From NCBI GenBank assembly GCA_000739535.1, contig DF820463.1, positions 907,929-971,928 on the forward strand: a DNA stretch of 64,000 nucleotides. The letters run 5' to 3'. Origin of the DNA: Candidatus Vecturithrix granuli (GTDB lineage Bacteria > Moduliflexota > Moduliflexia > Moduliflexales > Moduliflexaceae). Under the pieces are notes generated by a model. The model made no database searches. It saw only the letters and a program-made list of their open reading frames with translations, and was not told the DNA's origin. Of the stretch, positions 1-64,000 are shown piece by piece (positions within the stretch are counted from its first letter, which is position 1; each line of letters begins with the position of its first letter). The translations under genes and the position numbers were made by a program.

Positions 1-152
1 CCGCCCGCGAAACTGGAGTTTCGCGGGACATCTTGTTTTCATTGCGCCGGGTGAGCCTACGCTCATGGCAACTCCTATGGAACTACAGGAATAGCATATA
101 AGCAAGAATCATTCCGAAGAGCATTCTTGCTTATATATCAATTCCTGTAGTT
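1..152. repeat. Dispersed-repeat block downstream of the HAD gene
   Basis: Bases 1-79 carry a hairpin built on CGCGAAACTGGAGTTTCGCG, followed by TTTTCATTGCGCCGGGTGAGC and AACTCCT. The same order of elements recurs at 14893-14968, so this is one dispersed repeat. Bases 81-109 and 123-152 form a long imperfect inverted repeat (AACTACAGGAAT at the outer ends) that could fold downstream of the minus-strand phosphatase gene. There is no T-run, so termination is uncertain. Confidence 0.7.
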
Positions 153-197
153 TCAAAGCCCGGCTTTGACAGCGAAAGCAGAGCTTTCGCACTCCAG

Positions 198-851
198 TTA
201 CTTTAATAGTTCCAGAATATCTATCGGATGTTCGAGCAGCGTCTGGGCCCCATGTTCCACGAGTTCTTCGCGGGGACGAAATCCCCAGAGTGCGCCTACC
301 GGAAACATTCCGGCGGCGACCGCCGTTTGCATGTCCGTGCCTGTATCGCCTAAATACAAAAACTCTGAGGGCGACAGATTCAAGGTTCTGGCAATTTCCA
401 ACGCTCCGCCGGGATCAGGTTTCGGCGGAATTGTTTCGCGCTGTCCTGCAATCGCATGAAATCGCCATTGCGAAAGGAGTTCCTGCACGCACAACAGAGT
501 AAAATCATGAGGTTTATTGGAAAATACCGCCAGTTTCAAGCCTCGCGTCTGCAAGGCATCCAACATTTCCGGTACCCCATCGTACGGACGCGTTTCATCC
601 TTCCAATGTTGATCATATTCTTGCAAAAACAAAGAGAGACAACGTTTCAGTGTCTTTTCATCCCTTACAGTTTCAGGAAGAGTGCGCGTGACGAGCATTC
701 TGATCCCATTGCCGACAAAATAACGATAGGCATCGAGCGGATGCTCAGGAAATCCTTGCGACCGTAGCACGCGATTCATCGAATTCCCCAAATCTGCCAG
801 GGTATCCAACAAAGTGCCGTCGAGATCAAACAATATCGCCTTATACTGCAT
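198..851 (-). CDS. gph: HAD-family phosphatase, phosphoglycolate phosphatase-like
   Basis: A 217-residue cytosolic hydrolase of the haloacid dehalogenase superfamily. Motif I is FDLDGTLLDT at residues 8-17, motif II is the SNKP region near residue 112, and motifs III and IV appear as PKPDP and YLGDTGTD near residues 143 and 167. Length and cap size fit phosphoglycolate phosphatase/PGMB-type enzymes, which hydrolyse small phosphate esters. The start has an AAAGGA Shine-Dalgarno about 6 bases upstream. It stands alone, divergent from the VWA operon. The exact substrate cannot be read from sequence, and a pyrophosphatase (PpaX) or another sugar phosphatase is possible. Confidence 0.85.
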   Translation of the reverse strand: MQYKAILFDLDGTLLDTLADLGNSMNRVLRSQGFPEHPLDAYRYFVGNGIRMLVTRTLPETVRDEKTLKRCLSLFLQEYDQHWKDETRPYDGVPEMLDALQTRGLKLAVFSNKPHDFTLLCVQELLSQWRFHAIAGQRETIPPKPDPGGALEIARTLNLSPSEFLYLGDTGTDMQTAVAAGMFPVGALWGFRPREELVEHGAQTLLEHPIDILELLK

Positions 852-1166
852 GACAATCCTTTCAGAAAAAAATTCTCACAATATGTATATTCTCGAATGT
901 TCTGGGAAAAACCAGGTTTCTTGAAGAAACCTGATTTTTATTCATGATACCACGTATATTTACAAGATAGACCTGTCAAGTAACATCAGATTAATTTTTT
1001 CTCTCAGTCCATTTTTCCAGTCAAATAAGAGTTTTTCTTGACATTTCTCTGCACTCTTCATAGTTCTTACCCAAAATAGAAACCTGGGGTTTGTAGTCCC
1101 CCTTCAAGCGGAGGAACTTGCTGAAGCGAGCACTACGAACCTGTCAAAGTAACTGATACTGGAACT
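852..1166. other. Divergent intergenic region with two repeat hairpins
   Basis: No gene seen. Bases 913-933 form a perfect 9-bp hairpin (CAGGTTTCT / AGAAACCTG, loop TGA) followed by ATTTTTA, related to the AAACCGGGTTT hairpins elsewhere in the window. Bases 1092-1146 hold a diverged copy of the GTTCGTAGT...CTTCAGCG...ACTACGAAC repeat. Promoters for both flanking genes must lie here, but I could not single out a convincing -35/-10 pair. Confidence 0.5.
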
Positions 1167-2156
1167 ATGAGATTTGCAAGCAGTCTTTTTTTACTTTTAC
1201 TCGTGTTTGTGCCACTGCTGATAAAATATATGCGGGAACAACACGCGAAAAAGCGCGGCACGCTCAGGTTTTCGAATGTGCAGCGCTTACGTCAGGCTCT
1301 TCCTGTCGGTCTTGCGCGCTATTACGGGATACTTTCTGTAATGCGTCTGGTTATGATTGTCCTGTTGATTGTGGCTTTAGCGCGGCCTCAATCGAGCAAA
1401 GGGGATGAATCCATTACGACCGAAGGGATTGATATTATCCTGACGCTTGATGTATCGGGAAGTATGCAGGCCGAAGATTTTGACCCTAATCGTCTGGAAG
1501 CGGCCAAAAAAGTCGCGGCAGATTTTATTCACGGACGGAAAAACGATCGCATCGGACTGGTTGTGTTTGCTGGTCACAGCGTCACGCAAGCGCCATTAAC
1601 TCTGGATTATGAGGTGCTTCTGAATCTGTTGGAGAAAATCCACATCGGCATGTTACAGGAAGATGGCACCGCTATCGGCATGGCGATTGCCAATAGCGTC
1701 AATCGCTTGCGGCAGAGTGAAGCCAAAAGTAAAGTCATTATTCTCCTCACCGATGGAGTCAATAACTGCGGCGAAATTGATCCTCTGACAGCGGCGAATC
1801 TGGCGAAAGCGATGGGACTGAAAATGTACACGATCGGCGCGGGGTCCAAAGGGCGGGCCTATGTCACAACGAATGATCCTATTTTCGGAAAACGCCGGGT
1901 CCCGATTCAGGCCGATCTCGATGAAGAAACCTTACAAAAAGTAGCGGAAATGACCGGCGGGAAGTATTTCCGTGCCACCGACGCCGAAAGTTTAGCCCAG
2001 ATTTACGAGGAAATCGAACAACTGGAAAAAACTCAAATTGATGTGAAACAATACAAAGAGTATGTGGAATTATTCCCTTATCTGGCTTATACGGTGTTCG
2101 GTTTGTTGTGTGTTGAAATTGTGCTGACCAGTACGCGCTTCAGGAAGATTCCGTAA
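1167..2156 (+). CDS. BatA-like von Willebrand factor A membrane protein
   Basis: A 329-residue inner-membrane protein. An N-terminal transmembrane segment (about 4-20), a second one (about 58-76) ending in ALARPQ, a VWA domain (about 90-285) and a C-terminal transmembrane helix (about 305-323) give the BatA layout. The metal-ion-dependent adhesion site is intact: DVSGSM near residue 95, the DGT threonine, and LTDGVNN. Bat proteins in Bacteroides and Leptospira are linked to aerotolerance and envelope stress, usually beside a MoxR AAA ATPase and a DUF58 protein, neither of which is present here. The next VWA gene starts 45 bases downstream, so the two probably share a transcript. No strong ribosome-binding site is visible. 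Confidence 0.85.
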   Translation: MRFASSLFLLLLVFVPLLIKYMREQHAKKRGTLRFSNVQRLRQALPVGLARYYGILSVMRLVMIVLLIVALARPQSSKGDESITTEGIDIILTLDVSGSMQAEDFDPNRLEAAKKVAADFIHGRKNDRIGLVVFAGHSVTQAPLTLDYEVLLNLLEKIHIGMLQEDGTAIGMAIANSVNRLRQSEAKSKVIILLTDGVNNCGEIDPLTAANLAKAMGLKMYTIGAGSKGRAYVTTNDPIFGKRRVPIQADLDEETLQKVAEMTGGKYFRATDAESLAQIYEEIEQLEKTQIDVKQYKEYVELFPYLAYTVFGLLCVEIVLTSTRFRKIP

Positions 2157-2201
2157 ATAGACTTCCGAAGTCTCGAACTCGTTCAACCCATAAAAAGATT
2201 T

Positions 2202-3233
2202 ATGCGTTTTGCTTATCCACTCTATTTACACGTATTATGGTTGATTCTAATCTTTTTGCTCGTATTCTGGTGGACTGCCAGAGCACGACAAAAAAGCCTG
2301 GAGCGTTTTGCTGAACCTCAACTCATCGTCAAACTCTCCGAAACCGTCAGCCGGCGACGTCAGAAACTCAAAATGTTTTTATTGTTATTGACGCTCCTTT
2401 TTTTGGGATTGGCGATAGCCAGACCGCAAATCGGCACCCATGCCGTGCCGGTAAAAGCTGAGGGTATCGATCTGGTGTTTACACTGGATACGTCGTTAAG
2501 TATGCTGGCCGAGGACATCAAACCGAATCGCCTGGCCCGCGCTAAACACGAAATTTCGGCTCTGATGGACAAATTACGCGGCGACCGGGTGGGTATTGTA
2601 ATTTTCGCTGGCACCAGTTTCATTCAATGTCCCTTAACCTTTGATTATAGCGCGGCTAAATTATTTTTAGAGGCGGTAGATGTCAATAGCATCTCTGTCC
2701 CTGGCACGGCGATTGAGCAAGCGATTCGCACATCGCTCAAAGCATTTGAAAACACGACCCAAGGCAGTTCCAAAGTCGTTGTTTTACTGACCGACGGCGA
2801 AAGCCATGAAGGCGACCCCTTAAAAGCCGCTGAAGAGGCTGAAAAACATGGAGTCAAAATTTATACCATTGGAATCGGTTCGGAAAAAGGAGAGTTAATT
2901 CCGTTACGCGATGAGCAGGGGAATCTGACGGGCTATAAAAAGGATCGCGCTGGAAATGTCGTGATGAGTAAGCTCGATCAACTCACGCTGGAAAAAATCG
3001 CGGTGTTGACCGACGGGCAATTTTACCATGTATCGTCTGGCGGAATTGAACTGGAAAAAATTTACGACGAGATTTCCCGTATGGAAAAAACGGAACGCGA
3101 GACCCGTCTGGTGACGCACTATGAAGAACAATATCAATATTTTCTCGGCATCGCTTTAGGTTTACTCGTGCTCGACGCGCTATTCACTGACCGCAAAACC
3201 GTCAAAAAGGCGTGGGAAGGACGGTTTAATTAA
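2202..3233 (+). CDS. BatB/BatA-like von Willebrand factor A membrane protein
   Basis: A 343-residue paralogue of the preceding gene with the same layout: two N-terminal hydrophobic helices, the ARPQ motif after the second (near residue 75), a VWA domain (about 88-290) and a C-terminal membrane helix (about 312-328). The MIDAS reads DTSLSM, which keeps the D-x-S-x-S pattern, followed by PGTA and LTDGESH. BatA and BatB are thought to work as a membrane complex, and the tandem arrangement fits that. BatC/BatD-type partners are absent. Instead the next gene, 121 bases downstream, encodes the 1012-residue unknown. Confidence 0.85.
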   Translation: MRFAYPLYLHVLWLILIFLLVFWWTARARQKSLERFAEPQLIVKLSETVSRRRQKLKMFLLLLTLLFLGLAIARPQIGTHAVPVKAEGIDLVFTLDTSLSMLAEDIKPNRLARAKHEISALMDKLRGDRVGIVIFAGTSFIQCPLTFDYSAAKLFLEAVDVNSISVPGTAIEQAIRTSLKAFENTTQGSSKVVVLLTDGESHEGDPLKAAEEAEKHGVKIYTIGIGSEKGELIPLRDEQGNLTGYKKDRAGNVVMSKLDQLTLEKIAVLTDGQFYHVSSGGIELEKIYDEISRMEKTERETRLVTHYEEQYQYFLGIALGLLVLDALFTDRKTVKKAWEGRFN

Positions 3234-3354
3234 TTTTTGAGTATTCACTCTACTTTGTCAAGTTTCACTTTCTGTATCATGTGGGCAGAATCTCTCAAAA
3301 TTTTTCAACGAGTATTGAAAGCATGTTGTCTTTTGTTCGCAGTAAGGAATTAGT

Positions 3355-6300
3355 ATGAATCGTTTTGTTGAAAAGGTGTTGTTTGATCCGCAAGATCATG
3401 AGCTGCTCAAGATTGTGAACGATGTGTTAAACCGGGATAAAACCTGGAAACATTTCAAAAAATTATTTGGGTCCCATTTACACCCACATGGGATTAAAGA
3501 AATGGCGGCACCGAAAGAACTGCGGATTGCCTATGCTGTGATCCAACTGTTAGATGCGTTAACAGTCGGAAAAGCCGAAGAACGCCTGATAGCCCTGCGG
3601 TCGGTTATGGATGAAGTGCTGCACATAGCGGAAAGTTCCTTACGCAAAAACACGGCGCGCGTGCTGCTGCAAATTATGAAAGACCTGGTACGGGCACACG
3701 GCAATTATCAACGCCAACTGGAACTCGCGCACGATTTTCGAAGGGCGGCTTCAGGCAAACCTCGTATTATTCGTGAACAATTGCGCCGCTTTCATCTCCT
3801 GGAGATGTCGGAAGAATGGAATCAAGTTACTTTTGATGATCACGTTCATGACGCCAATACCAAAGGCCGCAAATCGGCCACGCACCTGATTATGGACGCC
3901 TGGATTAAGGGTATCCGTTCGCTGATTGTGATTTATTATAATTATGTGACGCCCGAAGCCGCAGCTGAGGCATTAGAAGCAGCAGAGATTATGGGAATTA
4001 CCGTGCGAATCGGTTTGGAACTCTCGGCCCGTTTTCGCGACAAGTATGTGCAATTTATCTGGGGGCCGCGCGGCTTTTTAGACGCTCAAGATTTTTTGGA
4101 ATTCCTGGAAAATCCCTCAGTCAGAGAGTTCATGGAAGAAAGCCGCAAAGTGTCCCAGTATCAACAGCGTTACGTGTTTGCCTGTCTTCAGGCATTTAAT
4201 GAACAGCACCGCCTACACATCAATGAAACCTACAATATTGACCTTGCACCCATTACGGAAGAAGAATTTTTAGCCTTCGTTGCACCGGGACAACCGTCAT
4301 TACTCCACCTTTCCGAACTCATTCACACGCGTTTGCTGCCGCTTCTGGAAACCCATATCAAAGCTCTGCGTACTCAATCTGTCAACGCAACTTTGGAAGA
4401 ACAAGAACAACTTCTTCACGTTATACGTGCCCTGGAAGCTTTGGGGGCGGAGGAAATCTTGCAGCAATACCTTCGCCCTGAACAGAATCCGACGATCCCG
4501 AATCCGAACATTCCTCAGAATGACGACACGATTCCGGAAATGTTGACCCTGTCGCCCTACCAATTGCTGGAACGGCTGAATCAACTACACTCCGGGTACA
4601 GAATCACGCTCAATCTCAATGAATTGACTGTTGAAGATGTGCTTGAATTGCTCTACGATTGTCAGGGTATGATTACCCATCTGGAAATTTTTAATCTCAA
4701 AGATTATGTCACCGGAAAAATGACGCATCATGCTAAAATCAATGCGTTGCAACTGGCAATTAACGAAGGCAATGTGATCAAACTTAAACGTCTGATTCGA
4801 GAGATTCTGCAACAAGTTGAAGTATCGGAACAGGCCGATAAAGACTCAAGGATTGAAAAACTCACGATGATCTTGCGTAATATTTCAACCTTGAAGGATT
4901 TTTATAAGATGACCCCATTGAAATCGCACATCGGCAGCGATTCAACCGGACGATTAAGTCATTTATACGGTATGGGCCTGGCAGTGAAAGAAACGTTGCC
5001 TCCCCGGTCGCAAAGAGAATGTGAGGCGTCGCTTGGCCTGTCACGGGAAATTATCCCGGTCTCAACCACTGTGCACTTACAAGTCACATATATTCCGCCT
5101 GAAGGACTGAACCGGAAAATGAAAACGCTGTATCAGCGTGTATGGAGGATTCCCGGATTCCGATTTTGGCGGTATCGTCGCAAAAAAGATTGGGAAATGC
5201 AGGTACATTCGCATCGCATGGAAGCTCCGGGAAATATCGTAACTCTAGGCGGGATGCGGGAAGTGAATACACCGCGATTTGCAGCAACGCCTCCGGCTAC
5301 AAGAGATGTTCTGCCGAATAAATTCTGGCGCTATGCGAACTACGGATTAGCAAACGGATTAAAAGTGCTGATCGGATTTATCCCGGCGTTCGTCACCTTT
5401 GCATTAACCATGGAATGGTGGCCTCTCAAATATTTCGGGGCCGTGATCTGGTTTGGTATCACCGGCTTTCGCAATATCTTGCAATCGGTCCTGGGCGGCG
5501 GCGGATTTCGACGCTCCCCATTGTTAACCTGGAGTGATTATGTGAGTTGGGGGCGTCTGGCAGATTCGCTCCTTTTTACCGGGTTTTCCGTGCCATTATT
5601 GGATTATGTCGTCAAAACCGTGCTGCTGGATCAGACCTTTGGCATTACGACAACCACGAATTCGGATATGCTGTATACGATTATGGCCCTGGTGAATGGC
5701 CTGTATCTTTCCGGTCATAATGCCTTCCGAGGGCTTCCGAAAACTGCGATCTTCGGCAATTTTTTTCGCAGCATCCTTTCGATCCCCATTGCGATTGTCT
5801 TCAACATGCTGATTGGTAATATATTGGCGTCAATGGGCATGGTTGGGGTGAATAATATTCTGCAAAAATGGGCGACTGTCATTTCCAAAGCCGCGTCCGA
5901 TTGTGTTGCCGGCGTGATTGAAGGCGTTGCTGATCGCTACCAGAATATGCGCATACGCTCGCTGGATTATGAAGGCAAGCTGATGCAATTACGGGATGCT
6001 TATGCGCAATTGGAAATATTATTCCCGGAAACAGACGTGATGGAGATGTTGAAGTCGCCGAAAGAATTTATCAAAGAAATAACGACAAAAGCCAAAAAGC
6101 TTGAAAAAATTATTATTATTAACGCACTCGATTTGATGTATTTTTGGATGTATCAACCCCGCGCGCGCAGCGTGCTGCGTAAAAAAATGCGATCCATGTC
6201 AACCGAAGAAATTCAGATTCTGGCGCATTCGCAATATGTGTTGCAACGGCAGCGAGAGATCAGTAAGTTTTTTGTGAACGGCCTGATCGGTAAAAATTTT

Positions 6301-6393
6301 TCACGCGCCCTGTCATTTTACCTTGATCGCTCAGAAGAATATATCAAAGCGATCAATAAACTCGCGGATACCTGTATTCAACGAAGAAATTGA
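3355..6393 (+). CDS. Large membrane protein of unknown function with a PHP-like segment
   Basis: A 1012-residue protein I cannot assign to a named family. Residues 1-150 are helical. Around 160-245 there is a stretch resembling a PHP or histidinol-phosphatase-like fold (DDHVHD followed by a helix and a YYNYVTPEAAAEAL segment), but without the full set of metal ligands expected of an active PHP enzyme. Residues 280-620 are soluble and mostly helical. Residues 668-830 hold about five hydrophobic helices with a glycine- and arginine-rich GFRNILQ...GGGGFRR motif. A charged helical tail ends the protein. It lies directly after the two VWA genes in the same direction and may act with them. The membrane half looks more constrained than the rest. 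Function unknown. Confidence 0.75.
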   Translation: MNRFVEKVLFDPQDHELLKIVNDVLNRDKTWKHFKKLFGSHLHPHGIKEMAAPKELRIAYAVIQLLDALTVGKAEERLIALRSVMDEVLHIAESSLRKNTARVLLQIMKDLVRAHGNYQRQLELAHDFRRAASGKPRIIREQLRRFHLLEMSEEWNQVTFDDHVHDANTKGRKSATHLIMDAWIKGIRSLIVIYYNYVTPEAAAEALEAAEIMGITVRIGLELSARFRDKYVQFIWGPRGFLDAQDFLEFLENPSVREFMEESRKVSQYQQRYVFACLQAFNEQHRLHINETYNIDLAPITEEEFLAFVAPGQPSLLHLSELIHTRLLPLLETHIKALRTQSVNATLEEQEQLLHVIRALEALGAEEILQQYLRPEQNPTIPNPNIPQNDDTIPEMLTLSPYQLLERLNQLHSGYRITLNLNELTVEDVLELLYDCQGMITHLEIFNLKDYVTGKMTHHAKINALQLAINEGNVIKLKRLIREILQQVEVSEQADKDSRIEKLTMILRNISTLKDFYKMTPLKSHIGSDSTGRLSHLYGMGLAVKETLPPRSQRECEASLGLSREIIPVSTTVHLQVTYIPPEGLNRKMKTLYQRVWRIPGFRFWRYRRKKDWEMQVHSHRMEAPGNIVTLGGMREVNTPRFAATPPATRDVLPNKFWRYANYGLANGLKVLIGFIPAFVTFALTMEWWPLKYFGAVIWFGITGFRNILQSVLGGGGFRRSPLLTWSDYVSWGRLADSLLFTGFSVPLLDYVVKTVLLDQTFGITTTTNSDMLYTIMALVNGLYLSGHNAFRGLPKTAIFGNFFRSILSIPIAIVFNMLIGNILASMGMVGVNNILQKWATVISKAASDCVAGVIEGVADRYQNMRIRSLDYEGKLMQLRDAYAQLEILFPETDVMEMLKSPKEFIKEITTKAKKLEKIIIINALDLMYFWMYQPRARSVLRKKMRSMSTEEIQILAHSQYVLQRQREISKFFVNGLIGKNFSRALSFYLDRSEEYIKAINKLADTCIQRRN

Positions 6394-6541
6394 ACAAAAT
6401 CGAAACAAGAAACCGGGTTTTTTCAAAAACCCGGTTTCTTCCATGCCACATGAAAACCAGGTTCGTAGTAGCCTCTTTAGTGGCCTGAGAAAAGGCTAAA
6501 GCATTTACTATGAACGTAGATTTATCTGGGAGAAAAGAAAT
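6394..6541. repeat. AAACCGGGTTT hairpin plus GTTCGTAGT-type repeat
   Basis: Bases 6407-6440 are a perfect hairpin, 16-bp arms AAGAAACCGGGTTTTT with a 2-base loop, directly after the stop codon, so it can serve as terminator of the VWA operon. Bases 6462-6520 are a diverged copy of the GTTCGTAGTA...CTAAAGCATTTACTA repeat family. A GGGAGAAAAG stretch lies just before the M16 start codon at 6542. Confidence 0.7.
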
Positions 6542-9460
6542 ATGAACACATCGTATGGTTTTAAACTTGTTGCTGAACGTGACATTCTAGAAATTCAGAC
6601 GCACGCCAGGTTATTCTGTCATGTCAAAACCGGGGCAGAATTGTTTTCCCTGGAAAATGACGATGAAAACAAGGTGTTTGGCATTACCTTTCGCACGCCG
6701 CCGACCGACTCGACCGGTCTGCCGCACATTATGGAACATTCTGTGCTATGCGGGTCGCGCAAATATCCGGTCAAAGAACCCTTTGTGGAGTTAATGAAAG
6801 GCTCGCTTAACACGTTTCTCAACGCTATGACCTTTCCGGATAAAACCTCCTATCCCGTCGCCAGTCAGAACGTGAAAGACCTGTATAATCTGATTGACGT
6901 GTATTTGGACGCGGTGTTTTATCCGCGCATCACGCCCTCTATTTTTCAACAGGAAGGATGGCACTATGAATTGGAGAGTCCTGATGGGCTAATGCAGTTT
7001 AAAGGGGTGGTCTTTAACGAAATGAAAGGGGCATATTCTTCGCCCGATAGCGTACTTGGCCGATTCAGCCAACAATCCTTATTTCCCGATACCGCCTATG
7101 GCGTTGATTCCGGAGGCGATCCGGCCGATATCCCGAATTTGACTTACGAGCAATTCAAAGCCTTTCATGAGACATATTATCATCCTTCTAACTCCCGGAT
7201 TTTCTTTTACGGAGACGATGATCCGCAAGAACGTTTGCGCTATTTAAACGCCTGGTTGGATCAATTCGAATCGCGCCATGTCAATTCCGAGATTAGCTTG
7301 CAATCTCCGCTTTCACAGACGCAACGGCTGACCATTCCTTATGATGTGGGCGAGGCTGAATCGGCGGAGAAAAAAGGGATGATGACCGTCAATTGGCTGT
7401 TACCTGCAACGCCTGACGCCGAAACCTCTCTGGCCCTGCTCATGTTAAATCACATCCTGATTGGAACGCCGGCTTCCCCTTTGCGTAAAGCTTTGATTGA
7501 CTCCGGTTTAGGCGAAGATTTGACCGGCGGCGGCCTTGAAAGTGAATTATTGCAAAGCATGTTTTCGACCGGACTTAAAGGCATGGCGGTGGAAGACGCC
7601 GAGAAGGTCGAAACGCTGATCCTTGACACCCTCAAATCTCTGGCGCACCAAGGCATTGATTCGGATATGATCGAAGCGGCCGTCAATACCATCGAATTCA
7701 GCTTGCGCGAACGCAACACTGGCGGCTTCCCGCGAGGACTGGCGATGATGTTTGCTGTGTTGTCTTACTGGCTGTACGATCGTGATCCTTTTGCGCCGTT
7801 GGCCTTTGAAGCCCCACTGCAAGCGATCAAAGATCATCTGAAAACCGGCGAACGCTATTTCGAAGGGCTAATCAACGCCTATTTTCTTGAGAATCAGCAC
7901 CGGTCAACTGTGATTCTCACACCTGATCCAGAAGTCGGCAAACAACAGAAAGCTGAAGAGGAAGCTCGACTGGCGCAGGCGCGCAGCGCAATGAGCGTAG
8001 AAAAACTTCAGGCCGTTATTGAAGGAACAAAAACATTAAAACGATTGCAAGAGACGCCGGATTCGCCAGAAGCTCTGGCAACGATTCCCATGCTCAGGCT
8101 CGAGGATTTGGAGAAGAACAACAAGCTGATTCCCCTGGAAACGTCGCAAGCCGGCGAGACAAATATCTTATATCACGATTTGTTTACGAACGGCATTGTC
8201 TATCTGGATCTGGGTTTCAACCTCCATACTCTGCCGCAAGACTTATTGCCTTACGCGCCGCTTTTCGGCAATGCCCTGGTAAAAATCGGCACGGAAAAAG
8301 AGGATTTTGTAAAACTTTCGCAGCGCATCGGGCGCAAAACCGGCGGGATTTGGCCTTCGATGTTTAACTCCGCCGTTCTGAATGCAGACCAGAGCGCCGC
8401 CTGGCTGTTCATGCGCGGCAAGGCGACCGTTGCTCAGGCTGACGATCTGCTCGACATTTTGCGCGATGTCTTCCTGACTGTCAAACTCGACAACCAGGAA
8501 CGGTTTAAACAATTGGTGCTGGAATCAAAGGCGCGCAAAGAGTCCTGCCTGATTCCTGCGGGACATAATGTAGTTTATACCCGATTGGGAGCGCATTTCG
8601 ACGAATCAGGATGGGTGTCGGAACAAACTGGCGGCGTCAGTTCCTTATTTTTTATCCGTAAGCTTGCTGAAGAGCTAGAGCACAACTGGCCGGCGGTGCT
8701 GGAAAAATTGGAAGCGCTTCGACGCATCCTGGTCAATCGCAATGCCATGTTGTGCAATGTGACCCTGGATCAGTCGAACTGGAAAAGCGTTCAACCGAAA
8801 CTACGCGCATTGTTTGACGCTCTGCCTTCGAAACCGGTCAGCATGGCGGCCTGGTCCCCAACCAATTTCCCGGCCTTTGAGGGCTTAACGATCCCGGCCA
8901 CTGTGAATTATGTGGCAAAAGGCGGAAACCTTTACGCTCTGGGCTATCAGATGCACGGTTCCCTGCTGGTTATTTCCAATTATCTGCGCAGCACCTGGCT
9001 CTGGGAAAAAATCCGCGTCCAGGGCGGCGCGTATGGCGGATTCTGCACCTTTGACCGGCGTTCCGGCATCTTCAGTTATCTCTCGTATCGCGACCCCAAT
9101 CTGCTGCAAACCCTGGAAAACTATGACCAGACCAGTCAATTTTTGCGACAGGCCGATGTGAGCCAGGAGGAATTAACCAAAAATATTATCGGTGTGATTG
9201 GGCAGATTGATGATTATCAATTCCCGGACGCCAAAGGTTATACTTCGCTGGGTCGGTATCTGATTGGCGAAACCGATGAGGCATTGCAACGCATACGCGA
9301 TCAAGTGCTAGCGACAACGGTCAATGATATTCGCGCTTTTGGCGATTTACTCGCGGCTCTGAACGCCGAAGGACAGGTCGTAGTGATGGGATCGCCGGAT
9401 GCTATCGCCCAGGCCAACGCCGAACGCAGCGGCTGGCTGGAAACCCTGAAAGTGCTTTAA
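6542..9460 (+). CDS. M16C zinc metalloprotease, presequence protease-like
   Basis: A 972-residue insulinase-family peptidase of the PreP/falcilysin (M16C) type, which uses two M16 half-barrels in one chain to degrade peptides. The inverted zinc motif H-x-x-E-H is at residues 62-66 (HIMEH), inside the family hallmark region that continues with CGSRKYP and FLNAMTFPDKTSYP. The third ligand is probably the glutamate of FNEMKG near residue 159. No signal peptide is visible, so it is likely cytosolic, with a role in oligopeptide clearance. The full length matches the family, and the C-terminal region keeps an RVQGGAYGG motif typical of the inactive half. Single gene. Confidence 0.92.
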   Translation: MNTSYGFKLVAERDILEIQTHARLFCHVKTGAELFSLENDDENKVFGITFRTPPTDSTGLPHIMEHSVLCGSRKYPVKEPFVELMKGSLNTFLNAMTFPDKTSYPVASQNVKDLYNLIDVYLDAVFYPRITPSIFQQEGWHYELESPDGLMQFKGVVFNEMKGAYSSPDSVLGRFSQQSLFPDTAYGVDSGGDPADIPNLTYEQFKAFHETYYHPSNSRIFFYGDDDPQERLRYLNAWLDQFESRHVNSEISLQSPLSQTQRLTIPYDVGEAESAEKKGMMTVNWLLPATPDAETSLALLMLNHILIGTPASPLRKALIDSGLGEDLTGGGLESELLQSMFSTGLKGMAVEDAEKVETLILDTLKSLAHQGIDSDMIEAAVNTIEFSLRERNTGGFPRGLAMMFAVLSYWLYDRDPFAPLAFEAPLQAIKDHLKTGERYFEGLINAYFLENQHRSTVILTPDPEVGKQQKAEEEARLAQARSAMSVEKLQAVIEGTKTLKRLQETPDSPEALATIPMLRLEDLEKNNKLIPLETSQAGETNILYHDLFTNGIVYLDLGFNLHTLPQDLLPYAPLFGNALVKIGTEKEDFVKLSQRIGRKTGGIWPSMFNSAVLNADQSAAWLFMRGKATVAQADDLLDILRDVFLTVKLDNQERFKQLVLESKARKESCLIPAGHNVVYTRLGAHFDESGWVSEQTGGVSSLFFIRKLAEELEHNWPAVLEKLEALRRILVNRNAMLCNVTLDQSNWKSVQPKLRALFDALPSKPVSMAAWSPTNFPAFEGLTIPATVNYVAKGGNLYALGYQMHGSLLVISNYLRSTWLWEKIRVQGGAYGGFCTFDRRSGIFSYLSYRDPNLLQTLENYDQTSQFLRQADVSQEELTKNIIGVIGQIDDYQFPDAKGYTSLGRYLIGETDEALQRIRDQVLATTVNDIRAFGDLLAALNAEGQVVVMGSPDAIAQANAERSGWLETLKVL

Positions 9461-9633
9461 ACCTGACTATTGTTCTGTCAAGTTATACTTGATAGGTGTG
9501 AATGAAGCAGTGGAAGCCACTCAGGAAAGTGGACTCCATCAGCCTGTCATTTACACCTTGACAGAACAGTATCCATAAGTTTTTCTGTTGCTTCTGCCGG
9601 ATTTGCAACCTGGCAGAAGCATATTAAAGAATT
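9461..9633. repeat. Structured intergenic inverted repeat
   Basis: TTCTGTCAAG (from about 9470) and CTTGACAGAA (about 9557-9566) are complementary, with further pairing between GTGTGAATG and CATTTACAC just inside. This gives a hairpin of roughly 100 bases between the protease and the diguanylate cyclase. It may act as terminator or be a small repeat. No T-run follows directly. Confidence 0.5.
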
Positions 9634-11868
9634 ATGACCATTCAAACCAAAATATACTCTGTTTGTTCGATATGGCTGCTGTTATTCATCCTGCTCACGC
9701 TTTTTTATCTCTTCCAGCTCGCGAATCCGGACCAGGCTGGCCTGTTTTCTCAGGAACAGACGATATTGTTTCAGCGAATGTTTGTGCGGAGTCTCATTGT
9801 GGGGATTCTCCTGCTCTTTACAGGACTTATTTTCAGTCTGCTGACGCTATGGAACCTTAAAAAATACCAGGCGGGAATCACGGCAGCCGCGTATCAGATT
9901 GCTGAAGGCAATTACGAGACTCGGCTTGAAATGTTTTCCCGCGATCCTCTTGGCGTCTCATTACAGCGCATAGCCTCTTCTCTTCGGGAAACCCAGGCGC
10001 ATTCAATTCGCCAGACCGAAGAATTTGCCAGGGTGAATGCCACTTTACAGCAAGAAATTGCCGATCGTCAGATGACTGAACACGCTTTGCGTATGTCACA
10101 GCAATATGCGAAAAGCATTATTCACAGTTCATTAGATATGATCATTGCCGTCGATCAGGAACGCAATATTATCGAATTCAATGACGCGGCTGAAAAAACC
10201 TTTGGATATACTGCGGAAGAAGTGCTTGGAAAACATATCGGGATGCTGTATGCGGAAACGCAAGAAGCCTCTGCCATTTACCAGCGAACCGTCAGCACCG
10301 GTCAATGCGTGCAGGAAATTGTGAATATGCGCAAAAACGGCGAGATCTTTCCTTGTTTGCTCTTGGCCTCAATTCTGCGAAATGAGCAAGGCAACCCGAT
10401 TGGCTACATGGGAATTTCCCGGGATATTACCGAGCAGAAGCAGGCGGAGGCTGCTTTGCGCGAATCCCAGCACTATGCCCGCAGTATTATTGCCTGTTCG
10501 ATTGATATGATTATTTCAACCGATTTAAATCGGAACATTGTGGAATTCAATGCGGCCGCGCAGGAAGCCTTCGGTTATAGCCTGGAAGAGGTACGCGGAA
10601 AACCAATAGATGTGTTATATGCTAATTCCCATGAAGCCCTGGCGATTCACCATATTACGCTCACTGAAGGACAATGTTCGCGGGAAGTCGTGAATATTCG
10701 TAAAGATCGCAATCTCTTTCCCGGTTTGCTCTCGGCCTCAATTCTTAAAAATAATGAGGGCAGCGTCGTTGGCGTTATGGGAATTTTGCGCGACATTACT
10801 GTCCAAAAACAGGCGGAAGAAGCGTTACATCGCCATAATCGAGAGCTTGGACTATTGAGCCGGTTAAGCGAATTACTGCAAGCCTGCCGTAGTGAGGAAG
10901 AAACCTATAATGTGATCAAAAATATGTGTGAACAGTTCTTTCCTCAGGATTCCGGGTATCTGGCGATGATTGAGGATTCGCACACCATGTTGGATATTAT
11001 TCGGACCTGGGGCGGAATTATTCCGGAAATTGGAGCCTTTGGTATTGAAGATTGCTGGGCCTTACGCCGCGGCAAACTGCACGTAATTGAGCCGCCAGAG
11101 ACCGGCCCCCTATGTTTGCATCTTTGTTCATCGTCAATCTACGGCTATTTGTGCGCTCCGATCAGTGCATCAGGCGAGACCCTGGGAATCTTGCACATCA
11201 ACTTTGGTCACTATGAAATGGAGCACTACACCCAGGAACATGAAGAGAATGTGTTTGAATCCAGGCGCATGGTCGTCACCCGGATTGCAGAACTTTATGC
11301 GCTGTCGTTAGTGAATCTGCGTTTACGAGAAACCTTAAAGCAAGATTCTATTCGCGATGCTTTGACCGGCATGTATAATCGGCGTTATATGGAAGGATCC
11401 TTAGATCGTGAAACCCGCCGCGCCGAACGTCATAAGAAGCCGGTAGGTGTCATTATGCTTGATGTGGATCATTTTAAGCTGTTTAACGATACCCATGGAC
11501 ATGAGGCTGGTGATGTTGTCCTACGTGAATTAGGCTTGTTTTTGCGTCACAATACACGCGGCGAAGATATCGCCTGCCGGTATGGCGGCGAGGAATTCTT
11601 ATTGATCATGCCCGATGCCAGTTTAGAAAATACCCGGCGCCGGGCGGAGACCTTGCAGCAAGAGATTCAAGAACTGCCCATTCAGTATCAGCATAAATCG
11701 TTTCAGGTCACGATTTCGGTGGGAGTGGCCTCACTACCGGAACATGGCGCAAGTGTGAAAGATGTATTGAAAATCGCAGACGCTGCATTATATCAGGCCA
11801 AATCCGAAGGCCGGAATCGAGTGGTGGTCGCTCCTGTTCCTCTGGTTCATCCGAAAGAAATTTGCTGA
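9634..11868 (+). CDS. Membrane diguanylate cyclase: 2TM-PAS-PAS-GAF-GGDEF
   Basis: A 744-residue signalling protein expected to make cyclic di-GMP from GTP. Two membrane helices (about 12-30 and 52-72) frame a very short periplasmic loop. A coiled, HAMP-like linker follows, then two PAS domains (about 155-275 and 280-400), a GAF domain (about 415-560) and a GGDEF domain (about 575-735). The active site is GGEEF, and the product-inhibition I-site RxxD (RGED) sits five residues upstream. The GAF domain carries a DCWALRRG...C-x-H motif often seen in GAF-GGDEF proteins. The C-terminal half is a close paralogue of the next gene. Confidence 0.92.
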   Translation: MTIQTKIYSVCSIWLLLFILLTLFYLFQLANPDQAGLFSQEQTILFQRMFVRSLIVGILLLFTGLIFSLLTLWNLKKYQAGITAAAYQIAEGNYETRLEMFSRDPLGVSLQRIASSLRETQAHSIRQTEEFARVNATLQQEIADRQMTEHALRMSQQYAKSIIHSSLDMIIAVDQERNIIEFNDAAEKTFGYTAEEVLGKHIGMLYAETQEASAIYQRTVSTGQCVQEIVNMRKNGEIFPCLLLASILRNEQGNPIGYMGISRDITEQKQAEAALRESQHYARSIIACSIDMIISTDLNRNIVEFNAAAQEAFGYSLEEVRGKPIDVLYANSHEALAIHHITLTEGQCSREVVNIRKDRNLFPGLLSASILKNNEGSVVGVMGILRDITVQKQAEEALHRHNRELGLLSRLSELLQACRSEEETYNVIKNMCEQFFPQDSGYLAMIEDSHTMLDIIRTWGGIIPEIGAFGIEDCWALRRGKLHVIEPPETGPLCLHLCSSSIYGYLCAPISASGETLGILHINFGHYEMEHYTQEHEENVFESRRMVVTRIAELYALSLVNLRLRETLKQDSIRDALTGMYNRRYMEGSLDRETRRAERHKKPVGVIMLDVDHFKLFNDTHGHEAGDVVLRELGLFLRHNTRGEDIACRYGGEEFLLIMPDASLENTRRRAETLQQEIQELPIQYQHKSFQVTISVGVASLPEHGASVKDVLKIADAALYQAKSEGRNRVVVAPVPLVHPKEIC

Positions 11869-11997
11869 AAATGTGAACTATGAGACTTTTTTCTTGATTT
11901 CCCTTGTGAACTTCACATTTGATATTTAATGAATGGTATGTGCTGTTGGCAAATATTTAGAACAGCCCTTTCCCTGAACAGGACGCATTGGTGAGTT

Positions 11998-13905
11998 ATG
12001 GCAGGAGAAAAAATTTTCATTATTGATGATAATCCGACGAATTTGCGAGTTCTGCTCGAATACCTGGAAAAATCGGGATTTGAAGTGTTAGTCGCCTCAA
12101 ATGGTGAACGTGCGCTTTCACAGCTTGAACGGATTCAGCCTGATCTCATTCTCCTGGATGTGTTAATGCCTGGGATTGATGGATTTGAAACCTGCCTTCA
12201 GTTAAAACAGAATGAGAAAACCAGAGAGATTCCAGTGATTTTCATGACTGCCCTGGCTGATGAAGTGGATAAAATTCGGGGATTTGAGGTTGGAGGTGTG
12301 GATTATCTGACCAAACCGCTTCAGTATCAAGAGGCGCTGCTTCGCATCGAAACGCACCTGAAAATGCAAAAGCTTCAGCAACAGCTCAAAGCTCAGAATT
12401 TTCAGCTAGAGCAGCAAAATACCCGGTTGCAGCAAGAAATTTTTGATCGTGAGCACGCAGAAAAACAGCTAAAGCGAACAATGCAGCAGATCGAGTTAGC
12501 GAAACAAGAATGGGAGTCAACTGCGGATTCGCTCTCGCACCTGATCTTCCTGCTGGATGAACAGGGACGTATTTTGCGGGCGAATCGCACGGTTGAGCAT
12601 TGGAAACTCGGGCAGGTGTCAACGGTGAAAGGCGCGTCCGTTCATGCTCTCTTGCACCCTGATTGTTCGCTTCAAGACTGCACCCTGCAAAATTTTTTTC
12701 AACACGCCCTGGAACTCGTCATGGCCAACCACTCCTGGGAATACGAACTGGAAGACCCTTTGCTCAATCGTCATCTTGCGCTTCAAGTACGTCCGATTTC
12801 AACTATTACTGGCCGTAAACGGCAAGCAACGGCTAGTTTCGCTGTGTGCGCCGTGCATGATATTACATCGCGGAAACAGATAGAACAAGCATTCCAACAA
12901 CGCACCCGTGAATTATCACTATTGAATCAATTGAGCGATCAACTCCAGTCCTGTCAAACCGAAGAACAGACCTATCAGGTGTTGGTGCAGATGTGCGCCT
13001 TGCTGTTTCCCTGCACTTCTGGCTCTTTTTGTATCATGGATAGTGAACGAACCGGGTTGTCTGAGGCGGCGTCGTGGGGAAATCCTCCTGAAGAGTTGCA
13101 TATATTTGGGAAAGACGATTCCTGGGTGTTTGATCACTACACCGCCGATGTTGTTGATCAGCCCTATGTTGCCAGATTGTGCCCACATATCGGCTATTCG
13201 CCGGATAGAAAATATCTCTGCGCCCCGATTCATGTTTCCGGACAAATTTTAGCCATTCTTGCAATGAACCTGGATCCCGATTGTCAGAAACTGGCTGAAC
13301 AAGAATTTCAGCAAAAAATAGCGTCAATTCAGATTGTGTTGACCGGTGTCATCGAACACTATGCCTTAGCGTTGACAAATTTGAGATTACAAGAAAGGTT
13401 ACGCAAAGAAGCGATTGTTGACCCTCTGACCGGCTTGTATAATCGTCGTCACATGGAGGCGTCTCTCAAACGGGAATCTCGCCGGGCGCAGCGGCATAAT
13501 TCCTCATTGGGATTTATGATGCTTGATGTTGATCATTTCAAAATCCTGAATGATGCCTATAGTCATGAGGCCGGCGATATTGTCTTACGCGAGTTAGGAC
13601 TGCTGCTCCAACGCCATATTCGCGGAGAAGATATTGCCTGTCGCTATGGCGGCGAAGAATTTTTGCTAATTCTGCCTGAAGCCACGTTACTCGATACCCA
13701 ACAGCGGGCTGAAGAATTACGTTTTATAGTGCGAGAGATGGGCATTCGCTATCAGGAACACACGTTACACATTACGATTTCGATAGGAGTCGCCGCCTTA
13801 CCGGCGCATGGATATGATCCCAAAGATGTGCTGAATGTGGCCGATATGGCTTTGTATCAGGCCAAAGCGCAGGGACGTGATTGTGTTGTCGTTGCTTCAA
13901 AATAA
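11998..13905 (+). CDS. Response-regulator diguanylate cyclase: REC-coil-PAS-GAF-GGDEF
   Basis: A 635-residue soluble protein. An N-terminal receiver domain (about 5-120) has the DD pair in IIDDN, the phospho-acceptor in LLDVLMPG near residue 54 and KPL lysine. It is followed by a glutamine-rich coiled coil (about 122-175), a PAS-like domain (about 180-295), GAF (about 310-460) and GGDEF (about 470-635). The active site GGEEF and I-site RGED are intact. It was probably formed by fusing a receiver to the same GAF-GGDEF block as the upstream gene. The cysteine of the upstream GAF motif DCWALRRG is serine here (DDSWVF). A partner histidine kinase is not in this window. Confidence 0.92.
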   Translation: MAGEKIFIIDDNPTNLRVLLEYLEKSGFEVLVASNGERALSQLERIQPDLILLDVLMPGIDGFETCLQLKQNEKTREIPVIFMTALADEVDKIRGFEVGGVDYLTKPLQYQEALLRIETHLKMQKLQQQLKAQNFQLEQQNTRLQQEIFDREHAEKQLKRTMQQIELAKQEWESTADSLSHLIFLLDEQGRILRANRTVEHWKLGQVSTVKGASVHALLHPDCSLQDCTLQNFFQHALELVMANHSWEYELEDPLLNRHLALQVRPISTITGRKRQATASFAVCAVHDITSRKQIEQAFQQRTRELSLLNQLSDQLQSCQTEEQTYQVLVQMCALLFPCTSGSFCIMDSERTGLSEAASWGNPPEELHIFGKDDSWVFDHYTADVVDQPYVARLCPHIGYSPDRKYLCAPIHVSGQILAILAMNLDPDCQKLAEQEFQQKIASIQIVLTGVIEHYALALTNLRLQERLRKEAIVDPLTGLYNRRHMEASLKRESRRAQRHNSSLGFMMLDVDHFKILNDAYSHEAGDIVLRELGLLLQRHIRGEDIACRYGGEEFLLILPEATLLDTQQRAEELRFIVREMGIRYQEHTLHITISIGVAALPAHGYDPKDVLNVADMALYQAKAQGRDCVVVASK

Positions 13906-13924
13906 GTATCACGCCTCATAAATG

Positions 13925-13965
13925 GGTTGTTTCGGGAATGAGTGTTCGAGATTCCCGAAACAACC
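13925..13965. terminator. Perfect hairpin between convergent genes
   Basis: Arms of 15 bases (GGTTGTTTCGGGAAT and its exact complement) with an 11-base loop lie between the stop codons of the convergent diguanylate cyclase and PIG-L genes, as expected for a bidirectional terminator. The same stem sequence recurs at 62310-62346 ahead of yicC. Confidence 0.7.
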
Positions 13966-13976
13966 TCTCGGAACGC

Positions 13977-14840
13977 TTATTTTTCTGGAACAGACACTTG
14001 TCGGAGTTGCTGCGTCACCGCGGCGCGAAATTTTTCGATCAATGCCGAGACAAACTCAATAATATCACGCGTATCATCCTGAATGACCGGAGTGAGATCA
14101 ATGGCATAGATCGCCGATTCCATGACATCAGTGGCGTGAGATTCGAGATAGGTGGCATTGGCGCGGCGACGCGCCAGGGTGGCCAAATCGTAGCGTTTTC
14201 CGCCTGCGATTTGCGAATCATAGACTCCAACCAGGGCTGCAGCTAAATTATCTCGTCCGCTCACATCTAATACAACTTTGCGTTCGTCCGGCATCCAATC
14301 GAGGTCGCGCCAGACTTCACAACCATAGACAGTTTGGGGGCGTTGATTCGGCGGCAACGCCCGAATAGCCCTGAGCACTTTCACCAGCACCCCCACATGG
14401 GTTGCATGTTTATCCGCCGGATTGTGGGTATAGATCACCTGGGGAGTTGTAGCTTGTAAAATCTGTACGAGATCCGCTTCGACCCATGAATCCAGTGGAT
14501 CCTTGATGATCTTGCTCGGATAACCCAATTGAATCATCGCCGCATATTGTCCCACCCGTGCAGCAGTATGCTGTTCTGCCAGTCGGATTTTCTGCATATC
14601 GGCATCCGAGTAATCGGCGTAAATTCCGGCGCGCGGCGAACCAGCGCCGTCAGTACACACCACACCGCTAAACCATTTGTCCGAAATTCCAAAGCATTGC
14701 AGAATACCATGAAAAGCCAAAATTTCCAAATCATCCTGGTGCGCGCTAATCCCCAGATGGGTCGTGCGCGACAGAGCGGCCTGCTGTTCTAATCCATCAG
14801 GGATCAAAATATCTGCGTGAGCATTGTGTAATTGTAACAT
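13977..14840 (-). CDS. PIG-L family zinc deacetylase
   Basis: A 287-residue enzyme of the LmbE/PIG-L family, whose members remove N-acetyl groups from GlcNAc-containing substrates with a zinc ion. The zinc motif is AHQDD near residue 35 (family consensus A-H-P-D-D), and a distal histidine cluster HATHVGV lies near residue 145. The start at 14840 is chosen because a GGGGAG Shine-Dalgarno sits 8 bases upstream; a longer reading frame would run into the repeat hairpin. No signal peptide, so cytosolic. It lies 205 bases downstream of the ROK-like gene in the same direction, which suggests GlcNAc or a sugar derivative as substrate, but this is inferred from context. Confidence 0.85.
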   Translation of the reverse strand: MLQLHNAHADILIPDGLEQQAALSRTTHLGISAHQDDLEILAFHGILQCFGISDKWFSGVVCTDGAGSPRAGIYADYSDADMQKIRLAEQHTAARVGQYAAMIQLGYPSKIIKDPLDSWVEADLVQILQATTPQVIYTHNPADKHATHVGVLVKVLRAIRALPPNQRPQTVYGCEVWRDLDWMPDERKVVLDVSGRDNLAAALVGVYDSQIAGGKRYDLATLARRRANATYLESHATDVMESAIYAIDLTPVIQDDTRDIIEFVSALIEKFRAAVTQQLRQVSVPEK

Positions 14841-15044
14841 GTTGTCATCTCCCCTGAAAATGTAGCGCGAAACTCCAGTTTCGCGCATTGTTGACCGCCG
14901 CGAAACTGGAGTTTCGCGCTACATTGTATTTTCATTGCGCCGGGTGAGCGCCCGTTCATGTTAACTCCTGTAAAAATACCTGTACCGGCGGACATCCCTG
15001 TCCGTCGAAGCTCGCTGCGGACTAGGATGTCCGCGCTACATGAT
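14841..15044. repeat. CGCGAAACTGGAGTTTCGCG repeat copies
   Basis: Two facing copies of the CGCGAAACT(C/G)CAGTTTCGCG hairpin (about 14867-14925), then the TTTTCATTGCGCCGGGTGAGC block shared with bases 1-79, then an inverted repeat with GCGGACATCC / GGATGTCCGC (about 14988-15035). This fills the gap between the ROK-like and PIG-L genes without obvious coding. Confidence 0.7.
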
Positions 15045-16445
15045 TTACCCGATTTCCGGTAAACTGGCGGCGGCTACAGCCTGTCCGACCCTGCGGCTTT
15101 TTTCATCGGGCATGAGCAGCACGATGCGTTGCGCCTCTTCTGGAAATTCCTGTGATAAGACTTCTCGCGCTTTTTGGAAAATAATTTCCCCGCCGCGGCC
15201 AGAGGTGACGCGCCCTAAGATGAGGACGTTTTCATACTCATAATACTCAGCGTAATAGGGCAAGGTATAGCCTAAATACACGCCGATGGTTTCAAAAATT
15301 TGTTCTGCGGCTCGATCGCCGTCATTGACTTTGGCCTGTACCACCTTTAAGCGTTCCGGTAAAGGCATGTCGGCGGGAAAGACAATATTGACGGCCGGAG
15401 CTAATTTATTGACGGCTTGCTGCGAAAAATATAAGGCCCCAACGCCGGTATCGCCCGACCATTCATCAACTGCCGCGTATTCACAAAAATCTACAGGAGC
15501 AAAGGCCAATTCGTTTAAATACCCGGTAATGCGCCCCTGGGGATTCAAATACCCTGCCGCTTCGCTTGAGCCCATGGCAATACCTAACATGGCGGCTTTG
15601 TTCAGGGATAAGGAGCCAGCCAGAGCGGTCACGTCGCCATCATTAATAACGATCAACGGAACGCCCCATTCCTGTTGGAGTTGCAGAAACATTGGCTTGA
15701 TCTTGTTGTGAAATTGCTCTTCGGGGATCGAACGGAAGAGCGAGGCGATTTTGGGTTGATTGGCGATATAGATGCCGGCAGAACTGCCGCCAATTGCATC
15801 AACGCGGGGCATTTTCTCGGCAGCCTGGCGTAATCCGGCGGCAATGTAGCTATAATGATAATTCGGGTCTTGCTGTTTAACCGGATCCCAAGGGATTTCC
15901 GTACTAAACACCGGATTTCCGTCAACCACGGCGGCCACCTTATAGTCGCTCGCGCCCAGATCAAATCCGATGCGGCATCCGTCAAAATGTCCGCCGATTC
16001 TGGAACCCATTTCTCGAAATTCCGGCATCTCATCCGGTGTAACGCGCTCCACAACAAACGGCTTTTCATACACTTTCTGCATGAGTTGCGCGTCGAAGGT
16101 TCGTTTTCCTCCCGGCGCATACCATTGGGCAACCTCCTGGCAAAACGCTTCAGGGCCGCTTACCCAAATTTTCCACCCGCCCCACGCCCAGACTAAAAAT
16201 TTAATATGGCGTTCAATAATGCGCAGAGTTTCCTGATCGTAGGCGGAGCCAGGCAGAAAAATCTCCAGGTCGCTCCGGCTGACCAATCCGTGTTCCCGTT
16301 CAAGTGCGATTTTGAATGTTGTTGTTTTCCTGGATGCCGCTGCAGCATTCCGATAGCTGCGAGTCGCAAGAATCGCCGGAATAAAACCAGGATCAAGGGG
16401 AGCCTGGATGTTTGGCGATATAGAAAGCAATGATTGTCCTGACAT
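15045..16445 (-). CDS. ROK-like sugar kinase with N-terminal extension
   Basis: A 466-residue ASKHA-fold protein. The first 150 residues are not recognised. From about residue 150 there is a phosphate-1 motif, GFDLGASDYK, a GGSSAGI segment, the catalytic-Asp region INDGD near residue 255, and a GIAMGSSEAAG phosphate-2-like motif, all in ROK order. The ROK zinc motif (CxCGxxGC) is missing, so it is an atypical member. The start at 16445 has GGGAGGAAA upstream. It is divergent from a LacI gene across mirrored operators and precedes the PIG-L gene. A glucosamine or GlcNAc kinase role is an inference from neighbours; BadF/BcrA-type alternatives remain possible. Confidence 0.7.
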   Translation of the reverse strand: MSGQSLLSISPNIQAPLDPGFIPAILATRSYRNAAAASRKTTTFKIALEREHGLVSRSDLEIFLPGSAYDQETLRIIERHIKFLVWAWGGWKIWVSGPEAFCQEVAQWYAPGGKRTFDAQLMQKVYEKPFVVERVTPDEMPEFREMGSRIGGHFDGCRIGFDLGASDYKVAAVVDGNPVFSTEIPWDPVKQQDPNYHYSYIAAGLRQAAEKMPRVDAIGGSSAGIYIANQPKIASLFRSIPEEQFHNKIKPMFLQLQQEWGVPLIVINDGDVTALAGSLSLNKAAMLGIAMGSSEAAGYLNPQGRITGYLNELAFAPVDFCEYAAVDEWSGDTGVGALYFSQQAVNKLAPAVNIVFPADMPLPERLKVVQAKVNDGDRAAEQIFETIGVYLGYTLPYYAEYYEYENVLILGRVTSGRGGEIIFQKAREVLSQEFPEEAQRIVLLMPDEKSRRVGQAVAAASLPEIG

Positions 16446-16783
16446 CTTTGTTTCCTCCCGGTAGGGCGAAAGCAAGGGAAAATCCTGCTTTGGCCCTCCT
16501 AAAATATTAAAGCAGTTTCATCGAAAAAGGTTATGCCGGCGAACGTTCGCTTTTGTCAAGAAAATTTTCCTTGACAAGGCGAACGTTCGCTTTTACGGTT
16601 GAAAGGAGTTGACGATAGACGTCCCAGGTCTGGCAGGCCTGGGAAATCTCAAAGTGGTAGTGGTTAAATAGTTAGTGCTGCCCCCCGTTCGTTGAGCGAA
16701 GTCGAAACGAGCCGCTCACTGTTCCCTTCGACTTCGCCCAGGGAACGCATCACTTCCCATTTAACCACTACCATCAAAGTGAC
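16446..16783. promoter_or_regulatory. Divergent control region with mirrored LacI-type operators
   Basis: The palindrome GCGAACGTTCGC occurs twice, at 16539-16550 and 16579-16590, 40 bases apart, inside a larger symmetric block. Plus strand: TTGACA at 16571-16576 and TACGGT at 16594-16599 are 17 bases apart, with one operator between them. Minus strand: TTGACA (16559-16554) and GCATAA (16536-16531) are also 17 apart, with the other operator between them. A LacI-family protein bound here would block both promoters. Bases 16656-16669 and 16759-16772 are a 14-bp inverted repeat (GGTAGTGGTTAAAT) enclosing a GAGCGAAGTCGAA repeat, probably a small insertion in the leader of the LacI gene. Confidence 0.75.
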
Positions 16784-17773
16784 ATGAAAACTACCATTAA
16801 GGACATTGCCCGAGAAGCCGGGGTCAGTTATCAAACCGTCTCAAAAGCCCTGCGCGGCACCGGCTCTGTGAATGAAGACACCGCTCAGAAAATCAAGAAG
16901 ATTGCCAGAGACATCGGGTATGTTCCCAGTATTGCTGCCAGAGCGATGACGACGCGCAAAAGTCAACTCATTGCGATCTTTCTGCCTCAAATTGCCTCGT
17001 CATTTTACCATACCATTCTGCAAGGCATCGAGAATCTTGCCAATGAGCATAACTACAGTGTGCTGCTCTATCTGTTTCACAATACCAGTCTTGAGAATAA
17101 ACTTGAAACGATTCTGTCATATCAGGTGGAAGGGATCATTATTTTTGAAAATCATTTTTCCATCACATTATTAAGTCGCTTTCAAGCGCATAAAATCCCG
17201 ATCCTCTTTGTCAATTCGACCGATATTCCTTCCAATGCCAATCAGATTGCGATTGATGCCTGCTATGGCTTAAAACTGGCATTTGCCCATCTTGCTGAAT
17301 TAGGGCATCGCCATGTCTTGTTTGCCCTGTCAGATCATGAGGCCGGGATGAAACGCATCGGGGAATTACAAGCGATGATTCCTCGTGACTATGGCATGAA
17401 ACTAAGCTCAAAAGTGTATTGTGATTACTATTCAAGTGAGCACGTGTTCCGAAATTTTGATGTGAAGGACGTGCAAAATGGGGTTACTGCGATTGTCTGT
17501 ACGTCTGATTATATTGCTTTACCGATCATGACCCGCCTTCAGGAACAGCGCATTTGTGTTCCTGAAGATATGTCGCTTGTAGGCTTTGATGATCTTGAAT
17601 TCTCTGCGTTTCTCAATCCGCCTTTGACGACGATCCAGCAGCCGAAACGAGAATTGGGGGAGAAAATTTTTCAGATGCTGTTCGGATTAATGCGTGGAGA
17701 AACGCACCAGAGCATGATGATTTTTCCAAAACTGATTGTCCGAGGAACCACAAAAATGTTAACCTCAAAATAG
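16784..17773 (+). CDS. LacI-family transcriptional regulator
   Basis: A 329-residue repressor. The N-terminal helix-turn-helix (TIKDIAREAGVSYQTVSKAL, residues 3-22) and hinge helix (AARAMTT, about 50-56) are canonical, followed by a periplasmic-binding-protein-like effector domain (about 60-325) with VGFDD near residue 265. LacI proteins bind small sugars or sugar phosphates. The two GCGAACGTTCGC palindromes about 200 bases upstream are its likely operators, giving autoregulation plus control of the divergent ROK-like gene. The ribosome-binding site is weak. The next gene follows after 50 bases, so they are probably cotranscribed. Confidence 0.9.
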   Translation: MKTTIKDIAREAGVSYQTVSKALRGTGSVNEDTAQKIKKIARDIGYVPSIAARAMTTRKSQLIAIFLPQIASSFYHTILQGIENLANEHNYSVLLYLFHNTSLENKLETILSYQVEGIIIFENHFSITLLSRFQAHKIPILFVNSTDIPSNANQIAIDACYGLKLAFAHLAELGHRHVLFALSDHEAGMKRIGELQAMIPRDYGMKLSSKVYCDYYSSEHVFRNFDVKDVQNGVTAIVCTSDYIALPIMTRLQEQRICVPEDMSLVGFDDLEFSAFLNPPLTTIQQPKRELGEKIFQMLFGLMRGETHQSMMIFPKLIVRGTTKMLTSK

Positions 17774-17779
17774 GATAAA

Positions 17780-17807
17780 TTGGCAATTGGCTGTGACCAA
17801 TTGTCAA
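17780..17807 (+). promoter_or_regulatory. Hairpin between LacI gene and RapZ-SIS gene
   Basis: TTGGCAATTGG (17780-17790) pairs with CCAATTGTCAA (17797-17807), one G-U pair, loop of 6 bases. No T-run follows, so it looks more like an mRNA processing or partial attenuation hairpin than a full terminator. Confidence 0.45.
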
Positions 17808-17823
17808 TTGTCAAGGAAAAACT

Positions 17824-19461
17824 ATGGCTTTACCACGGTGCATTACGCTTGTTGGTCCGAGCGGATCAGGGATTACCACTGTTTTGAAAGAATTAGAAAG
17901 CATGGGCTATGATATTATTCAGCCAACGCTCCTTGAAACCTTACAGGATGATGAACAACGGACAGATCTCCATGCGTATGTCCCGAAAATATGGGATGCC
18001 CTGGATAAAGGCATTCCCTTAGAAAAATTGGGGGAATATGCCCGAGATTTATGCCGTGAAGCCCAAAAATGTCAGGGAAATATTACGATTTTTCTGCAAT
18101 CGGAACTTCCAACCCTGACGAAACGCCAGGAGGAGAATCGCCTGAAGACCAGGCTTTCTATGGAATATAACCTGCCCCATCAACAGGCGTTGCAGATTGA
18201 ACAGCAGGTCTTACAGCCCTTTTCCGAAGTGGCGCAGATTAAGCTGGATACGACGCATCTCAGCCCGATTCTTGCCCGCCGCACGATCAGTTTGCTCCTC
18301 AATTTACGCATCCCGTTTGAGACCAATAGTTATGAGAAACTCGTGGACCATGTGGTCTCCGACTTTTTCCGATCCTTCAAAGATGTGGCTCTGATTCAGG
18401 AGATCCTTTCACAAGGCGATGCGACGCGCGATTTTCTGAACAGTCAACGGGATTATGTGAAAAATTTGGATAAAGAGCGGATTCTTCAGTCGAATCAGCG
18501 CATCTTTCTGGTCGGAGAGGGATCGTCGCTCTCCTCACTGCAAAGCGCGGTCTGGCTGCTGCACAAGGGCTATGGGCTGCTGCTGAACACGTTTCGCATT
18601 CCGGCTTCTGACCTGCGCTTTACTGATATTACTGATGCAATTGTGGTCATCTGTTCCAATTCAGGGAATACAGCGGAAATTAAGCAAAATATTGATGATG
18701 GAGGCTTTGACGCGGCAAAATTAGCGATTGGGATTACCAACCATGAACATTCCGCGTTAGGCGATTATTGTAAAGAGCATGGGGTCTTGTTCCCCTTGCA
18801 TGTGTGCGATGAGAAACCAATCGCGGCGACGGTCAGCGTGTCCAGGTCAATTCTCACCGCCACGGCCGTGCTGGCCAGAATCGGGGAACTTTTTGGGAAA
18901 ACCGGCGTCTATGATCAAATTTTTGAAGATGCCACGCACCTGCCCGGATTACTGCGTGATGTGTTCAGTCAACGCCGGATCGATACCATTGCCTATGTCG
19001 CCAAGACCCTTGCACGAGGCATGAAAGACGTGCGACATGGCTATATTACCTCGGCCGGATTGTTAAGCGATTGCCTCCTGAGCGAGGCCTCCTTAAAAGC
19101 CAAAGAATTGGCGCGTGTCCATCTGGAACCGATCTTCAATTCTTTGTTTCACGGCCCGCTGAATCCTGATGTGCAGTCCGCTATTTATCTTGAAGACCCG
19201 CTGGTGACGATTGACGCCATGAAAAAACATATTGATAAGTTGAATTTGTATATCCCGACCGTCGTAACGGTTGGCTCACATAATTTCGGGATTCCGCACA
19301 TCTTCATTCCGCAGACCACTCCGGTGAACAGTCTGATTCTGCACCTGGTGACCCTGCAACTCTTGTATTTTCTGATGGGGCTTGAGTCCGGCTTCAGTCT
19401 CGAAGAGATTCAATTCCCGATTCGACTCAGTAAAGTTGTGTTAGAAAGCCCGCTTGTATAA
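17824..19461 (+). CDS. RapZ-like P-loop domain fused to GlmS-isomerase-like double SIS domain
   Basis: A 545-residue fusion. Residues 5-165 resemble the RapZ N-terminal NTPase domain: a P-loop followed by LKELESMGYD, then IFLQSELPTLTKRQEENRL and an LDTTHLSP segment that match RapZ in order and spacing. The Walker-A motif at 11-19 reads GPSGSGITT, so the catalytic lysine is isoleucine. Residues 205-545 are two SIS domains as in the isomerase half of GlmS, with SNSGNTAE near 278. Positions equivalent to GlmS Lys485, Glu488, His504 and Lys603 appear as K425, E428, H443 and K537. No glutaminase domain is present, so sugar-phosphate isomerase or deaminase activity is likelier than GlcN6P synthesis. 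An AAGGAAAA site precedes the start. I know of no described protein with this architecture. Confidence 0.8.
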   Translation: MALPRCITLVGPSGSGITTVLKELESMGYDIIQPTLLETLQDDEQRTDLHAYVPKIWDALDKGIPLEKLGEYARDLCREAQKCQGNITIFLQSELPTLTKRQEENRLKTRLSMEYNLPHQQALQIEQQVLQPFSEVAQIKLDTTHLSPILARRTISLLLNLRIPFETNSYEKLVDHVVSDFFRSFKDVALIQEILSQGDATRDFLNSQRDYVKNLDKERILQSNQRIFLVGEGSSLSSLQSAVWLLHKGYGLLLNTFRIPASDLRFTDITDAIVVICSNSGNTAEIKQNIDDGGFDAAKLAIGITNHEHSALGDYCKEHGVLFPLHVCDEKPIAATVSVSRSILTATAVLARIGELFGKTGVYDQIFEDATHLPGLLRDVFSQRRIDTIAYVAKTLARGMKDVRHGYITSAGLLSDCLLSEASLKAKELARVHLEPIFNSLFHGPLNPDVQSAIYLEDPLVTIDAMKKHIDKLNLYIPTVVTVGSHNFGIPHIFIPQTTPVNSLILHLVTLQLLYFLMGLESGFSLEEIQFPIRLSKVVLESPLV

Positions 19462-19616
19462 ATAGAAGAAACAGGAGTGTCAAAGCTCTGCTTTGACAGC
19501 GAAAGCAGAGCTGTCGCACTCCGGGAGTGCTTTGACAGCGAAAGCAGAGCTGTCGCACTCCACTCCTGCGAAAGCAGGGCTTTCGCACTCCTGAAGATGT
19601 CCTTTGCCAAAAGTAC
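19462..19616. repeat. Cluster of GAAAGCAGAGCT repeats
   Basis: Three tandem degenerate copies of a unit reading roughly GTGCTTTGACAGCGAAAGCAGAGCTGTCGCACTCC lie between the SIS fusion and NagZ genes. Single copies occur at about 154-197 and 57898-57950. Each unit contains internal dyads (GAAAGC...GCTTTC). Confidence 0.75.
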
Positions 19617-20657
19617 ATGATCACAGAATTAGAACACAAAATCGGGCAAATGCTGCTGATCGGGTTTCGAGGGCTTGAGCTTCGGGACGATAATCCGATT
19701 ATTGAGGATATTCGTACACGTCATCTGGGCGGTGTGGTGCTCTTCGATTATGATGTCTGTACACAAACTCCAGCACGTAATATTCACAGCCCTGAACAGG
19801 TGCAGCGCCTGATTGCATCATTGCAAGATATCGCGGTAGAACCTCTCTTCATCGGCATTGATCAGGAAGGCGGCAAAGTGAACCGTTTAAAAGAACGCTA
19901 TGGTTTTCCGCCCTCAGTCTCAGCTCAATATCTTGGCGATTTAGATTTGGTAGAAGTGACCGGAAAACATGCAGAATTGACAGCGAAAACTCTGGCTGAG
20001 TTGGGCATGAACCTGAATTTCGCACCGGACGTGGACTTGAACATCTATCCCGATAATCCGATCATTGGCAAGGTTGAACGCAGCTTTTCCGCTGATCCGG
20101 ATGTCGTGATTCGCCACGCTCGCGAGTGGATCGCCTGCCATCACGCTCAGGGCGTGTTGTGCGCGCTGAAGCACTTTCCGGGCCATGGCAGTTCCCGGCA
20201 GGATACGCACCTCGGGTTTGTGGATGTAACTGATACCTGGTCTGCCAACGAATTACGCCCCTACCAAGATCTGTTGTACTCAGGTTTTCATGATATGGTC
20301 ATGACTGCCCATATTTTTAACGCTCGGCTTGATCCTGAATTCCCGGCAACCCTGTCGTACAAGATGATCACCGGTATTTTACGCGAACAACTGGGTTATG
20401 ACGGCGTGGTGATTTCCGACGACATGCAGATGAAAGCGATTGCTGAACAATATCCCCTTGAAACAGCCATTCAATCCGCGCTTGAGGCCGGAGTTGACAT
20501 CCTGACCTTTGGTAACAATCTGAACTACAATGGAAACATCATGATGCAGGTTGTCACAATCATCAGCCAACTCGTGAGGCAGGGAACTATTTCCGAAAAA
20601 CGCATTGACGAGTCGCATCAGCGCATTTTACGCCTGAAGGCGAGACTACAAACATAA
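19617..20657 (+). CDS. nagZ: NagZ-type beta-N-acetylhexosaminidase (GH3)
   Basis: A 346-residue single-domain GH3 glycosidase, the size of NagZ. It shows DQEGGKVNRL near residue 80 (substrate binding), KHFPGHG...DTH near 178-190 carrying the His-Asp acid/base dyad of NagZ-like enzymes, and ISDDMQMKAI near 265 with the nucleophile Asp. NagZ removes GlcNAc from muropeptides in the cytosol during cell-wall recycling. No signal peptide is visible, in agreement. It is the last gene of the LacI-led unit, so liberated GlcNAc may feed the deacetylase, kinase and SIS enzymes beside it. The Shine-Dalgarno is weak, and the upstream repeats may carry a separate promoter. Confidence 0.9.
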   Translation: MITELEHKIGQMLLIGFRGLELRDDNPIIEDIRTRHLGGVVLFDYDVCTQTPARNIHSPEQVQRLIASLQDIAVEPLFIGIDQEGGKVNRLKERYGFPPSVSAQYLGDLDLVEVTGKHAELTAKTLAELGMNLNFAPDVDLNIYPDNPIIGKVERSFSADPDVVIRHAREWIACHHAQGVLCALKHFPGHGSSRQDTHLGFVDVTDTWSANELRPYQDLLYSGFHDMVMTAHIFNARLDPEFPATLSYKMITGILREQLGYDGVVISDDMQMKAIAEQYPLETAIQSALEAGVDILTFGNNLNYNGNIMMQVVTIISQLVRQGTISEKRIDESHQRILRLKARLQT

Positions 20658-21114
20658 AAAAGAGCCATAATGTACCCGGCACCTTGGCACACACGCACAA
20701 AATGAAAAAGTGCCGGGCACATTTTGCCCTTGTGAACCACCTACCCCTATCATTAGCGGCATAATCAGTCTGTAGGGGACAGGACTCAAGACGCAGCATT
20801 CCCGCAGCACATCATGAGCATGTTTTCTGTCAACGGCCTGTCATGTCGCTGTAACGCCGCAAAGAATGTGTTGCGATGCTTTTGTTCGCAGACGCCGCCA
20901 GACTTCCCCCAAAATTCCCGCGCCGCACTTTTCCCTTGACATTCCAGTGCGAATCCCCGATACAGGGAGCGACGGGCGTGTTTACTAACGATGCTGCGCC
21001 GGATTCTCGTTAGAAGCAGCTTTAAGCCGTTAGACCAGAGATCAAGATACATGATATGAGTGTCTGAAATGTCACCATATTAGAAGATAACTATCGTACA
21101 TGGGATATATTACA
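20658..21114. repeat. Island repeat R1
   Basis: No gene. Bases about 20777-20990 are the first of four copies of a long repeat with the conserved core TGTTGCGA(C/T)GC(C/T)TTTGTTCGC...GCGCCGCACTTTTCCCTTGACA. A short reverse ORF inside the core recurs in the other copies only because the DNA is repeated. Bases 20660-20760 have a GTGCCGGGCAC / GTACCCGGCAC inverted element after nagZ. Confidence 0.7.
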
Positions 21115-21396
21115 ATGGATATTGTGTATTCAGTCAATGATGTCCCGATTCGGTTCACTCGTGAGCGATGGTTCCATGCGGTGCTGCAATCAGTTCCTTT
21201 ACTCCTTGATTTTCCGACGCCCAAATTTTGGGTGGATTATGATCGAGAAGCGGATGTGTTGTATATCAGTTTTGATCGCCCGCAGAATGCCACAAATTCG
21301 GAAATGACGGAGGATGGATTGCTGCTCCGGTACCGCGACGAGCAGCTTATTGGCGTCACGATTCTTGACGCCTCAACTCGTTCAGCGTTGTCATGA
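21115..21396 (+). CDS. DUF2283 protein, probably a deletion fusion
   Basis: A 93-residue protein. Residues about 35-90 are a DUF2283 domain, with YDREADVLYISF and the GITILDAST-type ending, a small fold often found beside toxin-like genes. The first 20 residues (VYSVNDVPIRFTRERW) look like the beginning of a different protein, the VNGVPIRLT-type family whose gene commonly precedes DUF2283. I read this as an in-frame fusion of the start of one gene to the other after a deletion. The start at 21115 is preferred over 21100 because it begins that conserved segment. Function unknown; antitoxin role is speculative. Confidence 0.55.
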   Translation: MDIVYSVNDVPIRFTRERWFHAVLQSVPLLLDFPTPKFWVDYDREADVLYISFDRPQNATNSEMTEDGLLLRYRDEQLIGVTILDASTRSALS

Positions 21397-21413
21397 AGCC
21401 ATGAGCAAACAGG

Positions 21414-21661
21414 GCCGGCTCAAGACGAAGCATCCCGCAGCAAGTCACGATCATGTTTTCTGGAAACAGTCTGTCGCATCGTTTTAACGACGCAAAGAAT
21501 GTGTTGCGACGCCTTTGTTCGTAGACGCCGGAAGACTTTCCCAAAAACTCCTGCACCGCACTTTTCCCTTGACATTCCGGCGCAAATCCCTGATACAGGG
21601 AACGGTAGGTGTGTTCAACAGAGAAATTGTTGCGAGTAGCCATGAGTCATACGCGGTAACT
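21414..21661. repeat. Island repeat R2
   Basis: Second copy of the island repeat. From about 21595 it extends into a segment shared with R4 (GGTGTGTTCAACAGAGAAATTG onward in shortened form), continuing through the start codon of the following ORF to 21706. Confidence 0.75.
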
Positions 21662-21919
21662 ATGGGTGAAAACAGTCAAAATACCAATTTAGCTTCGGAA
21701 TACTATTACGATGCGCTAAACGCCTGTAAAAACAGAGCGAATATCGCCTTACTCTGCGTGACCGAACATCCCCATGACCAATCAATCGTCTTTGTGAATG
21801 GCAAAGCGCATAGTAATTCCTGGCTGGATTTGGAGCGTAAAGCGATCCCGGCGTCAGTAAGCTCAAAACGCCCTTTCTGCTGCTCGGCAATCTTGGCAGA
21901 GTGCTCGCTGACATCTTAG
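21662..21919 (+). pseudogene. Chimeric ORF sharing its first 15 codons with the PD-(D/E)XK gene
   Basis: The first 15 residues, MGENSQNTNLASEYY, are identical to those of the protein at 24989. After base 21706 the DNA is unrelated and the remaining 70 residues look unlike a folded protein (cysteine- and serine-rich end, no recognisable motif). The most likely reading is a gene start carried on the repeat and cut off by recombination. It may be translated, but no function can be given. Confidence 0.5.
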
Positions 21920-22012
21920 GGAAATATACCCGAAAAGAATGATTTCTCGTTTCGAACCAACAGGAAATACATGGAACGAATAATCACGTAAAATAACCTC
22001 TAAAAGCAGGAT

Positions 22013-22366
22013 ATGGTCATGAAACGATTAAGGGAACAGAGAACCCTTACAAAAGAAGAAAAAAAGCTGTTGAAAACCTGTTCGCAGCTTTTGAAAGCGT
22101 TTGATCCCTCTGCCAAAATCATTTTATACGGATCAAGGGCGCGGGGGGATGCGCAGCCTGATTCGGATTATGATGTGCTCATTTTGACCGAAAAGGAAGC
22201 CACCCTGCAAAAGGAAGACGATTTTCGCGGACAGATTTATCCGCTTGAACTTGAGACCGGCGCAGTGATTACGGTCATGCTCTACAATCAGCAAACATGG
22301 GAGTCGCCGCTGTATCAAGCCATGCCGTTTCACCAAAATGTCGAACGCGATGGAGTGACGTTATGA
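22013..22366 (+). CDS. MNT-type minimal nucleotidyltransferase
   Basis: A 117-residue protein with the nucleotidyltransferase signature GSRARGDAQPDSDYDVLIL (residues about 41-59): the G-S-x-x-R-G loop and the two metal-binding aspartates of DSDYD are present. MNT proteins of this size act as antitoxins to HEPN ribonuclease toxins, often by adenylylating them. It overlaps the next gene by ATGA, a hallmark of these pairs. Alternative start codons exist close by; GTCATGAAACG at 22013-22019 gives a slightly shorter protein. Confidence 0.85.
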   Translation: MVMKRLREQRTLTKEEKKLLKTCSQLLKAFDPSAKIILYGSRARGDAQPDSDYDVLILTEKEATLQKEDDFRGQIYPLELETGAVITVMLYNQQTWESPLYQAMPFHQNVERDGVTL

Positions 22367-22770
22367 AAGCAGAAATCCGCACATTAATTGCGTATCGTCT
22401 TGAACGGGCCAATGAAGCGCTTGCCGAAGCAAACTTGCTGCTTGAATGCGGATTTGCGAATACGGCGGTGAGTCGGCTGTATTATAGCTGTTTTTATGCT
22501 GTTTCCGCCTTACTCCTGGCAAAAGGATTCTCCTCAGCGAAACATAGCGGCATTCGTTCGCTCTTTCATCAACATTTCGTGAAAACAGGGGTCATCAAAG
22601 CCAATTCAGGGAGATTGTATGATCGCTTCTTTGACAATCGCCAAAGAGGTGATTATCAGGATTTGGTTCGTTTTGATCCGAATGACGTTCTTGCCTGGCA
22701 TATTGAGGCCAAACAATTTGTCGAAACCATCGAAACGCTTGTGCAGGAAGAGTTGAAACGCCCTGAATAA
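22363..22770 (+). CDS. HEPN-domain protein, toxin partner of MNT
   Basis: A 135-residue all-helical HEPN protein of the UPF0332 type. It has the SRLYYSCFYAVSALL helix and the AKHSGIRSLFHQHF segment where the R-x4-6-H RNase motif is expected. Family members form toxin-antitoxin or Cas-associated RNases. Its ATG overlaps the stop codon of the MNT gene by four bases, so translational coupling is likely. The upstream extension of the reading frame is inside the MNT gene and is discarded. Confidence 0.85.
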   Translation: MKAEIRTLIAYRLERANEALAEANLLLECGFANTAVSRLYYSCFYAVSALLLAKGFSSAKHSGIRSLFHQHFVKTGVIKANSGRLYDRFFDNRQRGDYQDLVRFDPNDVLAWHIEAKQFVETIETLVQEELKRPE

Positions 22771-22822
22771 AAACATCAGAGGAGCACGCCTGAGAACAGA
22801 ATGGTGAAAACGTCTTGAAGAA

Positions 22823-23689
22823 TCTAAGAAGCTGTTTTAAAAGTTTCTTGACTGTTCGTTCACGGTTCGGCAGAGGGGGCGGATGCATCGAACTCTCTAC
22901 CCAACTGATCTCACGGATAAGCAATGGAATCTCATCAAAGACCTGATCCCACCAGAAAAGCCTGGTGGGCGACATCGCACGTTGGACATGCGCGAAGTCA
23001 TCAATGCCATGCTCTATGTCACGGTGAGCGGCATTCAGTGGCGGCTGTTGCCGCATGACTTCCCCAATTGGTCCAGTGTCTATGGCTATTTCCGAACCTG
23101 GCGGAACAGCGGCGTCTGGCAGCGGCTGCATGATACGCTCCGCGCCCAGGTTCGGCCGCACGCTGAACGTCATACACATCCCACCGCCGGCTGCCTGGAT
23201 TCGCAAAGTGTCAAGACGACCCAGGGGCCAGGGGAACGCGGCTATGATGCCGGGAAACACGTCAACGGGCGTAAACGCCATCTCCTGGTCGATACGCTCA
23301 GTCTCCTTTTGGCGGAGGTCGTCACCGTCGCCTCCGTGCAGGATCGGGACGGTGCGCGGCTCTTGCTCAGCCGTCTTGGGGGAGCTTGCAAAAAACTGCG
23401 CAAGATTTGGGTCGATGGCGGCTATCGGGGACACCTCGTCACCTGGGTGGCGTCCCAATTTCGGTTTGTCCTTGAGCCTGTCCTCCGTTCCCAGGACACG
23501 ACCGGATTTACGGTCTTGCCGCGACGTTGGCTGGTGGAACGCACCTTCTCCTGGTTGAATCTTTGTCGTCGTCTCAGCAAGGATTATGAGTGTCAGACCA
23601 CCACGAGCGAAACCTTTATTTATATCGCCATGACACGTCTCATGTTGAGACGTTTGGCTCCTGGATAACTTTTAAAACAGCCTCTTAGA
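22823..23689 (+). mobile_element. IS5-family insertion sequence
   Basis: Terminal inverted repeats of 23 bases with one mismatch lie at 22823-22845 (TCTAAGAAGCTGTTTTAAAA and onward) and 23667-23689, enclosing one intact transposase gene. Total about 867 bases. The exact IR ends and target duplication could not be fixed because the flanking CTAAG/CTTAG bases are ambiguous. Confidence 0.85.
22883..23668 (+). CDS. IS5-family DDE transposase
   Basis: A 261-residue transposase with the DUF4096 N-terminal helix-turn-helix region (LTDKQWNLIKDLIPP) and a DDE catalytic domain. The first Asp is in CLDSQSVKTT (near residue 110), the second in WVDGGYRG (near 177), and the Glu in VERTFSWLN...RRLSKDYE (near 220). 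Full length and single frame, so the element may still be active. GC content is higher than the surrounding island, consistent with recent arrival. The promoter probably lies in the left 60 bases. Confidence 0.92.
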   Translation: MHRTLYPTDLTDKQWNLIKDLIPPEKPGGRHRTLDMREVINAMLYVTVSGIQWRLLPHDFPNWSSVYGYFRTWRNSGVWQRLHDTLRAQVRPHAERHTHPTAGCLDSQSVKTTQGPGERGYDAGKHVNGRKRHLLVDTLSLLLAEVVTVASVQDRDGARLLLSRLGGACKKLRKIWVDGGYRGHLVTWVASQFRFVLEPVLRSQDTTGFTVLPRRWLVERTFSWLNLCRRLSKDYECQTTTSETFIYIAMTRLMLRRLAPG

Positions 23690-23786
23690 ACAGCACGGTT
23701 ACATTGTCAAAGACAACAACGCCTGGAACATCCGCGTCCCCCTGTTCGACGCCTGGCTGCGGAAGTACGTCGAAACATTCGAATAA
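23685..23786 (+). pseudogene. C-terminal remnant of an ATPase-like gene, cut by the IS
   Basis: Right of the IS an open frame encodes 33 residues ending ...WNIRVPLFDAWLRKYVETFE and a stop. The pattern L-x-x-x-G-Y-I ... W-x-x-R-x-P-L-F-x-x-W-L-R is typical of the winged-helix end of archaeal-type AAA ATPases found in defence islands. The rest of the gene is not present left of the IS, so a deletion accompanied the insertion. Confidence 0.5.
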
Positions 23787-24136
23787 TTTCCATGAGTAAA
23801 GATGGACCTATCTGGTTGATTAGGGTCGCTCTGAAGCTTTAGACTTATCCTGAACTAATGTGTTGCGACGCCTTTGTTCGCAAACGCCGCCAGCCTTCCC
23901 AAAAACTCCTGCGCCGCACTTTTCCCTTGACATCTCAACGCACAGCCCCAATATAAGGGAGTTATTGTGAGCAGACAGGAGAAAAATAATGGATGGGGAA
24001 CACTTGTATAATTCTTCTCTTGATCGTATATTACGTGAAAAGCGGATACTGAAAGCATGATGTGCTGACTCTCTTTTAAAAATGAATACGACCGGAGACA
24101 AAGCGCGTCAACATGACAGAAAAACGAGGAAGGACA
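23787..24136. repeat. Island repeat R3 and gene-free flank
   Basis: Bases about 23862-23965 are a shortened copy of the island repeat with the TGTTGCGACGCCTTTGTTCGC core. No other gene is supported in this stretch; the reverse-strand frames across the repeat are repeat-derived. Confidence 0.65.
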
Positions 24137-24265
24137 ATGTCTCGAAAAGATACCTATCATCCTCTCGTGAAAGAGGCCCTGATACGAGAAGGATGGACGA
24201 TCACCCATGATCCGTATTATTTTGTGGATGCCGTTGAGGAGGAACTAATATGGAAAACCCCATAG
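24137..24265 (+). pseudogene. xisH: XisH remnant with internal deletion
   Basis: A 42-codon ORF begins with MSRKDTYHPLVKEALIREGW and continues TITHDP, which is the conserved start of XisH, the PD-(D/E)XK-like partner of XisI. Intact XisH is about 140 residues; here the sequence breaks off after TITHDP and the nuclease core is missing. A good GGAAGGA ribosome-binding site remains. The frame ends inside the start of xisI (overlap 24250-24265). Confidence 0.75.
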
Positions 24266-24684
24266 CATTTTATCAAACCTGCATTAAGCAGATCCTCTCA
24301 GAATATGAATCGCTCAACACTCAGGACACAGAGATTCATCTGTGTTTTGATGATGAACGAATGAGCTATCTTGTCATGCGGGTAGGGTGGTTTCAAGAGT
24401 ATAAACGGATTCACCGCTGCGTAATCCATGTCGAGATTGTTCAAGGTACCGTCGTCATTCAGGCAAATAACACTGAAGATCCGATTGATACTGATTTGAT
24501 AGAGATGGGCATTCCCCAAGAAAAAATTTGTCTTGGATTTATCCCGGCTGATTTTCGTGCGTATGCAGAACAGCATCCCCGGAGAAGACCGGAGTTGAAC
24601 GCCAGCAAAACCCCTGTCGAAGGCTCGACAATGGCGTCATCACCACAGCGCACCACCGATGCGATGATAGCAACGATGTCATGA
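24250..24684 (+). CDS. xisI: XisI-family protein
   Basis: A 144-residue protein matching XisI, first named as an fdxN-element excision controlling factor in cyanobacteria and since found widely without any excision element. Recognisable segments are the N-terminal helix FYQTCIKQILSEYE, LVMRVGWFQEYKRIHRCVIHVEI, and DPIDTDLIEMGIPQEKICLGF. About 25 residues at the C-terminus (after AYAEQHP) look non-homologous and may be a read-through tail. With xisH broken the pair is probably non-functional. XisH/XisI have been proposed to be a toxin-antitoxin-like pair. Confidence 0.85.
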   Translation: MENPIAFYQTCIKQILSEYESLNTQDTEIHLCFDDERMSYLVMRVGWFQEYKRIHRCVIHVEIVQGTVVIQANNTEDPIDTDLIEMGIPQEKICLGFIPADFRAYAEQHPRRRPELNASKTPVEGSTMASSPQRTTDAMIATMS

Positions 24685-24988
24685 TGAAGATGCGCGTCTC
24701 ATAAGGCGGGTATGTTATTGAATGGGAATGTGGCGCTGACCTGTCGGCCGATACTATTGAAGCCCGCTGGCGCGTGACGCGCGATGCTGATCAGCCGGCT
24801 GTCACGTCGCTGTCACGCCGCGAACAATGGGTTGCGGCGCCTTTGTTCGCAAATGCCGCCAGCCTTCCCCAAAATTCCTGCGCCGTACTTTTCCCTTGAC
24901 ATTTCAGCGCAAATCCCCGATACAGGGAACGGCAGGTGTGTTCAACAGAAAAATTGTTGCGAGCAGCCATGAGTCATACGTGATAACT
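24685..24988. repeat. Island repeat R4
   Basis: Bases about 24789-24988 are the fourth island-repeat copy and are nearly identical in layout to R2, including GATACAGGGAACGG, GGTGTGTTCAACAG and GAGCAGCCATGAGTCATACG just before the start codon. No separate gene is seen. Confidence 0.75.
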
Positions 24989-25444
24989 ATGGGTGAAAAC
25001 AGTCAAAATACTAATTTAGCTTCGGAATACTATGTGTTGTCGATGTTATACCGGATTGGCGCTGACGCCTATTTGACGTTGGGGAACAAAAAATCTGTTG
25101 ATATTGTTGTGGTCAAAGGAGGAGAAACGCTGACAATTGATGTGAAAGGGTTGAAAGGCACAACAAATTTTCCCATTGATAATGTGAATAAGCAAGATGA
25201 GAAGCATTATCTTATTTTTGTCTCATTTCTTAATAACATCGCAGATCCAGGTTGTCTGCCTGAAGTGTATATCGTTCCATCACAAGCGTTAGCGTTGGAG
25301 CATGAAGAAATCGGGAATCAGTCCTTGATGTATCAAAATCCAAAAGGAAATAGACGAGTTGTTCAGTTGAGCAGATTGAGAAAAACATATAAACGATATA
25401 AGGATAAATGGGAATATTTTGTAGAATCTCCCATAGTTCTCTGA
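24989..25444 (+). CDS. Small PD-(D/E)XK nuclease-like protein
   Basis: A 151-residue protein. After the helix ASEYYVLSMLYRIGADAYLT comes SVDIVVVKGGETLTIDVKGLKG (split here as SVDIVVVKGGE and TLTIDVKGLKG), which fits the core D-x(n)-(D/E)-x-K arrangement of the restriction-endonuclease-like fold: Asp in VDIVV, Asp and Lys in IDVKG. The family is close to small prophage and island nucleases of unknown target. The start at 24989 is preferred because an identical start region is seen at 21662. The reading frame upstream of it runs through repeat R4 and is discarded. It is followed closely by the DUF6508 gene. Confidence 0.65.
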   Translation: MGENSQNTNLASEYYVLSMLYRIGADAYLTLGNKKSVDIVVVKGGETLTIDVKGLKGTTNFPIDNVNKQDEKHYLIFVSFLNNIADPGCLPEVYIVPSQALALEHEEIGNQSLMYQNPKGNRRVVQLSRLRKTYKRYKDKWEYFVESPIVL

Positions 25445-25470
25445 ATGTGACGAAAAGGAGAAGCTTCAAG

Positions 25471-25932
25471 ATGTCTGAATCCAACATGAATACAAAGGAT
25501 AACGAACAGATCACGCCGATAACCCAAGAGGGAATTGATCGCCTTGTAGCATTTCTGCCGTTACTGTCTGCCCCCAATGCCAGGCACGGAACATACCCTG
25601 ATGTCGTTAAGAATAACAACGACAATCTATTATATATACCCTCGATATTATCTGAAACAGCCTCCGAGTTCGTGCAGGCCTGTTATGAAGAGGGTTTTGT
25701 TCAGCCCTTCGATTGGGGGGAGTGGAGTGAGCGGCACAAAGATGAGCTGAATTCGGCAGCCTTCATTGATGGGGCTGACCTGACCACGATTGTCAAACTG
25801 CTGACGACGCATATTCGGGCCGATAGATTCTGCGATGGGCATTTACTTTCCATGCTGGAAGATGGCAGCATCGCAAAAATCCTGAAGAGATTGGAGCACA
25901 TCAAATCCGAATTATCCTCTCGACCTGAGTAA
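25471..25932 (+). CDS. DUF6508 family protein
   Basis: A 153-residue soluble protein. The pattern LVAFLPLL near residue 25, then FVQACYEEGFVQPFDWGEW and LTTIVKLLTTHIRADRFCDGHL, followed by a final helix IAKILKRLEHI, matches DUF6508, a family of small proteins common in mobile and defence regions. No enzymatic motif is visible. A clear AAAAGGAG site precedes the ATG at 25471; the longer frame from 25408 overlaps the previous gene. It sits 51 bases upstream of the restriction-methylase. Confidence 0.75.
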   Translation: MSESNMNTKDNEQITPITQEGIDRLVAFLPLLSAPNARHGTYPDVVKNNNDNLLYIPSILSETASEFVQACYEEGFVQPFDWGEWSERHKDELNSAAFIDGADLTTIVKLLTTHIRADRFCDGHLLSMLEDGSIAKILKRLEHIKSELSSRPE

Positions 25933-25983
25933 CACCATCAAAAGTGATTTTGGGCGCAGAATAGAATAGCAAAGGAGAACTGT

Positions 25984-28782
25984 ATGGCAATGCCTTCGCT
26001 TACCCCTCAAGAATTTGTGGCAAAGTGGACGAAAAGCACGCTGAAAGAGCGATCGGCGGCGCAAGAACATTTTATTGATGTCTGTCATCTCATCGGGCAT
26101 CCCACTCCGGCTGAAGCAGACCCCACCGGTCAACACTTCACCTTTGAAGCCGGGGTCAATAAACAGCGCGGGGGGCAAGGATGGGCGGATGTCTGGAAAA
26201 AAGGCTATTTTGCCTGGGAATATAAGGGCAAACATACAAACCTTGACAAAGCGTACCAGCAATTACTGCAATATCGTGAAGCCCTCCAGAATCCTCCTCT
26301 CCTGATCGTCTCCGATATGGAACAGATCGAGATCCATACCAACTTCACGAATACGATAAAACACGTAATCGTTTTATGCCTGCATGATCTCGTAAAGCCT
26401 GAATCGCTTGCCAAACTTCGCGCCGTCTTTTTCGAACCACAGGCTTTTCTTGTTCCCCAAACCACCGAACAGGTCACGGAACACGCGGCGAAGATCTTTA
26501 CACAACTTGCTGACATTCTTCGCAAACAACAGGTAGAACCGCTACGAGCGGCTCATTTTTTAATCCAACTCCTCTTTTGCTTGTTTGCCGAGGATGTCGG
26601 ACTCTTGCCCAAAGAGTTGTTTACGCAGCTTATCCGCAATACGCAGAAGAAACCCGCGATTTTCAACGAACAATTGAAACAGCTTTTTAAAGCGATGTCA
26701 ACAGGCGGGTGGTTTGGCTTTCAAGAAATCGCGCATATTGACGGGAGACTCTTTGACAACGACGCTACGGTCGAATTAGATGAGGCCAGTCTTGATATTT
26801 TAGCGCACGTGTGTTCCCTGGATTGGTCGAATATTGAGCCGTCAATTTTCGGAACCCTGTTTGAACGGAGCTTAGACCCCGGCAAGCGAGCGCAGTTAGG
26901 AGCGCAATATACCAGTAAAGACGATATTCTGCTGATTATCGAGCCGGTGTTGATGCGCCCATTACGGAGGCGCTGGGAAGAAGTGCAGCGCAATATTCGT
27001 GAGTTATCTGCCAAACGCGAAAACACCTCGGCCAAAGGAAGTCGAACAAAACTTCAGAATGAGATCAACGCCCTTTTACGAAGGTTTGCTGATGAAATTT
27101 CACAAGTCCAGGTCTTAGATCCGGCCTGCGGCAGCGGTAACTTTCTGTATGTGGCTTTAAAACAACTGCTCGATTTGGAAAAAGAGGTGATTGTGCTTTC
27201 AAGCGAGGTCGGGGGCGGCGGCTTCTTTCCAACGGTGTCTCCCTTGCAGCTTCATGGCATAGAGACGAATGAATATGCCTATGAACTGGCGCAGGCAACG
27301 ATTTGGATCGGGTTTATTCAATGGCTGCGTGAAAATGGCTTCGGCATGCCGAAGGAACCCATTCTCAAACCCCTGGAAGCGGTTCTGCATCAGGATGCGA
27401 TTTTAACCTATGATGGCCTGGGCAATCCGCGTGAACCGGAATGGCCGGAAGTGGATGTTGTAATCGGGAATCCGCCATTCTTAGGCAATAAGCGCATGCG
27501 AAAAGAAATGGGGGATGTATACGTCAAGAACTTGCGACAGCTTTACGGCGATAGATTGTCCGGCGGAATTGATTTGGTCTGTTACTGGTTTGAAAAAGCA
27601 CGCGCAATGATTGAAGCCGGAAAACTTCAAAGAGCCGGATTGTTAGCAACGCAAGCCATTCGAGGAGGAGTAAACCGTACGGTCTTAGAACGTATCAAAG
27701 AAACCGGAAATATTTTTTGGGCGCAATCAGATCGGGACTGGATATTGGAAGGGGCAGCGGTGCATATCTCAATGGTAGGATTTGATAATGGAAATGAAAA
27801 AGTACATGAACTTGATGGGAATCTCGTAGAGGTAATAAATCCTGATCTGAGCAGCAGTTCTGATCTGACTCAAGCAAAAATACTGTCAGAAAACAAAGGA
27901 CTTGCTTTTCAGGGTCCCGTAAAAATAGGGTCGTTTGATATTGATTCAACAATAGCTCATGAAATGCTTACTCTACCAAACCCTCACGGAAAGCCTAACT
28001 CGGAGGTAATTCGCCCGTGGATAAATGGATTAGATATAACTCGTAGACCGCAAAACATGTATATCATTGATTTTAATGCAATGCCTCTTGAACAAGCTTC
28101 ACTATATGAAGCCCCTTTCGAACACATTCATAAATATGTTAAACCCGAAAGAGACAAAAATAGGCGACCTCGTAGACGAGAATATTGGTGGCAACATGGA
28201 GAAACTGTTCCAGGATTAAGAAAGGCAATAGCACCTTTAAATAGATTTATCTGTACTCCGAGAATAGCAAAGTATCGACTTTTTATATGGGTAAAAGATG
28301 GTACGCTTCCGGATAGTGCTGTCATCGCAATTGCTCGTGAAGACGATTATTTCTTAGGGGTGCTACAGTCAAAACCTCATGAACTCTGGACATTACGTCG
28401 AGGAACCGCCCTTGAAACTCGTCCCCGCTACACGCCAACCACAACCTTTGAAACCTTTCCCTTTCCCTGGCCTCCAGGCCAGGAACCCCACGACGATGAA
28501 CGTGTGCAAGCCATTGCCGCCGCAGCGAAACAGCTTGTAGAGCTTCGCGAAAATTGGCTCAATCCACAGGGCATGTCAGAAAAAGACCTCAAGAAACGCA
28601 CGTTGACCAATCTGTATAACCAACGCCCGACCTGGCTTCAACTCGCACATGATGCCCTTGACAAGGCGGTGCTGGATGCGTATGGCTGGCCTCATGACAT
28701 TCAGGATGAAGAGATCCTCAAAAGATTATTAGATCTGAATCTTCAACGAGCAGGATCAGAAAAACACAGGTTAACAGCTTGA
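25984..28782 (+). CDS. MmeI-like Type IIL/IIG restriction-methylase
   Basis: A 932-residue single-chain restriction-modification enzyme. The N-terminal nuclease motif is D69-X9-E79-Y-K81, almost the same spacing and position as in MmeI. A helical spacer (about 150-330) follows, then an N6-adenine methylase domain: motif I LDPACGSGNF near residue 378 and motif IV GNPPF near 494. The target-recognition region lies at about residues 580-805, and a helical C-terminus at about 830-932. One polypeptide methylates and cuts DNA at a fixed distance from its site. A strong AAGGAGAA lies before the ATG. The target-recognition part (27730-28400) is visibly AT-rich with AGA and ATA codons, unlike its flanks. 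Confidence 0.88.
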   Translation: MAMPSLTPQEFVAKWTKSTLKERSAAQEHFIDVCHLIGHPTPAEADPTGQHFTFEAGVNKQRGGQGWADVWKKGYFAWEYKGKHTNLDKAYQQLLQYREALQNPPLLIVSDMEQIEIHTNFTNTIKHVIVLCLHDLVKPESLAKLRAVFFEPQAFLVPQTTEQVTEHAAKIFTQLADILRKQQVEPLRAAHFLIQLLFCLFAEDVGLLPKELFTQLIRNTQKKPAIFNEQLKQLFKAMSTGGWFGFQEIAHIDGRLFDNDATVELDEASLDILAHVCSLDWSNIEPSIFGTLFERSLDPGKRAQLGAQYTSKDDILLIIEPVLMRPLRRRWEEVQRNIRELSAKRENTSAKGSRTKLQNEINALLRRFADEISQVQVLDPACGSGNFLYVALKQLLDLEKEVIVLSSEVGGGGFFPTVSPLQLHGIETNEYAYELAQATIWIGFIQWLRENGFGMPKEPILKPLEAVLHQDAILTYDGLGNPREPEWPEVDVVIGNPPFLGNKRMRKEMGDVYVKNLRQLYGDRLSGGIDLVCYWFEKARAMIEAGKLQRAGLLATQAIRGGVNRTVLERIKETGNIFWAQSDRDWILEGAAVHISMVGFDNGNEKVHELDGNLVEVINPDLSSSSDLTQAKILSENKGLAFQGPVKIGSFDIDSTIAHEMLTLPNPHGKPNSEVIRPWINGLDITRRPQNMYIIDFNAMPLEQASLYEAPFEHIHKYVKPERDKNRRPRRREYWWQHGETVPGLRKAIAPLNRFICTPRIAKYRLFIWVKDGTLPDSAVIAIAREDDYFLGVLQSKPHELWTLRRGTALETRPRYTPTTTFETFPFPWPPGQEPHDDERVQAIAAAAKQLVELRENWLNPQGMSEKDLKKRTLTNLYNQRPTWLQLAHDALDKAVLDAYGWPHDIQDEEILKRLLDLNLQRAGSEKHRLTA

Positions 28783-28788
28783 AATCTT

Positions 28789-31773
28789 TTGCTTACAGAT
28801 TATATTAGGGATTTTAGGGAGCTGTTCAAAATCATTGCAGAGGCGCAGCACGCCGGTCTGGTGACCTTGTACCGCAAAATCATTGTCGAGATCACGAAGA
28901 AAAAACAGGCTGAAGTGCAATACTGCGTCAGGCATGACGTCCCCTCTCCGATTCTCGAAGGCGCGTATGCGTTTATCGAAAGCCTGCTTGCCACAATTCC
29001 TGACAAAAAGCCTTTATTCGTTGATCACGCCCTCCTGCAATTGCGCTTTGCACGGATCGCTGAAACCTATTATGACGCTGAGAAGTGGGGCTGGATTGAA
29101 GACCCCAACCCTGAACATCTGCGCGAAAAACGCCGGCTCCAGGCGCGCAAAGATTATGAGGACTTGACCAGGCGCCAGAAGACGCTGTTCAAGTTTATGC
29201 AAAGCGCTGCCCGCGTCTCGGTCGCCGCCTTTATTGATGACAGGGATCAGCAGCTCAAGCATATCCTCCGTCGCCGGCGTCCATTCAACAAAGCATGGCT
29301 GGCGCGGCTCAAAGGTCTCTCGCATAGATTGCTGCACAGCATCTATCAGCAAAAATCGTTACAGGGGCAGAACATCAACCTCATCCACGCTTTAATCGAG
29401 TTAGACGTCCCGGATCATGATATTGAGGTTCTGGAACAAGTCCTGAAATTTCTGAAGGGTATGGGCTATATCCGCATTTATACGGAGCCGCTCATCCCGA
29501 TGGCCATCGAACTCTTTCTGCACTCCCGGCAGAAAATTGAAGCCGAGCCGCAGCATAGCAGCGAGGATTACGAGACGTTCGAAGCGTTTCAGGAAAATAG
29601 ACGCCTGCGAGAATTACGTCTGGCTGCCCTTGAAACCTTACACGCCCTTGAGATCGAACGCGAGCGTCAGCAATTCATTCAAGACTATTTTGCCTGTCAA
29701 GAATCCGGGCAGATACTCGCCTTGATTGAGAAAACGCTCCCCTCGAATTCCGAGATCCTCGGACGCATCCGTGAAGAAGCCTTGAATGTTGAGGAACAGA
29801 ACCTGAGCGAGGAGCAGCGGACAGTCTATGAAGCCCCGCCCGGACAGTCGGTGGTAGTGACGGCCGGCCCCGGCAGCGGGAAAACTCATACGCTGCTGCT
29901 CCGGCTAGCCCGACTGATTCACAAAGATCACATCGCGCCCGATACCATGCTGGTGCTGGCCTACAACCGGGCAGTGGTGGAAGAGATCAAACACCGGCTG
30001 CATGAGCTGATGGGACAATTAGGATACAGGCATCTGGCCAAAGGGCTGAAAGTGTTTACATTTCACGGGTTGATTAAATATTGCATACCCGACATTATCC
30101 GCGATATTCCGATCGGCGATGAGTGGGAAAACGTGTTTTTAGACACCTTCCAGCGCACTCCCGGGCTTATCCGGCAGCGGTTGGGGGCAATTCGCTATGT
30201 GTTTGTGGATGAATTTCACGATATGACCATGCGGCGCTATCGCCTTTTACAATTCATTGCTCCTCCGCAAAACGCTCATGTTTTTGCCATTGGGGATCCG
30301 AATCAGAGTATTTACGGCCATCAGCGCTGCGCTGCCGGAGAACGGTGGGAAGCCGAACCCTATTTCGAACGCCTGATCGCAGAATACCAGGCCGCCGCCT
30401 ATCACCTGAGGAAAAACTTTCGCTCCTTCTCGCACATTATTCAGGCCGCCGAAGAGCTTGTGGCGTTGAATCACGGCCGATTGTCGCCCGGCTCGCTTGC
30501 GGCGGTCAGAACCCCATCGCCCGCCTGGGCGCAGCACGCAAATTATGTTGAGGCAAACGATGCGCACAACCTCCCCTGGTTTCAGGCTGTCCGCAAACTT
30601 TTACACGAAACCCGCGCAGACGGCGCGCCCTATCGTCATATTGCGATTCTGTTTCGATCAAACCTGGAAGTCTATCGCGCCTTTACAGAACTCAAAAAGG
30701 CCTTGCAAGGCGTCAATACAGCTTCTGTAACGATCCGCGTCCAGGGCGAAGGCATTCAATTTGCGCGTTTACGGGAAGTTGAATATTTTCTGGATGCCTT
30801 TCGAGCGCGGGCAGAGAAGCCGCTTCCGCAAAATGTTGTTGATGACTTCCTCAAAGATTGCCAATCCCTGCCGGCCTGCTGGCATCAGGATTTTCTCCAG
30901 ATCTTACACGCCTTACTGCTGGAATTTCAAAATACCCGCTACGATTCCGCTACGTTTGGCGATCTCGTGGAATACATTGAGGACATCGGACGTTCTGACG
31001 CCGGGCAGATATACAAGATTTATCAGTTCTGGCAGCCACATAAGGTCTTAGACCGCGACCTTCCCGGACAGCAGAGCACGGATATTGTGCTGTCAAGCAT
31101 TCACAAGGTCAAGGGACTTGAATTTGATGCGGTCGTCATTCCTGCTTCGATTGCGGATCTGCCCTTTGCGCATTCCCCTGCCTCGCGCGCGGATCTTCAG
31201 TCAATCTTCGCTGAAGAACGGCGGATTTATTATGTGGGCATGACGCGGGCGCGCGACCGGCTGCTCCTATTCAGGTCGAAACGGGAAGAGTGCTTACAAA
31301 AGAATCAGTCCTTTTCCCTCTCTTCCGACCAGAAATCACAACTCGGCGTCGGCTTTAATGCAGGCATTGATAACTTGTTTATTTCTCACAATGCGAATCA
31401 AACATTTATCCGCAGCTACGCGCAACTCTCAGAAGAAGCGTTTCTGCGTTACATCGAACGTAAAATTGCGATAGGCGACCCGCTGACCCTGCAACGCATC
31501 CGGCAATGCTGGTATCTTGTCCACAAAGGCACGCCGGTAGGGCGACTCTCCCAAAAAGCCGCGCGGAAATTGAACCCTTCAACCGCATACACCGGCCTCG
31601 AAGTCACGCAAGTCGTACGCTACTCCTATCAGCAATCTCTCGCCAGCGATGAAAAACACCGGCAACATGGCCGTTCCAGCCATTTCGCGGATATGTGGTC
31701 GCCGTATTTTCGGCAAAAGGGCTGGAGTTATCTGGTTGATTTCTGCGGTTATGCGCAGCCATCTTTGTTCTGA
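28789..31773 (+). CDS. UvrD/Rep-like superfamily 1 helicase with long N-terminal domain
   Basis: A 994-residue protein starting at TTG (28789), six bases after the methylase stop; the frame is open only from 28783, so no earlier start is possible. Residues 1-340 are helical and not recognised. The helicase core follows: Walker A AGPGSGKT near residue 360, Walker B VDEFHD near 471, GDPNQSIYG near 500, SIHKVKGLEFD near 770, and YYVGMTRARDR near 820. UvrD-like helicases beside restriction enzymes occur in several defence loci. Tight coupling with the MmeI-like gene suggests a joint role; processing DNA after cleavage is speculation. Confidence 0.85.
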   Translation: MLTDYIRDFRELFKIIAEAQHAGLVTLYRKIIVEITKKKQAEVQYCVRHDVPSPILEGAYAFIESLLATIPDKKPLFVDHALLQLRFARIAETYYDAEKWGWIEDPNPEHLREKRRLQARKDYEDLTRRQKTLFKFMQSAARVSVAAFIDDRDQQLKHILRRRRPFNKAWLARLKGLSHRLLHSIYQQKSLQGQNINLIHALIELDVPDHDIEVLEQVLKFLKGMGYIRIYTEPLIPMAIELFLHSRQKIEAEPQHSSEDYETFEAFQENRRLRELRLAALETLHALEIERERQQFIQDYFACQESGQILALIEKTLPSNSEILGRIREEALNVEEQNLSEEQRTVYEAPPGQSVVVTAGPGSGKTHTLLLRLARLIHKDHIAPDTMLVLAYNRAVVEEIKHRLHELMGQLGYRHLAKGLKVFTFHGLIKYCIPDIIRDIPIGDEWENVFLDTFQRTPGLIRQRLGAIRYVFVDEFHDMTMRRYRLLQFIAPPQNAHVFAIGDPNQSIYGHQRCAAGERWEAEPYFERLIAEYQAAAYHLRKNFRSFSHIIQAAEELVALNHGRLSPGSLAAVRTPSPAWAQHANYVEANDAHNLPWFQAVRKLLHETRADGAPYRHIAILFRSNLEVYRAFTELKKALQGVNTASVTIRVQGEGIQFARLREVEYFLDAFRARAEKPLPQNVVDDFLKDCQSLPACWHQDFLQILHALLLEFQNTRYDSATFGDLVEYIEDIGRSDAGQIYKIYQFWQPHKVLDRDLPGQQSTDIVLSSIHKVKGLEFDAVVIPASIADLPFAHSPASRADLQSIFAEERRIYYVGMTRARDRLLLFRSKREECLQKNQSFSLSSDQKSQLGVGFNAGIDNLFISHNANQTFIRSYAQLSEEAFLRYIERKIAIGDPLTLQRIRQCWYLVHKGTPVGRLSQKAARKLNPSTAYTGLEVTQVVRYSYQQSLASDEKHRQHGRSSHFADMWSPYFRQKGWSYLVDFCGYAQPSLF

Positions 31774-31854
31774 AGATTTACACTCATTTTCTGATTGGCC
31801 GGACAGGGATGTCCGGGGTACGAAAACTTCTGGCTTAGTGCTGTAAACGTATTG

Positions 31855-31894
31855 AGTGACAGAGAGACAGCCGGCCGGCTGTCTCTCTGTCACT
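31855..31894. terminator. Perfect 40-bp palindrome
   Basis: Two 20-base arms (AGTGACAGAGAGACAGCCGG and exact complement) with no loop lie between the convergent helicase and secreted-protein genes, and TGTTTT follows on the plus strand. A likely bidirectional terminator or cruciform. The neighbouring GGACAGGGATGTCCG (31800-31815) resembles the element at about 14988-15035. Confidence 0.65.
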
Positions 31895-31980
31895 TGTTTT
31901 GGCATAGGGAATTTGGTTGTGAGTAAAGAACCTCTGCGTAACGTAGTGATTTCTTCTCCGTTCGTATTCGTGACGGGCAT

Positions 31981-32784
31981 TCATAAGGCGCGCCGGTAAG
32001 TGTTGATACGCGCTATCCAACCGGGCAGCCAGCGGGCTTCCTGTTCTTGACGCTCTACAGGAGCGTTTTGGACGCGGCGCGTCAACATAAATTCAGCGGC
32101 GTCGGCAAATTCGCCGACCGCGTCAGGGGTCGTTCCCGGCATGGATTGCAACACTTGCAATAAACCCCATCCCTGCCCCTGATAACGTTCAGTCGCCGCA
32201 ACGCCCTCCCCTTTAAAATTCACATAATCTGTCAGGGCATAGATTCCTTGCAGCGTCTCTGCCATCCGGTAGAATTGCTGATAGACGTGATATCGTTCCG
32301 CTTCTGCTGCTAAGGATGCCAATATCATCGACAGAGAATTTTCCAGACGCTGAATCATAAATTGAACTTGCTGCGCCGTCGTTTGAGTCAGTAAGAAACG
32401 CAAATCCTGCATCTCCCTGCTATTCTGGGCTTGTAAAAACTCCTCACGCGCTGCCCAGAGGCAGGGCGTCATTGGCGACAACCAGCCAGGTAAAGGGACG
32501 CGTTGATTTTGCAGAAATTGCACGAGTTCAGGGAAGCTTTCTTGAAACGGGCCTCTCTGCCCTGCCGGATACCAGATAAAATGTCCAATCCCTAACGAGG
32601 CAAAGGATTCCCCGTGGTTCCACGCAATTAGATACGCCGGGTTGCCGCCGGTCTCATTCAGCCAGATCTTGTATCCGATCTGTTCGGCTTCTGCGGGCGT
32701 CAAGCGAATATAAGCGGCAGAAGCCGCCCTCATCGAGGCGAACAATGAGAGGATCACAAGAATTACCGTATATCTATTTTGCAT
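31981..32784 (-). CDS. Secreted lysozyme-like protein of unknown family
   Basis: A 267-residue protein with a typical signal peptide (basic MQNRYT, hydrophobic core, Ala-x-Ala cut near residue 23-24). The mature N-terminus holds NETGG, then WNHGESFASLGIGHFIWYP, an arrangement reminiscent of an E-x-G...lysozyme-like active site (a Glu after a helix, followed by a G-I-G-H turn). The rest is helical. Homologues with this motif pair occur as hypothetical proteins in Proteobacteria, but I know of no assigned function. The start at 32784 has AAGGAAGG five bases upstream. It probably acts in the periplasm on peptidoglycan, which is a hypothesis only. Confidence 0.6.
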   Translation of the reverse strand: MQNRYTVILVILSLFASMRAASAAYIRLTPAEAEQIGYKIWLNETGGNPAYLIAWNHGESFASLGIGHFIWYPAGQRGPFQESFPELVQFLQNQRVPLPGWLSPMTPCLWAAREEFLQAQNSREMQDLRFLLTQTTAQQVQFMIQRLENSLSMILASLAAEAERYHVYQQFYRMAETLQGIYALTDYVNFKGEGVAATERYQGQGWGLLQVLQSMPGTTPDAVGEFADAAEFMLTRRVQNAPVERQEQEARWLPGWIARINTYRRAL

Positions 32785-32799
32785 ATTGCCTTCCTTCAC

Positions 32800-32904
32800 C
32801 TTTGAAAAGGCCGCTGAAGCGTTTACTACGATCCTAAAATGAACAGGTTCGTAGTAAACGCTTCAGCGTTTCAAAAGGCCACTGAAGCGGCTACTACGAA
32901 CCCA
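32800..32904. repeat. GTTCGTAGTAAACGCTTCAGCG repeats
   Basis: Three facing copies in about 100 bases (CGCTGAAGCGTTTACTACGA, then GTTCGTAGTAAACGCTTCAG, then CTGAAGCGGCTACTACGAAC), together able to form a long hairpin between the GH3 stop and the secreted-protein gene. Single or diverged copies are at about 1092, 6462, 40841 and 45671. Confidence 0.75.
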
Positions 32905-35280
32905 TCAACAGTATTTGCTCACAACTGCCTCTGAGAAGAAAACCTTTTTGCTCACAGGCTGCGCTGATTCGCCGCTGATAACAAATTCTCCCCTGAGGCG
33001 AAGATCTTCAGCAGAAGAACCGATCATCACTTCTACCTTGCCCGGATTGAGCGCGTATTGCAGATCTTCCTGATAAAACGCCAGTTGTTCGGCATGGAGC
33101 GTAAAGGTCACATGCGCTGTTGCTCCTGCTTGCAAATGGACGCGGGTAAAGCCTTTTAACTCTTTGAGCGGACGGGTGATTATGCACTGCTCCGGGATAA
33201 AATGCACGTACAATTGCACAACTTCATCTCCAGCACATGCGCCGCTGTTGCGCAAATCCATTTCGATCTGCACGCTGCCATCCTGCGGGATCGTCGTTTG
33301 GTCAATGCACAAATTCTCGTACGTAAAGGTCGTGTAACTCAGACCATGTCCGAAGGGATAGAGCGGCTTAGGACTCATTTCCACATAATTGCCAAGCCAG
33401 TGCGAACGCCCGCCAGAAGGTTTATGCCCGTAAAATACCGGAATCTGTCCCACAGCCTGCGGAAAGGAAATTGGCAGCTTACCGCCGGGATTGACCTTAT
33501 CGAACAATACATCCGCGACTGCATTACCGCCTTCTTCGCCCGGCAGCCAGGCCGACAACATGGCTTGAACATGTTCATGTTCCCAGGTCAACGTATGCGG
33601 ACGCCCCTGCACCAACACCACAATAACCGGCGTCCCGGTCGCACAGACCGCCTGAATCAATTCTTTCTGCACCCCAGGCAGATCTAACATCGCCCGGTCG
33701 CGGGCTTCGCCAGAGGTACACCCTTCGACTAAACCGGCGCGGTCGCCAACCACCACAATCGCCGCTTCCGCCTTTTTGGCTGCCGCAACCGCTACTGGAA
33801 ATCCATCTTTAGTCTCGTTAAGCACATCACAACCTTGAGCGAAATACAGTTGCGTGTCAGGCGACACACGCGCTTTGATCGCCTCAAAAATTGTAACCAC
33901 ATTCAAGGCGTCGCTGATATCGTCAAGGTCATCCGGGATCGGCGTTCCAAAAGGACTCTCGCCGTTGTGCATATCTTTTTTCAGGGTTTCGATGTGGCAG
34001 GGATAAGCATAATCGCCGATCATGTTACGCCAGCTATCTGCATTCGGGCCGATTACCGCTAATGATTTGATTTCAGGCGATAATGGCAGTAAGTGATCAT
34101 TTTTGAGCAGTACGATTGATTCAGCGGCCAGGGTGTAAGCTAATTTACGCTGTTCGGCAGTTTCAAAGACCAGTTCAGCCGCCTCGCTTTTCACGTAGGG
34201 CTGGTCAAAAATCCCAAGGGCGAACTTCATTGCCAGAATGCGCGTGACGACTGCATCAAGCTCATCCATGCTGATGATTCCATCTTCCAGAGCCTTACGC
34301 AGCGGCTCGCCAAAACAATCGGTCGAGGGCAGTTCCACATCAATGCCTGCTAACAACGCCTGATTGGCAGCTTCCTGTTTGGTGCGGGCAATTTTGTGAT
34401 ATTGGTACAGCATGTTGATCGCAAAATAATCGGAGACTACAATTCCATCAAATTGCCAGGTTTCTCTCAATATCTCGCGCAGCAGTTTCTTAGAAGCGCA
34501 GCAAGGTACGCCGTCCAGTTCGCTGTAGGAATTCATGATCGAAGCCAGTCCTGCTTCTTTGACCGCCGCTTCAAAGGGATATAAAAACACCTCGTGCAAT
34601 TCCCGTTCGGGAATGTGGCAGGGCGACCAGTTCATGCCGCCTTCGCTGTTGCCATAGCCGACAAAATGCTTGCCGGTTGCGACCGCTACCCGTTTGCCAT
34701 CTTTTTCCTGTAAGCCGCGCACGTAGGCGCAGCCCATTTTAGCAACCAGATACGGGTCTTCTCCCATGGTTTCCTCTGTACGTCCCCAACGCGGATCGCG
34801 AGTCACATCCAGCACCGGGGCCAATCCCTGATGCGCGCCGATGGCCCGCATTTGATCACGGATCACGCTGGTCATCTTCTGTGTCAGTTCAGGATTCCAG
34901 GTTGCGGCTACGCCAATGGCTTGAGGAAAGAGCGTCGCGCCGCGCGTCATCAGTCCGCTGCAGCATTCTTCGTGGATCATGGCCGGAATGCCCAGGCGGG
35001 TCTCTTCGAGCAGATATTTTTGAATCCTATTCGCCATGTCCGCCGCTTCTTTGGGATGAAAAGTAGAAGCCCCGCCGATGCGGGTAATCTGGCCGATGCC
35101 ATACGGCAGTAGTTTTTGAGCCTTGTTCGTCGAAAATGTAAAGTTTTCCAGCAGTTCGAATACCCAATAACTGCCCAACTGTGCGCATTTTTCCTCGACC
35201 GTCATGCGAGCCAGAAGATCGTTCACGCGACAGTCAATGGACTGCGAAGCATCTTGATACACTGTCTGTTCTTGTTTCAT
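32905..35280 (-). CDS. GH3 beta-glucosidase, BglX-like
   Basis: A 791-residue glycosidase with the full GH3 layout: N-terminal barrel (about 60-330) with KHFVGYG near residue 205 and the nucleophile in GIVVSDYF near 277, a second alpha/beta-sandwich domain (about 390-600) and a C-terminal fibronectin-III-like domain (about 670-765) beginning KPLYPFGHGLSYTTF. It hydrolyses terminal beta-glucosyl or xylosyl residues of oligosaccharides. No signal peptide, so cytosolic, acting on imported sugars. GGAGATATT lies 8 bases before the ATG. It is next to the large sugar-uptake cluster but separated from it by an unknown membrane gene. Confidence 0.9.
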   Translation of the reverse strand: MKQEQTVYQDASQSIDCRVNDLLARMTVEEKCAQLGSYWVFELLENFTFSTNKAQKLLPYGIGQITRIGGASTFHPKEAADMANRIQKYLLEETRLGIPAMIHEECCSGLMTRGATLFPQAIGVAATWNPELTQKMTSVIRDQMRAIGAHQGLAPVLDVTRDPRWGRTEETMGEDPYLVAKMGCAYVRGLQEKDGKRVAVATGKHFVGYGNSEGGMNWSPCHIPERELHEVFLYPFEAAVKEAGLASIMNSYSELDGVPCCASKKLLREILRETWQFDGIVVSDYFAINMLYQYHKIARTKQEAANQALLAGIDVELPSTDCFGEPLRKALEDGIISMDELDAVVTRILAMKFALGIFDQPYVKSEAAELVFETAEQRKLAYTLAAESIVLLKNDHLLPLSPEIKSLAVIGPNADSWRNMIGDYAYPCHIETLKKDMHNGESPFGTPIPDDLDDISDALNVVTIFEAIKARVSPDTQLYFAQGCDVLNETKDGFPVAVAAAKKAEAAIVVVGDRAGLVEGCTSGEARDRAMLDLPGVQKELIQAVCATGTPVIVVLVQGRPHTLTWEHEHVQAMLSAWLPGEEGGNAVADVLFDKVNPGGKLPISFPQAVGQIPVFYGHKPSGGRSHWLGNYVEMSPKPLYPFGHGLSYTTFTYENLCIDQTTIPQDGSVQIEMDLRNSGACAGDEVVQLYVHFIPEQCIITRPLKELKGFTRVHLQAGATAHVTFTLHAEQLAFYQEDLQYALNPGKVEVMIGSSAEDLRLRGEFVISGESAQPVSKKVFFSEAVVSKYC

Positions 35281-35620
35281 TGCAATATCTCCATAAATTC
35301 AGAAAAACCACTAAAAACTTTTTTCCAGATACAAACATAATTCCCATAAGATACGTTCTTTTTTAAATTTCAGACAATTTTAATTTTTGCGCTTGTACGG
35401 ATAAGATCTATTTACTTGATATGTCAATGAAAAAATATAGTTTTTCTTATTGCATATCGTTAACGCAAAATTCCCTGGACATTAGCGTATAAAAGAAATA
35501 TGCTATGAAAAAAACACTTGAGCAGAAAAGGAAAGAAAATAGAGACGATTAAGTTGTACGAACAAGTATAAATAAATAAATTTATTCTATCCGACTATCT
35601 TGAGAGCCAGATCAGTTCAC
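35281..35620. other. AT-rich gene-free region upstream of the GH3 gene
   Basis: About 340 bases with no credible gene. It must hold the promoter of the minus-strand GH3 gene. The sequence is AT-rich with many A/T runs (35440-35600) and no clear palindrome. No LacI-type operator was found here. Confidence 0.4.
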
Positions 35621-36052
35621 TTATTCGGTCTGCGGCAGCGGCGTCGGTTGCGGCAGATTGAGTTTGGGCAGCAGCAATGCATGTTCAAGTTTGACGTAAA
35701 ACTGCTTCGGATTCGGATACAACGGCAGGTGATGAGGCCGCGCATACCAGACTTCGACCTGCATGGATTTCTGATCCGAACTCAGCGTGGCTCTGACATG
35801 TTCTGGCTGGTACTGCGCCCCCATATTGTCAAGTAACTGCACAACCTGCTGTTTGACAGTCGCTTCAATATTCTGCTTGGCAGATGCAAGCGTCGCAACC
35901 ATCTGGGTTTCGGCCGTTTTCTCAAAATTCCAATGATCCCAGTATAACGGGAAGAGTTGGATGCCTGCATAAGCGCCAATCGATAGCACAGCCAACAAAA
36001 TGATCACAAACACCTTTGCCGACCCTTGTTCGGATGTTCTTTTTGCACACAT
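35621..36052 (-). CDS. Small membrane-anchored protein of unknown function
   Basis: A 143-residue protein with one N-terminal membrane helix (about 13-33, VFVIILLAVLSIGAYAGIQL) and a 105-residue domain outside. The N-terminal pattern, a short basic-polar stretch then a hydrophobic helix followed by FPLYWDHWNFEK, resembles pilin-like or DUF4845-type proteins. It ends in a proline-rich tail (LPQPTPLPQTE). A good AAAGGAG precedes the ATG. Function not known. Confidence 0.6.
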   Translation of the reverse strand: MCAKRTSEQGSAKVFVIILLAVLSIGAYAGIQLFPLYWDHWNFEKTAETQMVATLASAKQNIEATVKQQVVQLLDNMGAQYQPEHVRATLSSDQKSMQVEVWYARPHHLPLYPNPKQFYVKLEHALLLPKLNLPQPTPLPQTE

Positions 36053-36109
36053 AAAATCTTATACTCCTTTCTTTTGTTGCTGTATAACATTTAGCACCTA
36101 GTACTTCAA

Positions 36110-36250
36110 GTATTGTAGAAAAGATCAACCTCGTCATGCTCCTTCATCTCACCGCGTAGCGGTTATGGATCGCCTACGGCGAAAAAAAGGAGCTATGGGA
36201 ATCTGTTGCTACAATACTCTATCGCCTACGGCGAAAAGAAGCGTCCTCGC
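36110..36250. repeat. ATCGCCTACGGCGAA repeat, copy 1
   Basis: GCGTAGCGGTTATGGATCGCCTACGGCGAA (two parts: GCGTAGCGGTTATG and ATCGCCTACGGCGAA), a spacer, then CTACAATACT and a second ATCGCCTACGGCGAA. The same order occurs at 44635-44722, and a lone part at 57950. It lies between the ADH stop and the membrane-protein start. Confidence 0.7.
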
Positions 36251-36253
36251 GCT

Positions 36254-37207
36254 TCATGGGATAATCACGCCTTTGATATAACCTTCCGACGCCGACAGCA
36301 TGGTTTCAAACCCTTTTTGCACGTCCTCCAGGGGGAAACGATGCGTGACCAGTTTCTCCATCGGAAATACCCCGCGCGCCAGCGCCTCCATGGCCCGGCG
36401 CATGTCATCGGCCGGATCGAGCGAATATTTGGGGTGCGGCGTCACAATCACCGCGCCTTTGGTGGTCCAGTTTCGTAAAGTATATTGCGCCGGTTTGCCG
36501 TACCAGCCCGCCAGAGCATACGTGGCGCGATGGGGACGGAGCGTTTTCGCGCCCAGTTCAGCGGCGACCGCATTGCCAGTCACTTCATAAACAATATCTG
36601 TCCCCCGGCCATCAGTGATTTCCTGCACCTGTTTCAAAAAATTCGGATTTTTCGCATTGAGCGTATGGGTCGCCCCGATTTCTTTGGCAAGTTGCAAACG
36701 ATTTTCTAACAGATCGACCGCAACGAGCGAAGCCGGAGCTTTTCCTACAAGCCCGGCCAGCGTCAGCAAGCCCATAAATCCACAGCCCATGACCAGCACA
36801 TGATCGCCTAACTGCGGCGGGGCCGAACGCACGATCGTCGCAATACATTTTAACGGCTCGGCCAGCGCATGTTCGGAGGCGATCTGTTCCGGGATGCGAA
36901 TCAGCTCGGGCGGTTCCGCGACTGCGTAAGTAGCAAAAGCTTTAAGGTGCGCAAACAGACCAGTGACACGTTCTCCTGCCTTGACGCCTTTAACGTGCCG
37001 TCCGACCGCTTCCACAATGCCGACCGGTTCGTGTCCTAAGCGCAGGGGCGGCGTACCGATAAAGCCCTGAAAATACGCGCCGTCATACTGACACAATCCG
37101 CAGTGTGTGACTCGAATCAACACCTGATCATCTGTGATGTCGATCTGTTCTTCCCGAATCTCCATTTTCCCAACTTCAACAAGCTCAGCATACCGCGATG
37201 TTACCAT
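36254..37207 (-). CDS. Zinc-type medium-chain dehydrogenase (alcohol/polyol dehydrogenase-like)
   Basis: A 317-residue oxidoreductase. The catalytic-zinc residues are the Cys in CGLCQYD (near 35) and GHEPVG (near 56), and the NAD(P)-binding region GCGFMGLL lies near 150. The four-cysteine structural-zinc loop of classical ADHs is absent, the corresponding stretch being FAHLKAFATY. Members of this group oxidise or reduce sugar alcohols and related compounds. An AAGGAGG site sets the start at 37207. It is the last gene of the minus-strand sugar cluster, 35 bases after the Gfo/Idh/MocA stop, so a shared operon is likely. Confidence 0.85.
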   Translation of the reverse strand: MVTSRYAELVEVGKMEIREEQIDITDDQVLIRVTHCGLCQYDGAYFQGFIGTPPLRLGHEPVGIVEAVGRHVKGVKAGERVTGLFAHLKAFATYAVAEPPELIRIPEQIASEHALAEPLKCIATIVRSAPPQLGDHVLVMGCGFMGLLTLAGLVGKAPASLVAVDLLENRLQLAKEIGATHTLNAKNPNFLKQVQEITDGRGTDIVYEVTGNAVAAELGAKTLRPHRATYALAGWYGKPAQYTLRNWTTKGAVIVTPHPKYSLDPADDMRRAMEALARGVFPMEKLVTHRFPLEDVQKGFETMLSASEGYIKGVIIP

Positions 37208-37242
37208 CACAAACCTCCTTAGATTAGTTGTTCCCCCCGGTT

Positions 37243-38382
37243 TTACTGTTGCTCCACGTTCACCCATTCTCCGGTTGCAGCAGAGGTATAGGCGGCCTCT
37301 AAAATCAATTGGGCACGTAAGCCGTCAATGACGTTCGGCTGGAACGATTTGCCCGCTATAATTGCTTTGAGAAATTGATATTGATTTTCGGCATGAGGAC
37401 GCTGCCAGCCGATAATCGAGCGCGGAGTCGGGATTGACGCCCCGGGATACTGTTGCAGGGTATCCAGTCGCTGCCAGCCGCGTTCGCCGCCAAAATCGCC
37501 GCCTTTACGAGCGGCATCGTACCAATATAACCAGTTGCCGTCCATCAGATTAAAACGTAACGCACCTTTTTCACCGCAAATCTCAAAACGAAGTTCATCC
37601 AGAATGCCTGTCGCAAAACGGGACGCTTCAATTGTACCGATCCCGCCGTTTTTCAATTGCACTTGAAGCCAGGCCGCATCATCCACTGTCACCTTGCCGG
37701 TTTCTCGGGCGCCGGCTTTCAGGGGACGTTCAGGCACAAAGGTTTTGGTAAAAGCGCGTACAGCCTCAAATTCCCCTAAAAGATAACGCATCAGATCAAT
37801 GGCGTGCGCTCCCAGATCAGCTAAGGCCCCACCGCCTGATTTGGCGTGATCCAGCCGCCAACTCAACGGACGCTGCGGATCTTCATAACCCGTGTGCAGG
37901 TATTCTGCCTGAAAACGATAAATCTGGCCTAACGCGCCGTCCTGAATCAGGGTGTAGGCCCGCATGATCGCCGGCAGAAAGCGATAGTTAAGGGTCATGC
38001 CGATCTGTATTCCGGCTTGTTGAGCAGCAGCGGTGATTTCACGCGCTTCTGCGGCGTTCATGGCCAGTGGTTTTTCGCAGTAAATCGGTTTCCCAGCGGC
38101 AATCGCTTGCAAGAGCACGGATTTATGGGCAAAATTGGGCAGCGAGCAATCAATAATAGTCACATCATCGTCCTGAATCAGTTCGGCAACCTCTGTGTAC
38201 CATTTGCGAAATCCGCCATCGCGCACTGCTTTCCGGGCAGTTTCAGGTTTTGAGGTACACACCGCCGCCAGGTCAATCTCAGGCAAATGCCCCGGATAAT
38301 ACATGCCGATATCTTTGTAGCTGAGGGTATGGATTTTACCGATGCCGCCATACCCGATTAATCCGATGCCAATTTTTTCCAT
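37243..38382 (-). CDS. Gfo/Idh/MocA-family oxidoreductase
   Basis: A 379-residue NAD(P)-dependent dehydrogenase. It has the N-terminal Rossmann motif GLIGYGGIGKIH (residues 7-18), the family EKPLAMNAAEA motif near residue 98 and a C-terminal alpha/beta domain with DLGAHAID near 183, carrying the catalytic His. Enzymes of this family act on inositol, sugar acids or deoxysugars. Placed between a sugar-binding protein and a zinc dehydrogenase in one direction, it is probably the catabolic enzyme for the imported sugar. Substrate not deducible. Confidence 0.88.
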   Translation of the reverse strand: MEKIGIGLIGYGGIGKIHTLSYKDIGMYYPGHLPEIDLAAVCTSKPETARKAVRDGGFRKWYTEVAELIQDDDVTIIDCSLPNFAHKSVLLQAIAAGKPIYCEKPLAMNAAEAREITAAAQQAGIQIGMTLNYRFLPAIMRAYTLIQDGALGQIYRFQAEYLHTGYEDPQRPLSWRLDHAKSGGGALADLGAHAIDLMRYLLGEFEAVRAFTKTFVPERPLKAGARETGKVTVDDAAWLQVQLKNGGIGTIEASRFATGILDELRFEICGEKGALRFNLMDGNWLYWYDAARKGGDFGGERGWQRLDTLQQYPGASIPTPRSIIGWQRPHAENQYQFLKAIIAGKSFQPNVIDGLRAQLILEAAYTSAATGEWVNVEQQ

Positions 38383-38390
38383 CTTTTAAA

Positions 38391-38461
38391 AACCCCACCC
38401 CAGCCCTCCCCAAAGGGGAGGGGAGAACTCCCTCCCCTTTGGGGAGGGCTGGGGTGGGGTT
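38391..38461 (-). promoter_or_regulatory. 31-bp stem hairpin downstream of the binding-protein gene
   Basis: Perfect 31-base arms (starting AACCCCACCCCAGCCCTCCC) with a 9-base loop. It directly follows the minus-strand binding-protein stop codon at 38471 and precedes the oxidoreductase gene. Such hairpins commonly protect the upstream mRNA, raising the amount of binding protein relative to downstream gene products. The sequence is also a widely dispersed repeat type. Confidence 0.7.
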
Positions 38462-38470
38462 AAAAAACCA

Positions 38471-39385
38471 TTATTCTGCAATCAGTTTCGACGGAACCAG
38501 CATGTCAAATTCGACTTGTTCCCCTTTCACCAATTTGATTAACGTTTGAACCGCAGTAACGCCCATGGCATACGGATCCTGGGCGACGGTTGCCGCCATT
38601 TCGCCCGCTTGAACGGACTGCACGGCTTCGTCAATGCCGTCGGTACCCACAACAATCACATCGCGCCCGACGTTCTTGACCGCCTGTACCGCGCCTAAGG
38701 CCATCGTATCGTTCGCACAATAGATCGCCTTGAGATCTTCATGACGGCTCATGACATTCGTGGCCACATCCAGGGCTTTGATGCGATCCCAATCAGCGGG
38801 TTGGCTGGCGACCACTTCAAATCCGGCGTAAGTGGCGATCTTATCTTTGAATCCGTCGCGCCGCGCATCGCCGCTGGCGTTGCCGGCCATACCTTCGATA
38901 ATCGCAACTTTGCCGCCGTCAGGTAATTTCGATGCCACAAAATCCGCCGCTGTCTGGCCGATCGCATAATTATCAGTACGAATAAAGGCTGCGATTTTAC
39001 CGCCGGCGTCAGCTAAGGCTTTCTGATCCACGCCTTCATCTACATTCACGACCGGAATTCCCTGCTCGTTGGCTTTTACCACCGTCGGAATCAAATTAAC
39101 AGGCGTAATGGGCGAAAAGGCAATGCCGTCATATTGCTTCTGCAAGACGGTTTCAAACAACTGTAACTGTTCCTGAATATTTCCTTCTGACGTGACGGCA
39201 AAGACTTCGACCGTAATCCCCTGTCTTGCCGCTTCTTCTTCATATCCCTTTTGCATCGAAACCCAGTGCGGATTCGCTAGAGTTTTCAGAATCGCAGCAA
39301 ATTTTAACTCCTGGGCGTTGGCTCCGATTGACAGACACAGACTAACGATGAACATGGCAACGACAAATACCCTGATTTTTTTCAT
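38471..39385 (-). CDS. Periplasmic sugar-binding protein, ribose/allose type
   Basis: A 304-residue protein with a signal peptide (MKKIRVFVVAMF... cut after ANA near residue 24) and the Peripla_BP_4 fold typical of RbsB/AlsB/XylF. Conserved points are the ANPHW strand near residue 35, NVDEGVD near 120, and GTDGIDEA near 240. It binds a monosaccharide and delivers it to the permease encoded by the same cluster. GGAGGG precedes the start at 39385. The ROK gene lies upstream, separated by an inverted-repeat element, so it may have its own promoter there. Confidence 0.9.
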   Translation of the reverse strand: MKKIRVFVVAMFIVSLCLSIGANAQELKFAAILKTLANPHWVSMQKGYEEEAARQGITVEVFAVTSEGNIQEQLQLFETVLQKQYDGIAFSPITPVNLIPTVVKANEQGIPVVNVDEGVDQKALADAGGKIAAFIRTDNYAIGQTAADFVASKLPDGGKVAIIEGMAGNASGDARRDGFKDKIATYAGFEVVASQPADWDRIKALDVATNVMSRHEDLKAIYCANDTMALGAVQAVKNVGRDVIVVGTDGIDEAVQSVQAGEMAATVAQDPYAMGVTAVQTLIKLVKGEQVEFDMLVPSKLIAE

Positions 39386-39496
39386 AACAAGACCCTCCAT
39401 GGAAAAATGTTCTCTGTTAAACACGACTACACCGGAACAACGTATGCGAGACGCAGCCATCACCTCCTTTGAAACTACTACAGCGTTTCGGAAATA

Positions 39497-39643
39497 GAAC
39501 GCTGATGGGACTGATTGGGCTGATGTTCACTGAGATGACGACGACTTCAGGCCACAGTTCATGGTCATGATGACGGCAGGGATCACGCGTCACTTTTCCC
39601 GAAAAATCAGTGGACATCAGTTCAATCAGTCACATCAGTGTTC
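39497..39643. repeat. Imperfect 37-bp inverted repeat (MITE-like)
   Basis: Bases 39497-39533 (GAACGCTGATGGGACTGATT and on) are the near-complement of 39607-39643, with a 73-base interior and no coding potential. The (A/C)TGATGxGACTGATT pattern is known from dispersed repeats in many genomes. It lies between the ROK and binding-protein genes. Confidence 0.65.
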
Positions 39644-39673
39644 TATTTGCGATAATGTTATTCTTGTAGCTGC

Positions 39674-40651
39674 TTAAATATGAGGTTGCAGTGTTTTGTG
39701 CAGCATCCCGGCCCCGATAATCGGGCTTTTTTCCCAATTTTTTGTCAATTCGATCCGAAAGCTTTTTCTGGCAGGTGGATAGCAGCAGGCTTTTGCCACT
39801 TCTTGTATTTTCTGAATAAACAGGTCTCCGCTTTGCGCCACGCCGCCGCCGATAATGATCACATCCGGATTCAGCAGGCTGACTACATTGGCAAGCGCAA
39901 CACCCACATATTCCGCCGCTTGCAACAGTACTTCCAGAGCAAGTCGATCACCTTGTGAAGCCGCTTCCGCTACCTGAATCATCGTAAGCTGATCATCATG
40001 GATCTGCGCTGTTAAAACAGATTTTTCGCCCTGCTTGATCCGACGCAACACCCTTGCAGCAATGGCCGGCCCCTTTGCATAAGCCTGTAAACATCCTTTG
40101 CTGCCGCAGGTGCAGAGTTCGCCATCTTTTTCGACAATAATATGGCCGATTTCGCCTGCCATATTGCCCTGTCCGCGATATAACCTTTTGTCCAAAATCA
40201 GGCCTGAACCAATCCCGGTACTAATCGTAATGAAGAACAGGTTTTCGACCGCCGGATCCTCACATTGCCAAAATTCCCCTAAGACTGCGGTATTGGTGTC
40301 TTGATCAATATAGATCGGAATATCAGGGAAACCAGACTTCATCCTTGCGCCTAGGGGCACATCGCGCCAAAAAATGTTCGGCGCCAGCACGACGTTTCCA
40401 CTGGCTAACTCAACGGTTCCGGGAACTCCAATACCGATTGACGCGATCTGATCGCAGCTTACACCGGCATTCGCTGCAAACCTGTTGATCGCCGCGATTA
40501 ACTCCGTAATCATCTCTTCTGGTCCCTTTTCAATCTGAGTCGGGTAATTCTGCTGAGAAAGAATGTTTCCGGTCGCCGTGACAAGTCCCAGCGCGATTTT
40601 GGTGCCGCCGATATCCACGCCAATATGCAGTGCGTTACGTTCTACTGTCAT
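39674..40651 (-). CDS. ROK-family sugar kinase
   Basis: A 325-residue kinase. The N-terminal ATP-binding motif is GVDIGGTKIALG near residue 10, the catalytic Asp is in YIDQDTNTAVLGE near residue 117, and the ROK zinc motif is CTCGSKGCLQAYA near residue 184. It is the length of glucokinase, allokinase or N-acetylmannosamine kinase. Since it lies within a LacI-RbsA/C-RbsB-type cluster resembling als, it may phosphorylate the sugar carried by that ABC importer; glucose is equally possible. Confidence 0.9.
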   Translation of the reverse strand: MTVERNALHIGVDIGGTKIALGLVTATGNILSQQNYPTQIEKGPEEMITELIAAINRFAANAGVSCDQIASIGIGVPGTVELASGNVVLAPNIFWRDVPLGARMKSGFPDIPIYIDQDTNTAVLGEFWQCEDPAVENLFFITISTGIGSGLILDKRLYRGQGNMAGEIGHIIVEKDGELCTCGSKGCLQAYAKGPAIAARVLRRIKQGEKSVLTAQIHDDQLTMIQVAEAASQGDRLALEVLLQAAEYVGVALANVVSLLNPDVIIIGGGVAQSGDLFIQKIQEVAKACCYPPARKSFRIELTKNWEKSPIIGAGMLHKTLQPHI

Positions 40652-40875
40652 GCCTGTACATCAACCACAGATTTCCCAGATTTCTCAGATAAGAATAGCA
40701 TCTATAGCCATCCTAAATGATTTGTGTCTCGACTTCGCTCGACAACCGACACGGTCACTGAGCGAAGTCGAAGTGACATGACACAACTGACTTAGAATCG
40801 CTATAATCTGTGAAATCCGTGAAATCTGTGGTTATTTATGGTTTGTAGTAAACGCTTTAGCGTTTTTCACAACTC
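40652..40875. repeat. Inverted-repeat element between ROK and permease genes
   Basis: AACCACAGATTTCCCAGATT (about 40664) and AATCTGTGAAATCCGTGAAATCTGTGGTT (about 40807, given as parts AATCTGTG and AAATCTGTGGTT) are inverted. Inside is a GAGCGAAGTCGAA dyad. A GTTTGTAGTAAACGCTTTAG repeat copy lies at about 40841-40870. Confidence 0.65.
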
Positions 40876-41817
40876 CTACTTCGCCGAAAGGGCTTTATCT
40901 AAAAAGACAGACCCGATAATCAAGCTGCCCATGACGATCTGTTGATAGAAGGTCGGGACGTTCAAAATATTCAGGGAGTTATTGATTAAGCCGATAATAA
41001 TCGCGCCGATCACGACCCCGGAAATCCGGCCTTTTCCGCCGAAAAAACTGGTCCCACCGATAATTGCGGCGGCAATCGCATACAATTCAAAGCCCTGACC
41101 GGCCAACGGTTCTGCGGCCCCTAAGCGGCCAATCATCACCACTCCGGCAATTCCGGCGCAGATCCCTGAGAAGACGAATACTGCCAGTTTATGCACTTTC
41201 ACGTTGACGCCGGACAGCCAGGCTGAATCCTGATTGCCGCCGATGGCATAGAGGTTGCGTCCTAAAATGGTTTTGGTGGTAATGATATAAAAGATTACCG
41301 CGACGGCAAGGGCGATCAAAATCGGGATCGGAATCTTAAAAAACGACCCGGCAATCGTGCGCTGAAACGCCGGAGGGAATCCATACACCGGTCTGGCGTT
41401 GGAAATTACCAGGGTCAATCCGCGAAAAATTGTGAGGCCGCCCAATGTGATAATGAAGGGATGCAGCCCGGTTTGCACTACGAGAAAGCCGTTTATCAGG
41501 CCAAGTATGCCCCCTAAAATGACGCCGCCAAGTAAGATCGCCAGGATAATCGGAACACCGTTGACCAGCAATTTGGCTGTCATCATGCCAGTCAGCGCCA
41601 GCACGGAACCGACGGACAAATCAATACCGGCAATCAGAATCGCAAAGAATTCCCCTACCGCAATCAGAATCGTAATTGACGATTGCAGGATGATCTGCAC
41701 CAGATTGTTCACGGTCAGAAAGTATTTCGGAGAAAGGATCCCCATAATCACGACTAACAGTAACAAAATCAATAAAATGCCATACTTTTGCCAGAATGCG
41801 CGAAATGAAACTGTCAT
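40876..41817 (-). CDS. ABC sugar permease, RbsC/AlsC type
   Basis: A 313-residue membrane protein of the BPD_transp_2 family with about eight to ten helices. Family marks are GIDLSVGSVLALTGM near residue 65, LGLINGFLV...HPFIITLGGLTIFRGL near 105-135 and IIGGTSFFGGKGRISGVVIGA near 250. It forms the translocation pore for ribose, allose, xylose or another pentose/hexose. The start is 15 bases after the ATPase stop, so translational coupling is likely. Confidence 0.92.
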   Translation of the reverse strand: MTVSFRAFWQKYGILLILLLLVVIMGILSPKYFLTVNNLVQIILQSSITILIAVGEFFAILIAGIDLSVGSVLALTGMMTAKLLVNGVPIILAILLGGVILGGILGLINGFLVVQTGLHPFIITLGGLTIFRGLTLVISNARPVYGFPPAFQRTIAGSFFKIPIPILIALAVAVIFYIITTKTILGRNLYAIGGNQDSAWLSGVNVKVHKLAVFVFSGICAGIAGVVMIGRLGAAEPLAGQGFELYAIAAAIIGGTSFFGGKGRISGVVIGAIIIGLINNSLNILNVPTFYQQIVMGSLIIGSVFLDKALSAK

Positions 41818-41831
41818 GCCAACCTCCTTCT

Positions 41832-43367
41832 TTACGCCGATACCGTTGCGCTGTAGAGTAAATTTTCTTCTGTTGCGGATTCCACCGGATATTCAGCCAC
41901 AATCGCTCCTTCCCGCATCACATAAATCCGGGAACAAATCGAAAGCAGTTCTTCGTATTCAGAAGACACGAGCAAAATCGTTTTTCCTGATTGTGCCAGA
42001 TCTAAGATAATCTGATAAATATCATTTTTCGCGCCGACATCAATACCCCGCGTTGGTTCATCAAAGATCATGATCTCAGCATCCGATGCCAGCCATTTTG
42101 CGACGATCACTTTTTGCTGATTCCCCCCGCTTAACTCATCAATTGGCTGTTCAAGAGAAGTACACTTGACCTTTAACATCGTCTGATATTTGGACGACAT
42201 TGCCCGTTCCTGCTGCGGATTGGTGCAACCGAGCAAACCTTGCAGCGACGATTTTTTCTGCAAAAAGGGGAGACTCATATTCTGCCAGAGGCTAAAGACA
42301 TTCACAATCCCCTCTTCTCTGCGGTTCTCAGGAATGAGGCCAAAGCCCTGCTTTAAGGCTGAGTAGGTGCTGTGAACTGCGACCGTTTTTCCCTGAACAG
42401 AGAGGGTTCCTCCTTCATGCGGCTCCGCGCCGAAGATCGCTCGCATGACTTCAGTGCGTCCTGCGCCAACCAATCCGAAAAACCCGACGATCTCTTTGGC
42501 GTAGATTTTGAAAGAAATATCCCGGGCGCGTTCTTTGGGGGTCAGATTCTTGACCTCCAACACCGGCGTTTCATTGGCGCGGTGCTGTTGATGATATTTG
42601 CGCACATCGGAATATTTGAATTTGAGTTCCTTGCCCACCATTAAATTGACCACGTCGTCAATCGTCAGCTTTGCCGCCTGCTCCGTGCCCATAATTCGGC
42701 CATCTTTCAGAACCGTAATGCGGTCGGCGATTTTCATGACTTCTTTGATTTTATGGGAAATGAGAATCACCGAGACGCCGTGATGTTTCAACTCGCGCAC
42801 TAAGGTCCATAAATGCTCGATTTCACCGGATGACAGGGATGAGGCCGGTTCATCCATAATCAGAATTTTGGCTTCCAGCGAGAGCGCTTTGGCAATTTCG
42901 ACCAGTTGTTTTTGCGAAATTTTCAAGTCTTCCACAAATTCATCCCCCTGAAAATCCAGGCCGACAAGCTGCAAATAGTGTTTGACGGTCTTTGCCAGCG
43001 TCTTCTGGTCAACAAACTTGATTCCCGCAATGGTCTTATGCGGCAATCGCCCTAAAAAAAGATTCTCCGCAATGGTCAGTTGATTAATGACGCTCAATTC
43101 CTGATAAATGATACTGATCCCCAATTCCGCCGATTGTTTGGGCGTAAATCCGGCGTAACGCTTCCCGCCCAGCTCGATTTCGCCGGAAGTCGGCGTATAT
43201 GCGCCGCTCAGAATCTTCATCAAAGTGGATTTGCCCGCCCCATTTTCCCCGACCAGGGCGTGAACTTCCCCTTCGTACAAGTCGAAGCTGACTTGATCGA
43301 GCGCGCACATCCCGGGAAACTCTTTGGTGATATTGTTCACCCGTAACACTCGTTTTTCAGTATTCAT
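41832..43367 (-). CDS. Sugar ABC ATPase, RbsA/AlsA type
   Basis: A 511-residue protein with two ABC cassettes, as in RbsA, AlsA and MglA. The first cassette has GENGAGKST near residue 40, the atypical signature LKISQKQLVEIAKAL near 148 and MDEPASSL near 171. The second has a degenerate Walker A (GLVGAGRTE, near 295), the signature LSGGNQQKV near 414 and FDEPTRGID near 438. The degenerate second P-loop is usual for this family. It overlaps the LacI gene by four bases (43364-43367). Confidence 0.93.
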   Translation of the reverse strand: MNTEKRVLRVNNITKEFPGMCALDQVSFDLYEGEVHALVGENGAGKSTLMKILSGAYTPTSGEIELGGKRYAGFTPKQSAELGISIIYQELSVINQLTIAENLFLGRLPHKTIAGIKFVDQKTLAKTVKHYLQLVGLDFQGDEFVEDLKISQKQLVEIAKALSLEAKILIMDEPASSLSSGEIEHLWTLVRELKHHGVSVILISHKIKEVMKIADRITVLKDGRIMGTEQAAKLTIDDVVNLMVGKELKFKYSDVRKYHQQHRANETPVLEVKNLTPKERARDISFKIYAKEIVGFFGLVGAGRTEVMRAIFGAEPHEGGTLSVQGKTVAVHSTYSALKQGFGLIPENRREEGIVNVFSLWQNMSLPFLQKKSSLQGLLGCTNPQQERAMSSKYQTMLKVKCTSLEQPIDELSGGNQQKVIVAKWLASDAEIMIFDEPTRGIDVGAKNDIYQIILDLAQSGKTILLVSSEYEELLSICSRIYVMREGAIVAEYPVESATEENLLYSATVSA

Positions 43368-44374
43368 AACTTTACAGCCGCAGATGTTGAGGCTCTCACA
43401 ATGAGCGATGTTGGCAGCACGATTTGCTGAAATGGCGCATTGCTCTGTTGAAATCGCCGCAACAGCATTTCTGCGGCTTTCTGCCCCAATTCATATTTTG
43501 GCTGCGCCACTGTGGATAAGCTCGGATTCGTGTAGGAACTCATCATGATGTCATCAAAGCCGATCACTGCCAGGCCTTCAGGCACTTGCCAGCCGTTCGT
43601 CTGGGCGTAGTGCAAAACGCCATAAGCCATCAGATCGTTAAATGCGAAGATCGCTGTCGGCGGATGCTCCTGCTTCAACAGCATCTCAGCGCCGGCATAG
43701 CCGGATTGCGGCAGAAAATCTCCTTTGCTATAGATCAAATGGTTATCTAGCGCAATGCCCGCCATACGCAGCGTATCTTCGACACCAGCCCAACGCAGCC
43801 GGACGGTCTCTAAATAGCGATCCGACACGATCAACCCAATGCGTCGGTGTTCTGAGCCTAGAAGATGCTGCATCGCCTGACACGCGCCGCTGTAATTATC
43901 TGCCACGACAGAATCAGTTTCAAGCAGAGGCAGCGGACGATCGGCAATAACCAGCGGAAAGCGGCGATCAAGCAAACGCTGTAAATGCGCGGCGATTTGT
44001 CCGGGGCTGACCACAATTAACCCGGCGACTCGCTGCTGGTACAGCGTATTCAGATAATGGATCGCTTTTTCCGTCTGTTCATCCGTATTACAGAGTACCA
44101 CGGTGTAGCCTACAGCCGCGCATGTGTCTTCAATCCCTTTTGCCAGTTCAGCGAAAAACGGATTGCGGCTATCGGGAATCAGCACGCCAATGGTCAAACT
44201 CTCGCTGCGCCGCAGACTTCGCGCCATTTTGTTCGGCTGGTAAGAGAGTTTGCGAACCGCGTCTAACACCCGCTCTTCCAATTCAGACCTTACCGGCCCG
44301 GTATTGTTCAACACACGGGAGACCGTTGCAATCGAAACCTGTGCGAGATTGGCGACATCTTTTATGGTGCTCAT
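43364..44374 (-). CDS. LacI-family regulator of the sugar importer
   Basis: A 336-residue repressor with the N-terminal helix-turn-helix TIKDVANLAQVSIATVSRVL (residues 3-22) and hinge ARSLRR (about 57-62), then a sugar-binding domain with VIGFDDI near 270. It is the first gene of the importer operon. Upstream lie GTAAACCTTTAC at 44375-44386, immediately before the start, and the perfect palindrome GTAAACGTTTAC at 44476-44487. Both fit a LacI operator and imply autoregulation. Confidence 0.92.
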   Translation of the reverse strand: MSTIKDVANLAQVSIATVSRVLNNTGPVRSELEERVLDAVRKLSYQPNKMARSLRRSESLTIGVLIPDSRNPFFAELAKGIEDTCAAVGYTVVLCNTDEQTEKAIHYLNTLYQQRVAGLIVVSPGQIAAHLQRLLDRRFPLVIADRPLPLLETDSVVADNYSGACQAMQHLLGSEHRRIGLIVSDRYLETVRLRWAGVEDTLRMAGIALDNHLIYSKGDFLPQSGYAGAEMLLKQEHPPTAIFAFNDLMAYGVLHYAQTNGWQVPEGLAVIGFDDIMMSSYTNPSLSTVAQPKYELGQKAAEMLLRRFQQSNAPFQQIVLPTSLIVRASTSAAVKL

Positions 44375-44835
44375 GTAAACCTTTACAATAAAAAATTATC
44401 ACGTTGTTCTCAGATTAAACGCACTGTATTATAGAAGAATTCAACTTATTTTTATTTATCCTGAACAATGTTTCAGTAAACGTTTACAGTTTCAATATAA
44501 AAATCTCCTACAAAGATGTCAAGTTTTTATTCAAAAAATGTTAAGTGTATTTTCGCAGCGTAGGAAAAATTTTTCGCTTGACACAATATTCTTCTCGCAA
44601 TGAACTGCCGATCTATCGTATCCTTGCCTGGCGCGTAACGGTTATGTTGTCTATCGTCTAAGGCAAGTGCAGGATGGGGAAATATCATTTTTACTACAAT
44701 ACTGGATCGCCTACGGCGAACGGTTTGTAAATTATAAAAATTATTCTGTTCAGATATGTAAGATCTGACACAGGTTACGCGACTCGTCATCGCTTTTGCA
44801 GATGATGTATTTTGCGTATCGCGCACGATCCCATA
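44375..44835. promoter_or_regulatory. Operators of the sugar importer and repeat copy 2
   Basis: Sites GTAAACCTTTAC (44375-44386) and GTAAACGTTTAC (44476-44487) with an AT-rich stretch between them suit a LacI-repressed promoter for the minus-strand operon. Bases 44635-44722 repeat the GCGTAACGGTTATG...CTACAATACT...ATCGCCTACGGCGAA element of 36155-36240. No gene is supported. Confidence 0.65.
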
Positions 44836-45612
44836 ATGCTGGACCAAGTAAACAGCTTAGAAACATTAATAGAACCGATGCCTGACCACCCTATTCAACC
44901 GGGGGGACAAAGGAAAAAGCAAGGCGCGTTTCTCAAAATCCTGAAATGGGGAGGTCTGGCCTTGATTGCACTTCCCGTAGGTTTCATCCTGTGTTTCCGT
45001 TTTGTTCCGCCGCCAATCAGTGCCTTTATGGTTGCAAGATACCTGGATGGCGTGTTCGACGCCGAGAGACAGACGACTCTTGCATATCAATGGGTAAACT
45101 GGGAAGCAATTTCCCCCCAGATCATGCTTGCCGTGGTGGCGGCTGAGGATCAAAAATTTCCGTATCACCGCGGCTTTGACTTTACCTCGATTGCTGAAGC
45201 AATAGAGGAACAACGCGCAGGCGGTCGCGTACGCGGAGCAAGTACAATTACACAACAAGTCGCCAAAAACCTCTTTTTGTGGAACGGACGATCATATCTG
45301 CGCAAAGGGTTGGAAGCCTATTTGACGCTTTTGATTGAATTCTTGTGGCCAAAGCGGCGGGTCTTAGAAGTGTATGTGAATATCGCTGAATTTGGAGATG
45401 GCATTTACGGCGTCTCTGCGGCCGCAGAGAGATTTTTTCGTAAACAGTCGTCTGTTCTGACCAGACAGGAATCTGCATTATTGGCGGCTGTCCTGCCGAA
45501 TCCCCAAATGTTCAAGGTAGACTCCCCTTCCGCGTATGTGCGTTCTCGTTCGCAACACATCATCCGGCAAATGCAAAATCTTGGCGGAACATCGTATCTC
45601 AAGAACCTTTAG
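44836..45612 (+). CDS. mtgA: Monofunctional biosynthetic peptidoglycan transglycosylase
   Basis: A 258-residue inner-membrane enzyme of the GT51 family that polymerises lipid II into glycan strands. A basic N-terminus and one membrane helix (about 39-58) precede the catalytic domain: VVAAEDQKFPYHRGFDF with the catalytic Glu near residue 105, GASTITQQVAKNLFLW near 135, and KRRVLEVYVNIAEFG near 172 with the second Glu. There is no transpeptidase domain, so MtgA rather than a bifunctional PBP. The start at 44836 (ATG) is preferred to an in-frame TTG at 44812. Confidence 0.92.
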   Translation: MLDQVNSLETLIEPMPDHPIQPGGQRKKQGAFLKILKWGGLALIALPVGFILCFRFVPPPISAFMVARYLDGVFDAERQTTLAYQWVNWEAISPQIMLAVVAAEDQKFPYHRGFDFTSIAEAIEEQRAGGRVRGASTITQQVAKNLFLWNGRSYLRKGLEAYLTLLIEFLWPKRRVLEVYVNIAEFGDGIYGVSAAAERFFRKQSSVLTRQESALLAAVLPNPQMFKVDSPSAYVRSRSQHIIRQMQNLGGTSYLKNL

Positions 45613-45957
45613 CAAACAGCGATAAAAAATCAATCATGCGTAACTACTACATAACTACAATGAATTTGACACGTTCGTAGTCTCGCCTTTAGAAAATATT
45701 CTCAAAACTGGAGTACAAATTTCTTCCAGGTCAATGAAAATTTTATTCATACTTGAAGAAACCGGGTTTTTGACAAAAACCCGGTTTCTATGCCAGACTT
45801 CTCCAGAATCCCCATGAAAAGAAATACGCTGTTTTACCAATGCACTCTGATATTTTTTTAGTTGACAGAAGAAGACCCTGGCAGAATATAACATCCATAA
45901 CGTGCACGTTTTTCTCAATGATCGTTATTTTCTTAAACGCAGGATGGAGGAAAAAGT
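45613..45957. repeat. AAACCGGGTTT hairpin and GTTCGTAGT repeat fragment
   Basis: Bases 45757-45789 form a perfect hairpin with 15-bp arms AGAAACCGGGTTTTT and loop GAC. A GTTCGTAGTC...GCCTTTAG fragment lies at about 45671-45695. GGATGGAGG at about 45942 is the ribosome-binding site of the ferritin-like gene. Otherwise no gene. Confidence 0.65.
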
Positions 45958-46470
45958 ATGGCAGCGAACGAACAATTGATTAAAATTTTCGAATACGCGT
46001 TAAATCAGGAAAAAACCGGATTAAGTTTTTTTGAAACCTCATTGCACCGTCTGGGGATCGGCGCGGCAGTAACAGCTTTTAAGAAACTGATTGAAGAAGA
46101 AAAGAAACATGTGATTTTCATCACCAACATTATTAACGACTTGAAACAAGGCGGCGATATTAGTGTGAAAAGCATTGAGAGCGTCACGATTACGCCGACC
46201 AATTTCTTTGACGAACGGGCGAAATCGGAATTTATGGCACAAAGCGTGGAGCAAGCCATGACGCCAGATATCAGCGTGTTTCACACGGCTATGCTGATTG
46301 AACGCGATTTAAGCGCCTTTTACGCCAGAATGGCGGAACAACTTGAAGAAAAAAAAGCCAAAGAGGCGTTTAAGATGTTGTCCAACTGGGAAAAAGGACA
46401 TGAACGATTTTTTGCGCAGATTCATGAAGACCTTGTAAAAGAATACGAAGGTATGCCCTGGGGCGGTTGA
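45958..46470 (+). CDS. Ferritin-like / rubrerythrin-type diiron protein
   Basis: A 170-residue four-helix protein. Carboxylate and histidine positions typical of a diiron site are spread over four helices: Glu in NQEKTGLSFFE (near 17), EEEKKHVIF (near 47-52), LIERDLSAFY (near 115), and NWEKGHERFF (near 143-148). No rubredoxin-like CxxC centre, so it is a stand-alone erythrin domain. Such proteins reduce peroxide or store iron. It has a strong upstream GGATGGAGG and appears to be a single-gene unit with the strong hairpin at 46662 downstream. Confidence 0.82.
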   Translation: MAANEQLIKIFEYALNQEKTGLSFFETSLHRLGIGAAVTAFKKLIEEEKKHVIFITNIINDLKQGGDISVKSIESVTITPTNFFDERAKSEFMAQSVEQAMTPDISVFHTAMLIERDLSAFYARMAEQLEEKKAKEAFKMLSNWEKGHERFFAQIHEDLVKEYEGMPWGG

Positions 46471-46819
46471 TGGTATACGCATCAGGCTAAGGATTTTACC
46501 CCCCTTTATCCCCCCGTAAACGGGGGGAAATGGACGGGAGACCCATTCCCGGTCATCCCGCCACCGCTTTCCGGCTTCCCCCTGCTTGCGGGGGGATTGA
46601 GGGGGGTATCTTTGCTTAGCTTGATGCGTATGCGGTTGATGGGTCTTCCCATTGTTCAACAGGAAGAAAAAAGGGAAATCCCCGGATTTCCCTTTTTTCT
46701 TCCTTATGTTCTTGACGTTCGTTTTCAAAGAAGCCTTCTATAGCAAACCCATTCTTTCCCAAATCTGTAAATTCAGAGGGCCAGGTTTGCAACGTATGTG
46801 CACGAAATGAGGTCATAAT
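46471..46819. repeat. CCCCCCTTTATCCCCCC repeats and strong bidirectional terminator
   Basis: Bases about 46498-46610 contain facing copies of an ACCCCCCTTTATCCCCCC / GGGGGGATTGAGGGGGGT element. Bases 46662-46703 are a perfect hairpin with 20-base arms (GGAAGAAAAAAGGGAAATCC) and 2-base loop, carrying an A-run on one side and a T-run on the other, a strong intrinsic terminator. Confidence 0.75.
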
Positions 46820-48091
46820 ATGTCAGATAATCAAAAAAAATTTCAACAAATTCTTGATATCAACCTCGAATTCGCTCAGGCAAAGGATGTTGATTTATTA
46901 TTAGAGAAAATCTTGAGTGTTACCAGAAAGCTTGCGAATGCTGATGCAGGGGTGATCTATCTTGTGGATCAAGAGAGGTTAAGGTTCCACCATTACCAAC
47001 AAGGAATGCCCAAAGAGCAGAGAGGTTTCGCAAAGAATAAGATTTATAACGGCACGTCAAGAACGATTGCGCCTGATCCAATCTCTGTGCATGTTGCCAA
47101 AACAGGAATGATTGTCAATATTCCCCGGGTAACCGATATCTCCGATGATGCCCCTTACACGGTGAATGCAGACATCTATCAGGATCTTCCGTTTCCGCCC
47201 CAGGCGATTGTGGCCTTTCCGTTACTCAATGATCATGGAACCGTGTTGGGTGTGGTTCAAGTGCTCAACCCACGTGACGAGGCCAGAAATATTATGCCGC
47301 CCTCGGAAGATGATATCCCTCTGATTCAATTGTTTGCCAATAATGCGGCAAATGCCATTGAACGGGCGCAAGCTACTCGCGCCAGAGTTCTGGGAATCAT
47401 TCAAATTTTGACGGCCTTGCGCGACACCGAAGAAACCGTGTCGCATGTGAATCGCGTCGGTGCGTATGCTGCTGAAATTTATGAAACCTGGGCGCGCAAA
47501 AAAGGGTTAGCGCAGGATGCCATCGTTTCCCAAAAAGATCTGCTGCGCATGGCCGCTATGCTCCATGATCTCGGAAAGTTAGCCATTCCGAATGTGATTC
47601 GGAGAAAACCCGGAAGATTGAGTACCGAAGAATATGACACTATGAAAGAACATACCATCAAAGGGGCGCAGTTGCTCATGAAATATGCGCACTCAGAGAT
47701 CGAAAACATTGCGGCGCAAATTGCGCTGACCCACCATGAACGCTGGGATGGCAGCGGCTATCCGGGGTATATCGATCCGAATACGGGCAAAGCCATGCTC
47801 GGCTATGAAGATGAACACGGATGTGCGCGCGGAAAACGAGCTGAAGAGATTCCCGTGTTTGGCCGGGCTGTGGCAATCGCCGATGTGTATGATTCGCTTA
47901 CAAATCATCGCGTGTTCAGGGAAGCCTGGAAAGAAGAAGATGTCTTAAAAAAACTTCGTGATGGCGCGGGTTCTCATTTTGATCCAGAGATGATCGAGGC
48001 ATTTTTTGCCAGTCTGGACACGATCCATGCCATTGCAGAACATTACAAAGATCATGAACGCCTAGGATTTTCGGAACAACAGGCGGATTGA
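46820..48091 (+). CDS. GAF-HD-GYP cyclic-di-GMP phosphodiesterase
   Basis: A 423-residue soluble protein. The GAF sensory domain covers about 10-185 and the HD-GYP domain about 200-410, with HDLGKLAIP near residue 250, HHERWDGSGYPG near 309 and DVYDSL near 354. HD-GYP enzymes hydrolyse c-di-GMP with a bi- or trinuclear iron centre; the GYP triad is intact here. The 3' end overlaps the convergent DUF3352 gene by 30 bases. An AGGTCATA sequence precedes the start. Confidence 0.92.
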   Translation: MSDNQKKFQQILDINLEFAQAKDVDLLLEKILSVTRKLANADAGVIYLVDQERLRFHHYQQGMPKEQRGFAKNKIYNGTSRTIAPDPISVHVAKTGMIVNIPRVTDISDDAPYTVNADIYQDLPFPPQAIVAFPLLNDHGTVLGVVQVLNPRDEARNIMPPSEDDIPLIQLFANNAANAIERAQATRARVLGIIQILTALRDTEETVSHVNRVGAYAAEIYETWARKKGLAQDAIVSQKDLLRMAAMLHDLGKLAIPNVIRRKPGRLSTEEYDTMKEHTIKGAQLLMKYAHSEIENIAAQIALTHHERWDGSGYPGYIDPNTGKAMLGYEDEHGCARGKRAEEIPVFGRAVAIADVYDSLTNHRVFREAWKEEDVLKKLRDGAGSHFDPEMIEAFFASLDTIHAIAEHYKDHERLGFSEQQAD

Positions 48092-49822
48092 AAGACTCTC
48101 AGTTTCCTGAACCTGTATTGAAAGCAAGATCACATCGGGCAAAGCCGCTTCGCTTTGACGGAGTGCTGGAATGATCTGATAGAGGCCAGGATAGACTTCT
48201 TGAGGAAACAGGAGGCCAAAGGTTGAGGTTTTGGACAACGCTTCCAGAAGTTCAAGCAGAGGGATCGTTCGAATAAATATTCCTCCTATTGAAATTGTTG
48301 TCGAAGAACGCGAAGAGTCAGGGGCAAAAAGAACGCGAGGCATTGGGGTAAACGGTGATTGTTCAGGGTGATCACGAAGCGCATCAAGAGAGGATTTGAC
48401 GACCTGGGTGTTCGTGGCAACAATGGTATAAACTGGTTGAGATGAAGGCTGAGAGACCGCATACGCGAATACCTCCTGAAACAGTACCCGAGCACTTGAG
48501 ATTGTGCTATCACGGTATGATTCATTTACGGCTGACACCATTGTCCGGCGCTGTATTGCCGAAGGAAACAGACGTTCAAACAGCATATTGACCGCATATT
48601 GAAGCAGGGCTTTTGCGCGTTGCGGATGCTGTGTATCTAGAATACAGGCCAAATCCGGCGTGGTATAGACCGTTCCGAATAAGTTAGTCGTCAGACGACA
48701 TTCAACCCGTTCCCCCCAAATCAGAGATTGCTGTTTGTGCCAACGCAGCGCTTCCTGCCAGGATTGTTGGGGAAAAAGCTGTTTCAATGTAGAAAAGAGC
48801 GACTCAAACCGCGCTCTATTCACGGTCGCCAGCAAAGGATACTGTTGAGGAGTAGTGTGTATCAGGGTAGAAACGGTGGTTTCATAATTGTTCTCCTGGA
48901 ATGGCTTCATCTTCTCAGAAGGTAGAGAAGGCGGAAAGACCTCAAGCGAAACAACAAGGGAGTACTCAGATACCTCTACAGCGACTTGAAAAAACGGGAG
49001 TGCAGCAAGAGAAGCTAATAGAGCTTCATCAAAGAATTCCTTCAGATCAAATAATTTGTATTGTTGCAGTTCGTGCAGAATTTTTGAGGCATCCCAATAC
49101 AGGGTCACAAAACGTTCAGGCTTGCTGGCATCAACAATGTACCCAAATGGATTTTGTGGTTCTAATTCTTCGGTTTGAGCAGGAGTAAGATCAGTAGGTT
49201 TGCCTAAGGCCTGTAAGAGCGTGTGTTGCAGTAATGGGAAAGATGTTGAAATCATTCCGAGATTTCCAAGAATACTGTAATACAGCGGAACGATCATTTC
49301 CTTGTGTTGCAGCTTATAGACTGGAATCCCGCTAATTTCAAACTGTTTCTGAACGCCGAACGCGCCTGATACGGAATCCATGAGGTAGAGCAGGCGCTCA
49401 GTCAGGTTAACCGTAGGATCAATTTTTGTGACGACCAGCACTCCCGGCACAACTTCCCCTTCTTTGGCCTGATAAACGCCTATAGCGGTGTCAGCGCCTA
49501 CAATTCGTAACGGATCAACGGCCATGCCTTGCAGTGCGTCTTGTAATGATGATGAGAATCCCTGCCACCAGAGGGTCTTCTGGATTTGATCAAAAAGCGG
49601 GGACTGCAGAAAGGCTTGATACGATGACCGTTGGGAGAAATCCTTCAATCTGGACGCTAATTGAGCGCACTGCATGTATATCAGCGGTCGCGCCGGGAAA
49701 AGCGATGTCATCTGCTTATATGCGACCGGTTTGTACAACGAGGCGCGAAACACATACCCCAACAGAGCAAGTAGCCCGCATACAACAAGAACAAGCCCGA
49801 TGAGCAGAACCCGTTTTTTCAT
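48062..49822 (-). CDS. DUF3352-type membrane-anchored protein
   Basis: A 586-residue protein with an N-terminal signal-anchor (residues 4-25) and a large domain outside the cytosol. The PARPLIYMQCAQLASRLKDF segment and later VVTKIDP and LYWDASKI repeats fit the DUF3352 family, whose function is not known. No enzymatic motif. The start at 49822 begins at MKKRVLL; the longer frame adds 21 residues over an inverted repeat and lacks support. Last gene of the minus-strand TPR-nadD-hydrolase set. Confidence 0.7.
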   Translation of the reverse strand: MKKRVLLIGLVLVVCGLLALLGYVFRASLYKPVAYKQMTSLFPARPLIYMQCAQLASRLKDFSQRSSYQAFLQSPLFDQIQKTLWWQGFSSSLQDALQGMAVDPLRIVGADTAIGVYQAKEGEVVPGVLVVTKIDPTVNLTERLLYLMDSVSGAFGVQKQFEISGIPVYKLQHKEMIVPLYYSILGNLGMISTSFPLLQHTLLQALGKPTDLTPAQTEELEPQNPFGYIVDASKPERFVTLYWDASKILHELQQYKLFDLKEFFDEALLASLAALPFFQVAVEVSEYSLVVSLEVFPPSLPSEKMKPFQENNYETTVSTLIHTTPQQYPLLATVNRARFESLFSTLKQLFPQQSWQEALRWHKQQSLIWGERVECRLTTNLFGTVYTTPDLACILDTQHPQRAKALLQYAVNMLFERLFPSAIQRRTMVSAVNESYRDSTISSARVLFQEVFAYAVSQPSSQPVYTIVATNTQVVKSSLDALRDHPEQSPFTPMPRVLFAPDSSRSSTTISIGGIFIRTIPLLELLEALSKTSTFGLLFPQEVYPGLYQIIPALRQSEAALPDVILLSIQVQETESLSIRLLFRKS

Positions 49823-49828
49823 TGCACA

Positions 49829-49871
49829 TTGACTATTGAAGATGAAGAATTGACATTCTTCAATAGTCAAT
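49829..49871. repeat. 14-bp stem inverted repeat
   Basis: TTGACTATTGAAGA and its complement TCTTCAATAGTCAA enclose a short loop between the hydrolase and DUF3352 genes. It may act as a partial terminator in the minus-strand unit. Confidence 0.55.
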
Positions 49872-49881
49872 AAACTCCTGG

Positions 49882-50682
49882 TCAAGCATTTAACGTCGTT
49901 GCCAGGGTCTCATTAAATATGGTCGAGTTATCTACCATCATCATGTGTCCGACGCCGGGGACGATTACGGTCTGGATATTGCTCGCGGCAAAATCTGAGG
50001 GAATACTGCGGATTTTCAGCGTTTCTTCTCCAATCAGGAAATGTTTTTTTGGAATCCTGAGCTGCTGAAATTGCGTCAGGAAGGTTTCATCGCGGGTGGT
50101 TTTGATGAGCGATTGCGCGCTGCGATACATCGAAACCGGCGTCGTTTTGAGCAGTTCAATAATATAGTCATCCAGATTTCTCTGGCGAAACCCGACAAAC
50201 CAGCGTTTCACGGTGTCAATTGCAATAGATTGAAACTCTTGATAGCGTTGAATAAATTCGGATTCCCGATATTTGACAATTTCTCGACTTAATTGCGCGT
50301 CATGGGCGCGTAGATTCGGTTCTATCACCACCAAATGTTTGACCCTGTCCGGATGTTTCAAGGCCAGGAGAATAGCGATGGCGCCGCCCATTGAATGACC
50401 TACAAGCAAAAATTGCTGCACCTGCAAGGCGTCAACAAACGCTAACGCAAGCTCAGCTTGCGAGGAGAGTTTGTAATCATAAAAATCTGGCTTATCTGAC
50501 ATGCCAAATCCCGGTAAATCCAGAGCAAGAATGCGATAATTGATAAATTCCTGGGCGTCAAACACGCAGGCCCAATACCGTAAAGAACAGCCAAGTCCGT
50601 GAATCAATAATAAGACAGGGGACTGAGGATCACCCTGGTCACGGTAGTTAATGTACATATTCTGAAGAGTCATGAATGGCAT
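49882..50682 (-). CDS. Alpha/beta hydrolase
   Basis: A 266-residue alpha/beta-hydrolase fold protein. The oxyanion-hole motif HGLG is near residue 30, the nucleophile elbow GHSMGG near 95, and the catalytic His in GVGHMMMV near 247; the acid is probably the Asp or Glu of LIGEET near 216. Could be an esterase, lipase or C-C bond hydrolase. Start at 50682 or 50673 (both ATG, neither with a strong ribosome-binding site). It lies 29 bases after nadD in the same direction. Confidence 0.88.
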   Translation of the reverse strand: MPFMTLQNMYINYRDQGDPQSPVLLLIHGLGCSLRYWACVFDAQEFINYRILALDLPGFGMSDKPDFYDYKLSSQAELALAFVDALQVQQFLLVGHSMGGAIAILLALKHPDRVKHLVVIEPNLRAHDAQLSREIVKYRESEFIQRYQEFQSIAIDTVKRWFVGFRQRNLDDYIIELLKTTPVSMYRSAQSLIKTTRDETFLTQFQQLRIPKKHFLIGEETLKIRSIPSDFAASNIQTVIVPGVGHMMMVDNSTIFNETLATTLNA

Positions 50683-50711
50683 AATTCAGAGTCATCATCC
50701 GTAAAAAAAGG

Positions 50712-51356
50712 TTAATCGTTTCTATATAATGAATATTTCTCAATATAGTCTTTAACAGGACGAGGAACAAGGTGCTGAATCGAAAGGCCGTTCTTTATGC
50801 GCTCGCGAATGCGTGAACTGCTGACGTCAGGCAAGAAAATCCCTTGCTGTTTCAATTCCTGGTACTGAGCGCGTAATTGGTGTAATGTCTGCCGCGCTTT
50901 TGAAGAATCGACCATTGGATGATTAGAGGAGGGCGACACATCAATCGGTTCAGCACCAGCGCGTGGAACGATCACAAAGGAGATCAACTCCAGAAGTTGA
51001 TCGAAGTCTTTCCATTTATCAAGTTCAGACAACACATCGGAACCGATAATCCAGATAAAGTGCATGTCAGGAAACATCCGGATCACATAGCGCACCGTAT
51101 CAATTGTCCAACTGGTGCCCTGGCGTTCTCGTTCAAGAGGAAGAACTTTGATCCTATGTTCCGAAAATGATGCTACCGCAAGTTGACATAACGCGAGCCG
51201 ATGTTCAAAAGGAGCCAATTGTTTGCCAAAGGCGTGTTGATAACAAGGCAGAAACCAGACTTGTTCGACATCAGTGGTGGCCAGGACATACTGAGCAATG
51301 AAGATATGGCAGATATGCGGGGGATTGAAACTCCCTCCAAGAAGCGCGATATTCAT
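50712..51356 (-). CDS. nadD: Nicotinate-nucleotide adenylyltransferase
   Basis: A 214-residue nucleotidyltransferase that makes deamido-NAD from nicotinate mononucleotide and ATP. The N-terminal GGSFNPPH (residues 7-14) and C-terminal SSSRIRER near 185 match NadD. The H-x-G-H motif reads HICH (residues 14-17), a glycine-to-cysteine change that keeps both histidines. It follows the TPR gene after 3 bases, suggesting tight coupling. Confidence 0.88.
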   Translation of the reverse strand: MNIALLGGSFNPPHICHIFIAQYVLATTDVEQVWFLPCYQHAFGKQLAPFEHRLALCQLAVASFSEHRIKVLPLERERQGTSWTIDTVRYVIRMFPDMHFIWIIGSDVLSELDKWKDFDQLLELISFVIVPRAGAEPIDVSPSSNHPMVDSSKARQTLHQLRAQYQELKQQGIFLPDVSSSRIRERIKNGLSIQHLVPRPVKDYIEKYSLYRND

Positions 51357-51359
51357 GGT

Positions 51360-52091
51360 TTAATCCGTTTGCAGCACTCTAAGCAGATGGTTAAGAGCAT
51401 CGCGATAGTGATCCAGGTGCGGATAATTGACGCTTTCCAGTAACGAGATCGTGTGTTCCATGAGTTCAATCGCTTCATGAAATTTTTCCTGTTCCTGATA
51501 GAGTTTGGCTCTGCGCCACAAATTATCAGCCATGCCAATCACATCATTCAAGCGAGCTTTGATTTCATAACTCAGATCGTAAAACTCCTCGGCCTTTTGC
51601 CACTCTTGCAGCATATCAAAGATCAGGGCAATATTATCATACGTTGAGACCTTCCCTTTAATATCGCCGATTTCGTCTTTCATCTCAATACTGCGCTGGA
51701 AGGATTCCAGCGCTTTATCAATCTTCTCCTGTTTGGCATAGACCGTACCAATATTATTGTAGGCCCTGGCAATACCCTTTTTATTCAGGCGCAGTTCTTC
51801 CATCTCAAGCTCTTTACTATAAAACATCAGGGCTTTATCCCACTCATGCTGAGCATAAAAGAGGTTGCCTATACAAGCATACGTTTTCGAGATCCCTTCC
51901 TGGTCGCCAAGCTGTTCATCCAGATCAATACTTCGAACATAATATTCCAGGGCCTTTTCCCAATGCTTTTTTTCAGCCTGCGTCGAGGCAATCCGTTTAT
52001 ACGCGGCTGAAATTTTGCGTTTATCCCCGGTCTTTTTTGCCTTCTGCAAATCCTGCTTGTGCAATTCGAGAATATCGTTCACTTGGGTCAT
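51360..52091 (-). CDS. Tetratricopeptide-repeat protein
   Basis: A 243-residue helical protein with about five TPR units from residue 20 onward (for example the AYNNIGTVYAKQEKIDKALE unit), a scaffold for protein-protein contacts. The last quarter is less regular. AGAGGA precedes the start at 52091, which trims seven residues from the longest frame. First gene of the minus-strand unit with nadD. Partner unknown. Confidence 0.85.
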   Translation of the reverse strand: MTQVNDILELHKQDLQKAKKTGDKRKISAAYKRIASTQAEKKHWEKALEYYVRSIDLDEQLGDQEGISKTYACIGNLFYAQHEWDKALMFYSKELEMEELRLNKKGIARAYNNIGTVYAKQEKIDKALESFQRSIEMKDEIGDIKGKVSTYDNIALIFDMLQEWQKAEEFYDLSYEIKARLNDVIGMADNLWRRAKLYQEQEKFHEAIELMEHTISLLESVNYPHLDHYRDALNHLLRVLQTD

Positions 52092-52460
52092 AATTCCTCT
52101 CTGCTTCCTCACCTTTAATCATCACGAAATCATTGGACTCTCAGGGAAAAAGATAGACTTCCTCATCTCGCTGGTTTATTTTCGTCTAAAAGAGTGCTCT
52201 TGTCAAGAAGAAACCGCAGACAGGGATGCATTAGCGTAATAAATCTGTTCAAGCGCGACTCTTTCTTCTCTCCTTCTGTTGAATTTCTCATGACAAAAAA
52301 GTTGACAGAAAACAGTATAACTTCCAGAATTCTTGTAGATGAAATGAGTAAAGATGTCAAAAAAATATTTGCCCACTGAAGGAGGTGATGGTGGCCGAAA
52401 TTCAATGCAGTTTGTGAAGGATGTGTTACTATGAACGTTATGAAAAAAAGGAGGACATAT
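52092..52460. promoter_or_regulatory. Upstream region of the ugp-like operon
   Basis: About 370 bases without gene support. It has AT-rich sequence and a TTGACAGAAAACAGTATAAC stretch near 52303. GAAGGAGGTGATGG at about 52378 and AAAGGAGG at 52448 are Shine-Dalgarno-like, the second serving ugpB. The TPR-nadD unit promoter must also lie here on the minus strand. Confidence 0.45.
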
Positions 52461-53774
52461 ATGAAGAAGTTGAGTAGGTTGTTCGTTGTTGTGGTCATGA
52501 TGAGTCTTGTTGCGAGTAGTGCGTATGCTGTGACTGAAATTCAATGGTGGCATGCCATGGGCGGCCGGCTTGGCGAAAAAGTCGACGCGATTGCTGAAGG
52601 ATTTAACAACTCCCAGTCCGACTATAAAGTGGTGCCCGTGTTTAAAGGGAGTTATGCGGAAACTATGACGGCAGGGATTGCGGCATTTCGGTCCAAAGAG
52701 CCGCCGCATATTTTGCAAGTGTTTGAGGTTGGCACGGCAACTATGATGGCCGCCAAAGGCGCGATTAAGCCGGTGTACGAACTGATGGCTGAAACCGGCG
52801 AACCCTTTGATCCGAATGCGTATCTGTCAACAGTCACCGGATATTATTCGACGACTGAAGGTCAAATGTTGTCCATGCCCTTTAACAGTTCGACGCCAAT
52901 TTTGTATTACAATAAAGAAGCCTTTGCGAAAGCCGGACTCGATGTCAACACTCCGCCCAAAACCTGGCCGGAAGTCGAGGAGTATGCCAAAAAACTTGTG
53001 GCGGCTGGCTATGAATGTGGTTTTTCAACGGCCTGGACCTCGTGGATTCAGATGGAAAACTTCTCAGCCTGGCACAATGTGCCGATTGGCACGAAAGCCA
53101 ATGGCTTTGGCGGATTTGATACCGAATTCGTGTTTAATAATCCGACCGTTGTGAGACATATCCAGCAACTTGCTGATTGGCAGAAAGACAAAATTTTTGC
53201 CTACGGCGGACGGACCAATACAGGTAACGCGAAATTCTCAAGCGGCGAGTGCGCGATGTACACCGAATCGTCCGCAGGCTATGCCGGGTTTAAATCTACC
53301 GCCCAGTTTGAATTTGGCACTGGAATGCTGCCTTATTGGCCTGACGTGGAAGGCGCCCCGCAAAATACGATTATTGGCGGCGCAAGTCTGTGGGTCATGG
53401 CGGGTCATCCGGACGAAGAGTATAAAGGGGTTGCGAAGTTCTTCTCCTATCTGTCATCGCCGGAAGTGCAGGCGGATTGGCATCAGTTCAGCGGCTATTT
53501 GCCCATTACGACAGCGGCGTATGAATTAACGAAGAGCCAGGGATTTTATGAGAAAAATCCGGGTACTGAAACCCCACTGTTACAGATGATGCTCCACGAC
53601 CCAACGGATAATTCGCGCGGCATACGTTTCGGAAGTTTTGTGCAAGTACGAGACATTATGGATGAGACCTTTGAAGCGATTTTTTCCGGACAGAAAACTG
53701 CGCAACAGGGGTTAGACGACGCGGTTGCAGCCGGGAACAACCTGTTACGGAAATTTGAAGCCGCGAACAAGTAA
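52461..53774 (+). CDS. ugpB: Glycerol-3-phosphate-type ABC binding protein
   Basis: A 437-residue periplasmic protein. Signal peptide [20 protein letters not shown] with a cut after AYA near residue 23. The mature sequence shows [24 protein letters not shown] and [16 protein letters not shown], conserved in UgpB. With UgpA, UgpE and UgpC beside it, sn-glycerol-3-phosphate or glycerophosphodiesters are the likely ligand, though sugar-binding relatives share this fold. AGGAGG sets the start at 52461 rather than 52431. Confidence 0.92.
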
Positions 53775-53839
53775 ACTGTGTTGACTTTGCTCTCGTCGCT
53801 CTCTTTTCAAAGGGCGGCGAGAGAACCCGGAATCGTATT

Positions 53840-54721
53840 ATGGAAAAACGCGTCTTTTTTACGCATACATTTTTGCCGTACCTTTTAGTCGCTCCGCAAA
53901 TCGTGATCATTTACATTTTTTTTCTCTGGCCAGCCTCTCAAGCTCTGATTCAATCGTTCTTACAAGAAGATCCCTTTGGACTCTCGACCGAGTTTGTCTG
54001 GTTCGACAATTTCGCCTATATTTTTCACGATAAATTTTATATGAAGTCCTTATACACCACGGCCCTCTTTAGCCTGGCTGTGGCAGGGATCGCCATGGTA
54101 TTCGCCTTGTTTCTGGCAGTCATGGCTGATCGCGTGATTCGCGGCGCAACCGCCTATAAAACCTTGATTGTCTGGCCTTATGCGGTCGCTCCGGCCGTTG
54201 CGGCGGTGTTATGGATGTTCATGTTTAATCCGACCGTTGGCATAATCGTTTTTTTTCTAAAGGCCCACGGCTATGCCTGGAACCATGTTTTAAATGGCGG
54301 ACAGGCCTTTCTGCTGGTTGTGATTGCGTCGGCCTGGAAACGAATTTCTTATAACTTTTTGTTTTTCCTGGCCGGACTTCAGACGGTTCCCAAAACCCTG
54401 ATCGAAGCGGCAGCCATTGACGGCGCAAAACCGTTCAGACGATTTTGGGACATTACCTTTCCGTTGCTCACCCCGACCACATTTTTTCTGCTGGTGATGA
54501 ACATTATTTACGCCTTTTTTGAGACTTTCGGGGTGATCCATCAAATCACCAAAGGCGGGCCGAATCACGCCACGGAAATTTTAGTCTATAAAGTCTTTCG
54601 CGACGGATTTCTGAGTCTTGATCTCGGAGGTTCTGCGGCTCAATCCGTCATTTTGATGGCGATTGTGATTCTTCTGACCGTCTTTCAGTTTCGGTATATT
54701 GAGACAAAAGTTCACTATTAA
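53840..54721 (+). CDS. ugpA: Glycerol-3-phosphate-type ABC permease A
   Basis: A 293-residue inner-membrane protein with six helices and the EAA loop [24 protein letters not shown] near residue 195 (shown in parts [11 protein letters not shown] and ITFPLLTP), the contact site for the ATPase. It closely follows UgpA in pattern (PYLLVAPQ at the start; [21 protein letters not shown]). It starts 65 bases after ugpB. Confidence 0.93.
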
Positions 54722-54734
54722 AAAGGAGGAGAAC

Positions 54735-55580
54735 ATGGTTGAAAATCGACCGTGGTTGACGTTTTTTACCCATATTGTCTTATTGCTGGGAATTTTGATC
54801 ATGTTTTTCCCGATTTATCTGGCGTTTGTCGCCTCCACGCATACCTTAGCGGATATTTTGAAGACGCCGATGCCGCTGCTGCCGGGCAGTCACTTGTGGG
54901 AAAATTACAGCCGGGCTTTTGTGGAAGGGTCAAAAGAGCTTGGCGCGCCGGTCAGCACCATGATGTGGAATAGCCTCATTATGGCGTTGGGCATTACGAT
55001 TGGGAAAATCGCCATTTCCCTGACAGCGGCGTTTGCCGTGGTCTATTTCCGCTTTCCGGGACGGCAATTTTTCTTCTGGACGATTTTTGTCACGCTGATG
55101 CTGCCGGTTGAAGTGCGGATTTTGCCTACCTATAAAGTCATCTCTGACTTAGGGCTGCTCAATTCCTATACCGGCTTAATTTTACCCTTGATTGCCTCTG
55201 CGACCGCCACCTTTCTGTTCCGCCAATTTTTTATGTCCATCCCCGACGAACTGGCAGAGGCCGCCCGTGTTGACGGCGCAGGACCTATGCGATTTTTCAT
55301 TGACATTCTGGTGCCCATGTCGCGCACCTCGATTGCCGCCATGTTTGTGGTGCTGTTCATTTATGGCTGGAATCAATATTTATGGCCGCTTTTGATTACG
55401 ACCCAGGAAAAGTATTATACCTTACTCATCGGCATTAACCGGATGCTGGCGGTGGGAGATCAGCAGGCAGAATGGCCGATTATTATGGCGACTACCTTGT
55501 TGGCGATGACTCCGCCTGTATTGGTCGTCGTGTGTATGCAGCGTTTATTTGTACGAGGAATGACCGAAACCGAGAAATAG
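54735..55580 (+). CDS. ugpE: Glycerol-3-phosphate-type ABC permease E
   Basis: A 281-residue permease with six helices. It begins MVENRPWLTFFTH and contains FFWTIFVTLMLPVEVRI and the EAA loop EAARVDGAGPMRFF, which follow the UgpE sequence closely. The start at 54735 follows AAGGAGGA; the longest frame (54699) would overlap ugpA by 23 bases and lacks such a site. It pairs with UgpA to form the channel. Confidence 0.94.
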   Translation: MVENRPWLTFFTHIVLLLGILIMFFPIYLAFVASTHTLADILKTPMPLLPGSHLWENYSRAFVEGSKELGAPVSTMMWNSLIMALGITIGKIAISLTAAFAVVYFRFPGRQFFFWTIFVTLMLPVEVRILPTYKVISDLGLLNSYTGLILPLIASATATFLFRQFFMSIPDELAEAARVDGAGPMRFFIDILVPMSRTSIAAMFVVLFIYGWNQYLWPLLITTQEKYYTLLIGINRMLAVGDQQAEWPIIMATTLLAMTPPVLVVVCMQRLFVRGMTETEK

Positions 55581-55592
55581 GAGTAGCAGAGT

Positions 55593-56696
55593 ATGGCTGA
55601 GGTGACGTTAAAAAATATTTATAAGAGCTATGGCAAAACTGAAGTCATTCATGGAGTCAGTTGTGAGATTGCAGATGGAGAATTTGTGGTATTGTTAGGG
55701 CCATCGGGATGTGGAAAATCCACGATTTTACGGATGATCGCCGGACTTGAAAAGATCACCGCGGGCGAGATTGAGATTGGAGGAAAAGTCGTTAATGATC
55801 TGGAACCGATGGATCGAGATATTGCGATGGTTTTTCAGAATTACGCCTTATATCCCCACATGTCAGTGTATAAAAATATGGCGTACGGGCTGAAAATTCG
55901 GCGGATGCCAAAAGACGAAATCGAAAAACGGGTTCAGGAGGCAGCCAATATGTTGGGCTTATCTGGCCTGTTGGCCCGTAAACCCCGAGAATTATCCGGC
56001 GGACAGCGGCAGAGGGTCGCCATGGGACGCTGTATTGTCCGCGAACCCCAAGTGTTTCTGTTTGATGAACCCTTGAGTAACCTCGACGCGAAGCTGCGCG
56101 TTCAAATGCGCCTGGAACTGAGAAACCTGCACGAAAAGATGGGGATTACGAGTATCTATGTGACTCATGATCAGGTTGAAGCCATGACTCTGGGCGATAA
56201 ATTAGTGATTCTCAACAATGGCTATGCCGAACAGATCGGTTCTCCGTTAGAAGTTTATGAACGTCCTTCAACCCTTTTTGTTGCAGGCTTTATCGGATCG
56301 CCGGCCATGAATTTTTTCCGGGCGCAAGTGAGCAGCGGCGGAAAACATGTGGAACTTCCCGGCGGCGATAGCTTACCCCTTCTTGATCCAGGAATTTCTG
56401 AATATAGCGGCCAGGAAATTGTGTTGGGGATTCGACCTGAACATTTCAGAGTCAACGAGGATGGTGCCGGAACCCTGCACTTACGCGTAAGTCATGTGGA
56501 AACCCTGGGCGCAGATACTTTAGTGTATGGATATTTGGGAAAAACAGAAACCTTTGTGACTGTTCGTCTTGCAGATATTCACCATTTCAAAAAAGATGCT
56601 GTTTTATCTCTGCTGGTTGCCGCAAAAAAATTACATCTGTTTGATAAACAGAGCGAAAGGCGGATTGGCAATACAAAAGATGATGATGTTCTCTAA
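55593..56696 (+). CDS. ugpC: Glycerol-3-phosphate-type ABC ATPase
   Basis: A 367-residue MalK/UgpC-type ATPase. Walker [10 protein letters not shown] near residue 37, signature LSGGQRQRV near 136, Walker [17 protein letters not shown] near 156, and a C-terminal TOBE-like regulatory domain (about 235-350) beginning [11 protein letters not shown]. It energises the importer and starts 12 bases after ugpE, so all four genes form one operon with 65-, 13- and 12-base gaps. Confidence 0.94.
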
Positions 56697-57440
56697 AATA
56701 ATAAAAAATTTTTCTTGAGTTTTTTTATTCTCTTTGGAAAATAGATCATTGATGAGTGAAAGTTTGATAGTCTTGAGCTTGCACGAAAAGCAAAAGACAG
56801 GGTTAGAACGAATGTTGAGTACTGGGAAAAGAAGGAAGGGACAGAGTGTTCTTTCTGAATGGAATCGCATGGTTTTTTCCTCAAGTGACCGTTTCACCTC
56901 CTGGTTGAGTCTTTTCTTGTTCGGAGCGTCTTTTCATCTCCACCATTATGAAATACCAACCCGACCGAGCGTGGACTATCATCAAGATAAATATGTTTCA
57001 ACGATATTGGTGGTTAAAAATACATTTTGGGGAGGTGATCGGTGAGCGATAACGGTTTCTGATTTGCACGATATGGGGAATATTCCGATTGGCAAGCGAT
57101 ACCGCTTTAACATTTTCTCCAAAGCTCATGGAGAGATGGGATAAGCTGCCTTGCTCTCCCTTGAAGAGAGGAAACGCGCTTTTTTGACGAAATTGAATGG
57201 CAGTGATGTCGGCAAGTCTTTTGTGCATGATACTACCGGCGGTAGGAATGAAATTGATATATGTCAATTTCTCACGGGTGGTTGCTGAGTCCAGACGCCA
57301 TCAACTGTTTGCTTCTGTTGGAATGCCTCTCCTGCATACGTAGAAGGAGGAATATAGGCAATAGGGTTGCATCTCCTGCCGGGCCGATTCACGGTCTGGA
57401 GGAATAGCGTTGTGTTTTGCATGAGTGGAGGTTTGTTTGT
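56697..57440. other. Long gene-poor region upstream of the RRM gene
   Basis: About 740 bases. Candidate frames (103 codons on plus at 56734, 89 on minus at 57267) have no recognised motif, poor codon patterns and no ribosome-binding site, so I do not call them. A CCGGGCCGATTCACGGTCTGG hairpin (as CCGGGCCG / CGGTCTGG) at about 57379-57400 is followed by GGAGGAAT and then the GGAGG of the RRM gene, so the right end may be a long structured leader. Confidence 0.4.
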
Positions 57441-57722
57441 ATGAATACGATAAACATTTATGTTGGAAATTTACCTTTTAAAATGACTGAACCAGAACTC
57501 GAAGCGTTGTTTACTCCCTTTGGATCCGTCGACAAAGTCAATATTATTCATGATCGTGAAACCGGTCGCTCTCGTGGATTTGGATTTGTTGAAATGGACG
57601 CCGAAAGTGCTCAGACGGCGATTGCCGAACTGGATGGAAAAGAGCTTGGCGGACGAACGTTGCGCATTAACCAGGCCAGAGAAAAAGCACGCCGTCCAAA
57701 AAGAGAGTCCAGGGATCAGTAA
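57441..57722 (+). CDS. RRM-domain RNA-binding protein
   Basis: A 93-residue single RRM protein of the cyanobacterial/proteobacterial Rbp type. RNP2 is IYVGNLPF (residues 5-12) and RNP1 is RSRGFGFVEM (about 42-51). A basic tail (REKARRPKRESRDQ) ends it. Such proteins bind single-stranded RNA and are often cold-induced. GGAGG lies about 9 bases before ATG 57441. A 10-bp GC hairpin terminator follows at 57734. Confidence 0.93.
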   Translation: MNTINIYVGNLPFKMTEPELEALFTPFGSVDKVNIIHDRETGRSRGFGFVEMDAESAQTAIAELDGKELGGRTLRINQAREKARRPKRESRDQ

Positions 57723-57733
57723 TCTGCCATATC

Positions 57734-57772
57734 CAGACGCCGCAATGTAGGCGGCGTCTGCCTCTTATTTTT
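57734..57772 (+). terminator. Intrinsic terminator of the RRM gene
   Basis: CAGACGCCGC (57734-57743) pairs with GCGGCGTCTG (57751-57760), loop of 7 bases, followed by CCTCTTATTTTT. It is a classical rho-independent structure. Confidence 0.85.
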
Positions 57773-58020
57773 CTCCTGCTTAATTTCTCTGCAATGATAA
57801 GAATCTTCCTTCTTATTATAAAAAAACGTTTACAAGAAATTCAACCCTCAATACGTTGGCTCTTGTACTCTGTAAACTCTGTTTTGACAAGTTGAACCGG
57901 AGTGTCAAAGCTCGACTTTGACAATGAAAGCAGAACTTTCACACTCCTGATCGCCTACGGCAAAAAAGTCTGAACTGGAATGCCAACGCTCGACTTTAAC
58001 AGCGTTGTTACGTCAAGAAA
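57773..58020. repeat. GAAAGCAGAGCT and ATCGCCTACGGC repeat fragments
   Basis: At about 57898-57950 there is a copy of GGAGTGTCAAAGCTCGACTT...GAAAGCAGAACTTTCACACTCC, followed by ATCGCCTACGGC (57950), so two repeat families meet. No gene is seen. Confidence 0.6.
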
Positions 58021-58449
58021 ATGAAAAATCCTATGAAACTCGATGAATTTACCGTAGAATTTCAGGTTCGAGATTATGAATGCGATTTTCAGGGAATCGT
58101 GAATAATGCGGTTTATCTGAATTATCTGGAACATTGCCGGCATGAATTTGCCAAACATCTCGGGCTGAACGTTGTCGCCTTAGCCCGGCAGGGAATCAAT
58201 CTTGTTGTTATCAGGGTTGAAATGGATTATAAGTCGCCTCTACGTAGCGGCGATCATTTTCTGGTGAACACCTCGATAGAACAGTATTCTCGAATTCGTT
58301 TAGCCTTTCACCAGAAGATTCTCCATCGGGACACTGGCCGCTTAATCATGACTGCACACATTATCACGGCTGCCATGAATTCTCAGGGAAAACCCTTTTT
58401 TCCTGAGGAACTCAAGATATTATTTCACGAAGTGACAAATCTTAAATAA
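58021..58449 (+). CDS. Acyl-CoA thioesterase, YbgC/4HBT type
   Basis: A 142-residue hot-dog-fold protein. The motif YECDFQGIVNNAVYLNYLEHCRHEF (in parts: YECDFQGIVNN, VYLNYLEHCR) near residues 18-42 carries the conserved Asp (here in ECDFQGIVNN) used by 4-hydroxybenzoyl-CoA-type thioesterases. Hydrolyses acyl-CoA thioesters. The start may be 58021 or 58033. It stands before kdsD with 62 bases between. Confidence 0.9.
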   Translation: MKNPMKLDEFTVEFQVRDYECDFQGIVNNAVYLNYLEHCRHEFAKHLGLNVVALARQGINLVVIRVEMDYKSPLRSGDHFLVNTSIEQYSRIRLAFHQKILHRDTGRLIMTAHIITAAMNSQGKPFFPEELKILFHEVTNLK

Positions 58450-58511
58450 CTTACTTTTTTCACATTCCCCCGTCTCCTAGCTTCCACGACAAATAGGAGG
58501 GCAGGGGTTTC

Positions 58512-59510
58512 GTGGAAATGATGAATATGTTCACACTCACGCCAACCATGCACGTGGCGGAATTACTTGAAACCGAAGCTGAAGCTATTATGAGAGTTGC
58601 CGCACAACTCCAGCCCGACCAGGTGGAAAAGGCATTGTCTCTGCTGGCGACATGTCAGGGAAAAGTGATCGTCATTGGCGTCGGAAAATCCGGCATTATT
58701 GCCCAAAAAATCGCGGCGACATTTCGCAGTATCGGGGTCGTCTCGGTGGCGTTGCACCCTTGTGATGCGTTACATGGCGATTTAGGGGTAATTACCTCGG
58801 AGGATATCGCCATCCTCTTGAGTCACAGCGGAGAGACCGAAGAAATTCTCAATATTATTCCTCATTTGAATCGTCGCAGTGTGCCCCTGATAGCGATTGT
58901 GGGGAATCTCAACTCCAGTCTGGCACGGCAGGCTGACGTCATTCTTGATGCTACGATTCAGCGCGAAATGTGTCCGCTCAATTTAGCCCCAACGACCAGT
59001 ACAATTGTGGCACTTGCTCTGGGAGATGCTCTGGTTATGACGATTATGCAGATCAAAAACGTCACGCCAGAGTCGTTTGCGTTTAATCATCCTGCAGGCC
59101 GTCTGGGAAAACGCTTAACTTTACAGGTGCGCGATTTGATGCACAGCGGCCTCGATAATCCAAGCTTACCGTCTCAGGCATCGTGGCTTGAAATCGTGAG
59201 CACGATCAGCAAAGGCGGGATGGGCGCTGTCAATATTGTCAATAGTTCAGGACAGCTCGTCGGATTGATCACCGATGGAGATTTGCGTCGGTGTGTGGAG
59301 AAAACTCCTCCGATGCACCTGGAGACCTTAGATGCTGCCGCCATCATGACAGCGGCCCCTGTGGTGGTCGGTCCCGATACACTGGCCTACGATGCGCTGA
59401 AACTCATGGAAAATCGTCTTTCTCAGATCAGTGTCTTGCCAGTTGTTGATGAACATCGGAAATGTTTGGGATTGATTCGGCTGCACGATATTGTGCGTTG
59501 CGGATTGTAA
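58512..59510 (+). CDS. kdsD: Arabinose-5-phosphate isomerase (SIS plus CBS pair)
   Basis: A 332-residue isomerase that interconverts ribulose-5-phosphate and arabinose-5-phosphate, the first step of Kdo synthesis for lipopolysaccharide. SIS domain about 40-180 (GVGKSGIIAQKIAATFRS near 55; SHSGETEEIL near 105), linker HPAGRLGKRL near 196, and two CBS domains (about 205-330), the KdsD/KpsF/GutQ layout. AGGAGG lies 11 bases before a GTG start at 58512; ATG 58518 is an alternative. Its presence argues for an outer membrane with LPS. Confidence 0.92.
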   Translation: MEMMNMFTLTPTMHVAELLETEAEAIMRVAAQLQPDQVEKALSLLATCQGKVIVIGVGKSGIIAQKIAATFRSIGVVSVALHPCDALHGDLGVITSEDIAILLSHSGETEEILNIIPHLNRRSVPLIAIVGNLNSSLARQADVILDATIQREMCPLNLAPTTSTIVALALGDALVMTIMQIKNVTPESFAFNHPAGRLGKRLTLQVRDLMHSGLDNPSLPSQASWLEIVSTISKGGMGAVNIVNSSGQLVGLITDGDLRRCVEKTPPMHLETLDAAAIMTAAPVVVGPDTLAYDALKLMENRLSQISVLPVVDEHRKCLGLIRLHDIVRCGL

Positions 59511-59661
59511 CGCTGAGTTCACATGATAATGATTCGCCTTGGCAGGCATTCCTTATTTCCCACTTGACAAAGAACGTTTTTTCTGAATGGATAAGGTTGA
59601 GAGACAAACAGAAAGGTATGGAATCAAGCTGTATTGGTAGAGATAACGTAGGAGAGCTCCC

Positions 59662-61047
59662 ATGGAAAAACACCTGCAAATCCTGATTATTGACGACAGT
59701 ACGTCAACTCGGAGAGGATTGCGAGAATTACTCGATCCATTACAAGCTGAGGTTGTGGAGGCTAAAGATGGCAGGCAAGGGCTGGCGTTATCGCAAGATG
59801 GCCGCTTTGACTTGATTTTGACAGACATTGATATGCCGGAGATGGATGGGATCGAATTCTGCCAGTATATTACGAATAATCCGAAAACCCGGGGCACGCC
59901 TGTAATTATGGTGAGCGCCTTCGATTCCAATAGCGATATTGATATAGGCTTTCACGCCGGGGCCTGGGCCTATGTGTCAAAACGCGAAGCGCGCAGTGAA
60001 TTGCTGGAAACGATTAAAGAGGTGTTGTTAAAATCCACGTTTCATCGTGAACGCATGATCATGGTGGTTGATGATTCTCTGCTCGTCTGTCGGATGGTGC
60101 GCGAGGGTCTGGAAAGAGCGGGATTCCAGGTGATTACAGCCAGAAATGGCAAAATAGCCCTTGATCTCGTCCAGAGACAACCGCCTGATCTGATTTTGAG
60201 CGATTTGGATATGCCTGTCATGAATGGCTTCGAATTCTGCCAGGCGATTCATGCGGATTCGCGTTATGCAGTGATTCCGTTTGTGGTGATGAGCACGATT
60301 AGCGATCGCGGGCACATGAAACGTATTATTCAAGAAGGGGCCGCGTCATATATCGTCAAGCCTTTCAATATTGATCAACTGGTCATTCTGGTCGAACGCT
60401 TACTTTCAGATCAGTTTCTGCTCTTGTTAAAGGATCGCGAACGCCTGGAAACCGAACGCACTTTGATGCTTGGAAGCATTGCCAGCCTTATTTCAGCGTT
60501 AGAAGCGCGCGACCCCTATACCCGCGGCCATTCGGAAACCGTCGCCAGGATTGTGTCTGGCATAGCGACTCTGATGGGCCTGAGTAAACAACAAACCGAG
60601 GCGATTACGATCGGCGGCCGTCTGCACGACATCGGCAAAATCGGAGTTCGAGACGACATCTTGTTTAAACCGGGGCCACTGACGCCGCGTGAATTTGAGA
60701 TTATTAAACAACATCCGGTCATCGGCGCGAATATTCTCAAGCCGATCTCAAGTTTGAAAGAAATAGTCTCCATTGTGCTCTATCATCATGAACGCCCTGA
60801 CGGTAAAGGCTATCCCTATGGTCTTTCTGCCCCGCAAATTCCTTTATGGGCAAGTATGATCTCTGTGGCCGATACCTATGCAGCTTTACGCAGCAAACGC
60901 CCATATCAAAGCCCAATTCCCCGTGAACAAGCGATCCAGATCATCCAGGAAGTTCGCGGCACGCAATTATGCCCTGAATGTGTGGATCTCTTTCTGAAAT
61001 GGATTGAACTCAATCAGGACATTGAAGAGGAAGCGGAATATCTCTAA
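59662..61047 (+). CDS. Dual-receiver HD-GYP response regulator
   Basis: A 461-residue regulator. REC1 about 5-120 with phospho-acceptor in LTDIDMPEMDG near 56, REC2 about 131-245 with LSDLDMPVMNG near 181 and the KPF lysine near 234, then HD-GYP about 275-455 with HDIGKIGV near 318 and HHERPDGKGYPYG near 374. Two receivers suggest input from two kinases, or one decoy. Output is c-di-GMP hydrolysis. GAGAGCTCCC precedes the ATG, a weak site. Confidence 0.93.
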   Translation: MEKHLQILIIDDSTSTRRGLRELLDPLQAEVVEAKDGRQGLALSQDGRFDLILTDIDMPEMDGIEFCQYITNNPKTRGTPVIMVSAFDSNSDIDIGFHAGAWAYVSKREARSELLETIKEVLLKSTFHRERMIMVVDDSLLVCRMVREGLERAGFQVITARNGKIALDLVQRQPPDLILSDLDMPVMNGFEFCQAIHADSRYAVIPFVVMSTISDRGHMKRIIQEGAASYIVKPFNIDQLVILVERLLSDQFLLLLKDRERLETERTLMLGSIASLISALEARDPYTRGHSETVARIVSGIATLMGLSKQQTEAITIGGRLHDIGKIGVRDDILFKPGPLTPREFEIIKQHPVIGANILKPISSLKEIVSIVLYHHERPDGKGYPYGLSAPQIPLWASMISVADTYAALRSKRPYQSPIPREQAIQIIQEVRGTQLCPECVDLFLKWIELNQDIEEEAEYL

Positions 61048-61082
61048 CCATTTTTTTCTTCAAAAAGTCTGCCATTTTCTCC

Positions 61083-61124
61083 TTGACAATCTTATTTCAT
61101 GGCTAAATGATAATTATGCTGATT
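61083..61124 (+). promoter_or_regulatory. Ferritin promoter with Fur-box-like site
   Basis: TTGACA at 61083-61088 and an AATGATAATTATGCTGATT at 61106-61124 that matches about 15 of 19 positions of the Fur box. It lies about 70 bases before the ferritin start, which would suit iron-dependent control of iron storage. Confidence 0.5.
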
Positions 61125-61191
61125 CAAGAAACATTCTGAAGTATGTTATATGAGGACAAGAGAACACTCTAAGTAAAGGAGGAGAAATATC

Positions 61192-61686
61192 ATGATTAGT
61201 AAAAAAATGGAAGAGGCGCTGAACAAGCAGATTAATGCTGAATTTTATTCATCCTATTTATATCTCTCAATGGCTGCCGATTTTGAAGCAAAAAACCTGG
61301 AAGGTTTTGCCAATTGGATGAAAGTGCAGGCCCAGGAAGAATGGGGGCATGGCATGCGCATTTACAATTATGTGAATGAACAGCAAGGGCGCGTCAAATT
61401 AGATGGAATCGAAACTCCACAAACGGAATGGGATTCTGCGCTTGCCATGTTTGAAGCAGCATACAAACATGAACAACATGTCACCAGCCTGATTCACGAG
61501 CTGATGTCGCTTGCCAACAAAGAAAAAGACTATGCGACCGAGATTTTCCTGCAATGGTTTGTGACCGAACAGGTTGAAGAAGAAGCGCACGCCGCAAGCA
61601 TTGTTGAAAAATTGAAAAGGATCAAGGAAAGCCCGCACGGCCTGATGATGCTCGATCACGCTCTGGGTCAACGCAAAGAAGACTGA
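61192..61686 (+). CDS. ftnA: Ferritin, FtnA type
   Basis: A 164-residue non-haem ferritin. Ferroxidase residues are visible: Glu in NAEFYSSYLYLS (near 17), Glu-x-x-His in EEWGHGMR (near 50-53), Glu in EHVTSLI region (near 94) and Glu-Gln in WFVTEQVEEEAHA (near 124-132). Self-assembles into a 24-mer cage for iron storage. GGAGGAG precedes the ATG. Terminated by the AAACCGGGTTT hairpin at 61699. Confidence 0.95.
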   Translation: MISKKMEEALNKQINAEFYSSYLYLSMAADFEAKNLEGFANWMKVQAQEEWGHGMRIYNYVNEQQGRVKLDGIETPQTEWDSALAMFEAAYKHEQHVTSLIHELMSLANKEKDYATEIFLQWFVTEQVEEEAHAASIVEKLKRIKESPHGLMMLDHALGQRKED

Positions 61687-61698
61687 TAGCACCCTATG

Positions 61699-61734
61699 AA
61701 AAACCGGGTTTTTCAAAAAAACCCGGTTTTTTGT
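61699..61734 (+). terminator. AAACCGGGTTT hairpin terminator of ftnA
   Basis: AAAAACCGGGTTTTT (61699-61713) pairs with AAAAACCCGGTTTTTT (61716-61731), 2-base loop, and ends in a T-run. Same stem family as 6407, 913 and 45757. Confidence 0.85.
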
Positions 61735-61746
61735 TGACGACGATTT

Positions 61747-62208
61747 TTACTGAACAAGACTCGGTATCAACATCCAGGCGATTTGCCACGAATCTTCCTG
61801 AGAAGTCAGACATACCACGCCCCCCATCTGAAAACGCACAATACTCTTTTGCGTATCTCCTCCCACAAGAAAACTGGTTAAACGGCTGAGAAACGGCAGA
61901 TGACCAACAATGAACACGGGGTCTGCATACTGTTGCAAAGCTTCTGCAATCGGTTCAACCGGGTCATTCGGATGCAACCCTTCTACCGCTTTCACGCTCC
62001 CCCGCACAGTCAAATATTTGGCGGCAATCGCGGCACTTTGTTCTGCCCGGCATTTGCCACTGTGCCACATCTCTGCCAGTTGAATATGCGCTCCGGCAAG
62101 CATCCGTGCAATACGTTCCACATCAGCTCTGCCCCTCTCTGTCAACGGACGCTCCGGGTGCTGTTCTTCTGACATGGCTTCGCCATGCTGCATCAAATAT
62201 ACATACAT
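61747..62208 (-). CDS. sixA: SixA-type phosphohistidine phosphatase
   Basis: A 153-residue histidine phosphatase. The N-terminal motif is LMQHGEAMS (SixA variants with QHG in place of RHG are common), then RPLTERGRADVERIARML, SGKCRAEQSA near 57, and the second catalytic His in GHLPFLSRL near 108. It removes phosphate from His residues of phosphotransfer or PTS proteins. GGGAGG before 62208 fixes the start; the 31-residue longer frame is rejected. Convergent with ftnA. Confidence 0.9.
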   Translation of the reverse strand: MYVYLMQHGEAMSEEQHPERPLTERGRADVERIARMLAGAHIQLAEMWHSGKCRAEQSAAIAAKYLTVRGSVKAVEGLHPNDPVEPIAEALQQYADPVFIVGHLPFLSRLTSFLVGGDTQKSIVRFQMGGVVCLTSQEDSWQIAWMLIPSLVQ

Positions 62209-62309
62209 AAAACCTCCCCCTTTTGTTGCTTCGCATCTTCTCGTCTTTGTCATGAATTTTATCAATACTCCCAGGATAGAACATGTTCGAAGGCGTGTCA
62301 AGGGTTAAA

Positions 62310-62346
62310 TTGTTTCGGGAATTTCGAAGACTCATTCCTGAAACAA
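62310..62346 (+). promoter_or_regulatory. Leader hairpin ahead of yicC
   Basis: TTGTTTCGGGAAT (62310-62322) pairs with ATTCCTGAAACAA (62334-62346), one G-U pair. Same stem as 13925-13965. It lies about 105 bases before the yicC start. A TTGACA at about 62368 follows it, so it may be outside the transcript. Confidence 0.5.
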
Positions 62347-62450
62347 CTGAATGTGATGAGAATTTCATTGACAAAAAACGGCGAGTCACCGTCATAATTT
62401 GCCATATATATTTTGAAGATAACCTTCTTGAACGAAAGGTGGACGATATT

Positions 62451-63335
62451 ATGATAAAAAGCATGACCGGCTATGGTGTTGCTACCCTTCAAATCGAAGC
62501 AGGACGTAGTTATACCGTCGAAATTAAATCCGTCAATCATCGCTATTGTGACGTACATGTCAAACTCCCGAATAAATTATCGCTTCTCGAACCGGAGATC
62601 AAAAAAATTGTCAAGGATCGGTTTGAACGCGGCCGGTTTGATGTGTATATTTCTCTTGATGAATTTGGTGTGGCGACCAAACAGATTTCTTTTGATCAGC
62701 AGTTGGCGGCCGAATATCTGCGACAACTTCAAGACCTGGGAGTCGCTCTGGGCCTGGAAACGTCTATTGATGTCCTGTCATTAACCCGTATGCCGGATGT
62801 ATTGCAAGTGAAGCAGGCCGAAATCGATCAGCAGCAAATGGACGTGGAAATTCAACAAGCGATGTCTGAAGCCCTGGATCATTTGGAACAAATGCGAACC
62901 CATGAAGGCAGCATTTTGGAAGAGGATATTCGAGCGAATTTAATGCAGATCCGCACGTTTGTGACCGCGATTGCCAATTGCGCCGAAACGACGCCAGCGC
63001 AATACAAAACGGCATTAGAAGAACGTATCAGACGCTTAACCGAAAATGTAATCGAGATCGATCAAGAGCGACTCATTCAGGAAGTCGCGCTGTTTGCGGA
63101 TCGGATCGATATTTCAGAAGAATTGACTCGCTTACAGGGGCATATTGATCATTTTCTCCACTTCCTTGAGAGTCAGGACGCAATCGGCAAGAAGTTAGAT
63201 TTCCTGGTGCAAGAAATGAATCGAGAGATTAATACCATGGGGTCAAAAGCGAATAATAGTGAGATTTCAAAGCAGGTGGTTGAAGTGAAATCGATCCTCG
63301 AAAAAATTCGAGAACAGATTCAAAATATTGAATAG
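62451..63335 (+). CDS. yicC: YicC-family endoribonuclease-like protein
   Basis: A 294-residue protein. It starts MIKSMTGYG, the family signature, has [13 protein letters not shown] near residue 22 and ends with [15 protein letters not shown] near 258, matching the YicC/YloC family (recently shown to be RNase-like). An AAGGTGG precedes the ATG; the frame upstream to 62283 lacks homology. Heads the yicC-remA-gmk operon conserved in many bacteria. Confidence 0.93.
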
Positions 63336-63351
63336 GTTTGATGAATTGTGG

Positions 63352-63642
63352 ATGAGTATGAGTCATAAATTGATCAATATAGGATTTGGTAATGTCGTGG
63401 CGGCGGCGCGGATTGTGGCGATTATTACCCCGAGTTCCGCCCCAATGAAACGTTTAAAAGAAGAAGCGCGTCAGCGTGGAAAACTCATTGACGCCACGCA
63501 AGGTAGGAAAACTCGTGCAATTATTATTACTGATAGTGATCATGTGATTCTTTCTGCGGTGCAGCCAATCACTGTTTCTCAACGTTTTTTTGATGAAGAT
63601 GACGACAAATCATCTTCACAGCCTGATGAGGTAAAGGTATGA
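63352..63642 (+). CDS. remA: RemA-like DUF370 regulator
   Basis: A 96-residue DUF370 protein. [20 protein letters not shown] near the start and [30 protein letters not shown] (in parts: [23 protein letters not shown]) match RemA, a DNA-binding regulator of biofilm genes in Bacillus; function in diderms is less clear. An acidic serine-rich tail ([13 protein letters not shown]) follows. Starts at 63352 or 63358, just after yicC (16 bases). Confidence 0.9.
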
Positions 63643-64000
63643 AATTTGTCAAAGATACGCATGGCATTTTGTTCGTAGTTTCTGCGCCCTCTGGAGGCGG
63701 AAAAACATCGCTGTGTAAAGAAGTGATTAGACGTTTGCCGAATTTCGAACACGGGATCTCTTACACCACAAGAAAACGGCGTCCGACCGAGGTGAATGGC
63801 CGCGATTACCATTTTGTGAGTGAAGAGAAGTTTATGCGCATGGTGGCAGATGATGAATTTGTCGAATATGCGTATGTCCATGGCAATTACTATGGCACAA
63901 GCATGCAAAGCATCGCCGAAACGCTCTCAAAAGGAAAAAATTTGTTAATTGATATTGATGTGCAGGGCGCGAAGCAGATTGAAGAACGTTACGGCGATGA
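63639..64000 (+). CDS. gmk: Guanylate kinase, truncated by window end
   Basis: The first 120 residues of guanylate kinase, which makes GDP from GMP and ATP. P-loop [11 protein letters not shown] near residue 15, GMP-binding [20 protein letters not shown] (as [18 protein letters not shown]) near 41-60, and [12 protein letters not shown] near 106. ATGA overlap with remA stop. The 3' end lies outside the window. Confidence 0.94.

Follow-up and report, generated by a model that had tools for sequence, protein, structure and literature searches.

What does a RapZ-type P-loop domain do in a protein whose remainder resembles the isomerase half of GlmS? The question is raised by an open reading frame in a stretch of 64,000 nucleotides from Candidatus Vecturithrix granuli (here called the window; the genome comprises 8.38 Mb in 21 contigs), which belongs to KSB3 (Modulibacteria), a group of bacteria that is known from bulking anaerobic sludge. 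The frame is free of interruptions and encodes 545 amino acids that make up a RapZ-like domain, a linker and a double SIS (Table 1). A RapZ-like N-terminal domain and a double SIS in one protein had already been noted in a sequence-only reading of the window, and this observation is confirmed, with the likeness pertaining to the N-terminal half of RapZ only. The fusion is a new domain architecture built from known parts. The earlier reader was not aware of any protein with this layout, and in the literature searched we likewise found none described and nothing that brings RapZ, SIS domain and fusion together.

Table 1. The fusion gene and its surroundings. Positions refer to the window.
Feature	Position	Strand	Basis or remark
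Fusion open reading frame	17824-19461	+	
RapZ-like N-terminal P-loop domain, residues 1-160	17824..18303	+	Pfam, NCBIfam, hhalign, ortholog alignment
Linker, residues 161-205	18304..18438	+	mostly helical in model; conservation poor beyond residue 181
GlmS/NagB-II-type double SIS, residues 206-545 plus stop	18439..19461	+	profile matches, catalytic residues
LacI-family regulator	16784..17773	+	50 bp upstream of fusion
GH3 beta-N-acetylhexosaminidase (NagZ-like)	19617..20657	+	downstream of fusion
ASKHA/ROK-like sugar kinase, divergent	15045..16475	-	no significant Pfam match itself; ortholog at locus L039 matches ROK weakly
PIG-L-family de-N-acetylase, paired with kinase	13977..14888	-	profile match, neighbourhood comparison
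Perfect palindrome GCGAACGTTCGC	16539..16550	.	divergent intergenic region
Second exact copy of GCGAACGTTCGC	16579..16590	.	40 bp from first
Dense nested inverted repeats	19462-19616		fusion-NagZ gap; arms 20-34 nt, 72-86% complementary
Dispersed repeats	20800-25033		102-183 bp, two to four copies, 61-92% identity
Overlapping nucleotidyltransferase (MNT) and HEPN genes	22013-22770		
IS4/5-type transposase	22883-23668		inside repeat-bearing stretch
MmeI-like type IIL restriction-modification protein	25984-28782		932 aa

Distribution of the fusion

Three further full-length orthologs (63-71% identity) are present in other MAGs, giving four proteins in all that carry both domains in one gene. The closest (71%) stems from a candidate division KSB3 MAG of the same family as the window genome, and the remaining two (64% and 63%) reside in MAGs labelled Deltaproteobacteria and Desulfobacteraceae. 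Accidental read-through or an assembly fusion of two unrelated genes is refuted as an explanation, and chance is excluded with it, because one architecture with a common junction and near-identical length recurs in four independent MAG assemblies and selection acts on both halves (see below). KSB3 bacteria have been reported to exchange genes with Desulfonema ishimotonii, a filamentous sulfate reducer (PMC6390638), and it is therefore plausible that the orthologs in the MAGs labelled Deltaproteobacteria and Desulfobacteraceae reflect gene transfer; mis-binning may also account for them.

In a PF03668 search of 385 genomes the fusion occurred, among the matches listed, in the window genome and its KSB3 relative only. 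Seven other genomes have long open frames around PF03668 that turned out to be read-through upstream of a normal RapZ and are not fusions. A first scan of genome contigs with the single fusion protein yielded no relatives and a second was based on two peptide patterns only, so that the distribution is under-sampled. Viral contigs and plasmids contained no relatives of the fusion; the viral contigs featured three loci with GlmS and none with RapZ.

A RapZ-like domain with lost Walker motifs

PF03668 (RapZ-like_N) matches residues 8-149 with 33.7 bits (cut-off 25.4, E 3.8e-8) and exceeds the cut-off in all three further orthologs. Together with the profile-profile comparison of the domain with 13 RapZ proteins (E 9.5e-17), this bears out the RapZ N-terminal domain that had been proposed for residues 5-165. 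The NCBIfam RapZ model matches residues 8-158 (E 2e-13 on the isolated domain), aligns at positions 3-151 of 278 only and misses its equivalog cut-off of 244 with 47 bits. The Pfam runner-up AAA_28 (E 0.025; 0.0011 for the isolated domain) and every other P-loop family stay below their cut-offs. The C-terminal GlcN6P/RNA-binding domain of RapZ is not present in the fusion, where the SIS half occupies the remainder, and neither of the two KSB3 genomes, that of the window and that of the relative, contains a separate RapZ match. RapZ acts as an RNase adapter that controls the GlmZ/GlmY sRNAs by way of RNase E. Rfam families did not match between positions 13800 and 21000 (7.2 kb), a result that is silent on RNA binding.

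The Walker A motif is degenerate (GPSGSGITT, residues 11-19), and all four orthologs share the replacement of its lysine, here by isoleucine, which had been recognized in the window sequence. Two further RapZ motifs, Walker B D-x-R and DNLP, are lost as well, the D-x-R column being absent from the fusion alignment, and none of the four proteins has the intact Walker A GK[ST] plus Walker B D-x-R of RapZ. The LID-like block at residues 98-112 (LTKRQEENRLKTRLS) and the DTT motif at residues 142-144 are retained. The RapZ N-terminal domain has a kinase fold (PMC5737377), from which a bifunctional kinase-isomerase might be proposed, with the P-loop domain phosphorylating the sugar for the SIS half. 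This is very improbable given that the Walker A lysine and the Walker B motif are missing in every ortholog and that a separate sugar kinase adjoins the fusion gene in three of the four loci.

Across the four orthologs, mean column identity amounts to 84% for the N-terminal domain, compared with 77% in the SIS half. All six ortholog pairs show a lower dN for the N-terminal domain, with dS being saturated. Within this domain, conservation peaks at residues 101-120, which coincide with the arginine-rich LID-like region also present in RapZ; in the SIS half, blocks 421-460 and 521-540, which surround the catalytic residues, rank among those conserved most. Judged from these substitution patterns, both halves are under purifying selection. 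Strong conservation of the N-terminal domain despite the loss of its lysine implies that it is kept for a function; as the Walker B and DNLP motifs have vanished too, this is probably a role other than ATP hydrolysis, of which the domain is probably incapable.

A distinct lineage of double-SIS enzymes

The glmS model matches residues 190-525 (E 2.7e-9) and hhalign aligns the SIS half with GlmS isomerase halves over 325 columns (E 5e-13), in agreement with the GlmS-isomerase-like double SIS assigned earlier to residues 205-545. The NagB-II model matches residues 192-472 (E 1.5e-8), and hhalign gives NagB-II a slight edge over GlmS (E 5.7e-16) at unequal profile depths. The scores remain below the cut-offs of both TIGR01135 for GlmS (36 bits, cut-off 418) and NF046059 for NagB-II (34-47 bits, cut-off 430). 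Residues K425, E428, H443 and K537 align with K485, E488, H504 and K603 of E. coli GlmS (literature numbering) and do not vary among the four orthologs, so the catalytic positions named in the sequence-only reading are exact. Their use as a mark of GlmS does not hold because stand-alone NagB-II deaminases share the same set. FrlB lacks both lysines and AgaS the last one. The fusion has K425 and K537, and an identity as AgaS or FrlB-type deglycase is thus dismissed by catalytic pattern; AgaS, without the lysine at position 537, reaches an E of 0.0095 in hhalign.

The phosphate-loop residues of the fusion are S234/S235, S278-N-S280-G and T283. Most phosphate-binding residues are invariant in the four orthologs and identical to those of GlmS and NagB-II; asparagine replaces an otherwise invariant glutamine and glutamate stands where GlmS mostly has cysteine. 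The C-terminal L-S-K-V is like the L-x-K-V-T of NagB-II and unlike the L-A-K-S-V-T of GlmS. AlphaFold2 models of the four orthologs (mean pLDDT 48; 45 for the N-terminal domain alone) are usable for the first SIS domain only, which superposes with the GlmS isomerase domain (Z 18.2), NagB-II (16.1) and the GlcN6P deaminase from P. furiosus (14.4). When 27 double-SIS sequences are placed in a tree, the fusions group as a clade of their own on a branch of 3.5 changes per site, outside the GlmS and NagB-II clades. Twelve NagB-II-like proteins, likewise below the NF046059 cut-off, make up a clade (99/94) that does not include the fusions. Close relatives of the SIS half other than the fusion orthologs were absent from the 289 genomes searched. 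The enzyme half would thus best be called a distinct double-SIS lineage, adding a deep branch to the GlmS/NagB-II enzymes.

The long branch and the exchanges of glutamine for asparagine and cysteine for glutamate imply that the substrate may differ. A deaminase, isomerase or deglycase for another phosphosugar, of the galactosamine, mannosamine or muramic type or else an Amadori sugar phosphate, would fit these features and the presence of NagA and NagB homologues elsewhere in the window genome. We consider it rather unlikely, since the fusion keeps catalytic residues that FrlB and AgaS partly lack and the neighbouring NagZ suggests substrates containing N-acetylglucosamine.

Gene neighbourhood

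In the window, the PIG-L and ASKHA kinase genes diverge from the genes for LacI, the fusion and NagZ, with the LacI-family gene and the fusion gene probably forming one transcription unit. The two GCGAACGTTCGC palindromes are the sole copies in the window, up to one mismatch. We take their sequence to resemble LacI-family operators, and they are likely candidate operators of the adjacent LacI-family gene. The inverted repeats between the fusion gene and nagZ are possibly a repeat element or a processing site. PDB sequence searches yielded no match for the PIG-L protein and a marginal one for the kinase (E 0.98). We know of no described function for this ASKHA/ROK-like kinase family; it is conserved together with PIG-L in several unrelated genomes. 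Beyond nagZ, the stretch with dispersed repeats is a probable mobile or recombinogenic segment. It harbors the MNT and HEPN genes in a layout typical of toxin-antitoxin pairs.

Varying sets of the same elements recur in the four loci, namely kinase, PIG-L, an ABC sugar importer or NagZ, and a regulator of the LacI or NagC-like type. A GlmM paralog and then GlmM come after the fusion gene in the KSB3 relative, where a divergent run encodes kinase, PIG-L, a NagB-like protein, a second PIG-L and an ABC sugar importer. The order in the Desulfobacteraceae MAG is NagC-like regulator, fusion, kinase, PIG-L and ABC importer. At the fourth locus (L038), a ROK regulator precedes the fusion, an ABC sugar importer is divergently oriented, and neither kinase nor PIG-L is seen within its 15 kb. 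The kinase/PIG-L pair also exists without the fusion in other lineages, and in genome G208 it shares one gene run with a NagB-II-like protein, the two being separated by a sugar-binding protein. This replacement pattern, found in one genome, is the best evidence for where the fusion may stand in a pathway.

Both KSB3 genomes possess a GlmM paralog in line with the real GlmM, at L073:6780-8072 (-) on contig C6 of the window genome and at L032:6690-7979 (-) in the relative, where it lies directly downstream of the fusion. The phospho-serine loop reads ISGSSTG or ISGTTSG in place of ITASHNP, and the metal loop NLDASS or NLDATG in place of DADADR. Because these loops are lost, the paralog looks like a conserved pseudoenzyme.

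The complete GlmS catalytic set and the succession of GlmM paralog and GlmM, the next enzyme towards UDP-GlcNAc, behind the fusion gene of the relative would suit an ammonia-dependent GlcN6P synthase, i.e. a GlmS without glutaminase that serves the cell wall and is under feedback control by the RapZ-type domain. We judge this improbable. The N-terminal glutaminase (Cys1) domain is missing, the N-terminus being RapZ-like, and deamination or isomerisation is therefore favoured over synthesis. Moreover, the window genome carries a canonical GlmS with glutaminase on contig C16, so that the fusion is not the GlmS of the cell, and its GlmM resides on a different contig (C6). The remaining neighbours have catabolic roles (importer, deacetylase, hexosaminidase, NagC or LacI regulators). 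As a whole, the surroundings speak for the breakdown of amino sugars rather than for control over the synthesis of cell-wall precursors and constitute a candidate cluster for amino-sugar catabolism in KSB3 bacteria. The window genome has its own NagA and NagB homologues and the cluster of the relative includes a NagB-like gene, which may render the deaminase step redundant.

Proposed function of the fusion

With a probability of roughly one half, we regard the fusion as a double-SIS enzyme of the GlmS/NagB-II type that acts in catabolism as an amino-sugar-6-phosphate deaminase/isomerase and carries the RapZ-type N-terminal domain as a regulatory or assembly module. N-acetylated amino sugars would be imported or released by the ABC importer and NagZ, the acetyl group would be taken off by the PIG-L deacetylase and the amino sugar would then be phosphorylated by the ASKHA kinase. 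In the double SIS, H443 is predicted to open the ring and K537 to form a Schiff base with the putative substrate, upon which E428 and K425 would isomerise it, presumably in the direction of ammonia release and formation of fructose-6-phosphate or an analogue. The N-terminal domain has kept a phosphate-loop backbone and the arginine-rich block, and most likely would bind a phosphorylated effector or mediate dimerisation and in this way gate the enzyme.

Such gating is modelled on RapZ, in which the N-terminal domain appears to restrict how ligands reach the C-terminal partner. In E. coli RapZ, GlcN6P is bound by the C-terminal domain and not by the N-terminal domain, which has been reported as apparently auto-inhibitory (PMC7073468). 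The P-loop holds sulfate chiefly via backbone amides (PMC5737377), and it is thus conceivable that the lysine-less P-loop of the fusion binds phosphate. The location of GlcN6P sensing also means that the proposal of a sensor fused to the enzyme it controls is not supported as it was put, because the sensing domain is the one the fusion lacks. Overall, the earlier interpretation stands with respect to the domains, the catalytic residues, the lost lysine and its option of a deaminase whose P-loop fold has given up ATP binding; it falls with respect to the sensor-target fusion and a GlmS-specific identity.

SIS domains act as sensors in MurR/RpiR regulators. The fusion might, accordingly, be no enzyme at all, with an SIS pocket that binds an amino-sugar phosphate and an N-terminal domain that signals, for example by contacting a regulator or RNA. 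The dead P-loop, the dead GlmM paralog in the cluster of the KSB3 relative, attesting to pseudoenzymes in the pathway, and the nature of RapZ itself as a GlcN6P-responsive adaptor (PMC7073468) are compatible with this idea. Invariance of the four catalytic residues within highly conserved flanking blocks is unlike a decayed enzyme and renders it quite unlikely.

Returning to the deaminase/isomerase, the RapZ N-terminal domain pairs with a GlcN6P-binding domain in RapZ and would pair with a sugar-phosphate enzyme in the fusion. Tentatively, and with more doubt than confidence, we suggest that it serves as a general control module, independent of ATPase activity and combined with various domains that handle GlcN6P, a sensing domain in RapZ and a catabolic enzyme in the fusion. 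If so, the fusion would be an amino-sugar-phosphate enzyme with built-in allostery via a phosphorylated ligand in the lysine-less P-loop and would reveal the long-unknown function of the RapZ N-terminal domain. It could serve as a natural 'Rosetta stone', with a RapZ N-terminal domain devoid of hydrolysis motifs tied to an enzyme of measurable activity. Comparison of the enzyme with and without this domain would be a direct test of whether the RapZ fold gates sugar-phosphate binding.

Comparison with known systems

In Thermococcus, Dac belongs to the PIG-L type and the deaminase to the SIS type. In the chitin pathway of this organism (Dac, GlmA, deaminase), the free sugar is deacetylated before it enters metabolism (PMC6566704). 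The early deacetylation proposed here is similar, as a parallel only; the fusion cluster is bacterial and features NagZ and an ASKHA kinase. With the GlmS isomerase half, the fusion shares the double-SIS fold, the K/E/H/K set and the sugar-phosphate loops at about 15-17% identity over the modelled domain, but differs by the absence of a glutaminase half, its position in a separate deep clade and the exchange of glutamine for asparagine in the phosphate loop. NagB-II from S. denitrificans (8eym) and the archaeal type (2cb0) agree with it in the catalytic set and the L-x-K-V C-terminus. NagB-II is a stand-alone catabolic double SIS, and it is a NagB-II-like protein that occurs beside the kinase/PIG-L pair in G208; unlike the fusion, NagB-II has no RapZ-type N-terminal domain and forms its own clade. 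RapZ differs in its C-terminal GlcN6P/RNA-binding domain, its Walker A lysine, Walker B and DNLP motifs and an N-terminal domain that is not joined to an enzyme, but it resembles the fusion in the order and spacing of the N-terminal motifs, in the sugar-phosphate-related domain that follows and in the amino-sugar context.
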